Shown here in pieces: positions 1-64,000 of a stretch of 64,000 nt of DNA. Source of the DNA: Frigoribacterium sp. PhB160 (GTDB lineage Bacteria > Actinomycetota > Actinomycetes > Actinomycetales > Microbacteriaceae); contig NZ_RKIE01000001.1 in NCBI RefSeq assembly GCF_003751785.1, positions 597,564 through 661,563 of the forward strand, written 5' to 3'. Made by a program: the position numbers and the translations under genes. Under the pieces are notes generated by a model that saw only the letters and a program-made list of their open reading frames with translations, had not been told where the DNA came from and did not search any database. The stretch's first letter is position 1, and the number at the start of each line of letters is the position of its first letter.

Positions 1-1380
1 CCAGAACGCCGACCGGCGGAACCGTCGCGGCACCGACCGGCGCAGCTTCCACACGGCGATCACCACGGCGAGCAGGAACACCCCGCCCGCGACGCCGCCG
101 ATCTGCACCATGAGCACCGGCGACTTGATCACGAGGAAGCTCGCCGCCCAGATGATCGGCATCACGACGGTCAGCACGCGGATGACGCGGAGGCGCGTGG
201 CCACGTCCTCCCACCGGTAGAAGCCCAGGATCGCGAGCGTGTTCGACCACAGCCGCGGCACCGAGGCCGTCGACGCGACGAGCGTCGAGAAGAGCACGAA
301 GAACGCGCCGACCAGGAAGACCCAGTACCCGGCCGTGCCGAGCGTGTCGGAGTACATGCGCGAGAGCGTCACGATCATCTGGTTGCCCTCGGGCACGAGG
401 CCCTGCGGGTTCAGCACGGCGGCCCCGATGACGTAGAACGAGAGCGTGCAGAGGGTGCAGATCACCCAGGAGACGAGCACGTCGAGGCGCATCACCTTGA
501 TCCAGCCCTCGGCCCGGCGGGCGCGTTCCTCGGTGCCGTCGTCGGGACCGGTCCAGCGGGCGTAGCCCTTCTCGAGGCACCAGTAGGTGTAGGTCGTCAT
601 CTCGTCGGCGCCGACGCCGGTGATGCCGAACATCGCGATGGCGAAGCCGATGGCGCCGGCGGGCAGGGCGAAGGTGAGCCCGGTGGCGAGGTCGCCGCCG
701 TCGTAGCCGAACGGCGTCAGCGGCAGGCCGACGGCGAGCGCCACGGTGATGACCGTGAACAGCACCACCGAGACGAGGGAGGCGCGCTCGACCATGCTGT
801 AGCGGCCCGAGAGCATGAGCGTGACGGCGGCCACGAGCACGACGATCGTCCAGAACCAGAGCGACGGCGTGCTGAGCGGCTCGCCCGCGACGGGGAACAT
901 GATCGACAGGCACGCGACGGCGCCGCCGATGATGCCGCCGCGCTGGAGCACCTTGGCGAAGTCCATCAAGATCCAGAGGAAGTTGATCCACCCGCCGCGA
1001 CCGGTGCGCGGCCCGACCTCGCTGAAGCCCTGCAGCGCCGTCTTGCCGTGCAGGATCGCCCACTGGGCGAGCTCCATCTGCACCCAGACCTTGACGCCCG
1101 TGCTGACGATGACGAGCCAGAGCAGCACGAAGCCGGCCTTCGAGCCGAGGGCGGTCGTCGTGATCAGCTCGCCCGAGCCGACGACGGCGGCCGAGAGGAT
1201 GAGCCCCGGCCCGAGGTAGCGGAACCGCTGGAGGAACGTGCCCGGCGCCCGCGCGGCGTCGCCGGGGCGGAGGGCGTACGGGTCGCGCACCTCGCTCGAC
1301 CGGACGGGCCTCGAGGAGGCGTCGGCGTCGGTCTTCGAGGACGGGTCGGTGGTGGGGCGGCCGGTCTGGCTGGTGCTCAC
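1..1380 (-). CDS. Nramp-like membrane carrier (3' end cut by window edge)
   Basis: A multi-helix membrane protein of the Nramp/MntH fold; 460 codons are visible and the C-terminus lies outside the window. The GTG start at 1380 has GGGAG about 7 bases upstream. The first helix reads GPGLILSAAVVGSGELIT around residues 57-74: the metal-binding DPGN motif of true Mn/Fe transporters is replaced by GSGE, and the MPH motif expected in helix 6 is replaced by a GADEMTTY segment. Classical Mn2+/Fe2+ transport is therefore unlikely. It lies downstream of the sugar-acid genes but has its own promoter region with two copies of the locus operator (1427-1471), so I infer that it imports a substrate or ion for that pathway. 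Family placement is firm, substrate unknown. Confidence 0.85.
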   Translation of the reverse strand, partial: MSTSQTGRPTTDPSSKTDADASSRPVRSSEVRDPYALRPGDAARAPGTFLQRFRYLGPGLILSAAVVGSGELITTTALGSKAGFVLLWLVIVSTGVKVWVQMELAQWAILHGKTALQGFSEVGPRTGRGGWINFLWILMDFAKVLQRGGIIGGAVACLSIMFPVAGEPLSTPSLWFWTIVVLVAAVTLMLSGRYSMVERASLVSVVLFTVITVALAVGLPLTPFGYDGGDLATGLTFALPAGAIGFAIAMFGITGVGADEMTTYTYWCLEKGYARWTGPDDGTEERARRAEGWIKVMRLDVLVSWVICTLCTLSFYVIGAAVLNPQGLVPEGNQMIVTLSRMYSDTLGTAGYWVFLVGAFFVLFSTLVASTASVPRLWSNTLAILGFYRWEDVATRLRVIRVLTVVMPIIWAASFLVIKSPVLMVQIGGVAGGVFLLAVVIAVWKLRRSVPRRFRRSAFW

Positions 1381-1426
1381 GCGTGTCTCCCTTGACGGTC
1401 GTGGGTCCGTCGACACTGACACATGT

Positions 1427-1471
1427 CGCGCGATCCGCGCAACCGCTCGTGCGTGTTGCGCGCAATGCGCA
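1427..1471. promoter_or_regulatory. Two copies of operator NGCGC-N5-GCGCA upstream of the Nramp-like gene
   Basis: CGCGCGATCCGCGCA lies at 1427-1441 and TGCGCGCAATGCGCA at 1457-1471, a palindrome with a 5-base centre repeated at 30-base spacing. The same pair occurs at 10704-10741 in the divergent promoter of the kinase and the ABC importer. Shared sites at both ends of the locus suggest one regulator, possibly the DeoR protein at 13526; which protein binds is inference. Confidence 0.6.
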
Positions 1472-1494
1472 GTGCAACAGCGACGGCGGGCGTC

Positions 1495-2223
1495 CTACAG
1501 CGACGCCCCGCCGCACACGACGAGCGCCTGCCCCGTGATGCTGCGACCGTGCGGCCCGAGCACGAACGCGACGAGCGCCGCGACGTCGGCCGGGTCGACG
1601 AGGGCCCCGAGCGGCGGCACGACCGGAGCCGAGGAGGCGCGGGCCGGGTCGCGCAGCATGGGCGTGTCGGTGGGCCCCGGCGCCACGACGTTCGCCGTCA
1701 CGCCGCGCGGGGCGAGCTCTTGCGCCCAGCTGCGGGCGAGCGCGACGAGCGCGGCCTTCGTCGCCGCGTACTGGCTCTTGCCGGCGGCTCCCTCCGCGGT
1801 GCGGCTGCCGATCAGGACGATGCGGCCGCCGTCGGCCAGCCGCCCGACGAGCGCGTCGACGAGCGCCGCCGCCGACCCGACGTGCACGGCGAACATGCCC
1901 GCGAGCGCCGCCGGGTCGAGGTCGCCGAGGCGGGCCGCGACCTGGAACCCGGCCGCGTGCACGATCGCGTCGACCGGTCCGACGTCGGCGACCGCGGCCG
2001 CGACGCCCTCCGGCTCGGCGAGGTCGCAGCCGAGCCACGAGAACGAGCCCCCGCCCGTGCCCGCCTCGCCGCCGAGCGCCACCTCGCGGCGGCTCAGCCC
2101 GGTGACGCGCCACCCCTCGGCGAGCAGCAGCTCGGCGACCGCGCGGCCGATGCCCGAGCTGCACCCCGTGACGACGGCGTGCGGCGCGGCGTCGACAACG
2201 AAGGACTCCTCGTCGCGACCCAC
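1495..2223 (-). CDS. SDR-family oxidoreductase
   Basis: A 242-residue classical short-chain dehydrogenase. The cofactor motif TGCSSGIG is near the N-terminus, the catalytic YAATK motif (Tyr-x-x-x-Lys) is in the middle, and the C-terminal PGPTDTPM segment is typical of the FabG-like group. It should oxidise or reduce a hydroxyl/keto group on a sugar or sugar acid with NAD(P)H. The GTG start at 2223 follows the stop of the sialidase-fold gene by 3 bases, so the two are co-transcribed as the end of the leftward operon. The exact substrate cannot be read from sequence. Confidence 0.85.
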   Translation of the reverse strand: MGRDEESFVVDAAPHAVVTGCSSGIGRAVAELLLAEGWRVTGLSRREVALGGEAGTGGGSFSWLGCDLAEPEGVAAAVADVGPVDAIVHAAGFQVAARLGDLDPAALAGMFAVHVGSAAALVDALVGRLADGGRIVLIGSRTAEGAAGKSQYAATKAALVALARSWAQELAPRGVTANVVAPGPTDTPMLRDPARASSAPVVPPLGALVDPADVAALVAFVLGPHGRSITGQALVVCGGASL

Positions 2224-2226
2224 GGC

Positions 2227-3531
2227 TCAGCCCGGCAGGTCGGCGGGCGCGAGACGGACGTACCTGATCGCTCGACGGTGCCAGGTGTACGCGACGTGCA
2301 CGGCGCCGTCGCTCGTCTGCGTGATGCTCGGGTACGACAGCTCGCGGTTCAGCCCGTCGCGCGAGTTGTTCGACAGGCACCAGCCGTCGCCGTCCTCGAG
2401 GTCGAGCCGGTGCGGCCAGCTCGCCCCGCCGTCGCCCGACACCGCGAGCGACATCGGCGCGCGCGGCGTGCCCCAGAACGCGGTGCGCCCCTCGCCCGAC
2501 GAGGCGTCGGGCCCCGGCCCGGACCCGGAGGCGCCCCCCGCCTCCCCGACGACCGCCTCGGCCTCGCCCCCCGCGACCGCCTGCTCGACGATCCCCGTCT
2601 CGTCGATCTCGTCGTAGAGCCCCAGCCGGCGCTCGGTCGAGGCGTCGGCGCGGCGGTGGTTGTAGACGATCGCGAGGCGTCCGTCGGCGAGCGGCACCCA
2701 CTGCACGCTCGAGTTGTTGTTCGGCAGCTCGGTGGGCACGGGGGCGGACCAGGTCGCGCCTCCGTCGGTCGAGCGCGACTCGTGCACGGCGTCGGCCCAC
2801 CGGCTGCGGTAGAGCGCGAGCAGGGTGCCGTCGGCGAGCTCGTGCACGTTCATGTGCACGGCGCCGGTGCTGCCCGGGACGGCGTGCTCACCCCACGTCA
2901 GCCCGCCGTCCCGGGAGATCATGACCGAGCTCGTGTCGTGGTCGCCGACCCAGGCCGCCCCCGGCGTGGTCACGCAGCGGAACACCGGCACGAGCCACGC
3001 CCCGTCGCGGGTGACGAGCGGGGGCTGGCGCACGAAGACGCCGCCGACCTCGTCGGGCGCGAAGAGCGTCTCGGGGTCGCCCCAGGTGGCTCCGCCGTCG
3101 GTCGAGACGCGGCGGCGCACCTCGGCGCTGTCCTGGTTCCCGGCGCGTTGCGCCGTGTAGAGCAGCCAGACGTCGCCGTCGGGGGTCGGCCAGAGCACGG
3201 GGTTCTGCTCGGAGCGCTCGGGGTCGTCGCTGAGCCGCACCGGAGCCGACCACGTGTCGGGCTCGTCGCCCCGGCCCGGCGTCAGCACGGACGACCAGAC
3301 GTCGATGTCCGAGACCCCTTCTTGCGTGCCGCCGAACCAGACGCAGGCGAGGCGCCCGTCGGGCAGCTCGGCGAGGTTCGCGGCGTGGGCCTGCACGGTC
3401 GCCGCGGGCAGGAACGCCCCGACGCGGCCCGTGGCGTCCGTGCGCACGACGCCGTCGGCGAGCAGCTCGTCGTCGCCCGGCTGGTCGGCGACCAGGCCGC
3501 CGCCGCCCGAGGCGTCGCCCGCGTCGCTCAC
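2227..3531 (-). CDS. Sialidase-fold (BNR repeat) protein
   Basis: A predicted six-bladed beta-propeller of 434 residues with at least three good Asp boxes (S-x-D-G-G-x-T-W, for example STDGGATW and SRDGGLTW) and a weaker SGDGGASW near the C-terminus. Near the N-terminus, LPDGRLACVWFGG resembles the predicted neuraminidase group. There is no signal peptide, so it is probably cytoplasmic, unlike secreted sialidases. I chose the GTG at 3531, which overlaps the aldolase stop codon (GTGA), over an upstream ATG at 3783 because the extension is arginine/glycine-rich antisense-like sequence. Its place between aldolase and SDR suggests it hydrolyses a glycoside or lactone of the imported compound; this is inference. 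Confidence 0.75.
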   Translation of the reverse strand: MSDAGDASGGGGLVADQPGDDELLADGVVRTDATGRVGAFLPAATVQAHAANLAELPDGRLACVWFGGTQEGVSDIDVWSSVLTPGRGDEPDTWSAPVRLSDDPERSEQNPVLWPTPDGDVWLLYTAQRAGNQDSAEVRRRVSTDGGATWGDPETLFAPDEVGGVFVRQPPLVTRDGAWLVPVFRCVTTPGAAWVGDHDTSSVMISRDGGLTWGEHAVPGSTGAVHMNVHELADGTLLALYRSRWADAVHESRSTDGGATWSAPVPTELPNNNSSVQWVPLADGRLAIVYNHRRADASTERRLGLYDEIDETGIVEQAVAGGEAEAVVGEAGGASGSGPGPDASSGEGRTAFWGTPRAPMSLAVSGDGGASWPHRLDLEDGDGWCLSNNSRDGLNRELSYPSITQTSDGAVHVAYTWHRRAIRYVRLAPADLPG

Positions 3532-4313
3532 GCGTCGTCCCCCGCCGCGAGGGCCCGCTCGAGGTGCTCGCGCGCGACGAGCTCGAGGTGGTTGAGGTCG
3601 CCCGCGACCGTGGCGAAGGTGTAGCCGGCCCCGAGGCGTGCCCGGGCGACGTCGCCGTGCGGCGTGTGGATGCCCGCCGCGACGCCCGCCGCCTCGGCCG
3701 CCGCCGCGACGCGGACGAGCGCGGCGTCGAACTCCTCCTGCACCGCCGGGTCGCCGGGGAACGCCCCGCCCACCGCGATGCACAGGTCGCTCGGCCCGAC
3801 GTAGAGGCCGTCGAGGCCCGGTGTGGCCGCGATGGCCTCGACGTTCGCGAGCCCGTCGGGCGTCTCGATCATCGCGAAGACGAGGGTCGCGGCGTTCGCG
3901 TCGCCGGGCACCGGGCCCACGCGGAGGCTCGAGCGCATCGGCCCGTACGACCGACCGCCGAGCGGCGGGTACTTCGCGCTCGCGACGGCGGCCGCGGCGT
4001 CCTCAGCGGTGTCGACGAGCGGCACGATGACGCCGACCGCGCCGGCGTCGAGCGCCTTGCCGATCGCCGTGACGTCGTTCGCCTCGACCCGCACGAGCCC
4101 GACCGAGGTCTGGCCCGCGTCGATCGCGAGCAGGCCCGTCATCATGCCCGAGTACCCGAACAGTCCGTGCTGCGCGTCGAGGGCGACGTAGTCGTAGCCG
4201 AGGCGGGCGATGCGCTCGGTCGAGGGCGGCGAGTCGAGGGTGATCCAGTAGCCGACCGACTTCTCACGGCTGCGGATGCGGCGGGCGAACTCGGTGGCGA
4301 GGGGGGAGGTCAT
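3528..4313 (-). CDS. HpcH/HpaI-type aldolase
   Basis: A 261-residue class II aldolase of the HpcH/HpaI family, which cleaves or forms 4-hydroxy-2-oxo acids using a divalent metal and pyruvate or a related 2-oxo acid. Seen: the FDxQHG-like segment LDAQHGLF, the metal-ligand stretch MIETPDGLANVEAI and the YVGPSDL motif. Start: the ATG at 4313 gives the family-typical N-terminus (short lead, then RRIRSREKSVGYW). A longer frame to 4403 would run through a pentamer repeat and encode low-complexity RHDTTRHD. The RBS is poor. It overlaps the next gene by 4 bases. Probable role: aldol cleavage at the end of sugar-acid breakdown. Confidence 0.88.
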   Translation of the reverse strand: MTSPLATEFARRIRSREKSVGYWITLDSPPSTERIARLGYDYVALDAQHGLFGYSGMMTGLLAIDAGQTSVGLVRVEANDVTAIGKALDAGAVGVIVPLVDTAEDAAAAVASAKYPPLGGRSYGPMRSSLRVGPVPGDANAATLVFAMIETPDGLANVEAIAATPGLDGLYVGPSDLCIAVGGAFPGDPAVQEEFDAALVRVAAAAEAAGVAAGIHTPHGDVARARLGAGYTFATVAGDLNHLELVAREHLERALAAGDDA

Positions 4314-4331
4314 CTGGTGGTTCTCATCTCG

Positions 4332-4361
4332 GTCGTGTCGTGTCGTGTCGTGTCGTGTCGT
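4332..4361. repeat. Pentanucleotide repeat (GTCGT)6
   Basis: Six uninterrupted copies of GTCGT (TCGTG in another phase) directly upstream of the aldolase start, in the 115-base gap between the aldo/keto reductase and the aldolase. A related GTCGN array lies at 53281-53345. The gap otherwise holds no gene. Confidence 0.9.
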
Positions 4362-4428
4362 GTGTCGGTCGGTCGTGCGCCGGTGGTGCCGTGCCCAGCA
4401 CACCAGGGCGGGGCTCAGGAGGCGCGGG

Positions 4429-5409
4429 TCACCGCGCGTAGGCCGGCATCGGACCCCGCAGGGTCGCGCCCACCTCGTCGCAGGCGGCCAGCACGTCGGC
4501 GTCGAGCGGCCCGCGGCCGATCGAGGCCACGTTGTCGCGCAGCTGCGACGCGCGCGAGCCGCCGAGCAGCACGCTGCCGACGCCCGGGCGCCAGGCGACC
4601 CAGCGCATCGCGAGCTCGACGAGCCCGCCCGCGAGACCCGCGTCGCCGGCGATCCGGCCCAGGCGGTCGATCGCCGCGAAGAGCTGCTCGTCCCAGTACC
4701 GCTTCGTGTACATCTCGGCGAGGGCGGAGTCGCCGAAGCGGCCCTCGGTCGGCGTCTCGTCGAAACGGTGCCGGCCGGTGAGCAGGCCGCCGCCGAGCGG
4801 GTTGTAGACCATCGTCTCGACGTCGTGCACGGCGGCGAACTCGAGGTACTCCTCGTCGAGGCGTCGCGCGACGAGGTTGCAGAGCTGCTGGGCGACGACG
4901 GGGCGCGGGGCGCCGACGGCGTCGGCGACGCGCTCGACGTCGCCGATCTGCCAGGCGGCGTAGTTCGAGACGCCGAGCGAGAGCACCTTGCCCTCGGCCA
5001 CGAGGTCGGCGACCGTGCCGAGGGTCTCCTCGAGCGGGGTGAGCCGGTCGGGCTGGTGCAGGTAGAAGAGGTCGAGGCGGTCGGTGCCGAGGCGTCCGAG
5101 CGAGGCCTCCACGCTGTCGCGGAGCGCGCCGGCCGACAGCGGCGGACGTCCGGCGGCGTCGGCGTGCGGCATGCCGGCCTTCGAGGCCAGCACGAACTCG
5201 TCGCGACGGCCCGCGAGCAGTCGGGAGATCAGGAGTTCCGTGCGCCCGCCGACGTAGGCGTTGGCGGTGTCGATCCAGGTGACCCCCGCCTCCTGAGCCG
5301 TCGACAGCATCTCGGCGGCGCCGGCCTCGTCGACCGTGTCGCCGAAGGTCATCGTGCCGAGCACCAGTCGCGGCGCCGCGGGGCGGTCGGGGAGGGTGGT
5401 GGTGGTCAT
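4429..5409 (-). CDS. Aldo/keto reductase
   Basis: A 326-residue TIM-barrel NADPH-dependent aldo/keto reductase. Seen: WIDTANAYVGG (catalytic Asp/Tyr region), LASKAG (catalytic Lys), RLGTDRLDLFYLHQPD (catalytic His) and the C-terminal VLLGGSRASQLRDNV cofactor segment. These are the signatures of the YajO/Tas-like branch that reduces sugar aldehydes or ketones. Start: the ATG at 5409 overlaps the stop of the ABC ATPase gene (ATGA), so it belongs to the importer operon. It probably interconverts a keto- and hydroxy-form of the imported sugar derivative; the substrate is unknown. Confidence 0.9.
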   Translation of the reverse strand: MTTTTLPDRPAAPRLVLGTMTFGDTVDEAGAAEMLSTAQEAGVTWIDTANAYVGGRTELLISRLLAGRRDEFVLASKAGMPHADAAGRPPLSAGALRDSVEASLGRLGTDRLDLFYLHQPDRLTPLEETLGTVADLVAEGKVLSLGVSNYAAWQIGDVERVADAVGAPRPVVAQQLCNLVARRLDEEYLEFAAVHDVETMVYNPLGGGLLTGRHRFDETPTEGRFGDSALAEMYTKRYWDEQLFAAIDRLGRIAGDAGLAGGLVELAMRWVAWRPGVGSVLLGGSRASQLRDNVASIGRGPLDADVLAACDEVGATLRGPMPAYAR

Positions 5410-6236
5410 GCGGGGGCTCCGGTCGAGAGGCTGCGGACGAGGTGGCGCGGCTTCACGCCGGTCATGGTGGCCGGGTCGAGGGCGGCGCGGCGGAGGCGGC
5501 GGGTGTAGTCCTCGGCGGGGGCGGTGAGCACCTGGGCCGTCGGGCCCTGCTCCACGACCGCGCCGTGGCGCATGACGAGCACGCTCTCGCTGATCTGCTG
5601 CACGACGCCGAGGTTGTGCGAGATGACGACGTAGGTGATGCCCGTGTCGACCTGGATCTCGCGCAGCAGCTCGAGCACCTGCGCCTGCACCGAGACGTCG
5701 AGGGCGCTCGTCGCCTCGTCGCAGATGAGCAGGTCGGGGCTCGACGCGAGCGCCCGGGCGATGCCGATGCGCTGGCGCTGCCCGCCCGAGAACTCGCTCG
5801 GCCGGCGGTCGAGGGCGGTCGACGGCAGGCCGACGCGGTCGATCAGGCGAGCGGCCTCGGCGGCCCGGGCCGAGGCCGAGCGCACGCCCTTGAGCCGCAG
5901 GGGCTCGGCGACGATGTCCCGGGCGCTGAGGTGCGGGTCGAGCGAGCCGTACGGGTCCTGGAAGACCATCTGGAACCGGTGGCGGAGCGGGCGCAGGCGC
6001 GACTCCGACAGGGTCGCCAGGTCGGTGCCGTCGAGCACGATGCGGCCGCCGGTCGGGTCGAGCAGGCGCATGATCGCCTTGGCGATGGTCGACTTGCCGC
6101 AGCCCGACTCGCCCACGATCGCGAAGGTGCTGCCGCGGCGGACCGAGAACGACACGTGGTCGACCGCGCGGTGCGCCGTCGGCCCCGAGCCGTAGTCGAC
6201 GACGAGGTCGTCGACCTCGAGGATGGTGTCAGGCAC
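5406..6236 (-). CDS. ABC importer ATPase, OppF/DppF type
   Basis: A 276-residue nucleotide-binding subunit of a peptide/nickel/oligosaccharide-type ABC importer. Walker A is GESGCGKS, the signature is FSGGQRQR, and Walker B reads LLICDEATSALD. The VFQDPYGSLDPH stretch is characteristic of OppF/DppF. It overlaps both neighbours (8 bases with the OppD-type gene, 4 with the aldo/keto reductase). It pairs with the 6229-7113 ATPase as a heterodimer energising uptake at the inner face of the membrane. Confidence 0.93.
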   Translation of the reverse strand: MPDTILEVDDLVVDYGSGPTAHRAVDHVSFSVRRGSTFAIVGESGCGKSTIAKAIMRLLDPTGGRIVLDGTDLATLSESRLRPLRHRFQMVFQDPYGSLDPHLSARDIVAEPLRLKGVRSASARAAEAARLIDRVGLPSTALDRRPSEFSGGQRQRIGIARALASSPDLLICDEATSALDVSVQAQVLELLREIQVDTGITYVVISHNLGVVQQISESVLVMRHGAVVEQGPTAQVLTAPAEDYTRRLRRAALDPATMTGVKPRHLVRSLSTGAPA

Positions 6237-7113
6237 GGGCGGTCTCCTCGCGGTCGGCAGGTGCCGCGGGTGCGGCAGGTGCCGCGGGTACGGCAGGTGC
6301 GGCGGGCGTCTCGTCCCACGCCCCGAGCGTCGGCACGGCGGCGAGCAGCCGTCGCGTGTAGTCCTCGACGGGGTGGTCGACGATCTGGCGCACGTCGCCC
6401 GACTCGACGAAGACGCCGGCCTTCATGACGTGGATCCGGTCGGAGACGAGCCGCGCGACGCCGAGGTCGTGGGTGATCATGAGCAGGCCGATCCCGCGTT
6501 GCTCCTGCAGCTCGAGCAGCAGGTCGAGGATGCCCGCCTGCACGGTCACGTCGAGCGCGCTCGTCGGCTCGTCGGCGACGATCAGCTGCGGCTCGCAGGC
6601 GAGGGCGACGGCGATGAGCACGCGCTGCAGCATCCCGCCCGAGAGCTGGTGCGGGAACTTCCTGAGCTGCGCCCGCGGGTCGGGGATGTGCACCTGCTCG
6701 AGCAGCCGCACCGCGCGCGCCGTCACCGCCGCGCGGCCGCTGGCGGCCCCGGCGATGCGGATCGCCTCGCCGAGCTGCGACCCCACGGTGCGCACCGGGC
6801 TGAGCGCCGTCATGGGGTCCTGGGGGATGAGCGCGACGGTCCGCCCGCGCACCGCCTCGATCGCCCGCGGGTCGCCGAGCACGTCGAGCCCGGTGACCCG
6901 CACCGTTCCCGAGACGACGGCGAGGTCGCGCGGCAGCAGCTGCAGCACGCCCATCGCGGTCGTCGACTTGCCCGAGCCCGACTCGCCGATGATCGTCACG
7001 GTCTCGCCGCGGGCGATGCGGAACGAGACGCCGTCGACCGCCCGGATCACCCCGTTCGCGGTCATCAGCTCGATCTGGAGCTGGTCCACCTCGAGCAGCA
7101 GGTCGTCGGTCAT
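6229..7113 (-). CDS. ABC importer ATPase, OppD/DppD type
   Basis: A 294-residue partner ATPase. Walker A GESGSGKST, signature LSGGMLQR, Walker B LIVADEPTSALD, and the IPQDPMTALSPV segment mark it as OppD/DppD-like. The C-terminus ends in an Ala/Pro-rich tail (about 25 residues, encoded by an imperfect GCAGGTGCCGCGG-type repeat at 6240-6310) that replaces the usual OppD C-terminal extension. The 4-base overlap with the permease gene shows translational coupling. Confidence 0.92.
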   Translation of the reverse strand: MTDDLLLEVDQLQIELMTANGVIRAVDGVSFRIARGETVTIIGESGSGKSTTAMGVLQLLPRDLAVVSGTVRVTGLDVLGDPRAIEAVRGRTVALIPQDPMTALSPVRTVGSQLGEAIRIAGAASGRAAVTARAVRLLEQVHIPDPRAQLRKFPHQLSGGMLQRVLIAVALACEPQLIVADEPTSALDVTVQAGILDLLLELQEQRGIGLLMITHDLGVARLVSDRIHVMKAGVFVESGDVRQIVDHPVEDYTRRLLAAVPTLGAWDETPAAPAVPAAPAAPAAPADREETARA

Positions 7114-8093
7114 GACGTGGCTCCCTTCGCGGCCTTGTCACGCAGCCCCAGCAGCCCGCGGAGGCGCGAGGTCGTCGTCCTCCGCGGCCGGTCCCGCAGG
7201 GCGTCGCCCAGCAGGTTCACCCCGACCACGAGCAGCACGATGAACAGGCCCGGCAGCGTCACCATCCACCAGGCGGTGGTGACGTAGTCCTGGCCGTCGG
7301 AGATGATGCGGCCCCAGGTCGCGAACGGCCGCTGCGGGCCGGCGCCGAGGAAGCTCAGCGCGCTCTCGAGCAGGACGGCCTGGGCGAGCAGCAGCAGCAC
7401 GACGAGGGTCGCCTGCTTGATGACGTTCGGCACCACGTGCCGGATGAGGATCGTCATCCGCCCGAGCCCGAGGGTGCGCGCCGACGACACGTACGGCTTC
7501 TCGCGCTCGACGAGCACGAGCGACCGGGTCAGGCGGGCGACCTCCGGCCACTGCGCGATGGCGATGACGAAGGTGATCACGGGGATCGACGGCCCGAACA
7601 GCGCCACCACGAGCAGCAGCATCATGAGCAGCGGCAGCGACATCTGCGCCTCGAGCAGCCGCGAGATGAGCGTGTCGGCCCAGCGGCCGTAGTACCCGGC
7701 GATCGAGCCGAGCACGACGCCGATGGCGCCCGAGACGATCACGGCCAGCACGCCGATCGCGAGCGAGACCTGGCCGCCGTGCAGCACGCGCGACAGGAGG
7801 TCGCGCCCGAGCTGGTCGGTGCCGAAGAGGTGGCCGGCCGACAGGGGAGGCGCGAGGCGGTCCCCGAGGTCCTGCGCGTTCGCGTCCGGCAGCGGCAGCA
7901 CCTGTGCCAGGAGGATCGGCACGATGACGACCAGCGCGCAGATCGCCCCCGCCCACAGCTTCAGGCGTGCGGCGGACGCCCGTCGGGAGGCCTCCGACCT
8001 CGTGAGCAGGCGCCGGGTGACGGCGGTGCCCCGCGCCTCCCCGGCCCCCGTGGCCTCGGCGGGCGAGCCCGCACCGGTCGTCGTCGTGGTCAT
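7110..8093 (-). CDS. ABC importer permease, DppC type
   Basis: A 327-residue inner-membrane permease of the DppC/OppC family. After a hydrophilic N-terminus of about 45 residues, the first helix (LWAGAICALVVIVPILL) is followed by the HLFGTDQLGRDLLSRVLHGGQVSL motif region typical of DppC, then the EAA loop ARTLGLGRMTILIRHVVPN. Start: the ATG at 8093 overlaps the stop of the DppB-type gene; a longer upstream frame is antisense-like. It forms the translocation channel with the 8090-9031 product. Confidence 0.92.
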   Translation of the reverse strand: MTTTTTGAGSPAEATGAGEARGTAVTRRLLTRSEASRRASAARLKLWAGAICALVVIVPILLAQVLPLPDANAQDLGDRLAPPLSAGHLFGTDQLGRDLLSRVLHGGQVSLAIGVLAVIVSGAIGVVLGSIAGYYGRWADTLISRLLEAQMSLPLLMMLLLVVALFGPSIPVITFVIAIAQWPEVARLTRSLVLVEREKPYVSSARTLGLGRMTILIRHVVPNVIKQATLVVLLLLAQAVLLESALSFLGAGPQRPFATWGRIISDGQDYVTTAWWMVTLPGLFIVLLVVGVNLLGDALRDRPRRTTTSRLRGLLGLRDKAAKGATS

Positions 8094-9031
8094 GCCGCAC
8101 TCGCCTTCCCGAGTCGCACCCGCGGGTCGAGCAGCGGGTAGGCGAGGTCGATCAGCAGCTGCACGCCGACGGCGAGCAGCGACGTGACCAGCACGGTCGC
8201 CTGGATGAGGGGGTAGTCGCGGGTCTCGAGGGCCCGGACGATGAGGGAGCCGACGCCCGGCCACGCGAACACGACCTCGACGACCACGACGCCGTTCAGC
8301 ATCGCGGCGAAGCGCGTGCCGAGGGCCGTGAAGACGGGGATCGCCGAGTTGCCCATGGCGTAGCGCCAGGTCAGCGCCCGTTCGGAGACGCCGCGCGAGC
8401 GGGCCACGGTCAGGTAGGGCGCCGCGAAGTTGGCGGCCATCTCGCGCCGGACGAGCCGCGAGATGAGCGCGACCTGGAGGATCGCGATCGTCACCGTCGG
8501 CAGCACGAGCCCGCCCCACGTGGCGAAGCCCGACGCCGGGAACACGGGGATGACGACGGCGAAGGCGCTGAGCAGGAGGATGCCCGTCCAGAAGTCGGGC
8601 ATCGACTGGCCGGCGATCGCGACGACGTTCACGCCCGTCTCGGAGCGGGTGTCGGTGCGGCGGGCCATCCAGACGCCGAGCGGGATCGAGACGAGCGCCG
8701 CGAGCAGGATCGCCGAGAACGACAACGTCAGCGTGTAGGGCAGCCGCTCGAGGACGACCTGCAGCGCCGACGACTGGAACGAGTACGACTGGCCGAGGTT
8801 GCCGGTGAAGAGCTGCTGCAGGAAGAGGAGGTACTGCTGCGGCAGCGGCGCGTCGAGGCCGAACTCGGTGCGGACGGCGGCGAGCTGCTCGTTCGTCGCC
8901 AGGGGGCCGGCGTAGGCGACGGCGGGGTCGCCGGGCGCGAGCCGGATGAGCACGAACACGGTCGACACCGTGAGGAACACGGTGAGCAGGCCCTGCCCGA
9001 GGCGCTTGAGGACGTAGGTGGCCACGGTCAT
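8090..9031 (-). CDS. ABC importer permease, DppB type
   Basis: A 313-residue permease of the DppB/OppB family. The N-terminal helix TVFLTVSTVFVLIRLAPGDPA, the GLDAPLPQQYLLFLQQLFTGNLG segment and the EAA-like loop ARSRGVSERALTWRYAMGNS fit the family and its usual length (about 310-340). Start: the ATG at 9031 overlaps the stop of the binding-protein gene. With the DppC-type partner it forms the membrane pore. Confidence 0.92.
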   Translation of the reverse strand: MTVATYVLKRLGQGLLTVFLTVSTVFVLIRLAPGDPAVAYAGPLATNEQLAAVRTEFGLDAPLPQQYLLFLQQLFTGNLGQSYSFQSSALQVVLERLPYTLTLSFSAILLAALVSIPLGVWMARRTDTRSETGVNVVAIAGQSMPDFWTGILLLSAFAVVIPVFPASGFATWGGLVLPTVTIAILQVALISRLVRREMAANFAAPYLTVARSRGVSERALTWRYAMGNSAIPVFTALGTRFAAMLNGVVVVEVVFAWPGVGSLIVRALETRDYPLIQATVLVTSLLAVGVQLLIDLAYPLLDPRVRLGKASAA

Positions 9032-10605
9032 GCCTCCAGCGTCACGGCGGTCAGGGGGTAGGAGTTCGAGGAGGCGAGGTCGAGGCCCTGCACCCGGTCG
9101 CGGCGGGCGAGCACCGACTTCGGGATGAACTGCCAGGCGCACGGCCAGGTGTCCCAGACGGCGCGCTGCGCCTCGCCGAGCAGCTGCTGGCGGCGGGTCG
9201 CGTCGGGCTCGCTGCTCGCGACGGCGATCGCGTCGGCGACGGAGGGGATCACGTAGCCCTGGTAGGTGTCGCGGGTCTCCTCCTTCTCGGCGGTGCCGCT
9301 GTACATGCCCTGGAGGATGGTGAGCGCGAGGCCGGTCGCTGCCGAGAAGCCGTTGCCGAGGAGGTCCCAGTCGCCGGCCTTGCCCTGGCGCCACGAGAGG
9401 ATGTCGCCGCCGGGCTCGAACTGCTGCAGCGTCGTGCGGACGCCGACGGCGCCGAACATCTCGACCAGCGCCTCCATCACGAAGGTGTCGCCGGCGAACT
9501 CGCCCGACTCCCAGATGATCTTGAGCTGCAGGTCGGAGGCGCCGAGCTCGGCCAGCATCGACCGGCAGCGGTCGGGGTCGTGCACGTAGGCGCCGGTCTT
9601 CTCGTAGCCGGAGAGGTCGGGCGGCACGACGCCGCGGGCCGCCGTCACGGAGCCGGTGAGCACGTCGCGGACGAGTGCCTCGCCGTCGACGGCGTACGAG
9701 AGCGCCTGGCGGACGCGGGCGTCGGCGAGCGGGTGCCCCTCGGGCTTGCGGAAGTTGTAGAAGAGCTGGTTGATGCGGAAGCTCGAGGCCTCCTCCAGGG
9801 CGATGCCCGGCAGACCGGACAGCTGCAGGCGCGAGTCGGGCGTGATCGAGTCGATGACGTCGACCTCGCCGCTGCGGAGGGCGATGACGCGGCTGGACTC
9901 CTCGGGCAGGAAGCGCACCTCCACGTTCTCGACCCCGGGGCGAGGGCCCCAGTAGTTCTCGTTGCGCGTCAGGCTGTAGGTGCCGGCGCCGCGGTTGAAG
10001 CGCGTGACCACGAACGGGCCGCTGCCGACGCCGTCCTGCAGCTCCTCCGGCACGTTGGCGGCGGCGGGCGTGATGAGGATGTTGCTCATCAGCGCGTCCA
10101 GCACCGGGATCGGCTGCGCGGAGTCGAGCGTGAAGGTGCGCTCGTCGATCGCCGTCACCGTCGGGAACTCGGGGAAGAAGCTGGCGACGAACGAGCCGTT
10201 CACCTGTGCGTACATCTCGAGCGCGGTCGCGACGTCGTCGACCGTGACGGGGCTGCCGTCCGAGTAGACGACGCCCTCCCGCAGGCGGACGGTCCACTGC
10301 GTGTCGCTCGTCGGCGCGAACGACTCGGCGAGCACCAGGCGCGGCGTCGCGTCGGGGCCGATCTCGGTCAGCGCCTGCCGCACCGCCCGCTGCACCGTGA
10401 TGGCGGCGTCGAACTGGTTCAGCTTGTTGTCGAGGCTGACCAGCGAGCGGTTGAGCGCGAGGATCAGCGTGCCCTGGCCGGGGAGGCCCGTGGGGCCCGC
10501 GCAGCCGGAGAGCAGCGACCCGGCGGCCACGAAGGCCCCGGCCGCCGCACCGGCGCGCAGGAGGCTGCGTCGTGTCAGCTGGTGGTCCGCGAACGGAACG
10601 GTCAT
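9028..10605 (-). CDS. ABC importer substrate-binding lipoprotein, family 5
   Basis: A 525-residue extracytoplasmic solute-binding protein (SBP family 5) that captures the substrate for the 5406-9031 transporter. The N-terminus has a twin-arginine-like TRRSLLRAG followed by a hydrophobic stretch and a lipobox LLSGC, so it is probably a Tat-exported lipoprotein. The FRINQLFYNFRKPEGHPLADARVRQALSYAVD region is family-typical. Start: the ATG at 10605 has GAGAGG about 7 bases upstream; longer frames run into the divergent promoter. First gene of the leftward operon. The family also imports oligosaccharides and opines, so a sugar-acid conjugate is as likely as a peptide. Confidence 0.92.
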   Translation of the reverse strand: MTVPFADHQLTRRSLLRAGAAAGAFVAAGSLLSGCAGPTGLPGQGTLILALNRSLVSLDNKLNQFDAAITVQRAVRQALTEIGPDATPRLVLAESFAPTSDTQWTVRLREGVVYSDGSPVTVDDVATALEMYAQVNGSFVASFFPEFPTVTAIDERTFTLDSAQPIPVLDALMSNILITPAAANVPEELQDGVGSGPFVVTRFNRGAGTYSLTRNENYWGPRPGVENVEVRFLPEESSRVIALRSGEVDVIDSITPDSRLQLSGLPGIALEEASSFRINQLFYNFRKPEGHPLADARVRQALSYAVDGEALVRDVLTGSVTAARGVVPPDLSGYEKTGAYVHDPDRCRSMLAELGASDLQLKIIWESGEFAGDTFVMEALVEMFGAVGVRTTLQQFEPGGDILSWRQGKAGDWDLLGNGFSAATGLALTILQGMYSGTAEKEETRDTYQGYVIPSVADAIAVASSEPDATRRQQLLGEAQRAVWDTWPCAWQFIPKSVLARRDRVQGLDLASSNSYPLTAVTLEA

Positions 10606-10703
10606 CGTCGACCTCTCGATCCAGGGGGTGACGGGTCCGTCGACGCGCTCTGGCTCGCAGCGCTGCGGCGCCCTCGTCCGGGCTGGAGCCACTGTGCCAC
10701 CGC

Positions 10704-10741
10704 TGCGCGTTCTGCGCAAGGCCGGTGGCGCGAAACGCGCA
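10704..10741. promoter_or_regulatory. Two operator copies in the divergent importer/kinase promoter
   Basis: TGCGCGTTCTGCGCA (10704-10718) and GGCGCGAAACGCGCA (10727-10741) match the palindrome NGCGC-N5-GCGCA found twice at 1427-1471. They lie between the importer start at 10605 and the kinase start at 10764, so one bound regulator could control both directions. No convincing -35/-10 pair can be chosen by eye. Confidence 0.6.
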
Positions 10742-10763
10742 GTCGTGTCAGGATGGCGCCACC

Positions 10764-12371
10764 ATGACCCGCATCACCGTCATCGCTGACGACCTCTCCG
10801 GGGCGGCCGAGACCGCCGAGCAGTTCCGGCTGCGCGGACACTCGGTGCGGCTCGAGCTCGGCGTGACGAGCGCCGCCGACGCCGTGCGCGTCGACGACTC
10901 AGGAGTCGTCGTCGTCGACACCGCCACCCGGGCCGGCGCCGCCGCGGCGGCGCACGCGCTCCTGACCTCCCGACCGCTCGCCGACGACGCCCTCGTGGTC
11001 AAGAAGACCGACTCGCTCTGGCGCGGCCACGTCGGCCCCGAGCTGGCGGCGCTCGCCGGGCGCGGCTTCGCCGTCGTGCTGGCCGGTGCGCTGCCGTCAC
11101 TCGGCCGCACGGTCGTCGGCGGCCGACCCCTCGTCGACGGGGTCGCCCTCGCCGACACCGCCCACTGGCACGTCGAGGCGGGTCGGGCACCCGCGACCCT
11201 CGCCGAGCTGATCGGGCTGCCGGTGCGCCTCGTCGGGCTCGACGCCGTGCGCGCCGGGCCCGCGGCCCTCGCCGAGCAGCTGGCGGCCGCCGCGAGCGGG
11301 GGAGCGGTCGCCGTCGTCGACGGCGAGACCGACGACGACCTCGACCGCGTGGTGGCGGCGGCGCTCGCCGGTGCCGATGCCGGTGCCGCTGTCGAGAACT
11401 CAGGCGACGGCGTCGCGGACGCCGCGCTGCCGCCGTCGGGCGGCGCGACCGGACCGTTCCTCCTGAACGGTCGACGCCTGCTGCTCGCCGGGTCGGCCGC
11501 GCTCGCCGCCGCCGTCGCCGCGGCCGTCGACCCCGCGACGCCCATCGCCCGCGTCGCGGAGTCAGGAGTCGTCGTCGGCGACGACCCGCGGGCCGCGACG
11601 GGCGGAGACTCCGCGCCGATCGTCCTGAGTCGTGCACGCGAGGGGGCGGAGGTCGCTCCGCGCCCGGTCGTCGTCGTCGTCGGCTCCGCCGCCGAGGCCG
11701 CCGGGCGTCACGTCGCGGCCCTCGTGGCCGGCGGGGCGGCGCTCACCGTGGTCGACCCCGACCCCGACCCCGATCCCGACCCGAGCTCCGACCCGAGCTC
11801 CGACCCCGACGCCGGCCCCAGCTCCGACCCCGGAGACCGCTCCGCCGAGGCCGCCGTGAGCCGCGCGGCCGAGGCCGCGCTCCGGGACGGCCTCGCCGTG
11901 CTCGTGCTGCCCGCCGACCGGGCCCTCGACCCCGCGCGGGCCGCCGCGGCCCTCGCCGACGTGGCTGCGACGGTCGCCGTCGCCGCGGCGGCCGACCTCG
12001 TGCTCACGGGAGGCGAGACCGCCCGGGCCGTCCTCGACCGGCTCGGCACGGCGTGGCTCGTGCCCCTCGCGCAGGTCGAGCACGGCGCGGTCGCGAGCCG
12101 GGCCGACGACGGCCGCCTCGTGGCGACGAAGCCGGGCAGCTTCGGCGCCGACGACGTGCTCGTGCGCCTCGTCGACCGCCTCCGCACCCTGCGCGACGCC
12201 GACCCGTGCGCCGCCGACCCGCAGGACGCCGACCCGCAGGACGCTGACCCGCAGGACGCCGACCGCGGCGGCCCCGGCCGGCGGCCCGCCACGACCACCC
12301 CTCGTCCCACCCCACCGACCACGACCCGCGCGGCACCGCCCCCGCGGACCTCTCGAACGGAGACCCCATGA
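10764..12371 (+). CDS. Four-carbon acid sugar kinase (DUF1537 family) with low-complexity inserts
   Basis: A 535-residue kinase of the OtnK/DtnK family, which phosphorylates C4 sugar acids such as threonate or erythronate with ATP. Seen: IADDLSGAAETA at the N-terminus, KKTDSLWRGHVGPEL (substrate domain), TGGETARAVLDRLG and KPGSFGADD (nucleotide domain). The protein is longer than the usual 400-450 residues: it carries two in-frame copies of the TCAGGA palindromic element, an Asp-Pro/Ser-rich stretch (codons around 11754-11830) and a C-terminal ADPQD repeat plus Pro/Thr tail. Start: the ATG at 10764 gives the family-typical N-terminus. It overlaps PdxA2 by 4 bases; the pair is known from D-threonate catabolism. 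Confidence 0.88.
   Translation: MTRITVIADDLSGAAETAEQFRLRGHSVRLELGVTSAADAVRVDDSGVVVVDTATRAGAAAAAHALLTSRPLADDALVVKKTDSLWRGHVGPELAALAGRGFAVVLAGALPSLGRTVVGGRPLVDGVALADTAHWHVEAGRAPATLAELIGLPVRLVGLDAVRAGPAALAEQLAAAASGGAVAVVDGETDDDLDRVVAAALAGADAGAAVENSGDGVADAALPPSGGATGPFLLNGRRLLLAGSAALAAAVAAAVDPATPIARVAESGVVVGDDPRAATGGDSAPIVLSRAREGAEVAPRPVVVVVGSAAEAAGRHVAALVAGGAALTVVDPDPDPDPDPSSDPSSDPDAGPSSDPGDRSAEAAVSRAAEAALRDGLAVLVLPADRALDPARAAAALADVAATVAVAAAADLVLTGGETARAVLDRLGTAWLVPLAQVEHGAVASRADDGRLVATKPGSFGADDVLVRLVDRLRTLRDADPCAADPQDADPQDADPQDADRGGPGRRPATTTPRPTPPTTTRAAPPPRTSRTETP
11396..11474. repeat. TCAGGA/TCCTGA palindromic element inside the kinase gene (copy G)
   Basis: Arms TCAGG (11400-11404) and CCTGA (11462-11466), 67 bases edge to edge, in frame within the kinase. 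It begins GAACTCAGG, like the intergenic copies at 37161, 38925 and 51846, and ends CCTGAACGGTCGAC, like the end of the copy at 51846. Confidence 0.55.
11560..11632. repeat. TCAGGA/TCCTGA palindromic element inside the kinase gene (copy F)
   Basis: Arms TCAGGA (11562-11567) and TCCTGA (11623-11628), 67 bases edge to edge, flanked by GAGTC/GAGTCG as in the intergenic copies. It is in frame and encodes a segment rich in Gly, Asp and Ala where the family is normally compact. Confidence 0.6.
12213..12257. repeat. 15-base tandem repeat x3 (encodes ADPQD)
   Basis: Three copies of GCCGACCCGCAGGAC (the third with one change) near the 3' end of the kinase, encoding ADPQD three times just before a Pro/Thr-rich tail. 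It lies outside the conserved kinase domains. Confidence 0.9.
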
Positions 12372-13450
12372 GCGACACGACGCGAGACGAACGCCCCTTC
12401 ATCGCCGTCACGATGGGCGACGGCGCCGGCGTCGGCCCCGAGGTCACGGTGGGTGCGCTCCTCGACGAGGCCGCCTACCGCGACGCCCGGCCGGTCGTCG
12501 TCGGCGACGCGGCCCGCCTGCGGATGGGGGCCGCTGCCCTGGGCGTCGAGGTCGACGTGGTCGAGGTCGACGGACCCGCCGACGCCGTGTTCGAGGCCGG
12601 GCGGATCAACGTGGTCGACCCGCACCTCCTCTCGGCCGACCTGCCGTGGGGCGCCGTCTCGGCCGAGGCCGGCCACGCGGCGTACGAGTACATCCGCATC
12701 GCGTGCGAGCTCGGCATGGCCGGGCAGGTGCAGGGCATCTGCACCGCGCCGCTGAACAAGGCCGCGCTGCACGAGGCGGGCCACGTCTTCCCGGGGCACA
12801 CCGAGCTGCTGGCGCACTTCATGGGCGTCGGCGAGGTGTCGATGATGCTGTCGACGCCGAAGATCAAGGTGATCCACGTGACCACCCACATCGGGCTGAT
12901 CGACGCGATCGCGAAGATCGAGCCCGGCCTCGTCGAGCGCACGGTCCGCCGGGGCTGGGAGGCGCTCCGTCGCGCCGGCGTCGACGACCCGACGATCGGC
13001 GTCTGCGCCATCAACCCGCACGCCGGCGAGAACGGCCTGTTCGGCCACGGCGAGGAGGCGGAGAAGATCACCCCCGCGATCGAGGTGCTGCAGGCCGACG
13101 GCATCCGCGCGGTCGGGCCGCTGCCGGCCGACACGGCGTTCTTCCTCGGTGGGCGGGGCGACTACGACCTCATCGTCGCGATGTACCACGACCAGGGCCA
13201 CGGCCCGGTGAAGGTGCTCGGCATCGAGGCGGGCGTCAACATCACCGTCGGCCTGCCGGTGATCCGCACGTCGGTCGACCACGGCACCGCGTTCGACATC
13301 GCCGGCACCGGGAAGGTCGCGGTCGGTAGCATGATCGAGGCCCTGCGGCAGGCCGTCGAGATGTCCCCCGGCCCCCACGCCGCGGCCGACGCGGCCGAGG
13401 CGCAGGCCGAGGCCGGGCGGCAGGCCACGGCGGCCGGCGCCCCCGCCTGA
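12368..13450 (+). CDS. pdxA2: PdxA2-type 4-phosphate sugar-acid dehydrogenase
   Basis: A 360-residue metal-dependent NAD dehydrogenase/decarboxylase of the PdxA family. Seen: VTMGDGAGVGPEV (PdxA has GDPAGIGPE), the NKAALHEAGHVFPGHTELLAHF active-site region, the VTTHIGL metal His and MYHDQGHGPVK. Next to an acid-sugar kinase, members of this subfamily oxidise D-threonate or D-erythronate 4-phosphate to DHAP and CO2 rather than making vitamin B6, so I call it PdxA2. The ATG at 12368 overlaps the kinase stop (ATGA). The exact stereochemistry of the substrate cannot be read from sequence. Confidence 0.85.
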   Translation: MSDTTRDERPFIAVTMGDGAGVGPEVTVGALLDEAAYRDARPVVVGDAARLRMGAAALGVEVDVVEVDGPADAVFEAGRINVVDPHLLSADLPWGAVSAEAGHAAYEYIRIACELGMAGQVQGICTAPLNKAALHEAGHVFPGHTELLAHFMGVGEVSMMLSTPKIKVIHVTTHIGLIDAIAKIEPGLVERTVRRGWEALRRAGVDDPTIGVCAINPHAGENGLFGHGEEAEKITPAIEVLQADGIRAVGPLPADTAFFLGGRGDYDLIVAMYHDQGHGPVKVLGIEAGVNITVGLPVIRTSVDHGTAFDIAGTGKVAVGSMIEALRQAVEMSPGPHAAADAAEAQAEAGRQATAAGAPA

Positions 13451-13525
13451 CCCGGGGCCCGCCCGCACGTCAGAGCACGACGGCACCACGGCAGCACCGG
13501 CAGCACACGACCGAGACGGCGGACC

Positions 13526-14296
13526 ATGACCATTAGCGCGAGCGAGCGGCGTCGCGACATCGTCGAGCTCGCCCACACGAGCGGCCTGGCGAGCGTCGAC
13601 GACCTCTCCCGCCGGTTCGACGTGACGCCCTCGACCATCCGGCGCGACCTCGCGCAGCTCACGGCCCGCGGCGAGATCGCCCGCACCTACGGCGGCGCGA
13701 TGGCGCTCGGACCGAGCGGCGCCGAGCCGTCCTTCCGCCAGCGCACCGGGGAGGCGGGGGTCGCCAAGTCCTCCATCGCCCGGTGGGCGCGTCGGCAGCT
13801 CGTCGACGGCGAGACGATCCTGCTCGACGCGGGCTCGACCGTCTCGGCCCTGGCGCGGGAGCTGCGCCACGGCTTCACCGGCACGGTCGCGACCACCTCG
13901 ATCGCGGTCGTGCAGCAGCTCGCGGAGACCGACCGGGTGCACGTCGAGTGCCTCGGAGGCACCCTGCGGGTCGCGAGCCAGGGCTTCGTCGGACCGCTGA
14001 CGGAGGCGTCGCTCGAGCGGATGACCTTCGACCGGGTCTTCCTCGGCGCCGACGGCGTGCTCGCAAGCGGCCACGTCGTCGAGGCCGACCTCGCGCAGAC
14101 GCGGCTGAAGGAACTCATGTGCCGCCAGAGCGAGCGCGTCTACGTGCTGGCCGACGGCTCCAAGCTCGGTCGCGCGACCTTCCACGCCCGGGCTGCGCTG
14201 CCGGCCGGCTGGACCCTCGTCACCGACGACACCGCGACCGCCGACGCCCTCGCCGAGTTCGCCGCGGCGGGCGTCGAGGTCGTCGTCGCCGACTGA
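13526..14296 (+). CDS. DeoR-family transcriptional regulator
   Basis: A 256-residue DeoR-type repressor: N-terminal winged helix (SVDDLSRRFDVTPSTIRRDLAQL, residues about 25-47) followed by the DeoRC sugar-phosphate sensor domain with LLDAGSTVSALAREL, FLGADGV and VYVLADGSKLG. It lies 75 bases downstream of pdxA2 in the same direction, so it is probably the local regulator, responding to a phosphorylated intermediate. The GCGC palindromes at 1427-1471 and 10704-10741 are candidate binding sites, though this is not shown. Confidence 0.9.
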   Translation: MTISASERRRDIVELAHTSGLASVDDLSRRFDVTPSTIRRDLAQLTARGEIARTYGGAMALGPSGAEPSFRQRTGEAGVAKSSIARWARRQLVDGETILLDAGSTVSALARELRHGFTGTVATTSIAVVQQLAETDRVHVECLGGTLRVASQGFVGPLTEASLERMTFDRVFLGADGVLASGHVVEADLAQTRLKELMCRQSERVYVLADGSKLGRATFHARAALPAGWTLVTDDTATADALAEFAAAGVEVVVAD

Positions 14297-14354
14297 CCTC
14301 CGCCGGTCGGCGACGCCGGGGAGGCGCGGTGCGCGTCCCCGACGCCCGCCCGCC

Positions 14355-15098
14355 TCAGCCCCAGACGCGCGCCACGATCGCGGCCATGAGCTGCCCGTCG
14401 GTCGGGGCGTTCGACTGCGTCACCGTCACGACGACGTCGCCGCGCACGAGGACCGTCTCGGCGTACTCGACGCCGTACTGGGGCTCGGTCGTGACGAGCT
14501 GGCAGCGGGTGCCGCCCAGGTCGTCGGTGCAGGTCGAGGGCGTCGTGCGGAGGTCGCCCGTGCTCTCGTCGGACGCGAGCCAGGCGGGGTAGGCCTCGGC
14601 CGTCGCGGCGTCGACGGTCGCGACGCTGATCAGGATGCCCGTGATGTCGGCCCGGGGGTCGCGGAACCCGCAGTAGAGCTGCGTGGCGGCCGAGACGACG
14701 CCGCGGAGATCGGCACCGGGCTGCGGAGCCCGGGGCGTGACCGCGCCCGTGGGCTGGTCGCCGAAGTACCCCGGGTCGTTGAGGGGCCCGACCGCGGTGA
14801 GCTCGGCGAGTGTCGCCGCGTCGACCAGGTCGGTGCAGTCGGTGGGGACCGAGGCCGGGGCGGCGGTCGCGCTCGGCCCGGTGCCCGGCTCGTCGCCCGG
14901 CGTCGCCGGGGCGGTCGGGTCGCCCGGGGGCGTCGCCGACCCCGAGGAGGTCGGAGCCCCCGACGCGCCCGGCGTCGAGGCCGTCGACGGGGCGGCCGGC
15001 TCGTCGTCGCCGGTGCAGCCGGCGAGGACGAGTCCGCCGAGGGCGACCAGGGCGACGGCGGCGACCCGGGCCGACCGCCTGGCGATGTGGTGCGACAT
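14355..15098 (-). CDS. Secreted lipoprotein, possibly DUF3558-like
   Basis: A 247-residue lipoprotein: basic N-terminus, hydrophobic segment and lipobox LVLAGC near residue 29, then a roughly 55-residue Ser/Thr/Ala/Pro/Gly-rich spacer and a globular domain with two conserved-looking cysteines (DCTDLVDAATLAEL and GTRCQLVTTE). This layout resembles the actinobacterial DUF3558 group, with no known enzymatic role. The ATG at 15098 has a strong GGGGGAG RBS. It converges with the DeoR gene; the 58-base gap holds a weak hairpin. Function unknown. Confidence 0.8.
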   Translation of the reverse strand: MSHHIARRSARVAAVALVALGGLVLAGCTGDDEPAAPSTASTPGASGAPTSSGSATPPGDPTAPATPGDEPGTGPSATAAPASVPTDCTDLVDAATLAELTAVGPLNDPGYFGDQPTGAVTPRAPQPGADLRGVVSAATQLYCGFRDPRADITGILISVATVDAATAEAYPAWLASDESTGDLRTTPSTCTDDLGGTRCQLVTTEPQYGVEYAETVLVRGDVVVTVTQSNAPTDGQLMAAIVARVWG

Positions 15099-15298
15099 GG
15101 TGATCTCCCCCGTGGTGCGCGCCCCCGCGGCGGGAGCGACGGCCCCTGTGGCCGTGTCGCCCACGGTAGGCGCGGCCGCGGAGGCGGGCGTCATCCCCGC
15201 GGATGACCGTCGTGGGGCGTCGGTCACGATCGCGTCACGCCTCGCTCGCACCGCGCCTCCGGCCGGCGTCGGCGTCGGCGCGGCTGTCGGCGCCGGCG

Positions 15299-16249
15299 TC
15301 AGTGCGCCAGCGTCGCGCTCGGGTACTCGCCGAACCGGGTGCGGTAGGCCCCGGCGAAGCGGCCGAGGTGGGCGAAGCCCCAGCGGCGGGCCACGTCGGC
15401 CACGGTCGTCACCTCGGGCGTCAGCGCCGTGAGCTCGTCGCGCACCCGGTCGAGGCGGACGCCGCGCAGGTAGAGGGTCGGCGTCGTGCCCGCGTGCCGG
15501 TGCAGGGCCGCCTGCAGACCGCGGATGCTGAGGCCCGCGGCGGCCGCGACCTCGTCCACGCCGACCGGCTCGTGGGCGTGGGCGTGCATGTAGTCGACCG
15601 CGGCGCGGAGGCGGGGGCCGCCGGCGACCAGCGACTCCGACGGCGCGGGCTCCGTCGAGTGCGAGAAGGTGTCGAGCACCGTGACGGCGACCAGGCGGTT
15701 CGTCTCGGCCCGCAGCAGTCGAGGGGTCGAGGCGTCGAGCAGCACCGGCGAGGCCTCGGCGAGCACGCGGCGCCAGCGGCGGAGGGCGTCGCCCGCGGGC
15801 TCCTGGGCGTGGTCGAAGGTCAGCGGCGAGCGCGGCCCGCACTCGTGCTCGGCCGCGACGAGCTCGAGGTAGTCGGCGTCGAGGTGCACGAGGTTCTGCC
15901 GGTAGTCGGCGTAGTCGAACTCGTACGCGTGGGTCGGCGCCACGTGCGGCACGTGGAGGGTCTGCACCGCCTCGTCGGCCCCGACGTCGGTCACGCCGTG
16001 GCCCTCGAGCAGCCACGAGACGATGTACTCGCGCGTCGCCTCGGCCACGCCGTGGGCCGCGCCCCGGAAGACCGAGGTGCGGAGCGTGACGTCGGCGTCG
16101 CCCGTCATCGAGTACCGGTAGGTGAACGGCTGCTCGGTCGGCTCGAGGCGGAAGCCGTCGCCCGGGTAGGCCGTCTGGTAGAGCAGGCGCGCCTCGTCGA
16201 CGTCGTCGCCCTGCGAGGCCGACCTCGTCAGCGAGTCGTCGTGGTCCAT
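15299..16249 (-). CDS. AraC-family transcriptional regulator
   Basis: A 316-residue regulator with an N-terminal sensor domain and a C-terminal double helix-turn-helix: [21 protein letters not shown] and the second helix [29 protein letters not shown]. The target is unknown; no catabolic gene is adjacent. The start ATG at 16249 is preceded 6 bases upstream by CAAGAT (16256-16261 on the minus strand), so the mRNA may be leaderless. The 200-base gap from 15099 to 15298 holds no gene I can support. Confidence 0.9.
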
Positions 16250-16399
16250 CCCGAGATCTTGACACGGGGGCGGCCGCGGAGGCGGATCGACGGGCGGCGA
16301 CCCGTCGCCCGCGGGGGTCGGGACTCGCGACGCGGCCAGCCGACCGTGACCTCGCGGTGCGAGGATGGGGCCGACCCGCCCTCACGTCTGGAGCCTCCT

Positions 16400-16510
16400 G
16401 TGGACAACGCCTCGCTCGCCGCCTTCTTCACCGCCCTCATCTCGATCGTCACCGTCGGCGGCCTCGTGATGGGCATCGCCGCCTTCGTGGCGCTCGCGAA
16501 GTCCGAGTAG
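16400..16510 (+). CDS. Small single-helix membrane peptide (36 aa)
   Basis: GTG at 16400, stop at 16510; 36 residues with one predicted transmembrane helix ([21 protein letters not shown]) and a short charged end (ALAKSE). GGAG lies about 6 bases upstream of the GTG, and codon third positions are GC-rich. No homolog comes to mind; the RBS and clean hydrophobic design are the support. Confidence 0.5.
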
Positions 16511-16565
16511 TCGAGCCGCGCCTCCGAGACCGCGGTGAGGCCTGCCGCCCGGCGACGCGCGTGGC

Positions 16566-16571
16566 TACTCT
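16566..16571 (+). promoter_or_regulatory. -10 box of a probable leaderless promoter (nadE)
   Basis: TACTCT, extended by TGGC upstream, ends 7 bases before the nadE ATG, so transcription would start at or next to the A of the start codon. There is no Shine-Dalgarno sequence. Confidence 0.6.
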
Positions 16572-16578
16572 CGACACC

Positions 16579-17409
16579 ATGAGACCGCTGCAGCAGACCA
16601 TCATCGCCGAGCTCGCCGTCAAGCCCGAGATCGACCCCGCGGCCGAGGTCGCGTCGCGCGTCGCCTTCCTCCGCGACTACCTCGAGGTCACGGGCGCCGC
16701 CGGCTTCGTCCTCGCGATCAGCGGCGGTCAGGACAGCACGCTCGCCGGTCGGCTCTGCCAGCTCGCCGTCGAGGGCGTCCGCCGCGACGGCGGCAGCGCC
16801 GAGCTCGTCACGGTCCGAATGCCCTACAAGGTGCAGGCCGACGAGGAGGACGCGCAGCTCGCGCTCCGCTTCATCGACGGCGCCGAGGGCGTCACGATCG
16901 AAGTCCAGCACGGCGTCGACGGCACGGCGCGTGCCCATGAAGAGGCCACGGGCGCCCCGATCACCGACTTCGCGAAGGGCAACGTCAAGGCGCGCACCCG
17001 CATGGTGGCGCAGTACGCCCTGGCGGGCGAACGCGGCATGCTCGTCGTCGGCACCGACCACGCGGCCGAGGCCCTCACCGGCTTCTTCACGAAGTACGGC
17101 GACGGCGGCGTCGACCTCACGCCGCTCACCGGCCTGAGCAAGGGCCAGGGCAAGGCGCTCCTCCGCCACCTCGGCGCCCCGGCCCGCCTGTACGAGAAGG
17201 CGCCGACCGCCGACCTGCTCGACGACGCCCCCGGACAGACCGACGAGGCGAACCTCGGCCTCACCTACGCCGACATCGACGCCTACCTCGAGGGCCGCGA
17301 CGTCGACGCCGCGGTCGCCGAGACCATCGAGGCGCGGTACCTCGCGACCGAGCACAAGCGGCGGGTGCCCGCCACGCCGCACGACACCTGGTGGCGCCCG
17401 CAGGCCTGA
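16579..17409 (+). CDS. nadE: NAD synthetase, ammonia-dependent
   Basis: A 276-residue NadE, which makes NAD from nicotinate adenine dinucleotide, ATP and ammonia. Seen: the PP-loop [55 protein letters not shown] and [20 protein letters not shown], all classic. The length equals single-domain NadE, without the glutaminase domain seen in many actinobacteria. The ATG at 16579 has no RBS but lies 7 bases after a TACTCT box. Confidence 0.97.
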
Positions 17410-17434
17410 GCCCGCGGCCGTGGCGCACCGGTCC

Positions 17435-17455
17435 GGAGGCGCGGGGTGCGCCTCC
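17435..17455 (+). terminator. Terminator-like hairpin after nadE
   Basis: GGAGGCGC (17435-17442) and GCGCCTCC (17448-17455) form a perfect 8-bp stem with a 5-base loop 25 bases after the stop codon. No T-run follows. The left arm is one of the many GGAGGCGCG copies in the window. Confidence 0.6.
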
Positions 17456-17594
17456 CTACACCATCCGAGGCCATCGCGACCAGATCTCCCCGCTGCGTAA
17501 CAGCGGATGCTCAGGCGTGGTTGTGTCCTAGGTGCGGCTGATCCGGCCGCACCCGCATGTCGCACGACATGGACCCAGCAAGGAGCATCACACC

Positions 17595-17870
17595 ATGATC
17601 GGTCTCATCATCAGCCTCATCGTCATCGGCCTCATCGCCGGTGCGGTCGCTCGCCTCGTCGTCCCCGGCAAGCAGAACATCTCGATCCCGATGACGATCC
17701 TCCTCGGCATCATCGGCTCGTTCGTCGGCGGCTTCCTCGCCTACCTGATCTTCCCGGGCAGCAACCCCGACGGCTTCTTCCAGACCTCGGGCATCATCGG
17801 CTCGATCATCGGCGCGATCATCGTGCTCGTGATCTACCTCCAGGTGACGGGTCGTCGTCGCTCGCGCTGA
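17595..17870 (+). CDS. GlsB/YeaQ/YmgE-family small membrane protein
   Basis: A 91-residue protein with three hydrophobic helices and the family pattern LIAGAVARLVVPGK, ILLGIIGSFVGGFLAYLIF, GIIGSIIGAIIVLVIY. The family is stress-induced in many bacteria and is sometimes called transglycosylase-associated, but its molecular role is not established. AGGAG at 17581-17585 is 9 bases upstream of the ATG. The 185-base gap before it holds the nadE hairpin and probably its promoter. Confidence 0.93.
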   Translation: MIGLIISLIVIGLIAGAVARLVVPGKQNISIPMTILLGIIGSFVGGFLAYLIFPGSNPDGFFQTSGIIGSIIGAIIVLVIYLQVTGRRRSR

Positions 17871-17904
17871 CGCACCCCACCCGCGCGCTCGTGCGGGCGC
17901 CAGC

Positions 17905-17935
17905 AGGGCCCCGTGGCTACCCGCCGCGGGGCCCT
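17905..17935 (+). terminator. Rho-independent-type hairpin after the GlsB-like gene
   Basis: AGGGCCCCG (17905-17913) pairs perfectly with CGGGGCCCT (17927-17935), with a 13-base loop, followed by TTCG. Confidence 0.75.
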
Positions 17936-17964
17936 TCGCCGTGCCGGGGGAGTTGGCTCGGGGC

Positions 17965-18276
17965 ATGATCATCGTCTCCGGCCACCTGCTCGTCGACCCC
18001 GAGATCCGTGACGACTACCTGGCCGAGTGCCGGCAGCTCGTCGAGGCCGCGCGCGAGGCCCCCGGGTGCCTCGACTTCGCGCTCTCGCCCGACATCGTCG
18101 ACGACGGGCGCGTCAACGTCACCGAGCGCTGGGTCTCGCAGCAGGCGCTCGACGACTTCCGCGGCAGCGGTCCCTCCGAGGAGCAGGAGGCCGAGATCCG
18201 CGAGTCGCACGTGCACGACTACGTGCTGACGGGCCCCGAGGAGCCCTCGCTCTCCGAGAGCGGCGACCTGGCCTAG
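17965..18276 (+). CDS. Antibiotic-biosynthesis-monooxygenase-fold (ABM) protein
   Basis: A 103-residue dimeric alpha/beta barrel protein of the ABM family: MIIVSGHLLVDPEIRDDYLAEC, then APGCLDFALSPDIVDDGRVNVTERWVSQQALDDF and a C-terminal VHDYVL. Members act as small cofactor-free oxygenases or unknown-ligand binders. The ATG at 17965 begins the conserved domain and has GGGGGAG about 12 bases upstream; a GTG at 17941 would put that RBS inside the gene. Substrate unknown. Confidence 0.85.
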   Translation: MIIVSGHLLVDPEIRDDYLAECRQLVEAAREAPGCLDFALSPDIVDDGRVNVTERWVSQQALDDFRGSGPSEEQEAEIRESHVHDYVLTGPEEPSLSESGDLA

Positions 18277-18333
18277 GTCGTCCGCGCGTGGGCGCCGGCA
18301 GCGGCTCCGACGGCCGCGGCGCCGACGACCGTC

Positions 18334-19140
18334 TCAGTCGTTCCCGTCGATGCCGCCCAGCCGCTCGAGGACGCCCGTCAGGATGGTGCCGGCCGGGTCG
18401 GGCAGCACGTGGTGGTTGAGGTAGATGCCCTCGAGCCACGAGAGCACCTCGTCGGCGGGCAGGCCCACGGCGTCCCAGTCGACCCCGTCGACGGCGCGCG
18501 TGACGGGCGTCTCGGTACCGGGCAGCAGCCAGGCCTCGGCGATCGGCCGGTCGGGCGTGGTCGCCTCGGACGCCGACCAGAGCAGCGCGATCGGGTGCTC
18601 GCGGTCGTCCTCGACCGAGTCGTCGAGAGCGCCGTGCGACGACTCCTCGACGTGGTCGTGCTCGACGTGGCCGGCGCCCAGCCAGGGCAGCGTCAGCAGC
18701 TCGCCCTCGATGTCGACCTCGATCAGGTCGAGCTGGGCGGGCTCCTCGATCTCGCAGACCCAGAGGTCGAACCCGGCGTCGTGCCAGGCGGCGGCGTCGT
18801 CGACGTCGTCGACGAGGTCGGGCATGAGGGCCTGGACGTCGCTGATCAGCGCGGTCGACCAGGCGACGAGCAGCTCGGTGTCGGCGTCGTTCCACGGGCT
18901 CGCGACGGCGTCGTCGCCCCCCGCGTCGTGGAAGTGGTGCTCGACGCCGGAGGGCGTCGTCTCGAGGTGCACCTGGCCCGTGCCGAAGCCGACGTAGAGC
19001 GTGGTCTGCTCGGTCTCGTCGTCCCACTCGCCGAACAGGTTCGGCTTGCCGAGCGTCGTCGGCAGGGGGAGGCCGGCGGCGTGCCGGGCGCCGAGGGCGA
19101 AGACGGCGCGGAACCGCGTCGTCGGCAGCCGGAGGCTCAT
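18334..19140 (-). CDS. Conserved hypothetical protein, acidic
   Basis: A 268-residue acidic soluble protein without signal peptide or membrane helix. The N-terminal MSLRLPTTRFRAVFALGARHAAGLP and long Asp/Glu/His-rich stretches (for example EHDHVEESSHGALDDSVEDDREHP) are visible; I recognise no family. The ATG at 19140 has no clear RBS. A longer reading frame to 19485 runs across the hairpin-rich gap and the next gene and looks spurious. Function unknown. Confidence 0.7.
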   Translation of the reverse strand: MSLRLPTTRFRAVFALGARHAAGLPLPTTLGKPNLFGEWDDETEQTTLYVGFGTGQVHLETTPSGVEHHFHDAGGDDAVASPWNDADTELLVAWSTALISDVQALMPDLVDDVDDAAAWHDAGFDLWVCEIEEPAQLDLIEVDIEGELLTLPWLGAGHVEHDHVEESSHGALDDSVEDDREHPIALLWSASEATTPDRPIAEAWLLPGTETPVTRAVDGVDWDAVGLPADEVLSWLEGIYLNHHVLPDPAGTILTGVLERLGGIDGND

Positions 19141-19185
19141 GTCAGTCACTGCGGGTGTCCAATCGATCGACCCCCAGGGTAGATG

Positions 19186-19233
19186 GTCGCGGAGGCGCGG
19201 GGCGTCCTCCGCGACCGGTCCCGTGACGGGACC
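19186..19233 (+). other. Two consecutive perfect hairpins upstream of the CNNM/CBS genes
   Basis: Stem 1: GTCGCGGAGG (19186-19195) with CCTCCGCGAC (19206-19215). Stem 2: GGTCCCG (19217-19223) with CGGGACC (19227-19233), 3-base loop. They lie in the 259-base gap between two divergent genes, so they terminate neither; a structured leader or an inserted repeat is possible. The rest of the gap is featureless. Confidence 0.6.
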
Positions 19234-19399
19234 CGCGCCTCCCGCGCCCCGGCCCCGACCTTGCACCACCTGCACGTTCCCAGGGAGCGCGCGGCGACCG
19301 GCTCTATCTTCTGCGGAATGGACGACCCTCCCTCTCACATCCCCGCGCCCCTCCGGCTCGTGATCGCCCCGGCGACCGCACACGACGAGGAGGGGCGCC

Positions 19400-20845
19400 A
19401 TGAATGAGTTCGTCATGCTCGGCATCGGGCTCGTCCTCACCCTCGGCACCGGCCTCTTCGTCGCGTCCGAGTTCTCGCTGGTCAACCTCGACCGCTCCGA
19501 CCTCGAGGCCCGTCAGGCCCGCGGCGAGAAGCGACTCGGGCCCACGATCAAGGCCCTGCGCATCACCTCGACCCACCTGTCGGGCGCGCAGCTCGGCATC
19601 ACGCTGACGACGCTGCTCACCGGCTACACCTTCGAGCCGGCGATCAGCTCGCTGCTCGGCGGCCCGCTCACCTCCGTCGGCGTCCCCGAGGGCCTCGTGC
19701 CCGGCATCGGCGCCGTCGCCGGCATCGCGCTCGCGACCCTGTTCTCGATGGTCGTCGGCGAGCTCGTGCCGAAGAACTTCGCCCTCGCCCTGCCGCTCGC
19801 GACGGCCAAGCTCGTCGTGCCGTTCCAGGCGCTCTTCACGACGGTGTTCAAGCCCGTCATCGTGCTCTTCAACAACACGGCCAACGCCGTCATCCGGTCG
19901 ATGGGCATCGAGCCGAAGGAGGAGCTCTCCGGCGCCCGCTCGGCCGAGGAGCTCAGCTCGCTCGTCCGCCGCTCCGCGCTCGAGGGGGTGCTCGACGACG
20001 ACCACGCGACGCTGCTCGGGCGCACGCTGCGCTTCTCGGAGCACACCGCGGCCGACGTGCTCACGCCCCGCGTGCGCATGACGACGGTCCGCTCGACCGA
20101 CACGGCCGCCGCGATCGTCGAGACGTCGCTCAGCAGCGGCTTCTCGCGCTTCCCGGTGATCGGCGACGACTCCGACGACGTGCTCGGCGTCGTGCACGTC
20201 AAGCAGGCCTTCGCCCTGCCCCTGGCCGAGCGCGGCACCGTGCTCGCCTCGACGCTCGTCAGCGACGCGCGCTTCGTGCCCGAGTCGATGGGCACCGACA
20301 CCCTGCTCGGGCTGCTGCGTCGCGACGGCTTCCAGATCGCCGTCGTGACGGACGAGTTCGGCGGCACCGCCGGCCTCGTCACCCTCGAGGACCTCGTCGA
20401 GGAACTCGTCGGCGAGCTGGAGGACGAGCACGACCGCGCCCGCGTCGGCATCGTCCGCTCCGGCGGCACCGTGCTCTTCGACGCGTCGCTCCGTCCCGAC
20501 GAGCTGCAGGAACGCGCGGCGATCCGCGTCCCCGACGACGGCGACTACGAGACCGTGGCCGGCTTCGTCGCCGAGCGCCTCGACCGCCTGCCCGAGGTCG
20601 GCGACGAGGTCGAGATCGCCGGAGGCGCGCTGCGGGTCGAGCGCGTCGTCGGCACCCGCCTCGAGCGGCTGCGGTTCGTGCCGCGCGTCGAGGCGGGCGA
20701 CCTCGACGAGGCGGGCCGCGCCTCCTCGTCCCCCTCTCCCACCCCGGGCCACTCCGCCACGCCGGCGGAGACCGGCCGACGCGACGACCGCGCCGAGCAC
20801 GACCGCGTCGTGAACGCGCTGAAGGACGGTTCGACCCATGTCTGA
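19400..20845 (+). CDS. CNNM/CBS-domain (HlyC/CorC-type) membrane protein
   Basis: A 481-residue protein: N-terminal CNNM transmembrane domain (about 1-180, with SEFSLVNLDRSDLEARQARG and VVGELVPKNFAL), a CBS-pair (about 200-330, LTPRVRMTTVRSTD and DEFGGTAGLVTLEDLVEELVGEL) and a C-terminal CorC/HlyC transporter-associated domain with DYETVAGFVAERLDRLPEVGDEV. The family is linked to Mg2+/Co2+ efflux. The strong RBS GAGGAGGGG precedes the ATG at 19400. It overlaps the next gene by 8 bases. Confidence 0.93.
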   Translation: MNEFVMLGIGLVLTLGTGLFVASEFSLVNLDRSDLEARQARGEKRLGPTIKALRITSTHLSGAQLGITLTTLLTGYTFEPAISSLLGGPLTSVGVPEGLVPGIGAVAGIALATLFSMVVGELVPKNFALALPLATAKLVVPFQALFTTVFKPVIVLFNNTANAVIRSMGIEPKEELSGARSAEELSSLVRRSALEGVLDDDHATLLGRTLRFSEHTAADVLTPRVRMTTVRSTDTAAAIVETSLSSGFSRFPVIGDDSDDVLGVVHVKQAFALPLAERGTVLASTLVSDARFVPESMGTDTLLGLLRRDGFQIAVVTDEFGGTAGLVTLEDLVEELVGELEDEHDRARVGIVRSGGTVLFDASLRPDELQERAAIRVPDDGDYETVAGFVAERLDRLPEVGDEVEIAGGALRVERVVGTRLERLRFVPRVEAGDLDEAGRASSSPSPTPGHSATPAETGRRDDRAEHDRVVNALKDGSTHV

Positions 20846-21878
20846 GTACCTGCCCGGCATCATCTGGCTGGTGGTGCTGCTCGTCGTCAACGGCTTCTTC
20901 GTCGGCGCCGAGTTCGCCGTCATCTCCGCCCGACGCTCGCAGATCGAGCCCCGCGCCGAGGCCGGCAGCAAGGCCGCGAAGACGACGCTCTGGGCGATGG
21001 AGCACGCGACGCTGATGCTGGCGACCAGCCAGCTCGGCATCACGGTCTGCTCGCTCGTGATCCTCAACGTGTCGGAGCCGGCGATCCACCACCTGCTCGA
21101 GATCCCGCTCGGGCTCACGCCGCTGACGGCCGACGTCATCAGCGTCGTCGCCTTCGTCGTGGCGCTCGTGCTCGTGACCTTCCTGCACGTGGTCGTCGGC
21201 GAGATGATCCCCAAGAACCTCTCGTTCTCGGTGCCCGACCGCGCCGCGCTCATCCTCGCGCCGCCGCTCGTCTTCGTGGCCCGCGTGCTCAAGCCGGTCA
21301 TCTGGTCGCTCAACGGCATCGCGAACGGCGTGCTGCGGCTCTTCGGCGTGGAGCCGAAGGACGGGGCGACGAGCACGTACACGCTCGACGAGGTCGCGAC
21401 CATCGTCGTGCAGTCGACCCGCGAGGGGACGCTCGACGACCGCTCGGGCACCCTCTCGGCGGCCTTCGAGTTCACCACCCGCAAGGTGCGCGACGTCGAG
21501 GTGCCGGTCGACGACATGGTGCGCCTCGAGCCCGGCGCGACGCCGGCCGACATCCAGCGCGCCGTGGCCGCCCACGGCTACTCGCGCTACGTGCTGACCG
21601 ACGGCGCGGGCGAGCCGACGGGGTACCTGCACCTCAAGGACGTCATGGACCTCACCACGCCGGAGTCGTTCGACGCCCCCGTGCCGGAGAAGCGCATCCG
21701 ACGCCTCGGCGCCGTGCCGCACGAGGCCGACCTCGAGGACGCCCTCGCGTCGATGCGCCGGAGCGGCGCCCACGTGGCCCGCGCGGTCTCGGCGGACGGC
21801 GTGACGACGGGCGTGCTGTTCCTCGAGGACATCATCGAGGAGCTCGTCGGCGAGGTCGACGACGCGACGACGGTGTAG
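20838..21878 (+). CDS. CNNM/CBS-domain membrane protein, second copy
   Basis: A 346-residue paralog of the preceding protein: CNNM domain with GAEFAVISARRSQIEPRAEAGS and VVGEMIPKNLSF, then a CBS pair ending VLFLEDIIEELVGEVDD. It lacks the C-terminal CorC domain. The tandem arrangement with an 8-base overlap suggests a hetero-oligomer for divalent cation homeostasis, a common actinobacterial arrangement. Confidence 0.92.
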   Translation: MSEYLPGIIWLVVLLVVNGFFVGAEFAVISARRSQIEPRAEAGSKAAKTTLWAMEHATLMLATSQLGITVCSLVILNVSEPAIHHLLEIPLGLTPLTADVISVVAFVVALVLVTFLHVVVGEMIPKNLSFSVPDRAALILAPPLVFVARVLKPVIWSLNGIANGVLRLFGVEPKDGATSTYTLDEVATIVVQSTREGTLDDRSGTLSAAFEFTTRKVRDVEVPVDDMVRLEPGATPADIQRAVAAHGYSRYVLTDGAGEPTGYLHLKDVMDLTTPESFDAPVPEKRIRRLGAVPHEADLEDALASMRRSGAHVARAVSADGVTTGVLFLEDIIEELVGEVDDATTV

Positions 21879-21880
21879 CG

Positions 21881-21912
21881 CGGGCGGTCGGGCGGTCGGG
21901 CGGTCGGGCGGC
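21881..21912. repeat. 8-base tandem repeat (CGGGCGGT), about 4 copies
   Basis: Three exact copies of CGGGCGGT and a fourth with one change, immediately after the stop of the second CNNM gene, in the 65-base convergent gap. Confidence 0.9.
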
Positions 21913-21943
21913 CGGGGTCGTGCCCGGCTGCCGACGGTCCGCC

Positions 21944-22603
21944 CTAGGCCGTGGGCCGCGCGCCGGGGAGCTCGTGCAGCGCCTCGGCCGCGAGCTCGGC
22001 GGCGATGGGGTCGCGGGCGATCGTCGCCTCGCGGAGGGCCGCGAACTGCTCGCTCATGCCGCCCCAGGCCAGCACCTGCACGATGTTCGGCAGGCGGAGC
22101 TTGTACGCGAGGCCGTCGGTGACGTCGCGGCAGACCTTGCGCAGGGAGCCGTTGCCGCAGTGCTCGACGTACGTGTCGAAGAGGGCGACGGTGTGGGCGT
22201 TCAGGGCCGGGCCGTCCTCGCCCGCCACGTCGGCGAGGCAGACGTCGATCGCCGCGACGACCTGCCGCAGCACGGGCTCGGGCAGGCGGGGGACGGCGAG
22301 CCGCACCGCGCCTCCGTACAGGACGCCGAGGGTCTGGACGGCCTCGACCGCCTCGTCGGCCCGCGGCGTCGCGACGCGCGTGTAGCGGTTCGGCGCCATC
22401 TCGACGAGGCCGGCCCGCACGAGGTCGCCGAGCGCCTCGCGGATGGGCGTGCGCGACACCTGCAGCCACGTGATGAGCTCGTCGTCGTGCAGCCGCTCTC
22501 CCGGCTCGAGCGTGCCGTCGACGATCGCGTCGCGGATGCGCGTGCGCACCGTGTCGCGGAGCAGCTGGCGCTCGGCGGCGGGGGGAGAGGTGGGGATCGG
22601 CAC
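21944..22603 (-). CDS. GntR/FCD-family transcriptional regulator
   Basis: A 219-residue regulator: winged helix in the N-terminal 75 residues (RIRDAIVDGTLEPGERLHDDELITWLQVSRTPIREAL) and an all-helical FCD ligand domain. GTG start at 22603 with GGAG 6 bases upstream. Its promoter carries TATCCGATA (22654-22662), a likely autoregulatory operator. The target is not evident: the gene upstream (glpD) has its own regulator and terminator. Confidence 0.9.
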   Translation of the reverse strand: MPIPTSPPAAERQLLRDTVRTRIRDAIVDGTLEPGERLHDDELITWLQVSRTPIREALGDLVRAGLVEMAPNRYTRVATPRADEAVEAVQTLGVLYGGAVRLAVPRLPEPVLRQVVAAIDVCLADVAGEDGPALNAHTVALFDTYVEHCGNGSLRKVCRDVTDGLAYKLRLPNIVQVLAWGGMSEQFAALREATIARDPIAAELAAEALHELPGARPTA

Positions 22604-22638
22604 GGGGGCTCCGTTCGACGAGCGGCAGGGACCCGACG

Positions 22639-22662
22639 ACTGTAACGGAGAAATATCCGATA
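22639..22662 (-). promoter_or_regulatory. GntR promoter: -10 TACAGT with overlapping palindrome TATCCGATA
   Basis: On the minus strand, TACAGT (22639-22644) lies 36 bases before the GTG. TATC-C-GATA (22654-22662) falls in the -10/-35 spacer, the position of a repressor site. Confidence 0.5.
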
Positions 22663-22693
22663 CTGCCGGACGCGTGCCGGTGGTGACGCACGA

Positions 22694-22725
22694 GACCCGC
22701 CCGCCCCCGAGGGGACGAGCGGGTC
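22694..22725 (-). terminator. Hairpin downstream of glpD
   Basis: GACCCGC (22694-22700) and GCGGGTC (22719-22725) form a perfect 7-bp stem after the glpD stop and before the GntR promoter. Confidence 0.55.
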
Positions 22726-22743
22726 GGGGGTCGTGCGGGTGGC

Positions 22744-24498
22744 TCAGACCGCGGTGCTCGCGGCGGGCGCCTGGCTCGGCACCGGCTGCGACGCGACCTC
22801 GACGCCGTGCGAGGCGCGCAGCACCTCGACCGTCGCCGCGACCTCGGAGCGACGCTCGGCGTCGTCCCAGCCGAGGGCGTCGCCGAGGACGCCGGCGATC
22901 TCGTCGAGCAGCTCGAGCGAGACGCCGCCGACGAAGGCGAGGTTGGTCCGGCGCAGGACGACGTCGGCGAGGTGCACCGCGTCCTCGTGCTCGGCGAAGT
23001 ACGCGATCTCGGCGCGCGTCAGCTGCGGGTCGTTCGCGAGCGTCTCGGAGGGCTGGTCGAGCAGCACCTCGATGACGCTCTCGGCGCGGGTGCCGTAGCG
23101 CGTCAGCAGGCGGTCGACCTGGGCGCGGTCGAGGCCGTCGGCGTGCGCCGCGACCCACGTGGTGCGGGCCGCGTCGGTCGTCGGGAAGCCCTTGCCGCCG
23201 CCGATCGCCATGCCCGTCGTGTCGACGGGGCGCTCGACGCCGAGGCGCTTCGTGGCCTCGGTCGACAGGTGCGCCGAGAGGGCGCGGAAGGTCGTCCACT
23301 TGCCCCCGACGAGGCTGAGCACGGCCGAGTCGGGCAGGCCCGCGATCGGCGTCTCGACGATGCGGTAGTCGCGGGAGACGAATCCGGGCGCGGTGTCCTC
23401 GTGGCGCGGCAGCGGGCGGATGCCCGAGTAGCGGTACACGATGTGGTCGCGCGTGACGTCGATCTGCGGGAAGACGTGCTTGACGAGGTCGAAGAAGTAG
23501 TCGACCTCCTCCTCCGTGCAGACGGCCGGCTGCGACGGGTCGGCGTCGATGTCGGTGGTGCCGATGAGCACGCGGCCCTTGAGCGGGTAGATCAGGACGA
23601 TGCGGCCGTCCTCGTTCTCGAAGAAGATCTCGCGGCCCTTGGTGGCCTCGAGCAGCTCGGCGTTGTCGACGACGATGTGCGAGCCCTTGGTGCCGCCCAT
23701 GTACTGGGTCTCGCCGCCGAAGGCCTGGTTCGTGAGGTCGGTCCACGGGCCCGACGCGTTGATCACGACGTCGGCCGTCACGACGAACTCGGTGCCGCTC
23801 ACGACGTCGCGCAGCAGCACGCCGCCGTCGCGGGTGCCGACGGCCTCGACGTAGTTGGCGCTGCGGGCGTGGTCGCCAGCGGCCAGGCCGTCCTTCAGCA
23901 CGTCGAGCGCCAGGCGCTCGGGCTCGTGCACGGACGCGTCGTAGTAGGTGCCGGTGTACTTCACGCCCTTGTTGAGCGCGGGCATGTCGGCGAGGGCCGC
24001 GGCCTTGGTGCGGAACTGGTGACGGGGCACCGAGCCGCCGTCGCGCGAGAAGGAGTCGTACAGCGTCATGCCGACCTTGATGAGCAGCGCGCCGCGCTCC
24101 TTCGTCGAGCGCTGCTTGTGCGTCAGCATGCGCAGCGGGGCGTTGAGGATCCCCGAGAAGGTCGAGAAGATCGGCATCGTCGTCTGCAGCGGCTTGACGT
24201 AGTGGGGCGCGATCTTGAGGAGGCCGTTGCGCTCCTCCACGCTCTCGCGGACGAGGCGGAACTCGCCGTTCTCGAGGTAGCGGATGCCGCCGTGGATCAT
24301 GTGCGACGACGCGGCGGACGCGCCCGAGGCGTAGTCGGCACGCTCGACGAGCACGACGTCGACGCCCTGCAGCGCGAGGTCGCGGAACGTCGCGATGCCG
24401 TTGATGCCGCCCCCGACGACGACGACCTCGGCCGTCGGTCGGTCGGCGATGCGCGCGACGTTGGCGCGGAGGTCGTGTGTCTTCTTCGACTCGGTCAC
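22744..24498 (-). CDS. glpD: Glycerol-3-phosphate dehydrogenase, aerobic
   Basis: A 584-residue FAD-dependent GlpD that oxidises sn-glycerol 3-phosphate to DHAP at the membrane and feeds electrons to quinone. Seen: the dinucleotide-binding VVGGGINGIATFRDLALQG, SGASAASSHMIHGGIRYLENG, NASGPWTDLTNQAFGG, GTTDIDADPSQP and SLVGGKWTTFRALS. GTG start at 24498 with AGGAAGAAG upstream. It is divergent from the SorC-type regulator; the intergenic inverted repeats at 24550-24573 and 24618-24631 are candidate control sites. Confidence 0.96.
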   Translation of the reverse strand: MTESKKTHDLRANVARIADRPTAEVVVVGGGINGIATFRDLALQGVDVVLVERADYASGASAASSHMIHGGIRYLENGEFRLVRESVEERNGLLKIAPHYVKPLQTTMPIFSTFSGILNAPLRMLTHKQRSTKERGALLIKVGMTLYDSFSRDGGSVPRHQFRTKAAALADMPALNKGVKYTGTYYDASVHEPERLALDVLKDGLAAGDHARSANYVEAVGTRDGGVLLRDVVSGTEFVVTADVVINASGPWTDLTNQAFGGETQYMGGTKGSHIVVDNAELLEATKGREIFFENEDGRIVLIYPLKGRVLIGTTDIDADPSQPAVCTEEEVDYFFDLVKHVFPQIDVTRDHIVYRYSGIRPLPRHEDTAPGFVSRDYRIVETPIAGLPDSAVLSLVGGKWTTFRALSAHLSTEATKRLGVERPVDTTGMAIGGGKGFPTTDAARTTWVAAHADGLDRAQVDRLLTRYGTRAESVIEVLLDQPSETLANDPQLTRAEIAYFAEHEDAVHLADVVLRRTNLAFVGGVSLELLDEIAGVLGDALGWDDAERRSEVAATVEVLRASHGVEVASQPVPSQAPAASTAV

Positions 24499-24549
24499 GA
24501 GGAGCTTCTTCCTGACGATGGTGGTGCGGGTCGCGTGTCACGCGACGAG

Positions 24550-24573
24550 GGCACGAGATCGGGGCCTCGTGCC
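24550..24573. promoter_or_regulatory. Inverted repeat GGCACGAG-N8-CTCGTGCC
   Basis: A perfect 8-bp palindrome between glpD and the divergent regulator gene, 52 bases upstream of the glpD start. It could be an operator or a hairpin in the glpD leader. Confidence 0.5.
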
Positions 24574-24617
24574 GGTAACCTCATCGTCGACCCCTCGGAG
24601 CGAGGGTGCAACGTATC

Positions 24618-24631
24618 TGCACACATGTGCA
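24618..24631. promoter_or_regulatory. Palindrome TGCACA-N2-TGTGCA at the regulator start
   Basis: Perfect 6-bp half-sites 2 bases apart, 12 bases before the GTG start of the SorC-type gene. The position fits an autorepression site of a sugar-responsive regulator. Confidence 0.55.
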
Positions 24632-24642
24632 CGGAGGTCGTC

Positions 24643-25605
24643 GTGGTCGAACCCTCAGCGTCGGAGAAGACGCAGGACGCCCTGCGCGCCGCCCATCTGT
24701 ACTACATGCAGGACCTCACGATGGAGGCGATCGCCGCGGAGCTCGGGACCTCCCGCTCGTCGGTCTCGCGCCTCCTGAAGTCCGCCCGCGAGAGCGGGCT
24801 CGTCGACATCCAGATCAAGTCGCCGCTCGACCAGGCCACGGCGGTGGCCGAGGCCCTGCACCACCGCTTCGGGGTCGTCGCCCACGTCGTACCCGTGCCC
24901 GACCAGACGAGCGACGTCGACCGGCTCGAACGGGTCGCGCTCTCGGCTGCACGAACGATCACGCCGTACGTCGACTCGAACATGGTGATCGGGGTGGCGT
25001 GGGGCTCGACCCTCAGCGCCGTGAGCCGGTCGCTCGTGCCGAAGGCGACGCACAACTCCGTCGTGGTGCAGCTGAACGGCGCCGCGAACACGCGCACGAC
25101 CGGCATCGAGTACGCGAGCGAGATCCTCCGCCGGTTCGGGCACGCCTACACGGCGGCGATCCAGCAGTTCCCGGTGCCGGCGTTCTTCGACGACCCCGCG
25201 ACGAAGCGCGCCCTGTGGCGCGAGCGCAGCACCAAGCGGGTGCTCGAGCTGCAGGCGTCGATGGACCTCGTCGTGTTCGGCGTCGGCTCGCGCGACGCCC
25301 GCGTGCCGAGCCACGTCTACTCGGGCGGCTACCTCGAGCCCGCCGACCAGGCGAGCCTCGACCGCGACCACGTCGTCGGCGACGTCGCGACGGTCTTCTA
25401 CCGCGAGGACGGCTCGTCGACCGACATCGTCCTCAACGCCCGGGGCACGGGCCCCGACCTCGCCACGATCCGCCGGGCGCCGCGACGCGTCTGCGTCGTG
25501 GCGGGGGAGGCGAAGGTCGTCGGCGTGCGCGGGGCGCTGGCCGCCGGGCTCGCGACCGACCTCATCCTCGACGAGGGCACGGCGCGGGCGCTGCTCGCGA
25601 GCTGA
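24643..25605 (+). CDS. SorC/DeoR-type sugar-binding transcriptional regulator
   Basis: A 320-residue regulator with an N-terminal helix-turn-helix (MEAIAAELGTSRSSVSRLLKSARESGLV) and a C-terminal sugar-phosphate-binding domain (MVIGVAWGSTLSAV, VVQLNGAANT, VVFGVGSRD, YSGGYLEPAD). I chose the GTG at 24643 because ACGGAGG ends 5 bases upstream; an in-frame ATG at 24625 would place that RBS inside the gene. Divergent from glpD, so it may sense a glycerol or triose phosphate; this is inference from position. Confidence 0.9.
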   Translation: MVEPSASEKTQDALRAAHLYYMQDLTMEAIAAELGTSRSSVSRLLKSARESGLVDIQIKSPLDQATAVAEALHHRFGVVAHVVPVPDQTSDVDRLERVALSAARTITPYVDSNMVIGVAWGSTLSAVSRSLVPKATHNSVVVQLNGAANTRTTGIEYASEILRRFGHAYTAAIQQFPVPAFFDDPATKRALWRERSTKRVLELQASMDLVVFGVGSRDARVPSHVYSGGYLEPADQASLDRDHVVGDVATVFYREDGSSTDIVLNARGTGPDLATIRRAPRRVCVVAGEAKVVGVRGALAAGLATDLILDEGTARALLAS

Positions 25606-25713
25606 CCCGGGCGGCCTCGGGGGACAGTGCTGGGTGCGGCCCCAGCCCGGCGGCGTACACGGGAACGGTCCACGACACACGCCCGCCACCGCGGGCACCC
25701 GAGGAGGCTCACC

Positions 25714-26283
25714 ATGGCAACCACCGATCTCACCGGACGTCGCGTGCTCGCGATCGTCACCAACTACGGCGTCGAGCAGGACGAGCTCGTCGTGCCGACC
25801 GAGAGGCTCCGGGCTGCCGGGGCGACCGTCGTCGTCGCCGCGCAGTCGACCGAGCCCGTCGCGACGCTCGTCGGCGACAAGGACCCGGGTCAGGACGTCC
25901 GGCCCGACACGACGCTCTCCGAGGTCGACGCGGCCGACTTCGACCTGCTGCTCGTGCCCGGCGGCACCATCAACGCCGACACGATCCGGCAGGACGCCGA
26001 CGCCGTCGCACTCGTCAAGGCCTTCGCGGCCGCGGGCAGCCCCATCGCGGCCATCTGCCACGGCCCCTGGCTGCTCGTCGAGGCCGGCCTGGTCGAGGGC
26101 AAGGAGCTCACCTCCTTCGCCTCGCTGCAGACCGACCTGCGGAACGCGGGCGCCTCGTGGGTCGACCGTGCCGCGGTCACCGACGTCGAGCAGGGCTTCA
26201 CCCTCGTCACCTCGCGCGACCCCGACGACCTCGACGACTTCGTCGAGGCCGTGTCGACGGCGCTGGCGAGCGCCTCGGCCTGA
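25714..26283 (+). CDS. DJ-1/PfpI-family protein (type 1 glutamine amidotransferase fold)
   Basis: A 189-residue PfpI/YhbO-like protein. The nucleophile elbow is AICHGPW (Cys-His), with the usual LLVPGGTINADTIRQD and acidic DELVVPTERL stretches. The family includes deglycase/glyoxalase III and stress-protection proteins. The ATG at 25714 has an excellent GAGGAGG RBS 7 bases upstream. Confidence 0.92.
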   Translation: MATTDLTGRRVLAIVTNYGVEQDELVVPTERLRAAGATVVVAAQSTEPVATLVGDKDPGQDVRPDTTLSEVDAADFDLLLVPGGTINADTIRQDADAVALVKAFAAAGSPIAAICHGPWLLVEAGLVEGKELTSFASLQTDLRNAGASWVDRAAVTDVEQGFTLVTSRDPDDLDDFVEAVSTALASASA

Positions 26284-26435
26284 CGCGGCGCCGCGGCGCC
26301 TCGTCTCGTCGCACCGGCTCGGGCCGGGTCCTGGCACCGCCGGGGCCCGGCCCTCGTGCGTGCGGGGGCGCGCGAGGGTGCAGGATTGACGGGGACGTCG
26401 CCGGTCGGCCGTCCCGACCGTGCAGAGGAGAGGCC

Positions 26436-27026
26436 ATGATCTGGGGCAAGCAGCGTCGCCGTGCTCCCGGTGAGGACCCGGCGCCGGTCGATCCTGCCGC
26501 GCTCGAGCGGGCCGTGGGCGAGGGGCTGCTGATCGCCCGGTCGGCGGCCGTCGTCTCGGTGGCGAACCGCATCGTGGTGCGGGCCCTGCGCGACGACGAC
26601 GTCTTCGACCACGACGAGACGGCCGCGTCCGTCCGCCGCACGCTGCACCGCCTCGCGGAGGAGCAGCGCTACCAGAACAAGCGCATCGAGGCCGCCCGGG
26701 CCAAGGCCCTGACGACGAAGGGGCGCTCGCGGCACCAGCACGACTACCGCAGCGCCGACGACGAGACCCTGTGGTTCCGCGAGAACACCTACGTGGCGGT
26801 CGCGGACGCCCTCGACGCCCTGCGCGACGACGACGAGTACGTCGACGGGGTCGTGCGCGCCGCCGTCGACCGGGCCTGGGGCGACGTCGGCAGCGCGATC
26901 GTACTGAGGGTGCGGTCGGCCGAGGTCGTCGTCGACGCCGAGTACGACGCCGAGCGCGACGACCGGCTCGCCGGGCTCGGCGACGACCTCGCGGCCCTCG
27001 CCGGCCGGTCGCGCGACGACGCGTGA
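26436..27026 (+). CDS. Hypothetical protein
   Basis: A 196-residue soluble, charged protein with a basic start (MIWGKQRRRAPGE) and a helical middle (AVVSVANRIVVRALRDDDVFDHDETAASVRRTLHRLAEEQRYQNKRIEAARAKAL). No family recognised. The ATG at 26436 has AGAGGAGAGG immediately upstream, and the strict GC-rich third positions support coding. It is not co-directional with an obvious partner. Confidence 0.75.
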   Translation: MIWGKQRRRAPGEDPAPVDPAALERAVGEGLLIARSAAVVSVANRIVVRALRDDDVFDHDETAASVRRTLHRLAEEQRYQNKRIEAARAKALTTKGRSRHQHDYRSADDETLWFRENTYVAVADALDALRDDDEYVDGVVRAAVDRAWGDVGSAIVLRVRSAEVVVDAEYDAERDDRLAGLGDDLAALAGRSRDDA

Positions 27027-27198
27027 CCGGCGAGGGCGAAGGGGCCGCGTCCCCGGTGAACCGTCCGGTCTGCGCCCCGACCGGGGGCTTGTCGACGCCG
27101 TGACCGAGGAGGATGCTGGTCGTCCACCGACCGGGGCCTCACCATCCCCGGGTCGTCCGAGCAGATCAGGCCCGCGCAGCGGGAACCGGAGCACAGCC

Positions 27199-28440
27199 AT
27201 GTCCCTCGTCAGCCAAGCCGCGCGCCTCGTCGCCCGGAGCCGGTACCGTCTCGTCGACGACCTCGCGGCGTCGCCCCGTCCGGACGACGCGCCGCACGCG
27301 CACGCCCCGGGGGTGGACCCCGACCGGGTGCTCGTGCTCGGCAACGGGCCCGCCGTCGGGTGGGGCGTCCGCAGCCACGACCTCGCCCTGCCCGGGCACC
27401 TCGCCCGCAAGCTCTCGGCCCTCACCGGCCGTGGCGCCGACGTCGACGCCCTGGCCGCCCCGTCGGTCACGATCGCCACCGCCCGCGACCTGCTCTCCGT
27501 CCGGTCGATCCGCGACTACGACGCCGTCGTCGTGGTCGTCGGCCTGAGCGACGCGCTCCGCCTCCTGCCCGTCGAGCGCTGGAGCGCCGACCTCTGCGCG
27601 CTGCTGGGGGCCATCGACGAGGAGACCGACCCGAGCTGCCACGTCGTCGTCATGGCGGTGCACGCCCCGAGCTCGGTCCCGAAGTTCACCGTCCCCGTGG
27701 GCGGCCACGCCGACCAGCACGCCGAGCTGATGAACGAGGCCGCGCGCGAGCTCTGCGCCGGGCGCGACCGCACGCACTTCCTGCTTCCGCCCGCACCTCC
27801 GACGGCGACCGCCCGCGAGGTGCTCGGCACCCCGGGCCGCGGCACGGGCGACGACGGCGGGCGCCAGGTGCTCCGCTACGCCGACTGGGCGGCCGGCCAG
27901 GCCGGTCTCCTCGCCCCGCTGCTCGACGCCGAGCTCGAGCGTGGCGGCACCGCGCGCTCGACGCGCCACGCACCGCAGGACGAGGCCGTGAGGCTCGAGG
28001 CGATCCGCGAGCTGGGGCTGCTCGACAGTCCCCACGAGCAGCGCTTCGACGAGCTCGTCGAGCGGGCGCGGGTGCTGCTCGGCACGCAGGGGGCGGCCTT
28101 CTCGGTGATCGGCGACGGCCGTCACTGGAACAAGGCGATCTCCGGCGCGTCCCAGCTCGAGCTGCCCATCGCCGACTCGTTCTGCGCGCACACGATCCGC
28201 AGCGGTCGTCCGCTCGTCGTGCCCGACGCGTGGAACGACGCCCGGTTCGTGTCGCACCCGTCGGTGCGGTTCTACGCCGGACACCCGATCGAGACCGCGG
28301 AGGGCGTCCGCATCGGGGCGCTCTGCGTCGTCGACGCGGAGCCCCGCAGCGGCGACGGGGTCGACCTCGTCCTCCTGCGCGAGCTCGCCATGCAGGTCCA
28401 GCGCGAGCTCCGGGCGACGCCGGCGGTCGCCGGGGCGTAG
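27199..28440 (+). CDS. SGNH-like domain fused to a GAF domain
   Basis: A 413-residue protein. The N-terminal half (residues about 40-240) resembles an SGNH-hydrolase fold: RVLVLGNGPAVGWGVRSHDLALPGHLARKL, VVVVVGLSDAL and VVVMAVHAP fit blocks I, III and the core strands, but the catalytic GDS is degraded to GNGPAVGWG. The C-terminal half (about 260-405) is a GAF sensor domain with the FSVIGDGRHWNKAISG, DSFCAHTI and FYAGHPIETAEGVRIGALCVVD pattern seen in GAF domains of signalling proteins. ATG at 27199. The role is probably sensory; the ligand is unknown. Confidence 0.75.
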   Translation: MSLVSQAARLVARSRYRLVDDLAASPRPDDAPHAHAPGVDPDRVLVLGNGPAVGWGVRSHDLALPGHLARKLSALTGRGADVDALAAPSVTIATARDLLSVRSIRDYDAVVVVVGLSDALRLLPVERWSADLCALLGAIDEETDPSCHVVVMAVHAPSSVPKFTVPVGGHADQHAELMNEAARELCAGRDRTHFLLPPAPPTATAREVLGTPGRGTGDDGGRQVLRYADWAAGQAGLLAPLLDAELERGGTARSTRHAPQDEAVRLEAIRELGLLDSPHEQRFDELVERARVLLGTQGAAFSVIGDGRHWNKAISGASQLELPIADSFCAHTIRSGRPLVVPDAWNDARFVSHPSVRFYAGHPIETAEGVRIGALCVVDAEPRSGDGVDLVLLRELAMQVQRELRATPAVAGA

Positions 28441-28464
28441 GGCGCGCCGGCCCGGGCTCCGCGG

Positions 28465-28483
28465 CCCGGCCTCCGCGGCCGGG
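28465..28483 (+). terminator. Hairpin after the SGNH-GAF gene
   Basis: CCCGGCC (28465-28471) and GGCCGGG (28477-28483) form a perfect 7-bp stem with a 5-base loop, 25 bases after the stop. Confidence 0.55.
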
Positions 28484-28486
28484 CTC

Positions 28487-28522
28487 GCGCCCGACGTCGC
28501 GCCCGACGTCGACCCCGACGTC
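28487..28522. repeat. 12-base tandem repeat x3 (GCGCCCGACGTC)
   Basis: Two exact copies and a third with two changes, intergenic, just after the hairpin. Confidence 0.9.
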
Positions 28523-28570
28523 GCGCCCGCCGGTGTGCCTGGTCCAGGAACGGCGGGCACACTCGACTCC

Positions 28571-28915
28571 ATGACGACGCAGCACGACGACCGCGACGGC
28601 CCGCCCGTGACCCCCGACGGCCGGTACCTCGTCGTGCACGGCCGGCTCTGGCGTCGTTCCGACCCGGGCCTGTCCGACGAGCGGCGCGACGCCCTCGTCC
28701 ACGAGCTCATGGACGCCCGACGAGCCAAGGGCACGGCGAAGCGCGCCGACGACCACGACGCGGTCGAGGCCGCCCGGCAGCGCGTCGACGCCGCGAAGAC
28801 CGCGCTGGGCGAGCGCGGCCCGGTGTGGTGGGACGACGACGCCCCCGACGAGACCCGTCGCCTGGCCGAGAACACCCGCTACGCCGAGTGGTGGGCCACC
28901 CACGAGCAGGCGTAG
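28571..28915 (+). CDS. Small conserved hypothetical protein
   Basis: A 114-residue protein with the recognisable pattern DGRYLVVHGRLWRRSDPGLS, then LVHELMDARRAKGTAKRADD, a helical stretch and GERGPVWWDDDAPDETRRLAENTRYAEWW. Similar small proteins occur widely in bacteria, sometimes annotated as Tol biopolymer transport-like without evidence. ATG at 28571 has no RBS but CACACT lies 7 bases upstream (28558-28563), so the mRNA is probably leaderless. Function unknown. Confidence 0.8.
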   Translation: MTTQHDDRDGPPVTPDGRYLVVHGRLWRRSDPGLSDERRDALVHELMDARRAKGTAKRADDHDAVEAARQRVDAAKTALGERGPVWWDDDAPDETRRLAENTRYAEWWATHEQA

Positions 28916-28956
28916 CGAACTGCCGCCCGGCCGGTCGCCGCGGCGGCGGAGGAGCC

Positions 28957-29304
28957 CTAGCGCCCCTGGCGCTTCTTGAACGGCTTGGGCTGCCCCTTGA
29001 CCGCAGGCGTGCGCCCCTTGCCCTTGGACGCCTTCGCCTTGCCGCCCCCCGGCGGGGCCGGTGGCGGCGGCGGGGTCGACGGGCTCGCGAGCTCCTCCTC
29101 GGCGATGACGATCGCCGCCTGACCAGCCTTCGTCAGCCGGTACGGCGTCGCGTTCCGGTCGAACAGCTTGGTCCCGAACTCGAGCTCGAGCGCCTCGATC
29201 GACGACTCGAGCTTCTGGCGCGAGATGCCGAGCTTGTCGGCGGCCAGCGGGAAGTGGAGCACCTCGGCCGCCACGAGGAAGTGGCGCAGGTGGCTCGTCT
29301 TCAC
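28957..29304 (-). CDS. LysR-type helix-turn-helix domain only, with Pro and Lys/Arg-rich tail
   Basis: A 115-residue protein: residues 1-65 are a clear LysR winged helix (HLRHFLVAAEVLHFPLAADK, LEFGTKLFDRN, YRLTKAGQ), but the effector domain of about 200 residues is absent and replaced by a Pro-rich linker and a Lys/Arg-rich tail (from about residue 75). The GTG at 29304 overlaps the stop of the di-iron protein gene (GTGA), so it is the last gene of the leftward lipid operon. It may be a DNA-binding regulator or architectural protein of this locus; a truncated relic is the alternative, though the intact overlap and tail argue for a working gene. Confidence 0.75.
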   Translation of the reverse strand: MKTSHLRHFLVAAEVLHFPLAADKLGISRQKLESSIEALELEFGTKLFDRNATPYRLTKAGQAAIVIAEEELASPSTPPPPPAPPGGGKAKASKGKGRTPAVKGQPKPFKKRQGR

Positions 29305-30134
29305 GCGGCCGCCACGCCGCCGGGCCCGCCGGCGGTCGGGCCGTTGACGACGCCGAGCCCGTCGAGGGCCTTCTGGAAGATGCGCAGCCCGGTCATGCCC
29401 GGCAGGTTCGAGATGTTGTGGTCGAGCTTCTCGGCGGCCTTGCGGCCCTCCTCGCCGCTCATGAGCTGGCCGAAGACGAAGCGCACGTCGTCGATGTCCA
29501 TGATCGACGAGCCGACGGGAGCCCAGACCTTCTGCAGCAGGAAGCGGGTGAGCTTCTGCGCCTTCTTGCTCTTGAGCAGGCGCTCCCGGGCCTGCGAGAC
29601 GTAGAACGCGACGTGGCGCGACTCCTGCTTGGCGATGCGGATGAGCAGCTCGGCGAGGACCGGGTCCTTCTCGAGCGCGGCCATGCGCTTGTAGGCGCTG
29701 ACGGCGGAGTACTCGTTGGCGGCGCCCCACGACATGTGCACGGCGACGAAGTCCGAGCCGACGAACTTGCCGAGCAGGCCCTGCTTGACCGGGTCGAGCT
29801 TGTCGCGCCAGCCGAGCTTGAGGCGGTTCGCGCGCAGCTGGTCGTAGTCGACCTTGATGCCGTGCACCTCGAGGATCGCGGCGAGGGCCTCGCCGTGCCA
29901 GAACTCCTCGCGGTTCCACATCGTCATGAAGGTCGAGACGTCGCCCTCCTTGTGCGAGGGCGTCGTCAGCAGGTCGCGGGTGTAGCAGACGGTGTGGTAC
30001 TCGACGTCGGCCATGTAGCGCAGGGTGCGGAGGGAGTCCGCGCTGAGGGGGTTCGCCTTGAAGTGGTCGAGGTCGAGGTCGTCCCAGGTGATGCGCTCGC
30101 TGGTCGCGGCGAACTTGTCGATGTCGAATGCCAT
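29301..30134 (-). CDS. Di-iron (ferritin-like) acyl desaturase-type protein, complete metal site
   Basis: A 277-residue helical protein resembling the soluble acyl-ACP desaturase group (FA_desaturase_2). The di-iron ligand pattern is complete: Glu45, Glu77-x-x-His80 (EFWH), Glu141, Glu171-x-x-His174 (ESRH). No membrane segment or signal peptide. Such enzymes use O2 and ferredoxin electrons to desaturate or hydroxylate acyl chains. It lies downstream of the fatty acyl reductase-HAD gene by 24 bases and overlaps the HTH gene. In an ether-lipid context it could desaturate an acyl or alkyl chain, possibly the vinyl-ether bond of a plasmalogen; this is inference. Confidence 0.8.
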   Translation of the reverse strand: MAFDIDKFAATSERITWDDLDLDHFKANPLSADSLRTLRYMADVEYHTVCYTRDLLTTPSHKEGDVSTFMTMWNREEFWHGEALAAILEVHGIKVDYDQLRANRLKLGWRDKLDPVKQGLLGKFVGSDFVAVHMSWGAANEYSAVSAYKRMAALEKDPVLAELLIRIAKQESRHVAFYVSQARERLLKSKKAQKLTRFLLQKVWAPVGSSIMDIDDVRFVFGQLMSGEEGRKAAEKLDHNISNLPGMTGLRIFQKALDGLGVVNGPTAGGPGGVAAA

Positions 30135-30158
30135 GTGAGATGGGGGAGGCGCGGGTCG

Positions 30159-32540
30159 TCAGACCTGCTTCCCGTCTCCTTTCCGTGTGGTGCCGCCGGT
30201 CGTCGCCGCGCTCGTGGACCGGGCGCGAGCCCAGTCGCGGATGCTCCAACGTCTTCGGAGCGCCTCGCGAGCGAGATTGGCGTCGGGATTCACGGCAGAG
30301 GGATTCCCGACGAGCTCGAGCCACGCGAGGTCGGCGTGGCTGTCACCGTAGCCGTACGACGCTGAGAGGTCGATTCCCCGTTCGAGGGCGTACTGCCGCA
30401 GCCAGGCCGCGCGGGCCTCGTCGACGAGCGGCGGCTGGGCGAGGTAGCCCGTGAGCACGCCGTCGCGCTCGTGCATGGTGCTGGCGACGACCTCGTCGAA
30501 CAGGTCGGCGATGGGCGCGGCGAGGGTGCCGATCGAGCCGGTGACGAGCACGGTGCGGTGGCCCGCGGCCCGGTGCTCGGCGATGCGCGCGACGGCCTGC
30601 GGCAGCGTGTGGCGGCGCACGGTCTCGGCGTAGCCGCCCGAGCGCACGACCCCGGCGAGCCGCGAGACGGGCATGCCGCTGTAGCGCCGCAGGAAGGCGC
30701 GGATGAACTCGCCCCGGTCGCGCCCCTCGGCGCGCAGGTAGGCGGGCAGCCCGGTCAGCAGGCTGGCGACCTCGCCCGGCCAGGCCGCCTTGCGGAAGCC
30801 GTTCGAGCGCACCCAGAGGTACTGCTCGACGATGTTCGAGTCGACGACGGTGCCCTCGAGGTCGAAGACGGCGACGACGTCGTCGCGCCGCGGCAGCGGC
30901 CGGTCGTCGACCACCGCGGCGCCGGCGGCGGGCCGCACCGAGAAGGCGCGGGTCATGGCCGTGATCGACGGGAAGTGCACGGTCTGGAAGTAGTCCTCCC
31001 AGTCGATGTCCGTCACGTCGAAGCCGATGTCGGCGGGCGAGCCGCCGGGCAGCCCGTCGTGCAGCGCGCGCGTGCGGCGGTCGTCGAAGATGATCTCCGA
31101 CTGCACGTAGTGGCGGTAGAGGTCGGTGAGGCTCTGCAGCGACTCGAGGTCGCCGCGGCGCGTCTGCACGTCGGTCAGCGCCGTGCGGGTGCGGGCGTTC
31201 GACGGCAGGCGCGTGAGCACCTTCTCGCGCCAGTCGTTGGCGCGCTGCGCGGTGCGGATCGCGCCCTCGACCTTCCGCACGCCGGGGAACTTCCACGTCG
31301 GCACCGGGATGCTCGTGTGCTCGTCGCGCGGCAGCGGGTTCGCGGTGAAGAACGTCTTGAGGTTGTCGAACATCCGCAGGATCGGGAACGGGTTGCTGTT
31401 GCCCGACGCCACGTGGAAGTACCGGGGCTCCGGAGGCGCGGCCACGGCGTCCGCGCCGCCCGCCTCGCCGAGGCCCTCGCGCTCGGCCGGGCCGCCCGGC
31501 GGGTTCGCCGCCACGGCCAGGATCACGTTGACGACGTAGTCGACCGGCACGACGTCGAGCACGCTGTCGGGCACCCCGGGGAACTCCGGCAGGAGGCCGC
31601 GGGCGTACGACATGATCAGCGGGTCGGCGACCTTGAAGCCGTCGATCCAGCCCGGGAACGGGTGGCGCAGGGCGCTCTCGACGATCGCGGGGCGCACCAC
31701 CGACAGGCGGTGGCCGTCCGCGGCCCAGAGCTCCTCCGCGGCGCGCTCGGCGAACGCCTTCGTCAGCGTGTAGACGTCGGTCCAGCCGAGGGTCTCCGCG
31801 CGGGTGCGGCCGTAGTCGACGAGACGGTCCTTGACCCAGGCGACCCGCGCCTCCTCGGCGGCGGCGGCGACGGCCTGCGGGCCGGTCTTGCCGTGCCCGG
31901 CACGGCCCTCGGCCAAGAACTTGCGGAGCGTCTCGGGCTGCCGCGAGGCGGCTTCGACCCGGGCCCGGGCGTCGCGCGCGGCGGCGTGCTCGGCGCGCCA
32001 GTCGACGTCGTGCGTGAGCGCCGCCTCGGGGAAGACGCCCTTGCGGATGCCGCCGACGTAGGCGGTCGAGACGTGGACCACGTGCGGGTCGCCCCCGGCC
32101 GCGCGCAGTGCCTCGTAGAGGCCCACCGCCCCGCCGACGTTCGTGTCGAAGGCCTGGTCGATGGGCGGGTCGAACGAGACCGTCGACGCGCTGTGGATGA
32201 CGACGTCGAGGTCGGCGGGCAGGGCCGGGAGCGAGCCGAGGCTGCTCTCGACGACGCGCAGCCGCTCGGTGAGCGCCCGCTCGACCTCGGCCGGCCCGAC
32301 GCGGTCGCGCCAGGTCGCGAAGACGGGCTTCTTCAGCAGGTGGCGGAGCCGGCCGAGGGCGGGGGTGCCGGCCTTCGGGCGGATGAGCAGGGTGACGGTC
32401 GTGTCGGGGTGCGTCGAGAGCAGCCGCTCGAGGATGGCCTGCCCGACGAAGCCGGTGCCGCCGGTGAGCAGCACGTGCGACGAGCCGAGGCCGGTCGCGG
32501 TCGAGCCGGGCGTCGGGGCGGGGGGGAGCGATGCGGTCAT
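30159..32540 (-). CDS. Fatty acyl reductase fused to HAD-IB phosphatase
   Basis: A 793-residue two-domain protein. Residues about 20-540 are a fatty acyl reductase: Rossmann TGGTGFVGQAILERLL, catalytic YTLTK (Tyr-x-x-x-Lys) and a FAR_C-like end with DIDWEDYFQTVHFPSI. Such enzymes reduce acyl-CoA or acyl-ACP to the fatty alcohol with NADPH. Residues about 553-765 are a HAD-IB phosphatase: VFDLEGTVVDSN (the second Asp is Glu), VTGSIG, GYGDSHADLAWL. ATG at 32540 overlaps the preceding gene by 4 bases; a longer frame to 33452 runs antisense-like through that gene. The alcohol would be the substrate of the alkyl-DHAP synthase at 35316. Confidence 0.88.
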   Translation of the reverse strand: MTASLPPAPTPGSTATGLGSSHVLLTGGTGFVGQAILERLLSTHPDTTVTLLIRPKAGTPALGRLRHLLKKPVFATWRDRVGPAEVERALTERLRVVESSLGSLPALPADLDVVIHSASTVSFDPPIDQAFDTNVGGAVGLYEALRAAGGDPHVVHVSTAYVGGIRKGVFPEAALTHDVDWRAEHAAARDARARVEAASRQPETLRKFLAEGRAGHGKTGPQAVAAAAEEARVAWVKDRLVDYGRTRAETLGWTDVYTLTKAFAERAAEELWAADGHRLSVVRPAIVESALRHPFPGWIDGFKVADPLIMSYARGLLPEFPGVPDSVLDVVPVDYVVNVILAVAANPPGGPAEREGLGEAGGADAVAAPPEPRYFHVASGNSNPFPILRMFDNLKTFFTANPLPRDEHTSIPVPTWKFPGVRKVEGAIRTAQRANDWREKVLTRLPSNARTRTALTDVQTRRGDLESLQSLTDLYRHYVQSEIIFDDRRTRALHDGLPGGSPADIGFDVTDIDWEDYFQTVHFPSITAMTRAFSVRPAAGAAVVDDRPLPRRDDVVAVFDLEGTVVDSNIVEQYLWVRSNGFRKAAWPGEVASLLTGLPAYLRAEGRDRGEFIRAFLRRYSGMPVSRLAGVVRSGGYAETVRRHTLPQAVARIAEHRAAGHRTVLVTGSIGTLAAPIADLFDEVVASTMHERDGVLTGYLAQPPLVDEARAAWLRQYALERGIDLSASYGYGDSHADLAWLELVGNPSAVNPDANLAREALRRRWSIRDWARARSTSAATTGGTTRKGDGKQV

Positions 32541-33358
32541 GAGGTGAGCTTTCGGGTCACGGCGGAGCCGACGCGGTCGTCGAGGCCGGGCAGCGCGGCG
32601 ACGCGCTCGCCCACCGAGTCGGCACGGACGTGCCCCTCGGCCCCTCCCCAGACGGCGGTCTCGAAGGCGGTGCGGTCGGCGTCGGCGCGCTCGACGGCGC
32701 CGATCGGGAAGACGGCCCGCACCAGGGAGGCGCGGGTCTGCTTGACGGCGCGGGGCGAGTCCCGCAGGCGCCACGTCGACTCGATCTCGAAGAACTGCTC
32801 GTGGCGGGCCTTCACGGCGCGGACCCGGTCGAGCACGGCGGTGAGGGCGGGGCTGCCGGCGCGGACGTCGAGCGCGGAGTAGCCCTCGCCCATGACCCAC
32901 TCGTCCACGAGGCCGGCGGTCATGTGCTCCGCGACGATCGGCACGCCCTTGTTGATCGCCTCGAGGGCCCGCGTGATGGGCCCGCGGCGCTCGGCGGCCT
33001 CGGAGGGGGAGTGGCGGCGGGGGCCCTCCTCCTCGTCGCGCAGGCGCGGCTGGCCGTGCGCCTCCAGGACGGCGTCGAGGGCGTCGGCGAGCCAGAACTT
33101 CTCGAAGGCCCAGGTCACGAGGAACGCGGTGACGCGGGCGTCCTTGTGCGTGGCCGTGACGAGCACGTTGCGGAGGTTCTCCATCGTCGCGCTCTCGAGG
33201 AGGCCGAGGTGGCGGAGGAGGCGCAGGTCGTCGGAGCGGAGCGGAGCCGTCTCGAAGGGCGCCAGGTCGAGCTCGGAGCGGAAGGCGCCCTGGGCCGTCA
33301 GCGTGAACTGGCGGATGTCGAACGCGGAGGTGTCGTAGGGGTCGCCGGGGATCGTCAT
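32537..33358 (-). CDS. Di-iron desaturase-like paralog with degenerate metal site
   Basis: A 273-residue protein that aligns end to end with the 29301-30134 product (both share the LR-x-LR start of the first ligand helix and the KFW/EFW segment), but four of six ligands are changed: Glu77 to Lys87, His80 to Leu90, Glu141 to Gly159, Glu171 to Lys183; only Glu55 and His186 remain. It is therefore probably not an oxygenase; a structural or regulatory partner of the complete copy is likely. First gene of the leftward operon; GGAGGAAC RBS before the ATG at 33358. Confidence 0.75.
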   Translation of the reverse strand: MTIPGDPYDTSAFDIRQFTLTAQGAFRSELDLAPFETAPLRSDDLRLLRHLGLLESATMENLRNVLVTATHKDARVTAFLVTWAFEKFWLADALDAVLEAHGQPRLRDEEEGPRRHSPSEAAERRGPITRALEAINKGVPIVAEHMTAGLVDEWVMGEGYSALDVRAGSPALTAVLDRVRAVKARHEQFFEIESTWRLRDSPRAVKQTRASLVRAVFPIGAVERADADRTAFETAVWGGAEGHVRADSVGERVAALPGLDDRVGSAVTRKLTS

Positions 33359-33445
33359 GGACAGTGTTCCTCCGGGTGGCGTCGAAGCAGTGGTGATCGG
33401 GGCTGGATGCACGCGGATTCCCCTCAAGACCGTATCGTAAGCGGC
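33359..33445. promoter_or_regulatory. Divergent promoter of the lipid operons with overlapping -10 boxes
   Basis: Rightward -10 TATCGT (33433-33438) ends 7 bases before the SDR ATG, giving a leaderless mRNA. On the other strand TACGAT (33434-33439) overlaps it almost completely and would start a leftward mRNA with about 70 bases of leader. Clear -35 boxes are not visible. Confidence 0.5.
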
Positions 33446-34225
33446 ATGGCAACAGCGCTCGTCACCGGGGGCACGTCCGGCATCGGAGCCGAATTCGCCC
33501 GCCAACTCACCGCTCGCGGCTGGGACCTCGTCCTGGTCGCGCGCGACGCGACCCGACTCGACGAGACCGCGGCCCGGCTGCGCGCCTCCGGCCGCTCGGT
33601 CGAGGTGCTGCCGGCCGACCTCGGCGACCGCGGCGACGTCGACCGCGTGGCGGCCCGCCTCGCCGACGACTCGCGACCGGTCGACCTGCTCGTGAACAAC
33701 GCCGGCTTCGGCATGCACACGCCGCTGACCTCGACCGACGTCGCCGCGCACGACGCGGGCTTCGAGGTGATGTGCCGGTCGGTGCTCGTGCTCTCCGGCG
33801 CCGCGGCGCGCTCGATGCGGCCGCGCGGCCGCGGACGCATCGTCAACGTCGGCAGCACCGCGGGGTTCATGACCATGGGCAGCTACTCCGCCATCAAGGC
33901 GTGGGTGAACTCGTTCAGCGAGAGCCTCTCCGTCGAGCTCCGGGGCACCGGGGTCGGCGTCACCGTGCTCGAGCCGGGCTGGGTCCGCACCGAGTTCCAC
34001 CAGCGGGCCGGCATCCGGTCGTCGTCCATACCCAACTTCCTGTGGCTCAGCGCCGAACAGCTCGTGAGCGCGTGCCTGCGCGACGTCGACGAGAACAAGG
34101 TGATCTCCATGCCCACGCTCCGGTACAAGGTGCTGATCGGCCTCGTGCGCCACGCTCCGCGGAGCGCCGTGCGGGCGGTGTCGGGCGCCATCTCGTCGAA
34201 GCGCGGGAAGCCCGCGGGGCAGTGA
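33446..34225 (+). CDS. SDR oxidoreductase, candidate acyl/alkyl-DHAP reductase
   Basis: A 259-residue short-chain dehydrogenase of the DltE/YqjQ branch: TGGTSGIGAEFA, NNAGFGMHTPL, STAGFMTMGSYSAIKAWV (Tyr-x-x-x-Lys) and EPGWVRTEFHQRAG. This branch includes yeast and human-type 1-acyl-DHAP reductases. As first gene of an operon with PlsC-type and alkyl-DHAP-synthase-like proteins, reduction of alkyl- or acyl-DHAP at the sn-2 keto group is the simplest role. Start ATG 33446 has no RBS but a -10 box 7 bases upstream. Confidence 0.88.
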   Translation: MATALVTGGTSGIGAEFARQLTARGWDLVLVARDATRLDETAARLRASGRSVEVLPADLGDRGDVDRVAARLADDSRPVDLLVNNAGFGMHTPLTSTDVAAHDAGFEVMCRSVLVLSGAAARSMRPRGRGRIVNVGSTAGFMTMGSYSAIKAWVNSFSESLSVELRGTGVGVTVLEPGWVRTEFHQRAGIRSSSIPNFLWLSAEQLVSACLRDVDENKVISMPTLRYKVLIGLVRHAPRSAVRAVSGAISSKRGKPAGQ

Positions 34226-35319
34226 CCGTGGCGGAACGCGGACGACCCGACGCGTCGGGCGACGACGGGGTGCCCTCGACCGGCGACGACGCCCGGCGAC
34301 GGGCCGAGCAGCGCTCCCCGGCCGAGCAGCGCGACGCCTCGGCGCACGAGCGCCGACGCGATGCCGTGGCCCGGGCGGCGACCGACGTGAAGGACCGCTT
34401 CAGCTCGCGCGGCCACGCGATGGCCCGCTACGTGGCCCAGCGCGTCGTGCTCAAGCCGACGATCTGGTCGATCACGAGCGTCACGGTCATCGACCGCGAC
34501 CGGCTCAAGGGGGTCGAGGGCGGCTTCATCGTCGTCGCGAACCACTCGAGCCACCTCGACGCGCCGCTGATCCTCGGGGCGCTGCCCCGACGCCTCGCCC
34601 GGTACCTCGCGACCGGGGCCGCCGCCGACTACTTCTTCGACGTGCCGTGGCGTCGCAAGCTCACCGAGCTGTTCTTCAACGCCTTCCCCGTGCAGCGAGG
34701 ATCGTCGACGGCCACGCCGTCGGGCTCGCCGGGCTCGCCGAAGCCGCAGGGCCCCGCGGTCGTGGCCGCCGCGACCGGGTCGATCCCGGTCGTCGACGGG
34801 GCCGCCGGGTCGGGATCGTCCGCATCCGCATCCGCATCCGCATCCGCGAAGGCGACGAGACGCCGAGCCGACCGCGACGCGACCGCGAGCTCCTCGGCCC
34901 GCAAGCGCGCCGTGGCGAAGTCGGCCGCCCGACGTCGTGCCGGCCAGCCGACGGTCAGCGCCCGCTCGCTGCTCGAGCGCGGCTACCCGGTGCTGGTCTT
35001 CCCCGAGGGCACCCGCTCGAAGGACGGGTCCGTCGCGGCCTTCAAGCCCGGCGCCGCGGCGCTCTCGGCGGCGTGCGACGTGCCGATCATCCCGCTCGCG
35101 CTGATCGGGGCCCACATCGCCCACCCCCGCGGCTCGGCCTGGCCCCGGCCCGGTCGCCTGCCCGTCGGCGTGGCCTTCGGCGACCCCATGCGCCCGGAGC
35201 CCGGCGAGACGCCGCTCCAGTTCTCTGCTCGGCTCCGTGCCGAGATCCTGCGTCTCAAGGACGCGAACACCGCCCGTATCCTGGGCCCAGACACCCCGTC
35301 CGAAGGAGCACGACCGTGA
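34222..35319 (+). CDS. PlsC-type 1-acylglycerol-phosphate acyltransferase with internal linker
   Basis: A 365-residue lysophospholipid acyltransferase: block I NHSSHLD (residues 108-114), block II FPVQRG (155-160), block III FPEGTRS (260-266), block IV around IIPLAL. Between blocks II and III, where related enzymes have about 10-20 residues, lie about 87 residues of low-complexity Ser/Ala/Lys/Arg-rich sequence, including SASASASASA encoded by GCATCC repeats. A hydrophilic N-terminal extension of about 60 residues is also unusual. GTG at 34222 overlaps the SDR stop. Probable role: acylation of DHAP or of 1-alkyl-glycerol 3-phosphate in ether-lipid synthesis. Confidence 0.88.
   Translation: MTVAERGRPDASGDDGVPSTGDDARRRAEQRSPAEQRDASAHERRRDAVARAATDVKDRFSSRGHAMARYVAQRVVLKPTIWSITSVTVIDRDRLKGVEGGFIVVANHSSHLDAPLILGALPRRLARYLATGAAADYFFDVPWRRKLTELFFNAFPVQRGSSTATPSGSPGSPKPQGPAVVAAATGSIPVVDGAAGSGSSASASASASAKATRRRADRDATASSSARKRAVAKSAARRRAGQPTVSARSLLERGYPVLVFPEGTRSKDGSVAAFKPGAAALSAACDVPIIPLALIGAHIAHPRGSAWPRPGRLPVGVAFGDPMRPEPGETPLQFSARLRAEILRLKDANTARILGPDTPSEGARP
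34819..34848. repeat. Hexanucleotide repeat (CGCATC/GCATCC), about 4.5 copies
   Basis: A run of TCCGCA/TCCGCA units inside the linker of the acyltransferase. The period of 6 keeps the frame, so gain or loss of units only lengthens or shortens the Ser-Ala linker. Confidence 0.85.
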
Positions 35320-37046
35320 CCGACGTCGACATCGAGACCCCCGCCCCGAGCACCGAGGCACGGTCGACCGAGCCCGCCGACCACGGCGTGAAGCACATGA
35401 AGTGGTGGGGCTGGGGCGTCGAGGGCGTCGCCTTCCACCACGACGACAAGCCCGCGTTCGCGCCGTTCGTGAAGAAGATCGTCGGCGTCGAGCTGTCGAG
35501 CGGAGAGCACGACTCGGGGCTCTCGTTCAGCGACCTGACCGTGCCGGCCTCCCGCGCCTCCTCGGAGGTCGTCGACTCCCTCGTGCAGATCGTCGGGCGG
35601 GAGCACCTCGACCAGGGCGACCACGACCGCGTCGTCCACACGTACGGCAAGAGCATCCGCGACCTGATCCGCATCCGCGCCGGGATCCTCGAGCGGGTGC
35701 CCGACCTCGTCGTCTACCCCGCCGACGAGGCCGAGGTGCAGCGCATCGTCGACCTCGCCGTCGCGAGCGACCTCGTGCTCATCCCGTTCGGCGGCGGCAG
35801 CAACATCGTCGGCAGCCTCGAGCCGCTGCCGACCGAGGAGCGCACCGTGGTCTCGCTCGACATGGGCCGGCTCTCGAAGGTGCTCGACGTCGACGAAGAC
35901 AGCGGTCTCGCGCGCATCCAGGCCGGCGGCCAGGGCCCCGACCTGGAGGAGCAGCTCAACGCCCGCGGCTGGACCCTCGGCCACTTCCCCGACAGCTTCA
36001 CGCACTCGACGATGGGGGGCTGGGTCGCGACCCGCTCCTCCGGCATGCAGAGCGACAAGTACGGCGACATCGCCGACATCACGAAGGGCCTCCGCGTCGT
36101 GCGGCCGGGCGGGGTGCTCGCCATCCGCGCCGTGCCGAGCGCGTCGACGGGGCCGTCGCTCCGCGAGATGATCATCGGCTCGGAGGGGCGCCTCGGCGTC
36201 ATCACCGAGGTCACCGCGCAGGTGCACCGCCTGCCCGAGAAGCGCGAGATCCTCGCCTACCTGTTCCCGTCGTGGCACGACGGCCTCGCCGCGATGCAGG
36301 CCATCGCCGAGAGCGACGCGAGCCCCTCGGTCACCCGCGTCTCGGACGCCCACGAGACCGCGTTCTCGTTCGCGACCTCGAAGCCCGGCAAGGGCATCTC
36401 GCAGAAGGTCACCGACGCGCTGCCGCTGCTGCTCAAGGCGAAGGGCTGGGACGTCGACGCGATGTGCCTGTCGTTCATCGGCTACGAGGGCAGCCCCGAG
36501 CACGTGGCCCGCACGCAGAAGACCGTCGCCGGCATCGTCAAGGCGAACCGCGGCATGAGCGTCGGCAAGGGCCCCGGCAAGCTCTACGACCAGAAGAAGT
36601 TCGACACGCCCTACCTGCGCGACTTCTTCATGGACCACGGAGGCGCGGCCGACGTCTCGGAGACCGCCGCCCCCTGGTCGAAGCTCCGCGACGTGTCGGC
36701 CCGGGTCTACGCCGCCGCGAACCAGGCGTTCGACCGCATCGGCGTGCAGGGCTGGATCATGGGCCACCTCTCGCACTCGTACCACTCGGGTGCCTGCCTC
36801 TACTTCACGTTCGCGTTCGAGCACGGCGACGACTCCGAGGCGCAGTACGACGTCGTCAAGCACGCGATCCAGCAGGCGTTCATCGACACCGGCGCGACGC
36901 TGTCGCACCACCACGGCGTCGGCCTCGAGCACGCGCCCTGGCTCGAGCAGGACGTCTCGTCCGAGGGCGTCGCCGTCATGCAGGGGCTCTTCGACTCGGC
37001 CGACCCGGGGCGCGTGTTCAACCCGGGCAAGGTGACGGGCGCCTAG
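35316..37046 (+). CDS. Alkyl-DHAP synthase (AGPS)-like FAD-dependent protein
   Basis: A 576-residue flavoprotein of the alkylglycerone-phosphate synthase/FAD-linked oxidase family. Seen: the PP-loop PFGGGSNIVGS (residues 157-167), the GHFPDSFTHSTMGGWVATRS stretch, the SDKYGDIADI segment, and the HHHGVG motif (531-536), which in AGPS contributes active-site histidines. AGPS replaces the acyl chain of acyl-DHAP by a fatty alcohol, the committed step to ether lipids. GTG at 35316 overlaps the acyltransferase stop and has AAGGAGCACGACC upstream. It is neighboured by a fatty acyl reductase, which supplies the alcohol. Other FAD-linked oxidases (glycolate or D-lactate oxidase) are the alternative, but His-rich HHHGVG and the FAR neighbour favour AGPS. 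Confidence 0.85.
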   Translation: MTDVDIETPAPSTEARSTEPADHGVKHMKWWGWGVEGVAFHHDDKPAFAPFVKKIVGVELSSGEHDSGLSFSDLTVPASRASSEVVDSLVQIVGREHLDQGDHDRVVHTYGKSIRDLIRIRAGILERVPDLVVYPADEAEVQRIVDLAVASDLVLIPFGGGSNIVGSLEPLPTEERTVVSLDMGRLSKVLDVDEDSGLARIQAGGQGPDLEEQLNARGWTLGHFPDSFTHSTMGGWVATRSSGMQSDKYGDIADITKGLRVVRPGGVLAIRAVPSASTGPSLREMIIGSEGRLGVITEVTAQVHRLPEKREILAYLFPSWHDGLAAMQAIAESDASPSVTRVSDAHETAFSFATSKPGKGISQKVTDALPLLLKAKGWDVDAMCLSFIGYEGSPEHVARTQKTVAGIVKANRGMSVGKGPGKLYDQKKFDTPYLRDFFMDHGGAADVSETAAPWSKLRDVSARVYAAANQAFDRIGVQGWIMGHLSHSYHSGACLYFTFAFEHGDDSEAQYDVVKHAIQQAFIDTGATLSHHHGVGLEHAPWLEQDVSSEGVAVMQGLFDSADPGRVFNPGKVTGA

Positions 37047-37064
37047 GCGCCCCGAGCCGCGCTG

Positions 37065-37100
37065 ACGGCGCCCCGCCGCACCTCGGTGCCGGGGCGCCGT
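37065..37100 (+). terminator. Strong hairpin after the AGPS-like gene
   Basis: ACGGCGCCCCG (37065-37075) pairs perfectly with CGGGGCGCCGT (37090-37100): 11-bp stem, 14-base loop. Confidence 0.8.
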
Positions 37101-37137
37101 CGTGCGTGCGGGCTGCGCCGTCGTGCGTGCGGGCTGC
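37096..37137. repeat. 21-base tandem repeat x2
   Basis: Two exact copies of GCCGTCGTGCGTGCGGGCTG plus C, overlapping the right arm of the terminator. The 324-base gap 37047-37370 holds the terminator, this repeat, one TCAGGA element (37161-37236) and the cysK promoter; no gene is seen. Confidence 0.9.
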
Positions 37138-37160
37138 GCCTCCCGTCGCACTCCCGTCGC

Positions 37161-37236
37161 GAACTCAGGAGTCTTCGTCCGCCGGACGCGCGGCGGCCGC
37201 GAGGGCCGGCTCGCGCCTCCGGAACCGCCTGAGTCC
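37161..37236. repeat. TCAGGA/TCCTGA palindromic element (copy A)
   Basis: Arms ACTCAGG (37163-37169) and CCTGAGT (37229-37235), 73 bases edge to edge; begins GAACTCAGGAGTC and ends CCTGAGTCC. Located upstream of cysK. Confidence 0.75.
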
Positions 37237-37370
37237 TTCACCCGAGCAGGCCCGTCGGAGGCCGCCGGGGCCGGGTCGCGCGCCCCGCGGCGTCATCTCG
37301 GCGGACGCCTCGGTGCGTCTGCCTAGACTGACGCCCACCGACCTGACCACACCTCACGGAAGAGACGCGC

Positions 37371-38309
37371 ATGACCGGCATCCACGGCGACATCACCTCG
37401 GCCTTCGGCGACACCCCGCTGGTGCGGCTCAACAGGCTCGGGACGCCCGGCGGCGCCGAGGTCGTGGTCAAGCTCGAGTTCTACAACCCCGGCGCCAGCG
37501 TCAAGGACCGCCTCGGCGTCGCCGTCGTCGACGCGGCCGAGGCCTCGGGCGACCTCCGGCCGGGCGGCACCATCGTCGAGGGCTCGAGCGGCAACACCGG
37601 CATCGCGCTGGCCCTCGTCGGCGCCGCCCGCGGCTACCGCGTCGTCATCACGATGCCCGAGACGATGAGCGTCGAGCGACGCACCGTCATGCGGGCCTAC
37701 GGCGCCGAGATCGTCCTGACCCCCGGCAGCGAGGGCATGCGGGGCGCCGTCGAGCGCGCGAAGCAGATCGTCGACGAGACCGAGGGCGCCGTCTGGGCGC
37801 GGCAGTTCGAGACGGAGGCGAACGCGGAGATCCACCGTCGGACGACGGCTCCGGAGATCCTGCGCGACACCGACGGCAAGATCGACTTCTTCGTCGCCGG
37901 CGTCGGCACCGGGGGCACGATCACCGGCGTCGGGCAGGTGCTGCACGAGCAGGTGCCCGGCGTGAAGGTCGTCGCGGTCGAGCCGGCCGACTCGCCGCTG
38001 CTGAGCGAGGGCCGGGCCGGGCCGCACAAGATCCAGGGGATCGGGGCGAACTTCGTGCCCGAGCTGCTGGACCGGTCGCAGATCGACGAGGTCTTCCCCG
38101 TGCAGCTCGACGACGCGCTGCGGGTGGCTCGTGACCTCGCGACGAAGGAGGGCATCCTCTCCGGCATCTCGTCCGGGGCCATCGTGCACGCCGCGCTCGA
38201 GATCGCCGCGCGACCCGAGAACGCCGGCAAGCGCATCGTCGCGGTCGTCTGCGACACGGGGGAGCGGTACCTGTCGACGGTGCTCTTCCAGGACCTCGCG
38301 GACGCGTAG
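37371..38309 (+). CDS. cysK: Cysteine synthase A
   Basis: A 312-residue PLP enzyme (O-acetylserine + sulfide to cysteine). Seen: PLP-lysine in [30 protein letters not shown] and the glycine-rich [10 protein letters not shown] phosphate-binding loop, and the C-terminal [16 protein letters not shown] at 37371 with GGAAGAG upstream; a -10 TAGACT lies at 37324-37329. It is followed directly by cysE, the enzyme making its substrate. Confidence 0.96.
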
Positions 38310-38310
38310 C

Positions 38311-38862
38311 GTGCACCCGCTCGCGCGGGTGCGCGAGGACGTCGCCGCGGTGCGGCTCCGCGACCCCGCGGCGCGCGGCCGCGTCGAGACGGCCCTGGTC
38401 TACCCGGGCCTGCACGCGGTCTGGGCGCATCGGGTCGCGTCGCGCCTGTGGCGAGCGCCGGGCGTGCCCCGACGGCTCGGAGCGCGCGTCGCGGCCCGGC
38501 TGGTCTCGCAGGCCGCGCGGACGCTGACCGGGGTCGAGATCCATCCCGGCGCCACGATCGGGCGACGCCTGTTCATCGACCACGGCATGGGCACGGTCGT
38601 CGGCGAGACGGCCGTGGTCGGCGACGACTGCACGCTGTTCCACGGGGTGACGCTCGGGGGCAAGGGCGGGCGCGGGGCCGCGGGCCGCCGGCACCCGACC
38701 CTCGGCGACGGCGTCGTGGTCGGCGCGGGGGCGGCGGTGCTCGGGGGCGTGACCGTCGGGGCCGGCAGCGTCGTCGGCGCGGGCGCCGTCGTCACGCACG
38801 ACGTGCCGCCCGGGTCGGTCGCCGTGGGCGTGCCCGCGATGCCGCGGCCCCGTCGCGCGTAG
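38311..38862 (+). CDS. cysE: Serine O-acetyltransferase
   Basis: A 183-residue left-handed beta-helix acyltransferase (CysE/EpsC short form). Seen: [44 protein letters not shown] and hexapeptide repeats to the end. It makes O-acetylserine from serine and acetyl-CoA for CysK. GTG at 38311 comes 1 base after the cysK stop codon, so the genes are co-transcribed. The short form lacks the extended N-terminal domain of enterobacterial CysE. Confidence 0.94.
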
Positions 38863-38924
38863 CCCCGGCGCGCCCCGGGTCGTGTCGCGTGGCGCGCCGC
38901 CGCCACGCCCCCGGGTCGCGTCGC

Positions 38925-39000
38925 GAACTCAGGAGTCGCTGTCGCGGCCGGCCGTGACCGGCGGCCGCGACGGCCCGGGCCGACGGGATGTCCTGAGTCC
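38925..39000. repeat. TCAGGA/TCCTGA palindromic element (copy B)
   Basis: Arms ACTCAGGA (38927-38934) and TCCTGAGT (38991-38998), 72 bases edge to edge, with an inner hairpin GTCGCGGCCG (38941-38950) / CGGCCGCGAC (38962-38971). It lies between convergent cysE and the ABC permease and may act as a bidirectional terminator. Confidence 0.8.
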
Positions 39001-39041
39001 GCATCCCCGACGGCGCGGGCCGGCGTCAGCGCGGCGCGGCG

Positions 39042-39770
39042 TCAGCGCCGCGGCTCCCACCGGAAGAACCGGGCCGCCGCGACCCCGCCGAGCACCGCCC
39101 AGCCGAGCGTCGGCAGCAGCAGCACGGGCAGCAGCCCGAGGTCGCCGCCGTTCCAGGCGAGGGCGATGAGCTCGGCGAGCCCGCCGCCGGGCAGTGCACG
39201 CTTGACCCACGCGAGGTCGTCGGCCCCGGTCACCTGGAACCAGATCGCGACCCCGAGCGTGACGAAGAACAGCGGCAGGGTCGTGTACTGGGCGTGCTCC
39301 GGCGAGGTGCTGAACCCCGCCGTGGCCAGGGCGAGGCCGACGAACATCGCCTCGGCGAGCAGCACGGCGACGACGAGCAGCCACACGTGCTCGGGGGCGG
39401 CGCGCGTCGAGAGCACGGCGAGCACGATCAGCAGCTGGGCGAGGCTGACGGCGACCAGCGGCAGCACGAGCCCCGCGAGGATGCCGCGGTCGGAGAGCGC
39501 CCCGCCCCGCATCCGCTTGAGGAACAGGGTCTGGCGGCGCGCGGCCAGGGTCGTCGTCGCGCTCACGTAGACGCCCATGCCGACCATGCCGATGATCTGC
39601 ACGCCGGCGAGCATGCCCGCGGCGCCGGGTGCCTCGGCGCTCGAGCTGAACAGCAGGAACCCGCCGAAGGCGAGCGGCACGAGCAGGGCGCAGAGCGCGA
39701 CGGTCCGGTTGCGGAGCATCATCCGCAGCTCGGCGGCGGCGATGGCGGTGGTGGCGGTGAGGGAGGTCAT
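39042..39770 (-). CDS. ABC-2 type exporter permease
   Basis: A 242-residue membrane protein with about six helices and the start AAELRMMLRNRTVALCALLVPLAFGG, typical of ABC-2 permeases of drug or lantibiotic-type exporters. It lies downstream of its ATPase (39898-40842) in the same direction, separated by 127 bases that hold no gene. Substrate unknown. Confidence 0.9.
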   Translation of the reverse strand: MTSLTATTAIAAAELRMMLRNRTVALCALLVPLAFGGFLLFSSSAEAPGAAGMLAGVQIIGMVGMGVYVSATTTLAARRQTLFLKRMRGGALSDRGILAGLVLPLVAVSLAQLLIVLAVLSTRAAPEHVWLLVVAVLLAEAMFVGLALATAGFSTSPEHAQYTTLPLFFVTLGVAIWFQVTGADDLAWVKRALPGGGLAELIALAWNGGDLGLLPVLLLPTLGWAVLGGVAAARFFRWEPRR

Positions 39771-39897
39771 GCGAGGTCCTTCCGGGGACGGGGGAGCGGG
39801 GGAGGCGCGGGTCGCGTGCCGAGGGCACGTCCCGCCGCGCGAGGGCGAGAGCCGGTGCAGGTGCGGGTACGGCCGCGCGTGAGGCGGGCGGCCCGCC

Positions 39898-40842
39898 TCA
39901 CGCGTCCCGGCTCAGCGCGCGGAACACGTCGTCGAGCCCCGACTCGTGCGTGCCGAACCGGTCGAGCCGGTGCCCGTGCTCGGCGGCCCAGGCGAGCAGC
40001 GCCGCGACGTCGCGCTGCGGGTCGGTCGTGGTCACGACGACGAGCCCGTTCTCGGTGCCCGACACGGGCAGCGGCAGCTCGGCGACCGCGACCGGCGAGA
40101 CGAAGCGGATGCTCGTCGTGCTGCCGGCGGTCAGGTCGGCGATCGTCCCCTCGCGACGCAGGGTGCCCCGGTGCATGAGGCCGATGCGGTCGGCGTGACG
40201 TTCCGCCTCCTCGAGGTAGTGGGTGGTGAGGAGGAAGGTGACGCCCTCGTCGCGCAGGTCGCGGACGACGTCCCAGAGCTCGTCGCGGGCGCTCGGGTCG
40301 AGCCCCGTCGTCGGCTCGTCGAGGAAGACGAGCTCGGGCGTGCCCCACACCGCCATCGCGAAGTCGACGCGGCGCTTCTCGCCGCCCGACAGCTGGGCGA
40401 CGCGGGTGCGCGCCTTCGCGGCGATGCCGACGCGGTCGAGGAGGGCGTCGACGTCGGCCTCACGGCCCGAGACCGCTCCCGAGAGCAGCACGCTCTCGCG
40501 GACCGTCAGCTCGGCGGCGAGCCCGGAGTCCTGCAGCATGATGCCGACGCGGGGCCGCGTGCGGGCCCGGTCGGCCGGGTCCCCGCCGAGCACCTCGACG
40601 GTGCCCGCGGTCGGGCGTCGGTGCCCCTCGAGCACCTCGAGGGTGGTGGTCTTGCCGGCGCCGTTCGTGCCGAGCAGGGCGTAGAGCTCCCCGCGGCGCA
40701 CCGTGAGGTCGAGCCCGTCGACGGCGGTGAACCCGCCGTAGGAGAAGCCCAGTCCGGAGGCGCGGATCACCTCGTCGAGACCGGTGCCGCCGGTCGTGCC
40801 GGTCCCGCTGGTCGCGGGTCGTGCGTCAGTCGTGTCGTCCAT
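39898..40842 (-). CDS. ABC exporter ATPase
   Basis: A 314-residue ATP-binding subunit: Walker A GTNGAGKTTTLEVLEG, signature QLSGGEKRRV, Walker B ELVFLDEPTTGLDP, and H-loop THYLEEAERHADRIG. The N-terminus is a short Thr/Gly-rich lead. ATG at 40842 is the natural start. It is divergent from the histidine kinase, with a palindrome-rich gap between them, a common arrangement for exporters controlled by a two-component system (as in LiaFSR/BceRS-like circuits). Confidence 0.93.
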   Translation of the reverse strand: MDDTTDARPATSGTGTTGGTGLDEVIRASGLGFSYGGFTAVDGLDLTVRRGELYALLGTNGAGKTTTLEVLEGHRRPTAGTVEVLGGDPADRARTRPRVGIMLQDSGLAAELTVRESVLLSGAVSGREADVDALLDRVGIAAKARTRVAQLSGGEKRRVDFAMAVWGTPELVFLDEPTTGLDPSARDELWDVVRDLRDEGVTFLLTTHYLEEAERHADRIGLMHRGTLRREGTIADLTAGSTTSIRFVSPVAVAELPLPVSGTENGLVVVTTTDPQRDVAALLAWAAEHGHRLDRFGTHESGLDDVFRALSRDA

Positions 40843-40899
40843 GGCCACCACGATCCCGGAGCGGCTGCCCGCCCGGCAGTGCCAGGACGACACCTGTCG

Positions 40900-40931
40900 A
40901 CGTGACGGATGTCACGTCGCGACGTGACGTC
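40900..40931. promoter_or_regulatory. Palindromic sites between the ABC exporter and two-component system
   Basis: ACGTGAC-N4-GTCACGT (40900-40917) is a perfect inverted repeat and GACGT-G-ACGTC (40921-40931) a second perfect palindrome sharing ACGTGAC. Together they fit a response-regulator binding region acting on both divergent genes. Confidence 0.6.
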
Positions 40932-40960
40932 CCGGCCTCGTGGTCGTCGGGGGCCGCCGC

Positions 40961-40966
40961 TACGGT
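40961..40966 (+). promoter_or_regulatory. -10 box of a probable leaderless promoter (histidine kinase)
   Basis: TACGGT ends 6 bases before the kinase ATG at 40973; no RBS is present. Confidence 0.5.
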
Positions 40967-40972
40967 GGTCGC

Positions 40973-42094
40973 ATGCCCTCCGCCGCGTCGTCGACCGCCC
41001 CGCCGCTCGCGCGCATGCGGCGCTACACGACGTGGTCGTTCGTCGCCATGGTCGCCCTGTTCGGGGTCATGTGCGTGCCGCTCGCGGGCAGCCCCGCCCT
41101 CATGGCGGCGGTCGCGGTCGCCACGCTCGCCACGGCGGCCCAGACCCTCTTCTGGGAGCGCGGCGCGCCCGTCTGGCTCACGGTCGCCGCGCTCGTCGTG
41201 GGGCTCGGGGTCTGGTGCGCCGCGGCCGCGCACGGCGACGCCGGCTTCGCCGCCGTGCCCTTCGTGGTGAGCGGGGCCGTCGTGGCGACGACGCCGCCCG
41301 TGGTGGCCCACCGCGGCGGCCCGATCGTGCTGCTCGCCGTCGCGCTGGCCCCGCTCGTCGTCGGCCGCGCGGTCGACGGCGCGCCCCTCCTGCCGCCCGC
41401 CCTCGTCGTCACGATCCTCGTCGCGTCGGCCTGGGGCGCCTTCCGCCTCAACCGCTACCAGTTCGGCCTCTACCTCGAGATCGACGCGGCCCGGCAGACC
41501 GAGGCCGAGCTCGCGGTGCTGCGCGAGCGCTTCCGGTTCTCGTCCGACCTGCACGACATCCAGGGCCAGGCCCTGCACGTCAGCCGGCTGCAGCTGCAGC
41601 TCGCCGGCAAGGTGCTCGCGAGCGATCCCGACCGGGCCCGCGGGCACCTGCGCGAGGCCGAGCAGCTCATCGTCGAGACCATCGCCGAGACCCGACGCCT
41701 CGCCTACGGCGAGCGGACCGTGACCCTGGCGGGCGAGCTCGCGAACTCCGCGGCCCTCGTGCGCGCCGCGGGCATCGACCTGCGCGTCGAGGGCGACCCG
41801 CCCGTCGGCCACCGGCTCGACGCCCTCTGGGGCCACGTCGTCCGTGAGGCGACCACGAACCTGCTGCGCCACGCCCAGGCCGAGCGCGTCGTCGTCGAGC
41901 TGGGCCCCGACGCCGTCGTCATCGTCAACGACGGGGCGCCCGACCAGGTCGGCGAGCCCCGTGGCCTGGCCCGCCTGGGCGAGCGCTTCGCCGAGGCCGG
42001 CGGCGTCCTCGTGACGCGGCTGGACGGGGAGTCGTTCCGCACCGAGGCCCGTGACGCGGCCCCGAGCCGCCCGCGTGAGGGAGCGGCGTCGTGA
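40973..42094 (+). CDS. Sensor histidine kinase, NarL/DesK type
   Basis: A 373-residue sensor kinase with an N-terminal membrane part of about five helices (residues about 20-150), a HisKA_3 dimerisation domain with phospho-acceptor His in FRFSSDLHDIQGQALHVSRL, and a C-terminal ATPase domain (VREATTNLLRHAQAERV). Short or absent input loops suggest intramembrane sensing. It pairs with the NarL-type regulator that overlaps its 3' end by 4 bases (GTGA). Confidence 0.92.
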   Translation: MPSAASSTAPPLARMRRYTTWSFVAMVALFGVMCVPLAGSPALMAAVAVATLATAAQTLFWERGAPVWLTVAALVVGLGVWCAAAAHGDAGFAAVPFVVSGAVVATTPPVVAHRGGPIVLLAVALAPLVVGRAVDGAPLLPPALVVTILVASAWGAFRLNRYQFGLYLEIDAARQTEAELAVLRERFRFSSDLHDIQGQALHVSRLQLQLAGKVLASDPDRARGHLREAEQLIVETIAETRRLAYGERTVTLAGELANSAALVRAAGIDLRVEGDPPVGHRLDALWGHVVREATTNLLRHAQAERVVVELGPDAVVIVNDGAPDQVGEPRGLARLGERFAEAGGVLVTRLDGESFRTEARDAAPSRPREGAAS

Positions 42095-42693
42095 TCCGCG
42101 TCGTGCTCGCCGACGACGAGACCCTCCTGCGCCGGGCGATCGCGTCCTTGCTCGACCTCACCGACGAGATCGAGGTCGTCGCCCAGGCCTCCGACGGCGT
42201 GGAGGCCGTCGCCCTGGCCCTGCGCCACGAGCCCGACGTCGTCCTGCTCGACCTCGAGATGCCCGGGCTCGACGGGGTCGAGGCAGCGCGGCAGATCCTC
42301 GAGCAGCGACCCGACCAGGCCGTCGTGCTGCTGACCCGTCACGGGCGACCCGGGGTGCTCAAGCGGGCGCTGGCCGCCGGGGTGCGCGGGTTCCTGCCCA
42401 AGTCGGTCGACCCCGACGAGCTGGCCCGGGTCGTGATCCACGTGCACGGCGGGCGCCGCTGGATCGACGCCGACATCTCCGCCGCGGCCATGATCGACGA
42501 CTGCCCGCTGACCGAGCGCGAGCTCGACGCCCTGCGCCTCACGACCGAGGGGTTCTCGGTGCGCGAGATCGGCGCCCGGCTGCACCTCGCCTCCGGCACG
42601 GTCCGCAACTACCTGTCGTCGGCGATGCAGAAGACCGGCACCTCGTCGCGGCACGCGGCGGCCCGCACGGCCCGCGAGCGCAGCTGGCTGTAA
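42091..42693 (+). CDS. NarL/LuxR-type response regulator
   Basis: A 200-residue response regulator: receiver domain with Asp-Asp pair ADDE near the N-terminus, phosphorylated Asp in VVLLDLEMPG, Thr in VVLLTRHG and Lys in FLPKS; C-terminal LuxR helix-turn-helix (LTERELDALRLTTEGFSVREIGARLHLASGTVRNYLSS). GTG at 42091 overlaps the kinase gene. It probably binds the palindromes at 40900-40931 and controls the ABC exporter. Confidence 0.94.
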   Translation: MIRVVLADDETLLRRAIASLLDLTDEIEVVAQASDGVEAVALALRHEPDVVLLDLEMPGLDGVEAARQILEQRPDQAVVLLTRHGRPGVLKRALAAGVRGFLPKSVDPDELARVVIHVHGGRRWIDADISAAAMIDDCPLTERELDALRLTTEGFSVREIGARLHLASGTVRNYLSSAMQKTGTSSRHAAARTARERSWL

Positions 42694-42762
42694 GAGGCGC
42701 GGCTCGGCGCAGCTGACCGGTCCCGGTGGGGAGGACGCCGGTCGGCCCCGGCCGGGACGGCC

Positions 42763-42768
42763 TACCGT
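42763..42768 (+). promoter_or_regulatory. -10 box of a probable leaderless promoter (phosphatase gene)
   Basis: TACCGT lies 7 bases before the ATG at 42776; no RBS. Confidence 0.5.
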
Positions 42769-42775
42769 CGGCGAG

Positions 42776-43522
42776 ATGATCAGGGAACTCCTCCTCGTCC
42801 GCCACGGCGAGAGCACCGCCAACGTCGCCGCGACCGCCGCCGAGGAGGACGGCTCGGAGACCGTCGACGTCGACGAGCGCGACGCCGACGTGCCCCTCAG
42901 CGACCGCGGCGTCGAGCAGGCCCGCGCCCTCGGCTCCTGGGTCGCCGACCTCGGCCTCGACGGGCCCGACGGCGCCCGCACCGCGGTGTGGGTCTCGCCC
43001 TACCTCCGCGCCCGGCAGACTCTCCGCGCGGCCCTCGACGAGGCCGGGGCCGACGTCACCGTGCACGTCGACGAGCGGCTCCGCGACCGCGAGCTCGGCG
43101 TCCTCGACCTGCTGACCCGTCGCGGCGTCGAGGCGCGGCACCCCGACGAGGAGGCGCGGCGACGTCGGCTCGGCAAGTTCTACCACCGGCCGCCCGGCGG
43201 CGAGTCGTGGGCCGACGTGGCCCTCCGCGTGCGGTCGCTGCTGCGCGACCTCGACGCGCTGCCCGACGTCGACCGGGTGCTCGTGACGGCGCACGACGCC
43301 GTCATCATGCTCGTCGTGTACGTCTGCACCGGGCTGGACGAGGCCGACCTGCTCGAGTTCGCGCGCGGCAACACCGTCACGAACGCGTCGGTGACCACCC
43401 TCCGCCTCGACGAGGGCGCCGCATGGTGGACCCTCGTCCGGTTCGCCGATGTCGACCACCTCTCGGAGGAGCACGCCCCCGTCACCGCCCACGAAGGAGA
43501 CCGCGATGTCCGACCCCGCTGA
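42776..43522 (+). CDS. Histidine phosphatase (phosphoglycerate-mutase fold)
   Basis: A 248-residue histidine phosphatase: LLVRHGESTANV (catalytic RHG), RARQTLRAALDEAG, ERLRDRELG and VTAHDAVIMLVV (second His). The GHE-type substrate pocket is not diagnostic. It shares a 17-base overlap with the next gene, so the two are translated together. Natural substrate unknown. Confidence 0.9.
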   Translation: MIRELLLVRHGESTANVAATAAEEDGSETVDVDERDADVPLSDRGVEQARALGSWVADLGLDGPDGARTAVWVSPYLRARQTLRAALDEAGADVTVHVDERLRDRELGVLDLLTRRGVEARHPDEEARRRRLGKFYHRPPGGESWADVALRVRSLLRDLDALPDVDRVLVTAHDAVIMLVVYVCTGLDEADLLEFARGNTVTNASVTTLRLDEGAAWWTLVRFADVDHLSEEHAPVTAHEGDRDVRPR

Positions 43523-44375
43523 GCAGATGATCACGCCCGACCTGCTGCGCGGCTGGCCGCTGCCCTCGGCCGGCGCCGGCAAGTACTCGCGCGGCCAGGT
43601 CGTCGTCGTCGGCGGGGCCGCGCGCACGCCCGGCGCCGCGATGCTCGGCGCCCTGGCCGCGCTCCGGGTCGGGGCCGGGCGCCTCACGCTGGCGGTCGCG
43701 GGCTCCGTCGCGCCGCACGTCGCCGTCGCGCTGCCGGAGGCGGGCGTGGTGCCCCTCGACCAGACCCCCGGCGGCCACGTGGTCGGAGCCTCGCTGGGGG
43801 CGGCCTCGGGCGACCTGGAGGGCGCCGACGCCGTGCTGGCCGGGTCGGGCCTCGACGACGCGGACGAGGCCGAGGCCCTGGTGCGCCTCCTGCCGTCGCT
43901 CGTCGGCCCCGACGCGGTCGTCGTGCTCGACGCGTTCGCCCTGGGCGTCCTGCCGCGCTGCGGCTCGGCGCTCGACCTGCTGCGGGGCCGGCTCGTGTTG
44001 ACGCCGAACTCGAGCGAGGCCGGGCGCCTGCTCGGGCGCGACGTCGACGACCTGCCCGACGACCTGCGCGAGATCGCCCGCCGGTGGGAGGCGGTGGTCG
44101 CCTGCCAGAGCCTGGTCGCGGCACCCGACGGCCGGGTCTGGCGCTCCGGGGCCGGGCATCCCGGGCTCGGCACCTCGGGCAGCGGGGACGTGCTCGCGGG
44201 AGCGGTGGCCGGGCTCTCGGCGCGCGGTGCGGAGCCAGCCCAGGCGGCGGTGTGGGCGACGCACGCGCACGCGTCGGCAGGCGACCGGCTCTCGGTCGGG
44301 GTGGGGCCGCTGGGGTTCCTCGCCAGCGAGCTCCTCGACGAGCTGCCCCGGGTGCTGGTCGAGGTCGGCGGCTAG
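43506..44375 (+). CDS. ADP-dependent NAD(P)H-hydrate dehydratase
   Basis: A 289-residue dehydratase (NnrD/CARKD family) that repairs hydrated NADH and NADPH using ADP. Seen: KYSRGQVVVVGGAARTPGAAML, the glycine-rich GTSGSGDVLAGAVAGL (Walker-like), and LTPNSSEAGRLL, where most members have LTPHxGE. The variation in that ligand motif is worth noting but the fold is clear. ATG at 43506 with AAGGAGACCGCG upstream. It lacks the epimerase domain, which must be elsewhere. Confidence 0.88.
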   Translation: MSDPAEQMITPDLLRGWPLPSAGAGKYSRGQVVVVGGAARTPGAAMLGALAALRVGAGRLTLAVAGSVAPHVAVALPEAGVVPLDQTPGGHVVGASLGAASGDLEGADAVLAGSGLDDADEAEALVRLLPSLVGPDAVVVLDAFALGVLPRCGSALDLLRGRLVLTPNSSEAGRLLGRDVDDLPDDLREIARRWEAVVACQSLVAAPDGRVWRSGAGHPGLGTSGSGDVLAGAVAGLSARGAEPAQAAVWATHAHASAGDRLSVGVGPLGFLASELLDELPRVLVEVGG

Positions 44376-44421
44376 GCGGACCGAGGTCTGCCGCCGGCGC
44401 GGCTGGGCGCACCGGGCCGGC

Positions 44422-45171
44422 TCAGCGCAGGGGCCCGGCGATGTCGGCGTGGCCGACGCGCTCGCCGGCGGTGGCCATGTGCGCGCGCATCGCCTCGCGC
44501 GCGGCGTGCGGGTCGTGGGCGGCGATCGCCTCGAAGACGCCTTGGTGCTCGCGATAGGCGGCCTCTGCCTGGTCGCGTTCGCGGAGGCCCCGCTCGACCC
44601 AGAGGCGCAGCAGCGAGCGGGTGCTCTGCAGCAGGTCGCGCAGCACCACGTTGTCGGCGCTGATCGCGATCTGCAGGTGGAAGCGGATGTCGGCCTGCAG
44701 GAACGTGTCGAGGTCGTCGAGGCTGTCGCGCATCGTCGCGACGAAGCCGCGGAGGGCCTCGACGTCGGCGTCGGTCGCTCGCTGCGCCGCGAAGCTCGCG
44801 GCCTGCACCTCGAGGCCGCCGCGCACCTCGATCAGCTCGCGGGTGCGCGCGGCGTTGAGCATCATGCCCCAGCTGAGCGTCGTCGGCAGCAGCTCGGACG
44901 TGTTGTCGCGGAGGTACGTGCCCGAGCCAGGCCGGACGGTCACGATGCCGAGGATCTCCAGCGCCGCGAGGGCCTCGCGCACGGCCGACCGGCCGACGCC
45001 GAGCTGCTCGGCGAGCTGGCGCTCGGGCGGCAGGCGCGAGCCGGGCACGAGCTCGCCGGTGGTGAGCAGCCCGATCAGCTGCTTGACGACCTCGCTGACG
45101 GCCGTCCCCTTCGGCACGAGCTCGAGCTCGAGGCGGAGGCTCGTCGGGTCGTCGTCGGGGTAGGCGGGCAC
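44422..45171 (-). CDS. FadR-type GntR regulator of the erythrulose/apionate operon
   Basis: A 249-residue FCD-domain GntR regulator: winged helix GELVPGSRLPPERQLAEQLGVGRSAVREALAAL and an FCD domain with DADVEALRGFVATM, FHLQIAISADNVVL and EHQGVFEAIAAHDPHAAREAM. Start GTG at 45171: it has no RBS but TAAGCT lies 7 bases upstream (45179-45184), and a longer frame to 45309 would read through the operator. It is divergent from the 45382-51712 operon and probably represses it from the palindrome at 45269-45287, with a pathway intermediate as inducer. Confidence 0.9.
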   Translation of the reverse strand: MPAYPDDDPTSLRLELELVPKGTAVSEVVKQLIGLLTTGELVPGSRLPPERQLAEQLGVGRSAVREALAALEILGIVTVRPGSGTYLRDNTSELLPTTLSWGMMLNAARTRELIEVRGGLEVQAASFAAQRATDADVEALRGFVATMRDSLDDLDTFLQADIRFHLQIAISADNVVLRDLLQSTRSLLRLWVERGLRERDQAEAAYREHQGVFEAIAAHDPHAAREAMRAHMATAGERVGHADIAGPLR

Positions 45172-45268
45172 GGGGGAGAGCTTACCGACGGGTCCGTCGC
45201 GGGCCGGGGGGCGCCGTCCTCCCTTTTTCCCGTCGCCTTCCGCCGTCCCTCCTCGCCGCCGGCACGGA

Positions 45269-45287
45269 TTGGTCAACCGGTTGACAA
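45269..45287. promoter_or_regulatory. FadR-type operator palindrome
   Basis: TTGGTCAACCGGTTGACAA has the perfect core GTCAACCGGTTGAC. It lies between the divergent regulator and the MFS gene and is the only such site seen here. Confidence 0.75.
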
Positions 45288-45381
45288 GTGCGCTCGGATC
45301 CGTGACCATGGATCCTGAGCGCCTCGACCACCGTCGATCACGGCGTCATCTCACAACGTCGTCAGATCCGAAGGAGTCGAT

Positions 45382-46776
45382 GTGGACACCCCAGCCCGCA
45401 CGGCGGAGGCCATGAGCCCCGTCGAGAAGTCCGCGATCAAGAAGGTGGCGATCCGGCTCGTGCCGTTCGTCGCGTTGATGTTCTTCATCAACTACCTCGA
45501 CCGCACCGCCATCGGCTTCGCCGCCCCGAACGGCATGGAGTCCGACCTCGCCCTGTCGGCGGCCCAGTTCGGCTTCGCCTCGGGCGTCTTCTTCATCGGC
45601 TACATCCTGCTCGAGGTGCCCTCGAACCTGGCGCTGCACAAGTTCGGCGCCCGCAAGTGGCTCGCCCGCATCATGGTGACCTGGGGCATCGTCGCGCTGC
45701 TCTTCACCTGGGTGCAGAACTTCGAGCAGCTCGTCGCGCTGCGCTTCCTCCTCGGCGTGATGGAGGCCGGGTTCTTCCCCGGCGCGATCCTCTTCCTGAG
45801 CCTCTGGGTGCCTGCCCGCCACCGCAGCAAGATCCTCGCGCTCTTCTACCTGGCGCAGCCCCTCACCACGGTCGTCGGCGCCCCGCTCGCCGGCTGGCTG
45901 ATCAGCCACGACGGCGTCTTCTTCGGCCTCGAGGGCTGGCGCTTCATGTTCCTCGGCGTCGCGATCCCCGCGATCGTGGTCGGCATCGTCGCCTGGTTCT
46001 ACCTCAAGGACAAGCCGGCCGACGCGAAGTGGCTCACGAAGGAGGAGCAGGAGTGGCTGACCGCCGCCCTGGTCAAGGAGGCGTCGACCAAGACCGGCGC
46101 CGTCTCCACGACGGGCAAGCACCCGGGCCTCGGCGTCGTGTTCAAGAACGGCCGCGTCTGGATGCTGTCGTTCATCTACTTCGGCTTCGTCTACGGCCTC
46201 TACGCCCTCGCGTTCTTCCTGCCGACCATCATCGGCGGCTTCCAGGAGCAGTTCGGCACCGAGTTCACCGTCACGCAGCGCGGCTTCATCACCGCGATCC
46301 CCTACGTGCCGGCCGCCCTCGCCCTGTACTTCTGGTCGCGGGACGCCACGCGGCGCGGCCTCAAGACCTGGCACATCGCCGTCCCGGCCGTCGTCGGAGG
46401 CCTCAGCATCCCGGTCGCGCTGTACGCCCAGTCGCCGGCGCTCACCATCGCCGTCATCACCATCACCGCCATGGCCATCTTCGCCGCGCTGCCCAACTTC
46501 TGGACGCTGCCGACCCAGTTCCTCACGGGGGCGGCCGCGGCCGCGGGCATCGCGCTGATCAACACGATCGGCAACCTCGCCGGCTTCAGCGCCCCGTACA
46601 TCACGGGCCTGGTGACCGACGTGACGGGCGACTACCGGGCGCCGATGTTCATCGTCGGCTTCTTCCTGCTCCTCTCGGCCGTCCTCATGCTCGTCCTCAG
46701 CCGGATGAAGCGGCCCGAGGGCGCGGCGACGCCGCAGCAGGCCGCCGACCTGGCCGCGACGGCCGGGCTCGACTGA
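45382..46776 (+). CDS. MFS transporter, anion:cation symporter (ACS) family
   Basis: A 464-residue, 12-helix MFS transporter of the galactonate/phthalate-type ACS group: NYLDRTAIGFAAPNG at helix 1, RFLLGVMEAGFFPGAILFLS (the A-type motif) and FKNGRVWMLSFIYFG in helix 7. It probably imports the acid sugar (D-apionate) with protons. The GTG at 45382 has AAGGAG 6 bases upstream; an ATG two bases earlier is in another frame. First gene of the operon, under the palindrome at 45269-45287. Confidence 0.9.
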   Translation: MDTPARTAEAMSPVEKSAIKKVAIRLVPFVALMFFINYLDRTAIGFAAPNGMESDLALSAAQFGFASGVFFIGYILLEVPSNLALHKFGARKWLARIMVTWGIVALLFTWVQNFEQLVALRFLLGVMEAGFFPGAILFLSLWVPARHRSKILALFYLAQPLTTVVGAPLAGWLISHDGVFFGLEGWRFMFLGVAIPAIVVGIVAWFYLKDKPADAKWLTKEEQEWLTAALVKEASTKTGAVSTTGKHPGLGVVFKNGRVWMLSFIYFGFVYGLYALAFFLPTIIGGFQEQFGTEFTVTQRGFITAIPYVPAALALYFWSRDATRRGLKTWHIAVPAVVGGLSIPVALYAQSPALTIAVITITAMAIFAALPNFWTLPTQFLTGAAAAAGIALINTIGNLAGFSAPYITGLVTDVTGDYRAPMFIVGFFLLLSAVLMLVLSRMKRPEGAATPQQAADLAATAGLD

Positions 46777-46784
46777 CGGACGCG

Positions 46785-46813
46785 GGGCCCGGGCGTCCAC
46801 TACGCCCGGGCCC
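46785..46813 (+). other. Stable intra-operon hairpin after the transporter gene
   Basis: GGGCCCGGGCG (46785-46795) and CGCCCGGGCCC (46803-46813) form a perfect 11-bp stem with a 7-base loop in the 109-base gap between the transporter and the kinase. Being inside the operon, it may attenuate or stabilise mRNA ends rather than end transcription fully. Confidence 0.7.
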
Positions 46814-46885
46814 TGCGTCCACCACCCCGCCACCGGCGCCGACCGCGCCTCCTCCGTCACCGGACCACCGCCTCCTGGAGCCCTC

Positions 46886-48622
46886 ATGACCCGCCTCTTC
46901 AACGAACCGAGCGACTTCGCCGACGAGATGATCGACGGCTTCGTCGCCGCCAGCGGCCGCTGGGTGCGCCGCGTGCACGGCGGCGTCGTACGGTCGACGC
47001 GCTCGACGCCCGGCACCGTCGCGCTCGTCGTCGGCGGCGGCTCCGGCCACTACCCCGCGTTCGGCGGGCTGGTCGGCCAGGGCCTCGCCCACGGCGCCGC
47101 CCTCGGCAACCTCTTCGCGTCGCCGTCCTGGCAGCAGGTCAGGTCGGTCGCGAAGGCCGCCCAGGTCGGCGGGGGAGTGCTGCTCAGCTACGGCAACTAC
47201 GCGGGCGACGTGCTCAACTTCGACAAGGCGCAGCAGAAGCTGATCGACGAGGGCATCGAGACCCGCACGGTCGCCGTGACCGACGACATCTCGAGCGCCT
47301 CGGTCGACGAGAAGCACAGGCGCCGCGGCATCGCCGGCGACCTCACCGTCTTCAAGACCGCCGCGGCCGCCGCCGAGGGGGGCGCCTCGCTCGACGAGGT
47401 CGTCCGCCTCGCCACGAAGGCCAACGAGCGCACCCGTTCGTTCGGCGTCGCGTTCTCCGGCTGCTCGCTGCCCGGGGCCGACGAGCCGCTCTTCACCGTG
47501 CCGGAGGGCCGCATGGCCGTCGGCATGGGCATCCACGGCGAGCCCGGCATCGGCGAGGCCGACGTGCCGACCGCGGCGGGCCTCGCCGAGCTGCTCGTCT
47601 CGTCGCTGCTCGCGAGCGACGAGCTGCCCGAGGGCGTCGCGGAGGCGCGGGGCGGCCGGGTCGCCGTCCTCCTGAACGGCCTCGGCTCGGTCAAGTACGA
47701 GGAGCTCTTCGTCGTCTACTCCCGCGTCGACGCCCTCCTGCGCGAGGCCGGGGTCGAGGTCGTCGAGCCCGAGGTCGGCGAGCTCGTCACGAGCTTCGAC
47801 ATGGCCGGCGTCTCGCTCACCCTCTTCTGGCTCGACGACGAGCTCGAGCGCCTGTGGGGCGCCCCCGTCGACGCCCCGGCGTACTCGAAGGGCTCGGTCG
47901 TCGCGGCCGAGCGCGTGGACGACACCCGACCGGAGGCGCTGGTCGCCGACAGCATCCCACCCGCCTCGGTCGCGTCGCAGGCCGCGGCCGCGACGGTGCT
48001 CGCCGCCCTCGAGGCGATGCAGGCCACCGTCGACCTGCACGCCGACGAGCTCGGACGCATCGACGCGGTCGCCGGGGACGGCGACCACGGCATCGGCATG
48101 CAGCGCGGAGTCACGGCCGCCGTCGCCGCGGCCCGGGCAGCCGTCGAGGCCGGCGCGGGTGCCGGCACCGTGCTCGACATCGCCGGCGACGCCTGGTCCG
48201 ACCGGGCCGGAGGCACCTCCGGCGCGCTCTGGGGCGCCGCGCTCGCGAGCGTCGGCGCGGCGGTCGGCGACGAGGCCGCCCCGACCCGCGACTCGGTCGC
48301 GGCGGGCGTCGCGGCGGCGACCGAGGCGATCCTCGAGTTCGGGGCCACGGTCGGCGACAAGACGATGGTCGACGTGCTCGTGCCGTTCAGCGACGCGCTC
48401 TCGGGCGCCGTCGCGGACGGCGCCGACCTGCCCGCCGCGTGGTCCGCGGCCTCCGACGTGGCCGTCGCGGCCGCCGCGGCGACCGCCGACCTCCTCCCCA
48501 GGATGGGCCGCGCGCGGCCCCACGCCGAGAAGAGCCTCGGGACCCCCGACGCCGGCGCGACCTCGCTCGGGCTCGTGACGCGGGCCGTGGGCCTCGTCGT
48601 CGCGAGCGGGCACGGCGCCTGA
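46886..48622 (+). CDS. lerK: Dihydroxyacetone-kinase-type kinase, candidate L-erythrulose kinase
   Basis: A 578-residue DhaK-DhaL fusion. DhaK part (residues about 1-325): [13 protein letters not shown] (50-61), [10 protein letters not shown], and the substrate-binding His in GMGIHGEPG (His217). DhaL part (about 385-575): [15 protein letters not shown] metal-binding motif. The fusion architecture is ATP-dependent rather than PTS-dependent. In this operon it most likely phosphorylates L-erythrulose to L-erythrulose 1-phosphate, as described for LerK; plain dihydroxyacetone kinase is the alternative. Its start ATG has GGAGCCCTC upstream. Confidence 0.82.
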
Positions 48623-48671
48623 CCCGAGCCTCCCGCGCTCTTCCCCACCTCCTCCAACGAAAGGCACCACC

Positions 48672-49163
48672 ATGGCTGACCAGCTGCGCATCGTCGTCGG
48701 ATCGGACGACGCCGGTTTCGACTACAAGGAGATCCTCAAGAAGGACCTGGCCGCCAACGGCCTCGTCGCGAGCGTCGTCGACGTGGGCGTCGACGCCGAC
48801 GGCCACACCGCCTACCCGCACGTCGCCGTCGACGCGGCCCGCATGGTCGCCTCGGGCGAGGCCGACCGGGCGATCCTGCTCTGCGGCACCGGGCTCGGGG
48901 TCGCGATCGCGGCGAACAAGGTGCCCGGCGTCCGCGCCGTCACCGCCCACGACTCGTTCTCGGTCGAGCGCAGCGTCCTGTCGAACGACGCCCAGGTGCT
49001 CTGCATGGGCCAGCGCGTCGTCGGCGTCGAGCTCATGCGTCGCCTCGCCGCCGAGTGGCTGACGTACCGCTTCGACTCGTCGAGCGCCTCGGCCGACAAG
49101 GTCGCGGCGATCTGCGGCTACGACGGCTCGGCCGAGCCCGTCGGGATCGACGCCCGGGCATGA
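48672..49163 (+). CDS. eryI: RpiB/LacAB-type isomerase, candidate D-erythrulose 4-phosphate isomerase
   Basis: A 163-residue sugar-phosphate isomerase of the RpiB/LacAB fold: [19 protein letters not shown], the DVGVD and PHVAVDAA stretches, [26 protein letters not shown]. RpiB homologs in C4-polyol clusters (EryI/DerI) convert D-erythrulose 4-phosphate to D-erythrose 4-phosphate; ribose-5-phosphate isomerase is the housekeeping alternative. It is located directly after the kinase, with AAGGCACC ahead of the ATG, and overlaps the TIM gene by 4 bases. Confidence 0.82.
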
Positions 49164-49999
49164 CCGACGCAGCCGCGCGCCCCGGGCCGCGCTTCACGAT
49201 CGGTGTGAGCCTGAAGATGTACTTCACGCACGCCCGGACGATCGCGTGGGCGACCGAGGTCGCGGAGATCGCGGCCCGGCACCCCGCGACGCGCGACGGT
49301 CTCGTCGACCTCTTCGTCGTGCCGTCGTTCCCGGCGCTCGTGCCGGTGCGCGCCGCGATCGGCGACGCCCCCGTGCGGCTCGGCGCGCAGGACCTCGCCA
49401 CCGACGACCTCGGGGCGTTCACCGGCGAGGTGAGCGGCGTCGAGCTCGCCGAGATCGGCTGCACGCTGGCCGAGGTGGGGCACGCCGAGCGGCGTGCGCT
49501 GTTCCACGAGGACGACGCGGTCGTCGCGGCGAAGACCGCGGCGGCGCTCCGCAACGGCGTCACCCCGCTGCTCTGCGTCGGCGAGGTCGCCGAGGCCCCG
49601 GCGTCGCTCGCGGCGCTCGAGGTGACGCAGCAGATCGACGCGGCGCTCGCCGACGCGGACGGGTCAGGACTCTCCGGCGCGGTCGTCGTGGCCTACGAGC
49701 CCGTGTGGGCGATCGGTGCGCCGGTTCCTGCGTCGTCGACGCACATCACCGCCGTCGTGGCCGCCGTCGAGCAGCACCTCGCGGGGCTGCCCGGCCGCGT
49801 CGGCAGCCGTGTGGTCTACGGCGGCAGCGCCGGGCCCGGACTGCTGACCGAGCTCGGCGGCGCGGTGCGGGGGCTGTTCCTCGGACGGTTCGCGCACGAG
49901 GCGGCGGCGGTCGAGCGGATCCTCGACGAGGCGCTGGCGCTCGGCGGCGACGCGGTGGGCACGGCGCCCGCCGCGTCGAGGAATCAGGCGTCGTCGTGA
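49160..49999 (+). CDS. lerI: Triosephosphate-isomerase-type enzyme, candidate L-erythrulose 1-phosphate isomerase
   Basis: A 279-residue TIM-barrel isomerase: GVSLKMYF replaces the usual GNWKMN, then catalytic His/Glu regions [11 protein letters not shown] and [12 protein letters not shown], and [10 protein letters not shown] for the phosphate. The altered N-terminal strand is characteristic of the EryH/LerI relatives that isomerise erythrulose phosphates rather than triose phosphates. ATG at 49160 overlaps the isomerase stop; the 3' end overlaps the next gene by 4 bases. Second-copy TpiA in a catabolic operon supports the specialised role. Confidence 0.8.
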
Positions 50000-50805
50000 T
50001 CGGCCTCAGCACGTACGCGTACTTCTGGCGCGGCAGCGAGCTCGTGCCTGAGCCCTTGACGCTCGACGACATGCTCCGCGACACCGCGGCGCAGGGCCTC
50101 GGCCTGTTCCAGATCTGCGACCACGCCCCGCTCGTCGACTACACCGACGAGCAGCTCGCGGCCCTGCGCGGCCTCGCCGACGAGCTCGGGCTGACGCTCG
50201 AGCTCGGCACCCGCGGCACCCGACCGGCCGTGCTGCGGACCTGGCTGCGCCTCGCGGTCGCTCTCCGCGCCTCCCTCGTGCGCACCATGTGGACGGAGGG
50301 CGACGACCGGCCCGACGCGGTCGAGACCGACCGGCGGCTGCGCGAGGTGCTGCCGGAGTACGAGGAGGCGGGGGTCACCCTCGCCCTCGAGACCTACGAG
50401 CAGGTCGGCTCGACCGAGCTCGTGGCCGTCGTGCGGCACCTCCGCAGCCCTCGGCTCGGCATCGTGCTCGACCCCGCGAACACCGTCGCCGCGCTCGAGC
50501 ACCCCGCCGACGTCACCGCACGCTGCCTGCCCTTCGTCGTGAACTGGCACGTGAAGGACTTCGCGTTCTCCCGGAAGGACGGCTGGGTCGGCTTCGCGTT
50601 GACCAGCACCCCGCTCGGCGAGGGGCTCCTCGACTACGACGGCGTCAAGGCCGCCCTCGAGGCCCGCGACGGAGGCGCGACGACCGTCAACCAGGTCGTC
50701 GAGCACTGGCTGCCCTGGCAGGGCGACCCCGAGACCACCACCCGGCTCGAGGCCGGGTGGACCACCACGACCATCGACCACCTCAGGAGGAAGAACAATG
50801 ACTGA
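49996..50805 (+). CDS. oiaC: Sugar-isomerase-fold enzyme, candidate 3-oxo-isoapionate decarboxylase
   Basis: A 269-residue xylose-isomerase-like TIM barrel: GLSTYAYFWRGSELV, LFQICDHAPLVD, ALETYEQVGS (metal Glu), LGIVLDPANTVA (metal Asp), and VNWHVKDFAF (His and Asp). Genes of this kind beside ApnO-like and LerK-like genes decarboxylate 3-oxo-isoapionate to L-erythrulose (OiaC). A generic sugar-phosphate epimerase is the alternative. GTG at 49996 overlaps the TIM gene stop (GTGA); it overlaps the following gene by 8 bases. Confidence 0.72.
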   Translation: MIGLSTYAYFWRGSELVPEPLTLDDMLRDTAAQGLGLFQICDHAPLVDYTDEQLAALRGLADELGLTLELGTRGTRPAVLRTWLRLAVALRASLVRTMWTEGDDRPDAVETDRRLREVLPEYEEAGVTLALETYEQVGSTELVAVVRHLRSPRLGIVLDPANTVAALEHPADVTARCLPFVVNWHVKDFAFSRKDGWVGFALTSTPLGEGLLDYDGVKAALEARDGGATTVNQVVEHWLPWQGDPETTTRLEAGWTTTTIDHLRRKNND

Positions 50806-51712
50806 CACCCTCGACACCACCACCGCTGCCGTCACCTACGCCGACGGACAGGGCTCGTCCGACGTCACCGTCGCCGTCATCGGCGCCGGCGGCAAGATGG
50901 GCCAGCGCGTCTCGAACAACCTCGCCAAGAGCGCCTACACCGCCCTCTACAGCGAGGCCTCGCCGGCCGGCGTCGCCCACATCGAGTCGCTCGGCCGCAC
51001 GGTCACCCCGACGGAGGTCGCCGTCGCCGACGCCGACGTCGTGATCCTCGCCGTGCCCGACGTCGTGCTCGGCGCCGTGTCCGAGAGCGTCGTCCCGGCG
51101 ATGAAGTCGGGCGCGATCATCCTGACGCTCGACCCGGCCGCGGCGTACGCCGGGCTGCTCGCGTCGCGCGACGACATCCACTACGCGGTCGCGCACCCGT
51201 GCCACCCGAGCGTGTTCCTCGAGCGCACCACGAAGGAGGAGTGGGCCGACACCTTCGGCGGCGTCGCCGCCCCGCAGGAGGTCATCGCGGCGCTCGAGGG
51301 CGTCGACGCCGACTCGCCCGTGCGCGAGCTCGCGACCCAGGTCATCTCGACGATCTACGCGCCCGTCATCGCCGTGCACTACGTCACCGTGAAGCAGCTC
51401 GCCGTCCTCGAGCCGACGCTCGTCGAGACCATCGCGTGCATGGTCGGAGCGTTCCTCAAGGAGGCGCTCGACGAGACCGTCGACGGCGTCGGCGTGCCCT
51501 ACGAGGCCGCCCGCGCGATGCTCTACGGCCACACCTGGATCGCGCTGACGAACGGGCTCCGCGGCTCCAACCCGTTCAGCGACGCCTGCCACATCGCCAT
51601 GGACTACGGCCGCGAGTCGATCGTCAAGGACGACTGGAAGAAGATCTTCGACGACAGCGAGCTCGACGGCGTCATCGCGCGCATGCTCAAGATCGACGCC
51701 GTCAAGCGCTGA
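50798..51712 (+). CDS. apnO: Rossmann-fold oxidoreductase, candidate D-apionate oxidoisomerase
   Basis: A 304-residue NAD(P)-dependent protein with VAVIGAGGKMGQRVSNNL at the N-terminus and a C-terminal all-helical domain of the phosphogluconate-dehydrogenase C-terminal type (IYAPVIAVHYVTVKQLAVLEPTLVET, then KEALDETV). This combination is that of ApnO, which oxidises and rearranges D-apionate to 3-oxo-isoapionate. Last gene of the operon; AGGAGGAAGAACA before the ATG is the best RBS of the cluster. The assignment rests on domain type plus neighbours, not on residue-level proof. Confidence 0.75.
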   Translation: MTDTLDTTTAAVTYADGQGSSDVTVAVIGAGGKMGQRVSNNLAKSAYTALYSEASPAGVAHIESLGRTVTPTEVAVADADVVILAVPDVVLGAVSESVVPAMKSGAIILTLDPAAAYAGLLASRDDIHYAVAHPCHPSVFLERTTKEEWADTFGGVAAPQEVIAALEGVDADSPVRELATQVISTIYAPVIAVHYVTVKQLAVLEPTLVETIACMVGAFLKEALDETVDGVGVPYEAARAMLYGHTWIALTNGLRGSNPFSDACHIAMDYGRESIVKDDWKKIFDDSELDGVIARMLKIDAVKR

Positions 51713-51845
51713 GCGGGAGCGCCGGTTCGTCGAGCGCGAGCGCGAACGCATGAGCAGGGGCGGTGGCCACGTCGGGGACGGGGCCACCGCCCTCGTCGTG
51801 CTCGGGGCGACGCTCGCCGACCCGGTCGTCCGGCTCCCCGCCGTC

Positions 51846-51925
51846 GCGAACTCAGGACCTGCCGTCGGCTACCGCCCCGGCCGGGCGGCCGACGTGCGTC
51901 GCCGGGTCGACGATTCCTGAACCGT
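51846..51925. repeat. TCAGGA/TCCTGA palindromic element (copy C)
   Basis: Arms TCAGGA (51852-51857) and TCCTGA (51915-51920), 69 bases edge to edge, with inner CCGCCC/GGGCGG pairing. It lies between the convergent apnO and acyltransferase genes; the 283-base gap holds no gene. Confidence 0.7.
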
Positions 51926-51995
51926 CGACGCGACGCGACGCCGGGCGACGCCTGGGGATGGCCTCGCGGACGCGTCTCGCGCCTGCGGTCGGGCC

Positions 51996-53147
51996 TCAAG
52001 CCCGGCTGAGCTCGCTCTCGCGAGCCGACTCGCCCGTCGAGACCGGAGTCTCGCCCTTCGGGGACTCGAGCTTGTCCTTGAGGCGCAGAGCGGGCCGCTC
52101 GACGAAGCGGTGCGACAGCCAGGCCGTGACGACGGCCGCCGCGATGACGGCGACCTTGCCGAGGGCGCCGGGGACGATCGGCTCGAGCAGGGCGATGAAG
52201 ACGACGTGCCAGAGGTAGAGCGGGTACGACAGGGCACGGCCGAACCAGGCCACCGGTGAGAGGGAGAGCATGCGGGCCGGCCACGAGGGCCGCGAGACGA
52301 GTCCGCCGATGAGCAGCGCCGAGGCGACGGCGACGCCGGGCAGCATCATCGTGAAGGTCGTCACCTGCTGCTGCCAGCCGGAGCCGATGACCGCCAGCGA
52401 CCCGACGACGCCGGCCAGGCCGATCCACGTGGCCGCCGAGCCCGCGCGGCCGCGCAGCAGCGCCTTGCCGCGCTCGGAGTCGAGCACGACCGCGAGCAGG
52501 CAGCCGAGCAGCAAAGGGGCCACGTTGAGGACTGGGCTGAAGTAGATGTCGGGGGTCGCGCCTCCGGACGGGGCGTCGAAGAGGAAGCCCGACGCGACGA
52601 CGGAGCCGACGACGAGGGCGGCCAGCACCGAGACGATCACGCGGCGACCGGCGGCGAGCGCGAGCAGCAGCACGAGGAGCGGGGGCCAGACGAGGTAGAA
52701 CTGCTCCTCCATGGAGAGGCTCCACATGGGGGAGAAGACGCCCTGCGACTCGCCGAAGAACGAGCGGGCGATGTTGCCCGTGTAGCTGAGGGCCACGCCG
52801 GCGGCGCCGAGTGCGCTCATCGTCGAGCCCTGGTAATCGCCGATGAGCCACCACAGGGCCATCCCGACCACGACCACGGCGAGGAGCGTCGGGTAGAGGC
52901 GCAGCAGTCGGCGCACCCAGAAGCGGCCGAGGCGGATGCGGCCCGACTTGCGGTGCTCACTGATCAGGAGACCCGTGATGAGGTAACCCGAGAGGACGAA
53001 GAAGACGTTCACTCCCACGAATCCGCTGCCGAAGCCCGGCACGTGGAGGTGGTACAGGACGACGAAGGCGATGGCCACGGTGCGCAGTCCGTCGAGCGGC
53101 AGCACGCGGTCACGGCGTGCGGAGGGCGTCGGCGGGGCGCTGGGCAT
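51996..53147 (-). CDS. Acyltransferase 3 family membrane protein
   Basis: A 383-residue integral membrane acyltransferase (OafA/YrhL type) with about ten helices: LPLDGLRTVAIAFVVLYHLHVPGFG (catalytic His in helix 1), GVNVFFVLSGYLITGLL, and RRLLRLYPTLLAVVVVG. It transfers acetyl or other short acyl groups to a carbohydrate of the cell surface or a secreted product. Starts at 53147 with no RBS; CACACT lies 6 bases upstream (53154-53159), suggesting a leaderless mRNA. Confidence 0.92.
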   Translation of the reverse strand: MPSAPPTPSARRDRVLPLDGLRTVAIAFVVLYHLHVPGFGSGFVGVNVFFVLSGYLITGLLISEHRKSGRIRLGRFWVRRLLRLYPTLLAVVVVGMALWWLIGDYQGSTMSALGAAGVALSYTGNIARSFFGESQGVFSPMWSLSMEEQFYLVWPPLLVLLLALAAGRRVIVSVLAALVVGSVVASGFLFDAPSGGATPDIYFSPVLNVAPLLLGCLLAVVLDSERGKALLRGRAGSAATWIGLAGVVGSLAVIGSGWQQQVTTFTMMLPGVAVASALLIGGLVSRPSWPARMLSLSPVAWFGRALSYPLYLWHVVFIALLEPIVPGALGKVAVIAAAVVTAWLSHRFVERPALRLKDKLESPKGETPVSTGESARESELSRA

Positions 53148-53280
53148 CGGTCCAGTGTGCCTCGGAATCCTCGGAATCGCCCGGGTGGGGCACCCGGCGG
53201 TGCGGGGATCGGCCCGGCTGCCGCTGCGCGCGTCGCGTCGAGGCGGTGCGTCTCGGTCGCCGCGCGTCGGGTCGCCGCGC

Positions 53281-53345
53281 GTCGGGTCGGTTCGGGTCGG
53301 GTCGAGTCGGGTCGGGTCGGGTCGCGTCGGGTCGAGTCGAGTCGT
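53281..53345. repeat. Pentanucleotide repeat (GTCGN)13
   Basis: Thirteen consecutive five-base units, mostly GTCGG, with one TTCGG, three GTCGA, one GTCGC and one GTCGT. It lies in the 255-base gap between the divergently placed acyltransferase start and the MFS stop; no gene is seen in that gap. Confidence 0.9.
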
Positions 53346-53402
53346 CAGGAGCCGTCGGCCGGGCCGCCGCCGTGACGGGTCACGACGGGGCCTGGCCGAC
53401 GC

Positions 53403-54986
53403 TCATGCCTGAGTCGTCGACGCGGGGGCAGCCGCCGGGTCGTCGCGCCCGGCGTCGCCGGGCTGCCCGTCGGGCGCGTGGCCGCCCTGCCCGTCGCGCC
53501 CGGCGGACGCCGGCGGGCGCCCGTGCGACACCCGCCGCGGCAGCGCGAACACCAGCAGGAACGCCGCCACGGCGAACGCCGCGCTCACGCCCATGGCCGC
53601 GGCCGACGCGTCGGTGAAGCCCGTCGCGCGCCCCGCGGCCGTCGCGAGTTCGCGCCCGGTCGGCAACGAGCCGAACAGCACGCTGCCGATGATCGCGATG
53701 CCGACGGCCGAGCCGATCCGCTGGATGGCCGAGATGACCGCGCTGGCCGAGCCGGCGTCCTGCGGGTCGACCGTGGCCACGATGAACTGGACGTTCGGCG
53801 CGATGAAGAAGCCGTTGCCGAGCCCGGCGACGAGCAGCGGGACGAGGAGGATCCAGTTCGTCAAGTCCGCGGCGTCGACCGTGAGCAGCAGCACCCACAT
53901 CGATCCGAGTCCGACCGCGACGAGGGCCGTGCCGAGCACGAGCACGTTGCGGCCGAGCCGCTGCGCCAGCTTGTTGCTCTGCGACGACGAGATGATGCTG
54001 CCCACGGCGAAGGGGATCGCGACGGCGCCCGAGGCGAGCGCGCTGTGGCCGAGGCCCGACTGCCAGAGCAGCGAGATCGTGAAGAAGATGCTGGTGAAGG
54101 CGGCGAAGTAGACCAGGGCCAGCACGACCCCGCCGGTGAACGACGGGTGCGAGAACAGCTTCGGCGGGACCAGGGGAGTCCGCCCGCGTTTGGTGTACGC
54201 GACCTCCCAGGCGCCGAACGCCGCGAGCAGCACGAGGCCCGCTGCGATGGTGACGTAGGTCCAGGCGGGCCAGCCCTCGTCCTGTCCCTGGATCAGCGGC
54301 ACGAGCAGCGCCACGAACGCGGCCGACACGAGCACGAGGCCGAACCAGTCGAGACCCTTGTCGGGTCGGGGCACCGACTCGTCGCGCTTCGGGAGCAGGA
54401 CCGCTGCCGCGATCAGCGTGATGACGCCGAACGGCAGGTTGACGAAGAAGACGAGGCGCCAGCCGTTCTCGTCGCCGAACGCCTGGATGATGAGCCCGCC
54501 GATGATCGGCCCGAGCGCCGACGAGACCCCGATCACGGCGCCCATGATCGCGAACGCCTTGCCGCGGGCACGCCCCGGGAAGAGCAGCTGGATGAACGCG
54601 GTCACCGCCGGGACGAAGATGCCGCCCGCCAGGCCCTGCACCACGCGGAAGATGACGAGCTGCACGTCGCTCGTCGCCACGCCGCAGGCGAGGCTCGCCA
54701 GCGTGAAGAGCAGCACGCCCGTGAAGTAGACCCACTTGTGGCCGATGCGGTCTCCGATGCGCCCGGCCGGGATGAGCGTCAGGCCGAACGCGAGCGCGTA
54801 GCCCGAGATGATCCACGAGAGCGTCGACTCGGAGGCGTCGAGCGACGTGCGGATCGTCGGCAGCGCCACGTTGACGATCGTGGTGTCGAGCAGGGCGATG
54901 AACATGCCGAGCAGCAGCGCCACGAGGGCGAGCCACGCGTGGCGGGGGATGGCGGCCGGGGCGGGAGCCCGGGTGGCGTCGGTCAT
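53403..54986 (-). CDS. MFS drug efflux pump, DHA2 (EmrB/QacA) type
   Basis: A 527-residue, 14-helix exporter: LLGMFIALLDTTIVNVALPTI (motif D1), ISGYALAFGLTLIPAGRIGDRIGHK (motif A), and VVQGLAGGIFVPAVTAF (motif C-like). It exports lipophilic compounds with proton antiport. A C-terminal Pro/Gly/Asp-rich tail of about 40 residues is extra. It lies 121 bases downstream of the PadR gene, in the same direction, so PadR probably controls it. Confidence 0.93.
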   Translation of the reverse strand: MTDATRAPAPAAIPRHAWLALVALLLGMFIALLDTTIVNVALPTIRTSLDASESTLSWIISGYALAFGLTLIPAGRIGDRIGHKWVYFTGVLLFTLASLACGVATSDVQLVIFRVVQGLAGGIFVPAVTAFIQLLFPGRARGKAFAIMGAVIGVSSALGPIIGGLIIQAFGDENGWRLVFFVNLPFGVITLIAAAVLLPKRDESVPRPDKGLDWFGLVLVSAAFVALLVPLIQGQDEGWPAWTYVTIAAGLVLLAAFGAWEVAYTKRGRTPLVPPKLFSHPSFTGGVVLALVYFAAFTSIFFTISLLWQSGLGHSALASGAVAIPFAVGSIISSSQSNKLAQRLGRNVLVLGTALVAVGLGSMWVLLLTVDAADLTNWILLVPLLVAGLGNGFFIAPNVQFIVATVDPQDAGSASAVISAIQRIGSAVGIAIIGSVLFGSLPTGRELATAAGRATGFTDASAAAMGVSAAFAVAAFLLVFALPRRVSHGRPPASAGRDGQGGHAPDGQPGDAGRDDPAAAPASTTQA

Positions 54987-55107
54987 GGGTGGGCCTTTCG
55001 GAGCCGGGTGGGGCAGGGAGGGGGAGGTGCGGCCCGGGGCCGCGCAGGGAGTTCAGGACGACGTGTGCACTCGGCCCGACGACGGCGGAGCGACGAGGAG
55101 GCGCGCC

Positions 55108-55707
55108 TCAGCCGCCTGAGGAGCTGACGGTGGCCGCGTGCTTGGCCCCCGCCTCCTCGTCGGCGACGATCGACGGCAGCGCGTCGATCAGCGTGTCGTG
55201 CCAGGTGATCTCGGCACGGATGCGGTGCTCGCGGTGGGCGAGGGCGTGCTTCTCGGCGACCGAGAGCCAGGGGGCGGCGCTCGCCGAGTGGGCGACCGCC
55301 TCGGCGAGCAGCCTCTCGAGCGCGGCCCGGCGTGCGTGGACGGCCGTGGGGAGGTCGCCGATGCGGTCGGGATCGACGCGGGTGAGCGCCAGGTCGAAGG
55401 GGTCGGGACGCAGGACGAGCTCGTCGAGCGCGTGCCGTCGGCTCGCGTCGAGCGCAGCCCGGCCGGCCGGGGTGATGGCCCAGACCTGGCGTTCGGGGAA
55501 GTTGCCCTCCCGCTCGGTGCGGACCGACTCGAGGAGGCCGTCGGAGGCGAGTCGCTTCAGGGCTCCGTAGATGCCGCCGACCGAGATGTCCGTCCAGTAG
55601 TGGACGCGTTCGCGCTCGGCCTGCAGCCGCAGCTGGTGACCGTGCATCTCACCGTGACGCGCGAACGAGTCGAGGATGAAGAGGCGGATGGACGACACGG
55701 AGAGCAC
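55108..55707 (-). CDS. PadR-family transcriptional regulator
   Basis: A 199-residue PadR: N-terminal winged helix (FILDSFARHGEMHGHQL, VGGIYGALKRLASDGLLES, REGNFPERQVWAITPAGRAAL) and a C-terminal helical dimerisation region. GTG at 55707; a second in-frame GTG at 55698 is possible. The palindrome at 55712-55745 immediately upstream is a good autoregulatory site. It probably represses itself and the downstream pump until a pump substrate binds. Confidence 0.92.
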   Translation of the reverse strand: MLSVSSIRLFILDSFARHGEMHGHQLRLQAERERVHYWTDISVGGIYGALKRLASDGLLESVRTEREGNFPERQVWAITPAGRAALDASRRHALDELVLRPDPFDLALTRVDPDRIGDLPTAVHARRAALERLLAEAVAHSASAAPWLSVAEKHALAHREHRIRAEITWHDTLIDALPSIVADEEAGAKHAATVSSSGG

Positions 55708-55711
55708 TCTC

Positions 55712-55745
55712 GCACGAGTAGTCGCTCACGGTCAACTATTCGTGC
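55712..55745. promoter_or_regulatory. Candidate PadR operator
   Basis: GCACGAGTAGT (55712-55722) and ACTATTCGTGC (55735-55745) are inverted repeats with one mismatch and a 12-base spacer, directly upstream of the padR start. Confidence 0.65.
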
Positions 55746-55824
55746 AGAGCGTGCAATGTCGAGAGCGGCATCGGGCGTGGCGAGGTCACGCGGCAGGGTC
55801 GCGGGGCGGGGCCGGGTCTCGTCG

Positions 55825-56460
55825 TCAGGAACGCGCGGCTGCGAGCGTCGCCACGCCGCGCATCACGTCGCTGAGCGACGGTCCGTCCTGATTCCTCAGC
55901 AGGGCGGCCGCCCGGTCGGGTTCGAGACCGGCGAAGCACTCGGCGATGGTGACGCCGTGCGACGGGCGCGACGTCACGGTGATCTCGGCGCCCGCCACGA
56001 CCGGTCCGGCACGGACGACCTTGAGGTACGCCCCGGGGCGGCCCTCGTCCTGGAAGCGCCGCACCCAGCGCGGTTCGCGCATGCGGCGGGCGAACGTGGC
56101 GCAGGGGGTGCGCGGCATCGTGACCTCGAGGACGAGCTCGTCGCCGACCGTCCAGCGCTCGCCGATGAGGGCACCGCTGACGTCGAGGCCCGACGTGCGC
56201 AGGTTCTCGCCGAACAGGCCCGGCGAGATCTCGCGGTCGAGGAGGTCGGCGAAGTGCGTGGCGTCCTCGTCGGCGTAGACGTACACGGCCTTGTCGGGCC
56301 CGCCGTGGTGCTTGCGATTGGCCTGGATGTCCCCGAACACCCCGGTCTTCTTGACCAGCAGCTCGCCGTCGACGGGACGCTTGTCGATCGCGGTGACGCC
56401 GACGCCGCCCGTCTCGGGGAGGAGGCCGTCGACCCGGCAGACCGCGGTGATGTGGGGCAT
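55825..56460 (-). CDS. MOSC-domain protein (YiiM-like)
   Basis: A 211-residue MOSC protein: HHGGPDKAVYVYADED near residue 50, LFGENLRTSGLDVSGALIGERW, and the cysteine motif TPCATFARRM (Cys that would carry sulfur or bind the molybdenum cofactor). YiiM relatives reduce N-hydroxylated compounds. ATG at 56460. It converges with nothing; the 110-base gap to the kinase gene holds no further feature. Confidence 0.92.
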   Translation of the reverse strand: MPHITAVCRVDGLLPETGGVGVTAIDKRPVDGELLVKKTGVFGDIQANRKHHGGPDKAVYVYADEDATHFADLLDREISPGLFGENLRTSGLDVSGALIGERWTVGDELVLEVTMPRTPCATFARRMREPRWVRRFQDEGRPGAYLKVVRAGPVVAGAEITVTSRPSHGVTIAECFAGLEPDRAAALLRNQDGPSLSDVMRGVATLAAARS

Positions 56461-56570
56461 GGGGACATGTTGCCCGAGGGTGGTGCGGTCGACAAGCCCG
56501 TCGCGGCCGTGAGCGGCCGTCGGCGTCGGTGGCGATCGACCCCGGCCGGCGGCGTCGTCGACGACGGCCG

Positions 56571-57599
56571 TCAGCGGCGCACGGGGTCACGCTCCTCGAG
56601 GAGGGCCAGCTCGGCACGCCGGGGCAGGCCCTCCCAGTCGCCGGCGGCGAGGCACGCGAAGGCGCCCGCGGCGACGGCCGTCGTCATGCGCCGTTCGGGG
56701 TCGCGCCCGAGAGCCGTCTCGGCGAGCCACCCGGCGACGAACGCGTCGCCGGCGCCGACCGTGTCGTGGGCCACCAGCGGTATCCCAGCGCGCCGCAGCA
56801 CGGCACCGTCCACCACGGCGACGGCTCCCGCGGCCCCCCGCTTGACCACGGCCTGGCTCGGCCCGAGCGCGGCGAGCCGGCGAGCCAGCTCGACGGCCGC
56901 GGCCTCCTCGTCGCCCGCCTCGTCGGCCGGGCCGACGAGCATGACGGCCTCGTCCTCCCCGGCGAACACGACGTCGCACCGTGCGACGAGGTCGCGGCAC
57001 GCCCGCGAGGCCTCCGCCGCCGACCAGAGCGCCGACCGGTAGTTCACGTCGAACGAGACGACCACGCCGGCACCGCGGGCCCGGTCGACGACGGAGCGGA
57101 CGGTGTCCGCCGCGCTCTCTGACAACGCAGGAGTGATCCCCGTCACGTGCAGGACGGTCGCGGCCTCGACCAGGCCCGCGTCGACGTCGTCGGCACGGAG
57201 GCGTGACCCGGCGCTTCCCGTGCGGTAGTAGCTGACGCTCTGCGACGTCGACGTCCGTCGCTCCTTGAGCATGAGGCCGGTGGGGGCCCCGCCGTCGACG
57301 ACGACTCGCACGTCGACCCCCTCTGCGCGGATCTCGCGCTCCACGAGCCTGCCGACCGCGTCGTCGCCGACCCGCCCGCACCAGACGGCCCGGACGCCGA
57401 GACGGCTGACGCCGATCGCGACGTTCGACTCCGACCCGCCCATGCCGAGCTGCAGGGTGGAGGCATGGGCGAGCGGCCCGGGCGTGACGGACGACAACAG
57501 GCCCATGCTCTCGCCGAGCGTCACGACCACCGGAGCCGGTCGAGCCCCGTCGTGGCCCGGTCCGCCGAGAGGGCCGGAGGCGCGGATCGCGTCGGTCAC
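56571..57599 (-). CDS. kdgK: PfkB-family kinase, probable 2-keto-3-deoxygluconate kinase
   Basis: A 342-residue PfkB sugar kinase: GMGGSESNVAIGVSRLG, YYRTGSAGSRL (KdgK-like substrate region), VSFDVNYRSALW and the ATP/catalytic HDTVGAGDAFVAGWLAE. KDG kinase is the best guess because the gene overlaps KDPG aldolase by 4 bases (GTGA at 57596-57599): KDG to KDPG to pyruvate plus glyceraldehyde 3-phosphate. GTG start at 57599 is preceded by the aldolase end. Confidence 0.85.
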   Translation of the reverse strand: MTDAIRASGPLGGPGHDGARPAPVVVTLGESMGLLSSVTPGPLAHASTLQLGMGGSESNVAIGVSRLGVRAVWCGRVGDDAVGRLVEREIRAEGVDVRVVVDGGAPTGLMLKERRTSTSQSVSYYRTGSAGSRLRADDVDAGLVEAATVLHVTGITPALSESAADTVRSVVDRARGAGVVVSFDVNYRSALWSAAEASRACRDLVARCDVVFAGEDEAVMLVGPADEAGDEEAAAVELARRLAALGPSQAVVKRGAAGAVAVVDGAVLRRAGIPLVAHDTVGAGDAFVAGWLAETALGRDPERRMTTAVAAGAFACLAAGDWEGLPRRAELALLEERDPVRR

Positions 57600-58267
57600 C
57601 GCGCCTCCCTCGCTCGGTCGACGATGCCGCGCACCCGCCGGGCGCGCTCCTCCAGCTCGGCCAGCGACCCGCCGGCGAAGCAGTCGCGGAGCAAGGGTCC
57701 GCCGAGACTCACGGCCAGGCAGCCGGCGTCGATCCACGCCGCGACGTCGTCGACGCCGATGCCGCCCGAGGGCACGACCTCGAGGTCGGGGAACGGTCCG
57801 CGCAGCTGTGCGAGGTAGCCGGGTCCGACGACCGAGGCGGGGAAGAGCTTGACCGCCGTGGCGCCCCCCGCCCAGCCCGACGCGAGCTCCGTCGGGGTCA
57901 GTCCGCCCGGGTAGAAGGGGACGTCGTGCTCCTGCGCCGCGTCGAGGAGCTCGGTCGTGGTGACGGGGGTGACGACGTAGGCCGCCCCGGCGCCGACGAC
58001 CTCGTGGAGCTGGCCGGCCGTCGTGACGGTGCCGACGCCGATCTCGGCCGCGTCGCCGACCTGCGCGAGGAGCCGGGGCAGTGCCTCGACGACGCCGCGC
58101 GTGCTCAGGGTGAGCTCGATGCTGCGGACGCCCCCGGCGACGAGGGCGTCGATCACCGGTGCGTACTCGTCGGCGTGCTCGGCCCGGAGGACGGCGACGA
58201 CGCCCGTGTCGCGGAGCATCGCGGACGGTGGCACCCGGTACCGGGTCGAGAGGTGGTCGGTGCTCAT
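57596..58267 (-). CDS. eda: KDPG/KHG aldolase
   Basis: A 223-residue class I aldolase: Schiff-base Lys in TAVKLFPASVVG, SIELTLSTRG (Glu), GVGTVTTAGQLHEVVGAGAAYVVTPV, FYPGGLTPTE and VVPSGGIGVDDV. It splits 2-keto-3-deoxy-6-phosphogluconate. ATG at 58267 begins within the stop of the divergently read but co-directional DUF559-like gene (ATGA overlap), GAAGGGCC upstream. With kdgK it forms the end of uronate or Entner-Doudoroff-type breakdown. Confidence 0.92.
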   Translation of the reverse strand: MSTDHLSTRYRVPPSAMLRDTGVVAVLRAEHADEYAPVIDALVAGGVRSIELTLSTRGVVEALPRLLAQVGDAAEIGVGTVTTAGQLHEVVGAGAAYVVTPVTTTELLDAAQEHDVPFYPGGLTPTELASGWAGGATAVKLFPASVVGPGYLAQLRGPFPDLEVVPSGGIGVDDVAAWIDAGCLAVSLGGPLLRDCFAGGSLAELEERARRVRGIVDRAREAR

Positions 58268-59478
58268 GGAGGCCCTTCGCGTCGGTGCGGTGCTGGTTCT
58301 CGACACGGCGCCGGCGCGCCCGCCTCGGGGGCGGATGCGGCGCGGGCACCGTCGCCCGGGACGACCGTGGCCGTCACGGACCAGTATGCCGCGCGCCCTG
58401 GTCGGGGCGAGGCGAGGCGTCCGTCGCCCGCGTGCCGGCCCGGGGCGACGGGCGCGGCGGCCGCGAGCGACCTCGACCACGTGTGCGACACCTGCTCGGG
58501 TCGACGGCGGGGAAGTCGCCAGGCGCGACCGCGGCGCGATGTCGGCACGCGGCGAGACGACCGGCGGGACGCGCCGCCGAGCCGGACGACCCCTGATGAC
58601 GGCTCGCGAGGGAGCACCACCCGGGACGGCGCGTCCTCGGTCCCCGCGCGGTGCAGCAGGACGCCGGCCTCGACCGCCCCGAGCACGTCGGCCCAGTCGT
58701 CCTTGACCATCGACCAGGTGACGCGGAGGGGGACACGACCGCCGGTGAGGATGCGGACGTCCTTGCGGCGGTCGGCCTCGAACGCCGACTCGTGCCACCG
58801 GCGGCCGTCGAGCTCCAGGGCCACGACCCCGGCGACGACGAGGTCGATCCGCCCTCGGCCGACGCGCACCTGCGACGTCACGCGCCAGCCCGCCGACGTC
58901 AGGCGCACCCGGGCGACGCTCTCGAGGACGCTCTCGCTGTCGGCGTCGACCCAGTCGGCGATCGACCGGGCGTCGGCCGGGAGCTCGGCGACCAGCCCCG
59001 CGAAGTCCCGGGTCGACAGGCGTCCCACGTGGAGCGCCCAGTCGCAGAGCGCGACGGCGATCTCGAACGGCTCCTCCAGGATCGCCCGGCGCAGCGCGTC
59101 GACGACGTGCACGAGGGCGACGTCGCCTCTCTCGAGCACGCGCGGCCCGTCCCAGACGACGCGGGCCCCACGACGGTGTCGGAGCCGTGCCGCGTTGCGG
59201 GCGACCGACACGGACACGGAGTCGGGCGCCTCCCAGAGCCACGCCCCGAGCTCGAGGAGGGCCGAGGTGCCGGTCAGCCGGCCGCCCACGCCGACGGCGA
59301 CCACCCGCGGGTCGTCGGGAGGGAGGGCCGTGTACCAGCTCCGGCGTGGCCGGGACAGGTCGCCCGAGGCCACCGCCCGGGCCAGGTCGCGGTCGGTGGC
59401 GCCCAGCGCCCGCAGCTGTCGTCGCGTCGCGAAGCCGCCGGCGCTGCCGACCGCGTCGAGGAGTCGTCCCGTGTCCAT
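58264..59478 (-). CDS. DUF559-like protein with AbiEi-type N-terminus and long C-terminal tail
   Basis: A 404-residue protein. Residues 1-70 resemble the winged helix of AbiEi antitoxin-type proteins (GGFATRRQLRALGATDRDLARAVASGDLSRPRRSWYTALP), and residues about 190-285 carry an endonuclease-like DUF559 core (GRGRIDLVVAGVVALELDGRRWHE, ADRRKDVRILTGGR). After about residue 295 there is a roughly 110-residue Arg/Pro/Ser/Ala-rich tail not seen in relatives. It ends ATGA into eda. The tail may be read-through coding drift. Function unknown; a toxin-antitoxin or nuclease role is only suggested. Confidence 0.65.
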   Translation of the reverse strand: MDTGRLLDAVGSAGGFATRRQLRALGATDRDLARAVASGDLSRPRRSWYTALPPDDPRVVAVGVGGRLTGTSALLELGAWLWEAPDSVSVSVARNAARLRHRRGARVVWDGPRVLERGDVALVHVVDALRRAILEEPFEIAVALCDWALHVGRLSTRDFAGLVAELPADARSIADWVDADSESVLESVARVRLTSAGWRVTSQVRVGRGRIDLVVAGVVALELDGRRWHESAFEADRRKDVRILTGGRVPLRVTWSMVKDDWADVLGAVEAGVLLHRAGTEDAPSRVVLPREPSSGVVRLGGASRRSSRRVPTSRRGRAWRLPRRRPEQVSHTWSRSLAAAAPVAPGRHAGDGRLASPRPGRAAYWSVTATVVPGDGARAASAPEAGAPAPCREPAPHRREGPP

Positions 59479-59607
59479 GACGTCGAGGGTGGCGGAGGGC
59501 GCGTCGGCCGGCGGACGGCACCGGGCGCGCCTGGGGACGACAGCCGGCTCGAGCGCGCGGGGGAGGAACCAGCGCCGTCCGTGTCGGCGGCGGGGTGCCG
59601 TCGACGC

Positions 59608-59677
59608 GTCAGGAACGGTCGGCCCGGGCGGCCCTGGACCCTGCTCGGCCCCCCTCCCGGCGACGGCCCTTCCTGAC
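59608..59677. repeat. TCAGGA/TCCTGA palindromic element (copy E)
   Basis: Arms GTCAGGAA (59608-59615) and TTCCTGAC (59670-59677), perfect 8 bp, 70 bases edge to edge, between the DUF559-like gene and the ABC binding-protein gene. The 447-base gap 59479-59925 also holds the promoter below and Pro/Arg-rich noncoding sequence. Confidence 0.75.
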
Positions 59678-59835
59678 CTGCCGACACCCCCAGGTGGAGC
59701 AGCGCCGGCACCCCGGGCGCTGCGCCGCCGACCCCGCGGGCGCGCCGTGCACGCCCGCCCCGCACCCCTCCGAGCGACCCCCCTACACCCCCGAGCCCCG
59801 TGCGCTCCGCGCAACATCCCCGTCGCCCCGCGCCC

Positions 59836-59865
59836 TTGACGACCTCGTCCGGGCCTTCCTAGGCT
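59836..59865 (+). promoter_or_regulatory. Promoter of the sugar ABC operon
   Basis: TTGACG (59836-59841) and TAGGCT (59860-59865) with an 18-base spacer, 61 bases upstream of the binding-protein ATG. Confidence 0.65.
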
Positions 59866-59925
59866 CGACGACAGCGAGGTCAGCGACGACCCGCTCAGAC
59901 CGATCCGACACGTCGAGGAGGACGC

Positions 59926-61257
59926 ATGCAGATCGACCGGAGGGGCCTGCTCGTCGGGGCGGCGGGAGCGGCAGGGGCCTTGGCGCTCGCCGGATGCGCG
60001 CCCCGCGCCGAACGGACCGACATCGCCGACTGGCCCACGGAGGTCGGCGACGAGCCCGTCACCATCGACTGGTGGAGCGCGAACATCGCCACGAACGAGG
60101 GCGGCGACCTCCGACCGCGTCTCATCGAGGAGTTCACGAAGAAGTACCCGAACGTGCGCATCAACCTCGTGGCGGCCCCGGCCGACACCGACACGAACCG
60201 CACGACCTTGACGACGCAGATCGCGGCGGGCTCGCAAAGCCCCGACGTGATCCACGGCGACATCGCCTGGCCCGGCCAGTTCGCCGAGAACTCGCTCGCC
60301 ACCCCGCTCAGCACGCTGGTGCCCGACGACTTCTGGGACCAGTACCCCGAAGGCCTCCGCACCGCGGCCAGCGTCGACGGCGAATACTACATGTTCCCCG
60401 TCTACATCGACAACTCGTTCCTGGTCTACCGGCAGGACCTCCTCGACAAGCACGGCCTCCAGGTGCCCGGTTCGTGGGAGGAGGTCGTCGAGACGAGCAA
60501 GGCGCTCATCGACACGGGCGACGTCGACTACGGCTTCGTCTTCCAGGGCAACGTCTACGAGGGCATGACCTGCAACACGGTCGAGTTCGTTGCCGACGCC
60601 GGCGGTCGCCTGACGAACGACGACATCACCGCGTCGACGGCCACGAGCTCGGAGGCGCGGCGAGGGCTGGAGTTCATGGCCTCGCTGGTCTCCGAGGGGG
60701 TCACGCCCCGCGCCTCCCTGACGTACATCGAACAGGCGAGCCTCGACGCGTTCACGACGGGGCGGGCCGCCTTCCTCCGCAACTGGTCGTACGCGTACGA
60801 CACGGCGAACAGCCCGGAGGCGTCGAGCGTGGCCGGCAAGATCGGCATCCGGTCGAGGCCCGGGTTCGACGGCACCGACGAGACGCACACGACGATCGGC
60901 GGCTGGGGGAGCTACATCAACCCGCACACCGCGAAGCCGGCGGCGGCACTCGCCTGGGCCCGCTGGCTCGCGGACGAGGACGCGCAGCAGCTCATCGTCC
61001 GCGAGGGCGGGGTGATCCCGGCGCGCACGGCGTCGCTCACGAGCCCCGACGCGGTGGCGGCCGCGAAGCCGCAGTACTCGATCGCCGCCGACTACACCCT
61101 CGTGCCGCGACCGACGGCGACGGCCTTCTACCCGAAGGTCTCGCAGGGCATCTACGTCAACGCCAACTCGATCGCGGCGGGCCAGTCGGCGCTGCAGACG
61201 GGCACCAGCCGCATGGAACGGCAGATGGACGTCGCCATCGCCGGGCAGGCCCTCTGA
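59926..61257 (+). CDS. Sugar ABC importer substrate-binding lipoprotein (CUT1)
   Basis: A 443-residue family 1 solute-binding protein. N-terminus MQIDRRGLLVGAAGAAGALALAGC: Tat-like twin Arg and lipobox ALAGC. Seen: VTIDWWSAN, FLRNWSYAYD and GGWGSYINPHTAKPAAALAWARWLA, all typical of CUT1 binding proteins. RBS GAGGAGG is 6 bases upstream of the ATG. First gene of a three-gene importer (overlaps the next gene by 1 base, TGATG). The ATPase is absent, as usual for CUT1 systems sharing MsiK. Position near kdgK/eda suggests a uronate or oligouronide substrate; this is inference. Confidence 0.93.
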   Translation: MQIDRRGLLVGAAGAAGALALAGCAPRAERTDIADWPTEVGDEPVTIDWWSANIATNEGGDLRPRLIEEFTKKYPNVRINLVAAPADTDTNRTTLTTQIAAGSQSPDVIHGDIAWPGQFAENSLATPLSTLVPDDFWDQYPEGLRTAASVDGEYYMFPVYIDNSFLVYRQDLLDKHGLQVPGSWEEVVETSKALIDTGDVDYGFVFQGNVYEGMTCNTVEFVADAGGRLTNDDITASTATSSEARRGLEFMASLVSEGVTPRASLTYIEQASLDAFTTGRAAFLRNWSYAYDTANSPEASSVAGKIGIRSRPGFDGTDETHTTIGGWGSYINPHTAKPAAALAWARWLADEDAQQLIVREGGVIPARTASLTSPDAVAAAKPQYSIAADYTLVPRPTATAFYPKVSQGIYVNANSIAAGQSALQTGTSRMERQMDVAIAGQAL

Positions 61258-62234
61258 TGAGCGTCCAGGAGAAAACGGCCGACACCCGCCCCGCGACCGC
61301 CGGACCCGGGCGCCCCGACTCGGCGCGTCCTGAACGCTCGGCCCGCACCTCCCTCGCCCGCACCCGCAACCGTGCGGCCTGGCTCTTCGCGAGCCCGGCG
61401 CTGCTCGTCATCCTGCTGGTGACCGTCTTCCCGGTGATCTACTCCGTGGTGCTGAGCTTCGCGCGGGTCAGCATCGACTACGACGGCTTCCAGGTCGAGG
61501 AGTACACCCTCGGCAACTACGGCGCCCTGCTGCAGAGCAGCGACTGGTACCGGGCGCTCGGGTTCACGATCCTCTACACGGTGATCACCGTCACGGTCGA
61601 GCTCGTGCTCGGCATGCTCGCCGCGCTCGTGCTCGAGCGGCTCGGGGTCTCCCGCGGCTGGATGCTCGCCCTGCTGCTCGTGCCGTGGTCGCTCGTGACG
61701 ATCGTCTCGGCGCAGCTCTGGAAGTACATCTACGACTCCACCTACGGCATCGCCACCTGGGGCATCGGGCTGGTCACCGACAGCCCGCCCGTCATCCTCG
61801 GCGAGCCGGTCAGCGCCGCCGCGGCCCTCATGGTCGCCGACATCTGGAAGACGACCCCCTTCGTCGCGATCATCCTGCTGGCGGGGCTCGTCATGATCCC
61901 CGACGAGCAGTACGAGGCGGCCGAGCTCGACGGCTCGAGCGCGTGGTCGACGTTCTGGCGCGTCGTCATGCCGCAGCTGCTGCCGACCTTCACGATCGCC
62001 GTGCTCTTCCGCGTGCTGCAGGCGTTCGGGGTGTTCGACCTGCCGTTCGTCCTCACGCAGGGAGGCCCGGGCACCTCCACCCAGACCCTCGCGATCATGG
62101 GCTACAAGGTGCTCTTCCAGGACATCAACATCGGGCCCGGCGCCGCCATCGCGACGTCGACAGCCCTCATCGTCGGGGTCGGCTGCCTGCTCTTCCTCCG
62201 AGCGTTCCGCAACCAGGCGAGGGGAGTCGACTGA
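61257..62234 (+). CDS. Sugar ABC permease, MalF type
   Basis: A 325-residue permease with six helices and the EAA loop EAAELDGSSAWSTFWRVVMPQLLPTF. The N-terminal 35 residues are a hydrophilic lead, the first helix is WLFASPALLVILLVTVFPVIYSVVLSF. The ATG at 61257 shares an A with the stop of the binding-protein gene. Pairs with the next permease. Confidence 0.94.
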   Translation: MSVQEKTADTRPATAGPGRPDSARPERSARTSLARTRNRAAWLFASPALLVILLVTVFPVIYSVVLSFARVSIDYDGFQVEEYTLGNYGALLQSSDWYRALGFTILYTVITVTVELVLGMLAALVLERLGVSRGWMLALLLVPWSLVTIVSAQLWKYIYDSTYGIATWGIGLVTDSPPVILGEPVSAAAALMVADIWKTTPFVAIILLAGLVMIPDEQYEAAELDGSSAWSTFWRVVMPQLLPTFTIAVLFRVLQAFGVFDLPFVLTQGGPGTSTQTLAIMGYKVLFQDINIGPGAAIATSTALIVGVGCLLFLRAFRNQARGVD

Positions 62235-63082
62235 TGGCCCGCACGAAGGTGCGTCGCGGCTGGCGACGCTGGATCAACGTGGTCAACCTCGGCGGCGTGC
62301 TCATCGCGGCCGTGACGGCGATCCCGCTGTACTGGCTCGTGGTCTCGTCGTTCAAGACGTCGTCCGAGGTCGCCGCCTCGCCGCCGACGGTCGTCCCGCA
62401 GACCTGGACCCTCGAGAACTACGTCACCGCGTTCGTCTCGAACGACCTCGCCGTCTACATGCTCAACAGCGTCATCGTCGCGGTGAGCACGACGGTGCTC
62501 GTGCTGGGACTCGCCCTGTTCGCCGGCTACGCCCTCACCGGGCGCAAGCTCAAGGGCGGCACCGGCATCATGACGACCCTCCTCATGCTGTCGGTGTTCC
62601 CGGCGATCGCCGTCCTCACGCCGATCTACCTCATCGAGCGCCAGCTCGGCCTGCTGAACAGCTACCCCGGCCTGATCATCCCGTACGTCGCGTTCAACCT
62701 GCCCTTCGCGATCTGGATCATGCGCAACTACCTCGCCGGCATCCCCACCACCATCGAGGAGGCCAGCGAGATCGACGGCGCCTCGCCCCTCCGCACCGTC
62801 TTCTCGGTCATCCTCCCGATGTCGAAGCCCGGCCTCTTCACGGTCGGCGTCTTCACCTTCACGGCCTCGTGGAGCGAGTTCCTCATGGCGCTCACCTTCA
62901 ACAGCGAGACGTCGTTCCGCACCATCCCGGTCGGCATCGCCCTCTTCGGCACGCAGTTCACGGTCCCGTACGGGGCGATCTTCGCGGCGTCGGTGTCGGC
63001 GACGGTGCCGATCGTGCTGCTGGTGCTGATCTTCCGTCGGTCGATCGTCTCGGGCCTGACCTCGGGCGCCGTGAAGGGCTGA
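62234..63082 (+). CDS. Sugar ABC permease, MalG type
   Basis: A 282-residue permease: VTAIPLYWLVVSSFKTSSEV, a LENYVTAF segment and the EAA loop EEASEIDGASPLRTVFSVILPMSKPG. The ATG at 62234 shares its A with the preceding TGA. No ATPase gene follows, so a shared ATPase is expected elsewhere. Confidence 0.94.
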   Translation: MARTKVRRGWRRWINVVNLGGVLIAAVTAIPLYWLVVSSFKTSSEVAASPPTVVPQTWTLENYVTAFVSNDLAVYMLNSVIVAVSTTVLVLGLALFAGYALTGRKLKGGTGIMTTLLMLSVFPAIAVLTPIYLIERQLGLLNSYPGLIIPYVAFNLPFAIWIMRNYLAGIPTTIEEASEIDGASPLRTVFSVILPMSKPGLFTVGVFTFTASWSEFLMALTFNSETSFRTIPVGIALFGTQFTVPYGAIFAASVSATVPIVLLVLIFRRSIVSGLTSGAVKG

Positions 63083-63113
63083 GCCGCGGGGGCGCGGGCC
63101 CGGTCGCGTCGAC

Positions 63114-63187
63114 GACTCAGGCGATCGAGGCGGTCGCCGCGCCGCACCGCGGGGACCGGGGCCGGCCCGGACGACGAGTCCTGAGTC
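63114..63187. repeat. TCAGGA/TCCTGA palindromic element (copy D)
   Basis: Arms GACTCAGG (63114-63121) and CCTGAGTC (63180-63187), perfect 8 bp, 74 bases edge to edge, directly after the ABC operon; a candidate terminator. Confidence 0.8.
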
Positions 63188-63258
63188 CTCCCGCGCCCGG
63201 GTCGCCGCGGCAGAGGCAGGCTCTGCCCAGGCAGGCCGACGGCGCCGGGCATGAAGAT

Positions 63259-63288
63259 GAGGTGCGGATCGCCGTTGATCCGCACCTC
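63259..63288 (+). other. Perfect 12-bp hairpin
   Basis: GAGGTGCGGATC (63259-63270) and GATCCGCACCTC (63277-63288) with a 6-base loop, in the 304-base gap between the ABC operon and the dehydrogenase gene. No T-run follows; it is 98 bases before the next start and may be an operator or RNA structure. Confidence 0.7.
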
Positions 63289-63374
63289 TCGTCCACCTGG
63301 CGCGCGGGTCGTCACGCGGACGGGACGACTCTGCCACCGGCGGGCCTCGTGGACCAGGGTCGTGACCTGATCGA

Positions 63375-63380
63375 TAGGTT
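63375..63380 (+). promoter_or_regulatory. -10 box of a probable leaderless promoter (dehydrogenase)
   Basis: TAGGTT, preceded by GA, ends 6 bases before the ATG at 63387. Confidence 0.5.
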
Positions 63381-63386
63381 CGAGCG

Positions 63387-64000
63387 ATGACCGACCTCGC
63401 CGTGACCGTCCTGCCCGCGACCGCACCCGCCGTACCGGAGGCGCCCCATGCGCCCGACGCACCCGCCGCCGACCCGTCGGCGTGGGGCGTGGCCCCCGCT
63501 CGTCGCGCGGTCCGCGACGCGGGCGCCCGCGAGGTGCCCCTCGGCGACGAGACGCGCATGCTCGTCGTCGGCGGCAAGGTCGACCAGGCCGAGCTCCGCG
63601 CCGCGATCGACGACCACCCCGGCATCGCCGTCGTCCAGCTCCCGAGCGCCGGCGTGGACGCCTACGTCGAGACGATGCGGGCGACCGCCCGCGACGGCCT
63701 CGTCTTCACGAGCGCGAAGGGCGCCTACAGCGCGCCGGTCGCCGAGCATGCGCTGGCCCTCACGCTGGCGACCCTGCGCTCCCTGCAGGTCAGGGCCCGC
63801 GCCTCCTCGTGGGAGACCCGCCAGCGCGGGATCACCCTGAACGGCTCGCGGGTCGTCGTGATCGGGGCCGGGGGCATCGGCACGGAGCTGCTGCGCCTGC
63901 TCGCCCCCTTCGACGCCCACGTGACCATGGTCGTGCGGACGGCCCGCGAGGTGGAGGGCGCCGACCGCACCGTCACGACCGACCGGCTCGACGAGGTGCT
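63387..64000 (+). CDS. D-isomer-specific 2-hydroxyacid dehydrogenase (3' end cut by window edge)
   Basis: The first 204 codons of a 2-hydroxyacid dehydrogenase: LVVGGKVDQAELRAAIDDHPGIAVVQLPSAGVDAY, SAKGAYSAPVAEHALALTLATLRSL, and the NAD-binding VVVIGAGGIGTELLRLLAPF. The catalytic Arg/Glu/His are beyond the window edge. It reduces a 2-keto acid or oxidises a 2-hydroxy acid with NAD(H). No RBS; -10 box TAGGTT at 63375-63380 suggests a leaderless mRNA. Substrate unknown. Confidence 0.92.
   Translation, partial: MTDLAVTVLPATAPAVPEAPHAPDAPAADPSAWGVAPARRAVRDAGAREVPLGDETRMLVVGGKVDQAELRAAIDDHPGIAVVQLPSAGVDAYVETMRATARDGLVFTSAKGAYSAPVAEHALALTLATLRSLQVRARASSWETRQRGITLNGSRVVVIGAGGIGTELLRLLAPFDAHVTMVVRTAREVEGADRTVTTDRLDEV

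Follow-up and report, generated by a model that had tools for sequence, protein, structure and literature searches.

Gene order and control region of the locus

The locus spans positions 44422–51712 of the window, the 64,000-nucleotide stretch of Frigoribacterium sp. PhB160 DNA that was analysed, and contains six plus-strand open reading frames and a divergent minus-strand GntR/FadR-type regulator. Its features are as follows, with Pfam matches or other basis in brackets.

44422–45171, minus strand: GntR/FadR-type (FCD) regulator P0007 (FCD 5.8e-26, GntR 2e-19)
45271–45286, no strand assigned: palindromic operator GGTCAACCGGTTGACA, predicted regulator site (conservation across loci)
45281–45286, plus strand: -35-like TTGACA within the operator (sequence; tentative)
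45304–45309, plus strand: weak -10-like GACCAT, 17 bases after TTGACA (sequence; tentative)
45382–46776, plus strand: MFS transporter P0006, predicted D-apionate permease (MFS_1 1.4e-52)
46886–48622, plus strand: Dak1-Dak2 kinase P0005, predicted L-erythrulose kinase, LerK (Dak1 6.6e-107, Dak2 1.9e-40)
48672–49163, plus strand: RpiB-family isomerase P0004, predicted D-erythrulose-4-phosphate isomerase, EryI (LacAB_rpiB 3.6e-45)
49160–49999, plus strand: TIM-family isomerase P0003, predicted L-erythrulose-1-phosphate isomerase, LerI (TIM 6.3e-52)
49996–50805, plus strand: xylose-isomerase-like barrel P0002, predicted 3-oxo-isoapionate decarboxylase, OiaC (AP_endonuc_2 1.5e-17)
50798–51712, plus strand: PGDH_C oxidoreductase P0001, predicted D-apionate oxidoisomerase, ApnO (PGDH_C, PF16896, 3.7e-55; KARI_N 1.8e-06)

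This six-gene order was proposed in the first-pass annotation, and the ORF limits, strand and Pfam families all agree with it. The MFS and kinase genes are separated by 109 bases and the kinase and RpiB genes by 49 bases, and the final three junctions overlap, by 4 bases between RpiB and TIM (ATGA), by 4 between TIM and the OiaC-like gene (GTGA) and by 8 between the OiaC-like and ApnO-like genes. We corrected the regulator start to the GTG at 45171, the same start as in shorter relatives of 245 aa; the mechanical ORF, which extends to 45309, is too long and covers the operator.

The operator is the sole match to its sequence in the window at two or fewer mismatches (0.06 expected), and the only site with zero or one mismatch genome-wide. 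A generic sigma-70 scan of 43000–54000 reported no promoter. Operator occurrence was counted across 116 loci (L025 and L026, at contig ends, and L052, which has no ApnO, were left out). FadR was scored as present at 44% identity or more, and the operator as near a pathway gene when it lay about 400 bases or less before a gene of the reference set, the regulator counted among these genes. On these terms a nearby operator is present at 68 of the 70 loci with FadR and at 4 of the 46 without it. The operator was discovered in the upstream regions of 20 of the counted loci, so that the figure for the FadR-bearing loci is tied to that discovery, whereas the comparison with the FadR-less loci and a backwards control are independent of it. 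The two exceptions (L076 and L086) have FadR and no operator site. At 10 loci the operator also precedes a lactonase/dehydrogenase unit, and it was not found at loci of the OiaK/OiaX branch from rhizobia, Cupriavidus and Paraburkholderia (L141, L143, L148). The FadR-type switch with its palindromic operator looks new. Among the papers listed in searches of open-licence PMC literature, which dealt with a Rhodobacteraceae strain, methionine salvage and, by its title, a diatom, none reports this operon or operator; a broader listing of 10 of 650 papers, none of the 10 mentioning apiose, carries little weight as a negative.

Assignment of the enzymes and the transporter

P0001 is 42–43% identical (3.3e-61) to PDB 5t57, a protein titled there as a semialdehyde dehydrogenase NAD-binding protein and which we take to be an active ApnO. 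The 5t57 sequence is a 100% match to a gene on pBB1 of Cupriavidus necator N-1, where it adjoins OiaX- and OiaK-like genes. P0001 carries the PGDH_C domain behind the NAD domain, as ApnO-type proteins do, and the HPCHP and LEP motifs are invariant among ten sequences. NCBIfam includes models for ApnL and OiaK, but a search with P0001 returned no ApnO-named model; the nine matches, weak and partial, were to other dehydrogenases and stayed below cut-off. A phylogeny against characterised ApnO had been named at the outset as a check on this assignment, and its outcome was mixed: in a quick tree, in which locus L145 and PDB 3c24 also sit on long branches, P0001 lies on a long branch in a clade separate from the 5t57 type, yet both clades have apionate-pathway neighbours. 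PF16896 is rare in Pseudomonadota, occurring in 11 of 299 genomes, one of them the centre genome G060 that was known beforehand to carry it; 11 of the 12 matches adjoin a gene of the pathway or of sugar transport.

An OiaC-like ORF is present at 95 of 104 ApnO loci. Residues E132, D159, H185 and E236 of P0002, presumably the metal ligands of the family, are conserved in 98% or more of 96 sequences. P0002 has no match in NCBIfam and weak matches in the PDB (5tnv, 3.3e-05; 8z1i, 0.0048). Barrels 28–31% identical to it occur on rhizobial and Marivivens plasmids; the Marivivens barrel shares its plasmid with an OiaX-type ApnO, but at a distance of 60 kb.

The kinase P0005 scores 722.7 bits against NF011049 (cut-off 492). 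P0004 passes the TIGR02133 ribose-5-phosphate isomerase model (204 bits, over cut-off) and reaches 140.2 bits against the NF051858 D-erythrulose-4-phosphate isomerase model, under its cut-off of 240. P0003 matches the L-erythrulose-1-phosphate isomerase PDB 11ef at 9.7e-33, which ranks fifth behind proteins called triosephosphate isomerase. TIGR02133 and the PDB ranks favour general names for these two isomerases. Elsewhere the genome has a second RpiB (31% identical to P0004) and a better-scoring TIM (39% identical to P0003), and the Dak-, TIM- and RpiB-family genes of the operon are distinct from the housekeeping copies. We infer the OiaC, LerK, LerI and EryI labels from family and neighbours.

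P0006 matches a D-galactonate transporter subfamily model at 7.3e-79, under its cut-off, and shares 67% identity with the MFS proteins encoded beside ApnO at the C. necator (L141) and Paraburkholderia (L148) loci. As this MFS type is common to the OiaC and OiaK branches, the substrate that P0006 carries is probably a shared one, D-apionate.

Distribution and context in other genomes

The operon is widespread and not special to PhB160. A contig scan confirmed at least 521 loci, of which the best 80 were kept; 66 of these have at least 7.5 kb of sequence 5' of ApnO, and among them the same six genes stand in the same order at 37, and a FadR match is present at 56. This recurrence indicates that the arrangement is not due to chance. 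Many Actinomycetota and two Pseudomonas share this order, and enterics have a variant. Nine Curtobacterium loci (L060–L068) have the kinase-isomerase set, with the order complete in seven and two cut by contig ends.

Two branches are separated at these loci. OiaC is present at 78 and OiaK/OiaX at none of the best 80 of at least 521 loci, and the 14 loci of 5t57 type contain OiaC in no case and OiaK or OiaX in ten; OiaC-like genes and OiaK/OiaX were never together at the loci examined. Two loci have no OiaC (L082, L083), one with ApnO and the MFS gene has OiaC elsewhere in its genome (L029), and at one ApnO stands alone (L168).

D-apionate is an acid derived from apiose, a sugar of plants. Relatives have the operon, or its OiaC-ApnO pair, near an ApnL-family lactonase and a dehydrogenase, the unit being beside the operon or under the same operator. 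Of 60 genomes, the 17 with ApnO include 7 with the ApnL family NF049900, which is absent from the 43 without ApnO (Fisher 5e-5), and an SDR adjoins the NF049900 gene in 7 of 7. Eleven genomes of the same genus as PhB160 have ApnO, and strains of the G002 and G005 types carry ApnL. A tblastn match to ApnL was obtained at 36 of the best 80 of at least 521 confirmed loci. One genome with the six-gene operon (G036) has a PF13204 apiosidase-family gene directly 5' of SDR-ApnL. The actinobacterial ApnL matches tested score 190–220 bits against the NCBIfam cut-off of 750, and a PDB search with actinobacterial ApnL gave no match at E up to 1. In G017, the stretch beside the L172 cluster had no match to the reference set, which held no apiosidase. 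The PhB160 genome itself has no NF049900 match and no PF13204, and its apiose dehydrogenase candidates are not close (best SDR 42%, best Gfo/Idh 31%), so that complete D-apiose use through the known dehydrogenase and D-apionolactonase families was not found there and the strain looks like an apionate scavenger. The link to plant apiose drawn in the first-pass annotation finds its context in relatives but is weak in this genome.

A predicted D-apionate route and its alternatives

We conclude that the six genes most likely form an operon for uptake and breakdown of D-apionate (probability about 0.85). The first-pass annotation had read the operon in the same way, and the lactonase units, the neighbours of 5t57, the shared MFS type and the separation of OiaC from OiaK/OiaX support that reading at the level of family and context. 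Following a reaction scheme that reportedly comes from Carter et al. 2018 and Huang et al. 2015, the MFS permease would import D-apionate, and ApnO would oxidise it with NAD and shift a hydroxymethyl group, in ketol-acid-reductoisomerase-like chemistry, to give 3-oxo-isoapionate. OiaC would convert this to L-erythrulose and CO2, LerK would form L-erythrulose 1-phosphate, the TIM-like LerI would yield D-erythrulose 4-phosphate, and the RpiB-like EryI would produce D-erythrose 4-phosphate, which would enter the pentose phosphate pathway. The divergent FadR-type regulator may act as a repressor on the palindrome, which overlies the -35 region, and be released by a pathway compound.

The pathway itself is of a known kind. 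The OiaC/L-erythrulose branch of D-apionate use, reportedly described by Carter et al. 2018, has ApnO-, OiaC-, LerK-, LerI- and EryI-type genes in common with the PhB160 operon, which differs in being in Actinomycetota, in its FadR-type regulator and shared palindromic operator, in MFS uptake and in a genome without a lactonase family member. The OiaK/OiaX branch of rhizobia, Cupriavidus and Paraburkholderia shares an ApnO-type enzyme (39–42% identical to P0001) and, in the latter two, the MFS type, but has a kinase and a RuBisCO-like decarboxylase where PhB160 has OiaC-LerK. According to PMC12780249, L-erythrulose, erythritol and threitol use in Mycolicibacterium smegmatis and Brucella also leads through erythrulose sugar phosphates to D-erythrose 4-phosphate; those pathways begin with sugar alcohols, whereas the PhB160 operon would begin with an acid.

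It is improbable that ApnO and OiaC relatives of changed specificity degrade another branched or C5 sugar acid to L-erythrulose. The separate clade and long branch of P0001, the distance of the ApnL relatives from the curated cut-off and the lack of NF049900 in PhB160 would fit such a substrate; however, the lactonase and apiosidase families, the shared MFS type and the OiaK/OiaX swap all indicate apiose or apionate, and the C4 downstream set fits CO2 loss from a C5 acid. Less probable still is an operon used mainly for L-erythrulose or a C4 polyol, as for threitol and erythritol in M. smegmatis, to which ApnO and OiaC would be side genes. The kinase-TIM-RpiB trio is present, a second such set occurs in the genome, and a Curtobacterium isolate was obtained by L-erythrulose enrichment (PMC12780249), yet the tested isolate Ery-28b of that genus did not grow significantly on L-erythrulose. 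Moreover, the operon has no polyol dehydrogenase, and among the best 80 loci OiaC accompanies ApnO more constantly than any other gene; it does so also at loci that lack the trio (L031, L032, L069, L085, L087).

On the D-apionate reading, genes modelled as dihydroxyacetone kinase, ribose-5-phosphate isomerase and phosphogluconate dehydrogenase C-terminal protein would gain a named pathway in many actinobacteria, P0006 would be a candidate D-apionate transporter, and the operator would offer a short DNA word for finding the regulon in other genomes. PMC12780249 states that tetrose transporters and kinases have not been reported so far, and Curtobacterium is among its isolate genera; the Curtobacterium kinase-isomerase set makes this question testable. 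We tentatively suggest that operon-bearing Frigoribacterium may be D-apionate scavengers and that GGTCAACCGGTTGACC may define one Actinomycetota apionate regulon, with the lactonase unit as an optional second member. Since most operon-bearing Frigoribacterium are without known enzymes from apiose to apionate, free D-apionate would then be a shared food, released by apiose-oxidising neighbours.

Layout and enzymes of the operon

The six-gene operon is predicted, with good support, to be a D-apionate operon, a further case of a known pathway type. The six open reading frames and divergent regulator described in the first-pass annotation were borne out by ORF and Pfam family analysis of this part of contig C1 (597564–661563; genome size 3.34 Mb). 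The RpiB/TIM (ATGA), TIM/OiaC-like (GTGA) and OiaC-like/ApnO-like (8 bases) junctions overlap, which suits a single transcript; gaps of 109 and 49 bases lie between the MFS and kinase genes and between kinase and RpiB. Ordinary-looking genes, read from ORFs, flank the operon.

45382–51712: operon, in the order MFS–DAK–RpiB–TIM–OiaC–ApnO
40940–44375 and 51996–56460: flanking genes (sensor kinase/response regulator, phosphoglycerate-mutase-like, NAD(P)HX-dehydratase-like, acyltransferase, DHA2-type MFS, PadR-like, MOSC-like)

The names ApnO, OiaC, LerK, LerI and EryI and their reactions reportedly originate from Carter et al. 2018 and Huang et al. 2015. The ApnO-like protein P0001 has a PGDH_C domain (Pfam, 3.7e-55) preceded by a Rossmann domain matching the ketol-acid reductoisomerase NADPH domain (1.8e-06). 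An HPCHP motif, an LEP motif and E210 are invariant in an alignment of ten family members, and the closest solved structures are PDB 5t57 (3.3e-61) and 3c24 (8.7e-49). The OiaC-like P0002 is, by family match, a xylose-isomerase-like barrel. The TIM-family P0003 matches PDB 11ef, titled L-erythrulose-1-phosphate isomerase (9.7e-33), but four PDB proteins named triosephosphate isomerase outrank 11ef, the top one being 3s6d (putative, 1.1e-42). The RpiB-family P0004 scores above the cut-off of TIGR02133 (ribose-5-phosphate isomerase) and also matches NF051858 (D-erythrulose-4-phosphate isomerase), below its cut-off. Elsewhere in the genome there are a second TIM, 39% identical to P0003 and scoring far better against Pfam, and a second RpiB, 31% identical to P0004; because these exist, the operon TIM and RpiB are probably the pathway copies.

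Outside the window lies another kinase–RpiB–TIM set (L171 2447–9105; about 462946–469604 of C1), its members 60%, 76% and 46% identical to their window counterparts. Encoded with it are a TctA-type transporter and, by eye, a barrel protein of the TIM type resembling PDB 5tnv; the set probably serves another sugar acid ending in erythrulose phosphate. In the relative G007, a second such set adjoins the apionate operon and converges on it (L018 637–14305), with a PdxA-like gene (by eye) between RpiB and TIM. PMC9835291 describes a yeast erythritol cluster that encodes two erythrulose-phosphate isomerases as well as an erythrulose kinase.

Two branches beyond ApnO

PDB 5t57 has an identical counterpart on C. 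necator N-1 pBB1. This gene has an MFS gene (67% to the transporter P0006) on one side and OiaX (42%) and OiaK (64%) homologues on the other. The Paraburkholderia sprentiae locus (L148) runs MFS (67%), ApnO, OiaK; this OiaK exceeds its NCBIfam cut-off (822 vs 700 bits), as does the lactonase ApnL of R. leguminosarum WSM1325 (1051 vs 750 bits). Of the best 80 of at least 521 loci from named genomes, 78 have OiaC and 0 have OiaK or OiaX, whereas among the 14 5t57-type loci (L141–L145, L148, L161–L165, L167, L168, L170) 10 have OiaK or OiaX and 0 have OiaC. Such a split is expected if both branches act on the same ApnO product. In L142, L162 and L164, ApnO stands with an ABC transporter, a Gfo/Idh dehydrogenase and ApnL; in L168 it is alone, and an ABC gene is the sole neighbour of the second ApnO of L163. 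Counting against a separation of the branches are barrels 28–31% identical to P0002 on other plasmids, one of them on a Marivivens plasmid that also bears an OiaX-type ApnO about 60 kb apart. PF16896 is uncommon in Pseudomonadota: 11 of 299 genomes have it, and these include G060, the centre of the set, for which it was known beforehand. By the reference set, the window operon and the C. necator and Paraburkholderia loci have in common an MFS permease, ApnO and a FadR-like gene (34–36%), and from these shared parts we infer that P0006 would carry D-apionate.

In a 107-row tree of the ApnO family, P0001 falls in a Microbacteriaceae clade of 26 rows (support 95). This clade is nested in a larger group, made up of Actinomycetota and Gammaproteobacteria, whose rows are OiaC-linked except for L029, L082 and L083. 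The other group, across a long branch, holds 5t57 with OiaK/OiaX-type rows and 3c24. The first-pass annotation had named a grouping away from ApnO as grounds for refutation. This check is not clearly passed: P0001 lies outside the 5t57 clade, although its own clade also has apionate neighbours.

L082 (Acidimicrobiaceae) and L083 (an actinomycete MAG) carry, besides ApnO, a variant operator and a distantly related ApnL-like gene (29%), and no OiaC, OiaK or OiaX match was found within either locus. An OiaC homologue (54%) is present in G016, a genome without an ApnO match (L052 9440–10246), adjoining TRAP-transporter genes and another sugar-isomerase-like gene (by eye).

Lactonase genes and a predicted operator

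In a set of 60 genomes, made up of this one plus 59 relatives, P0001 has homologues in 17 and P0002 in 18. NF049900, the D-apionate lactonase family, was found in 7, all among those 17 (Fisher 5e-5), and the same SDR dehydrogenase type adjoins it in 7 of 7.

Arrangement of ApnL genes in relatives
G018 (L031): OiaC–ApnO–SDR–ApnL, overlapping or almost touching; FadR divergent
G031 (L032): SDR–ApnL, FadR, OiaC–ApnO
G017 (L033): full six-gene operon adjoining GH78-like, nucleoside-hydrolase-like, ApnL, SDR and ABC-transporter genes (GH78, hydrolase and ABC by eye)
G032: OiaC, SDR and ApnL grouped (L051); ApnO and MFS gene at a separate place (L029)
G036: six-gene operon (L030); apart from it (L050), ABC-transporter genes (by eye), a PF13204 apiosidase-family gene, SDR and ApnL in succession
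G002, G005: SDR–ApnL pair apart from the operon (L048, L049)

Three scanned actinobacterial ApnL proteins score 190–220 bits against a cut-off of 750, which places them in the family but not among its curated equivalogs. In 36 of the best 80 of at least 521 loci tblastn matched ApnL, some of the matches being weak (29–35% in L082, L083, L089 and L103). GH78-like genes (rhamnosidase type, by eye) recur close to ApnL units in L033 (4903–9008), L050 (16931–19438), L092, L100 and L134, and nucleoside-hydrolase-like genes in L033 and L069; both perhaps release apiose from plant material.

Upstream DNA from the window and from 20 loci was compared by eye, and one palindrome was seen in most. This predicted operator would be a switch that the first, sequence-only reading overlooked.

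45271–45286: palindrome GGTCAACCGGTTGACA, predicted operator

At up to two mismatches it is the window's only match to GGTCAACCGGTTGAC, hit on both strands where 0.06 matches would be expected, and it is the genome's only site with 0–1 mismatch, background appearing at two. Across 116 loci, a 12-base half site with at most one mismatch lies near (within about 400 bases before) the start of a reference-set gene in 68 of the 70 loci with FadR (a match of at least 44% identity) vs 4 of the 46 without. L076 and L086 are the FadR loci with no such site; among the four is L029, whose MFS gene is preceded by two sites. In the same 116 loci the exact 12-mer occurs 77 times vs 0 for the backwards pattern, and with one mismatch 109 vs 13. 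Ten loci (L032, L033, L060, L062, L064, L067, L069, L074, L075, L091) have a further site before an SDR, ApnL or hydrolase–ApnL unit, by which one switch would seem to govern the lactonase unit and the OiaC–ApnO operon there.

TTGACA forms the palindrome's right half, and a weak −10-like GACCAT follows after 17 bases, so that the regulator would sit on the −35 region; binding there is a common mode of repression. The automatically called regulator ORF extends across the operator, and its start is likely GTG 45171.

Spread of the operon and possible supply of apionate

The exact gene order occurs in 37 of the 66 loci with enough flank (at least 7.5 kb 5' of ApnO, from the best 80 of at least 521), in hosts that include Frigoribacterium, Rathayibacter, Curtobacterium, Arthrobacter, Streptomyces, Actinoplanes, Saccharopolyspora and Pseudomonas. 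MFS alone is missing from the row in 9 more, and RpiB is on the opposite strand in 7, all enterics. The operon had been put forward as possibly new; the breadth of hosts confines any newness to print, where no report of it was found in the searchable open papers. The predicted operator, found in no searchable paper, joins the operon to lactonase genes in relatives.

PMC11747546 describes growth on D-apiose by a marine member of the Rhodobacteraceae with a kinase-type apionate cluster. PMC6302742 and PMC13001218 treat apiose and cite Carter et al. 2018 (the latter by name in the text), and PMC13001218 covers the isomerase/transketolase route in E. coli. In PMC12780249, Curtobacterium isolates came out of D-erythrose and L-erythrulose enrichments; isolate Ery-28b grew on D-erythrose but showed just a slight rise on L-erythrulose, so this lends weak support at best.

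Searches of the PhB160 genome returned no NF049900 and no PF13204 match; the best SDR match is 42%, and the best match to a rhizobial Gfo/Idh dehydrogenase adjoining ApnL is 31%. ApnL is present in 2 (G002, G005) of 11 same-genus genomes with ApnO. Given this count and the known families missing here, most of these species should live on apionate made by others, barring spontaneous hydrolysis or a dehydrogenase and lactonase of unrelated type that do this work.
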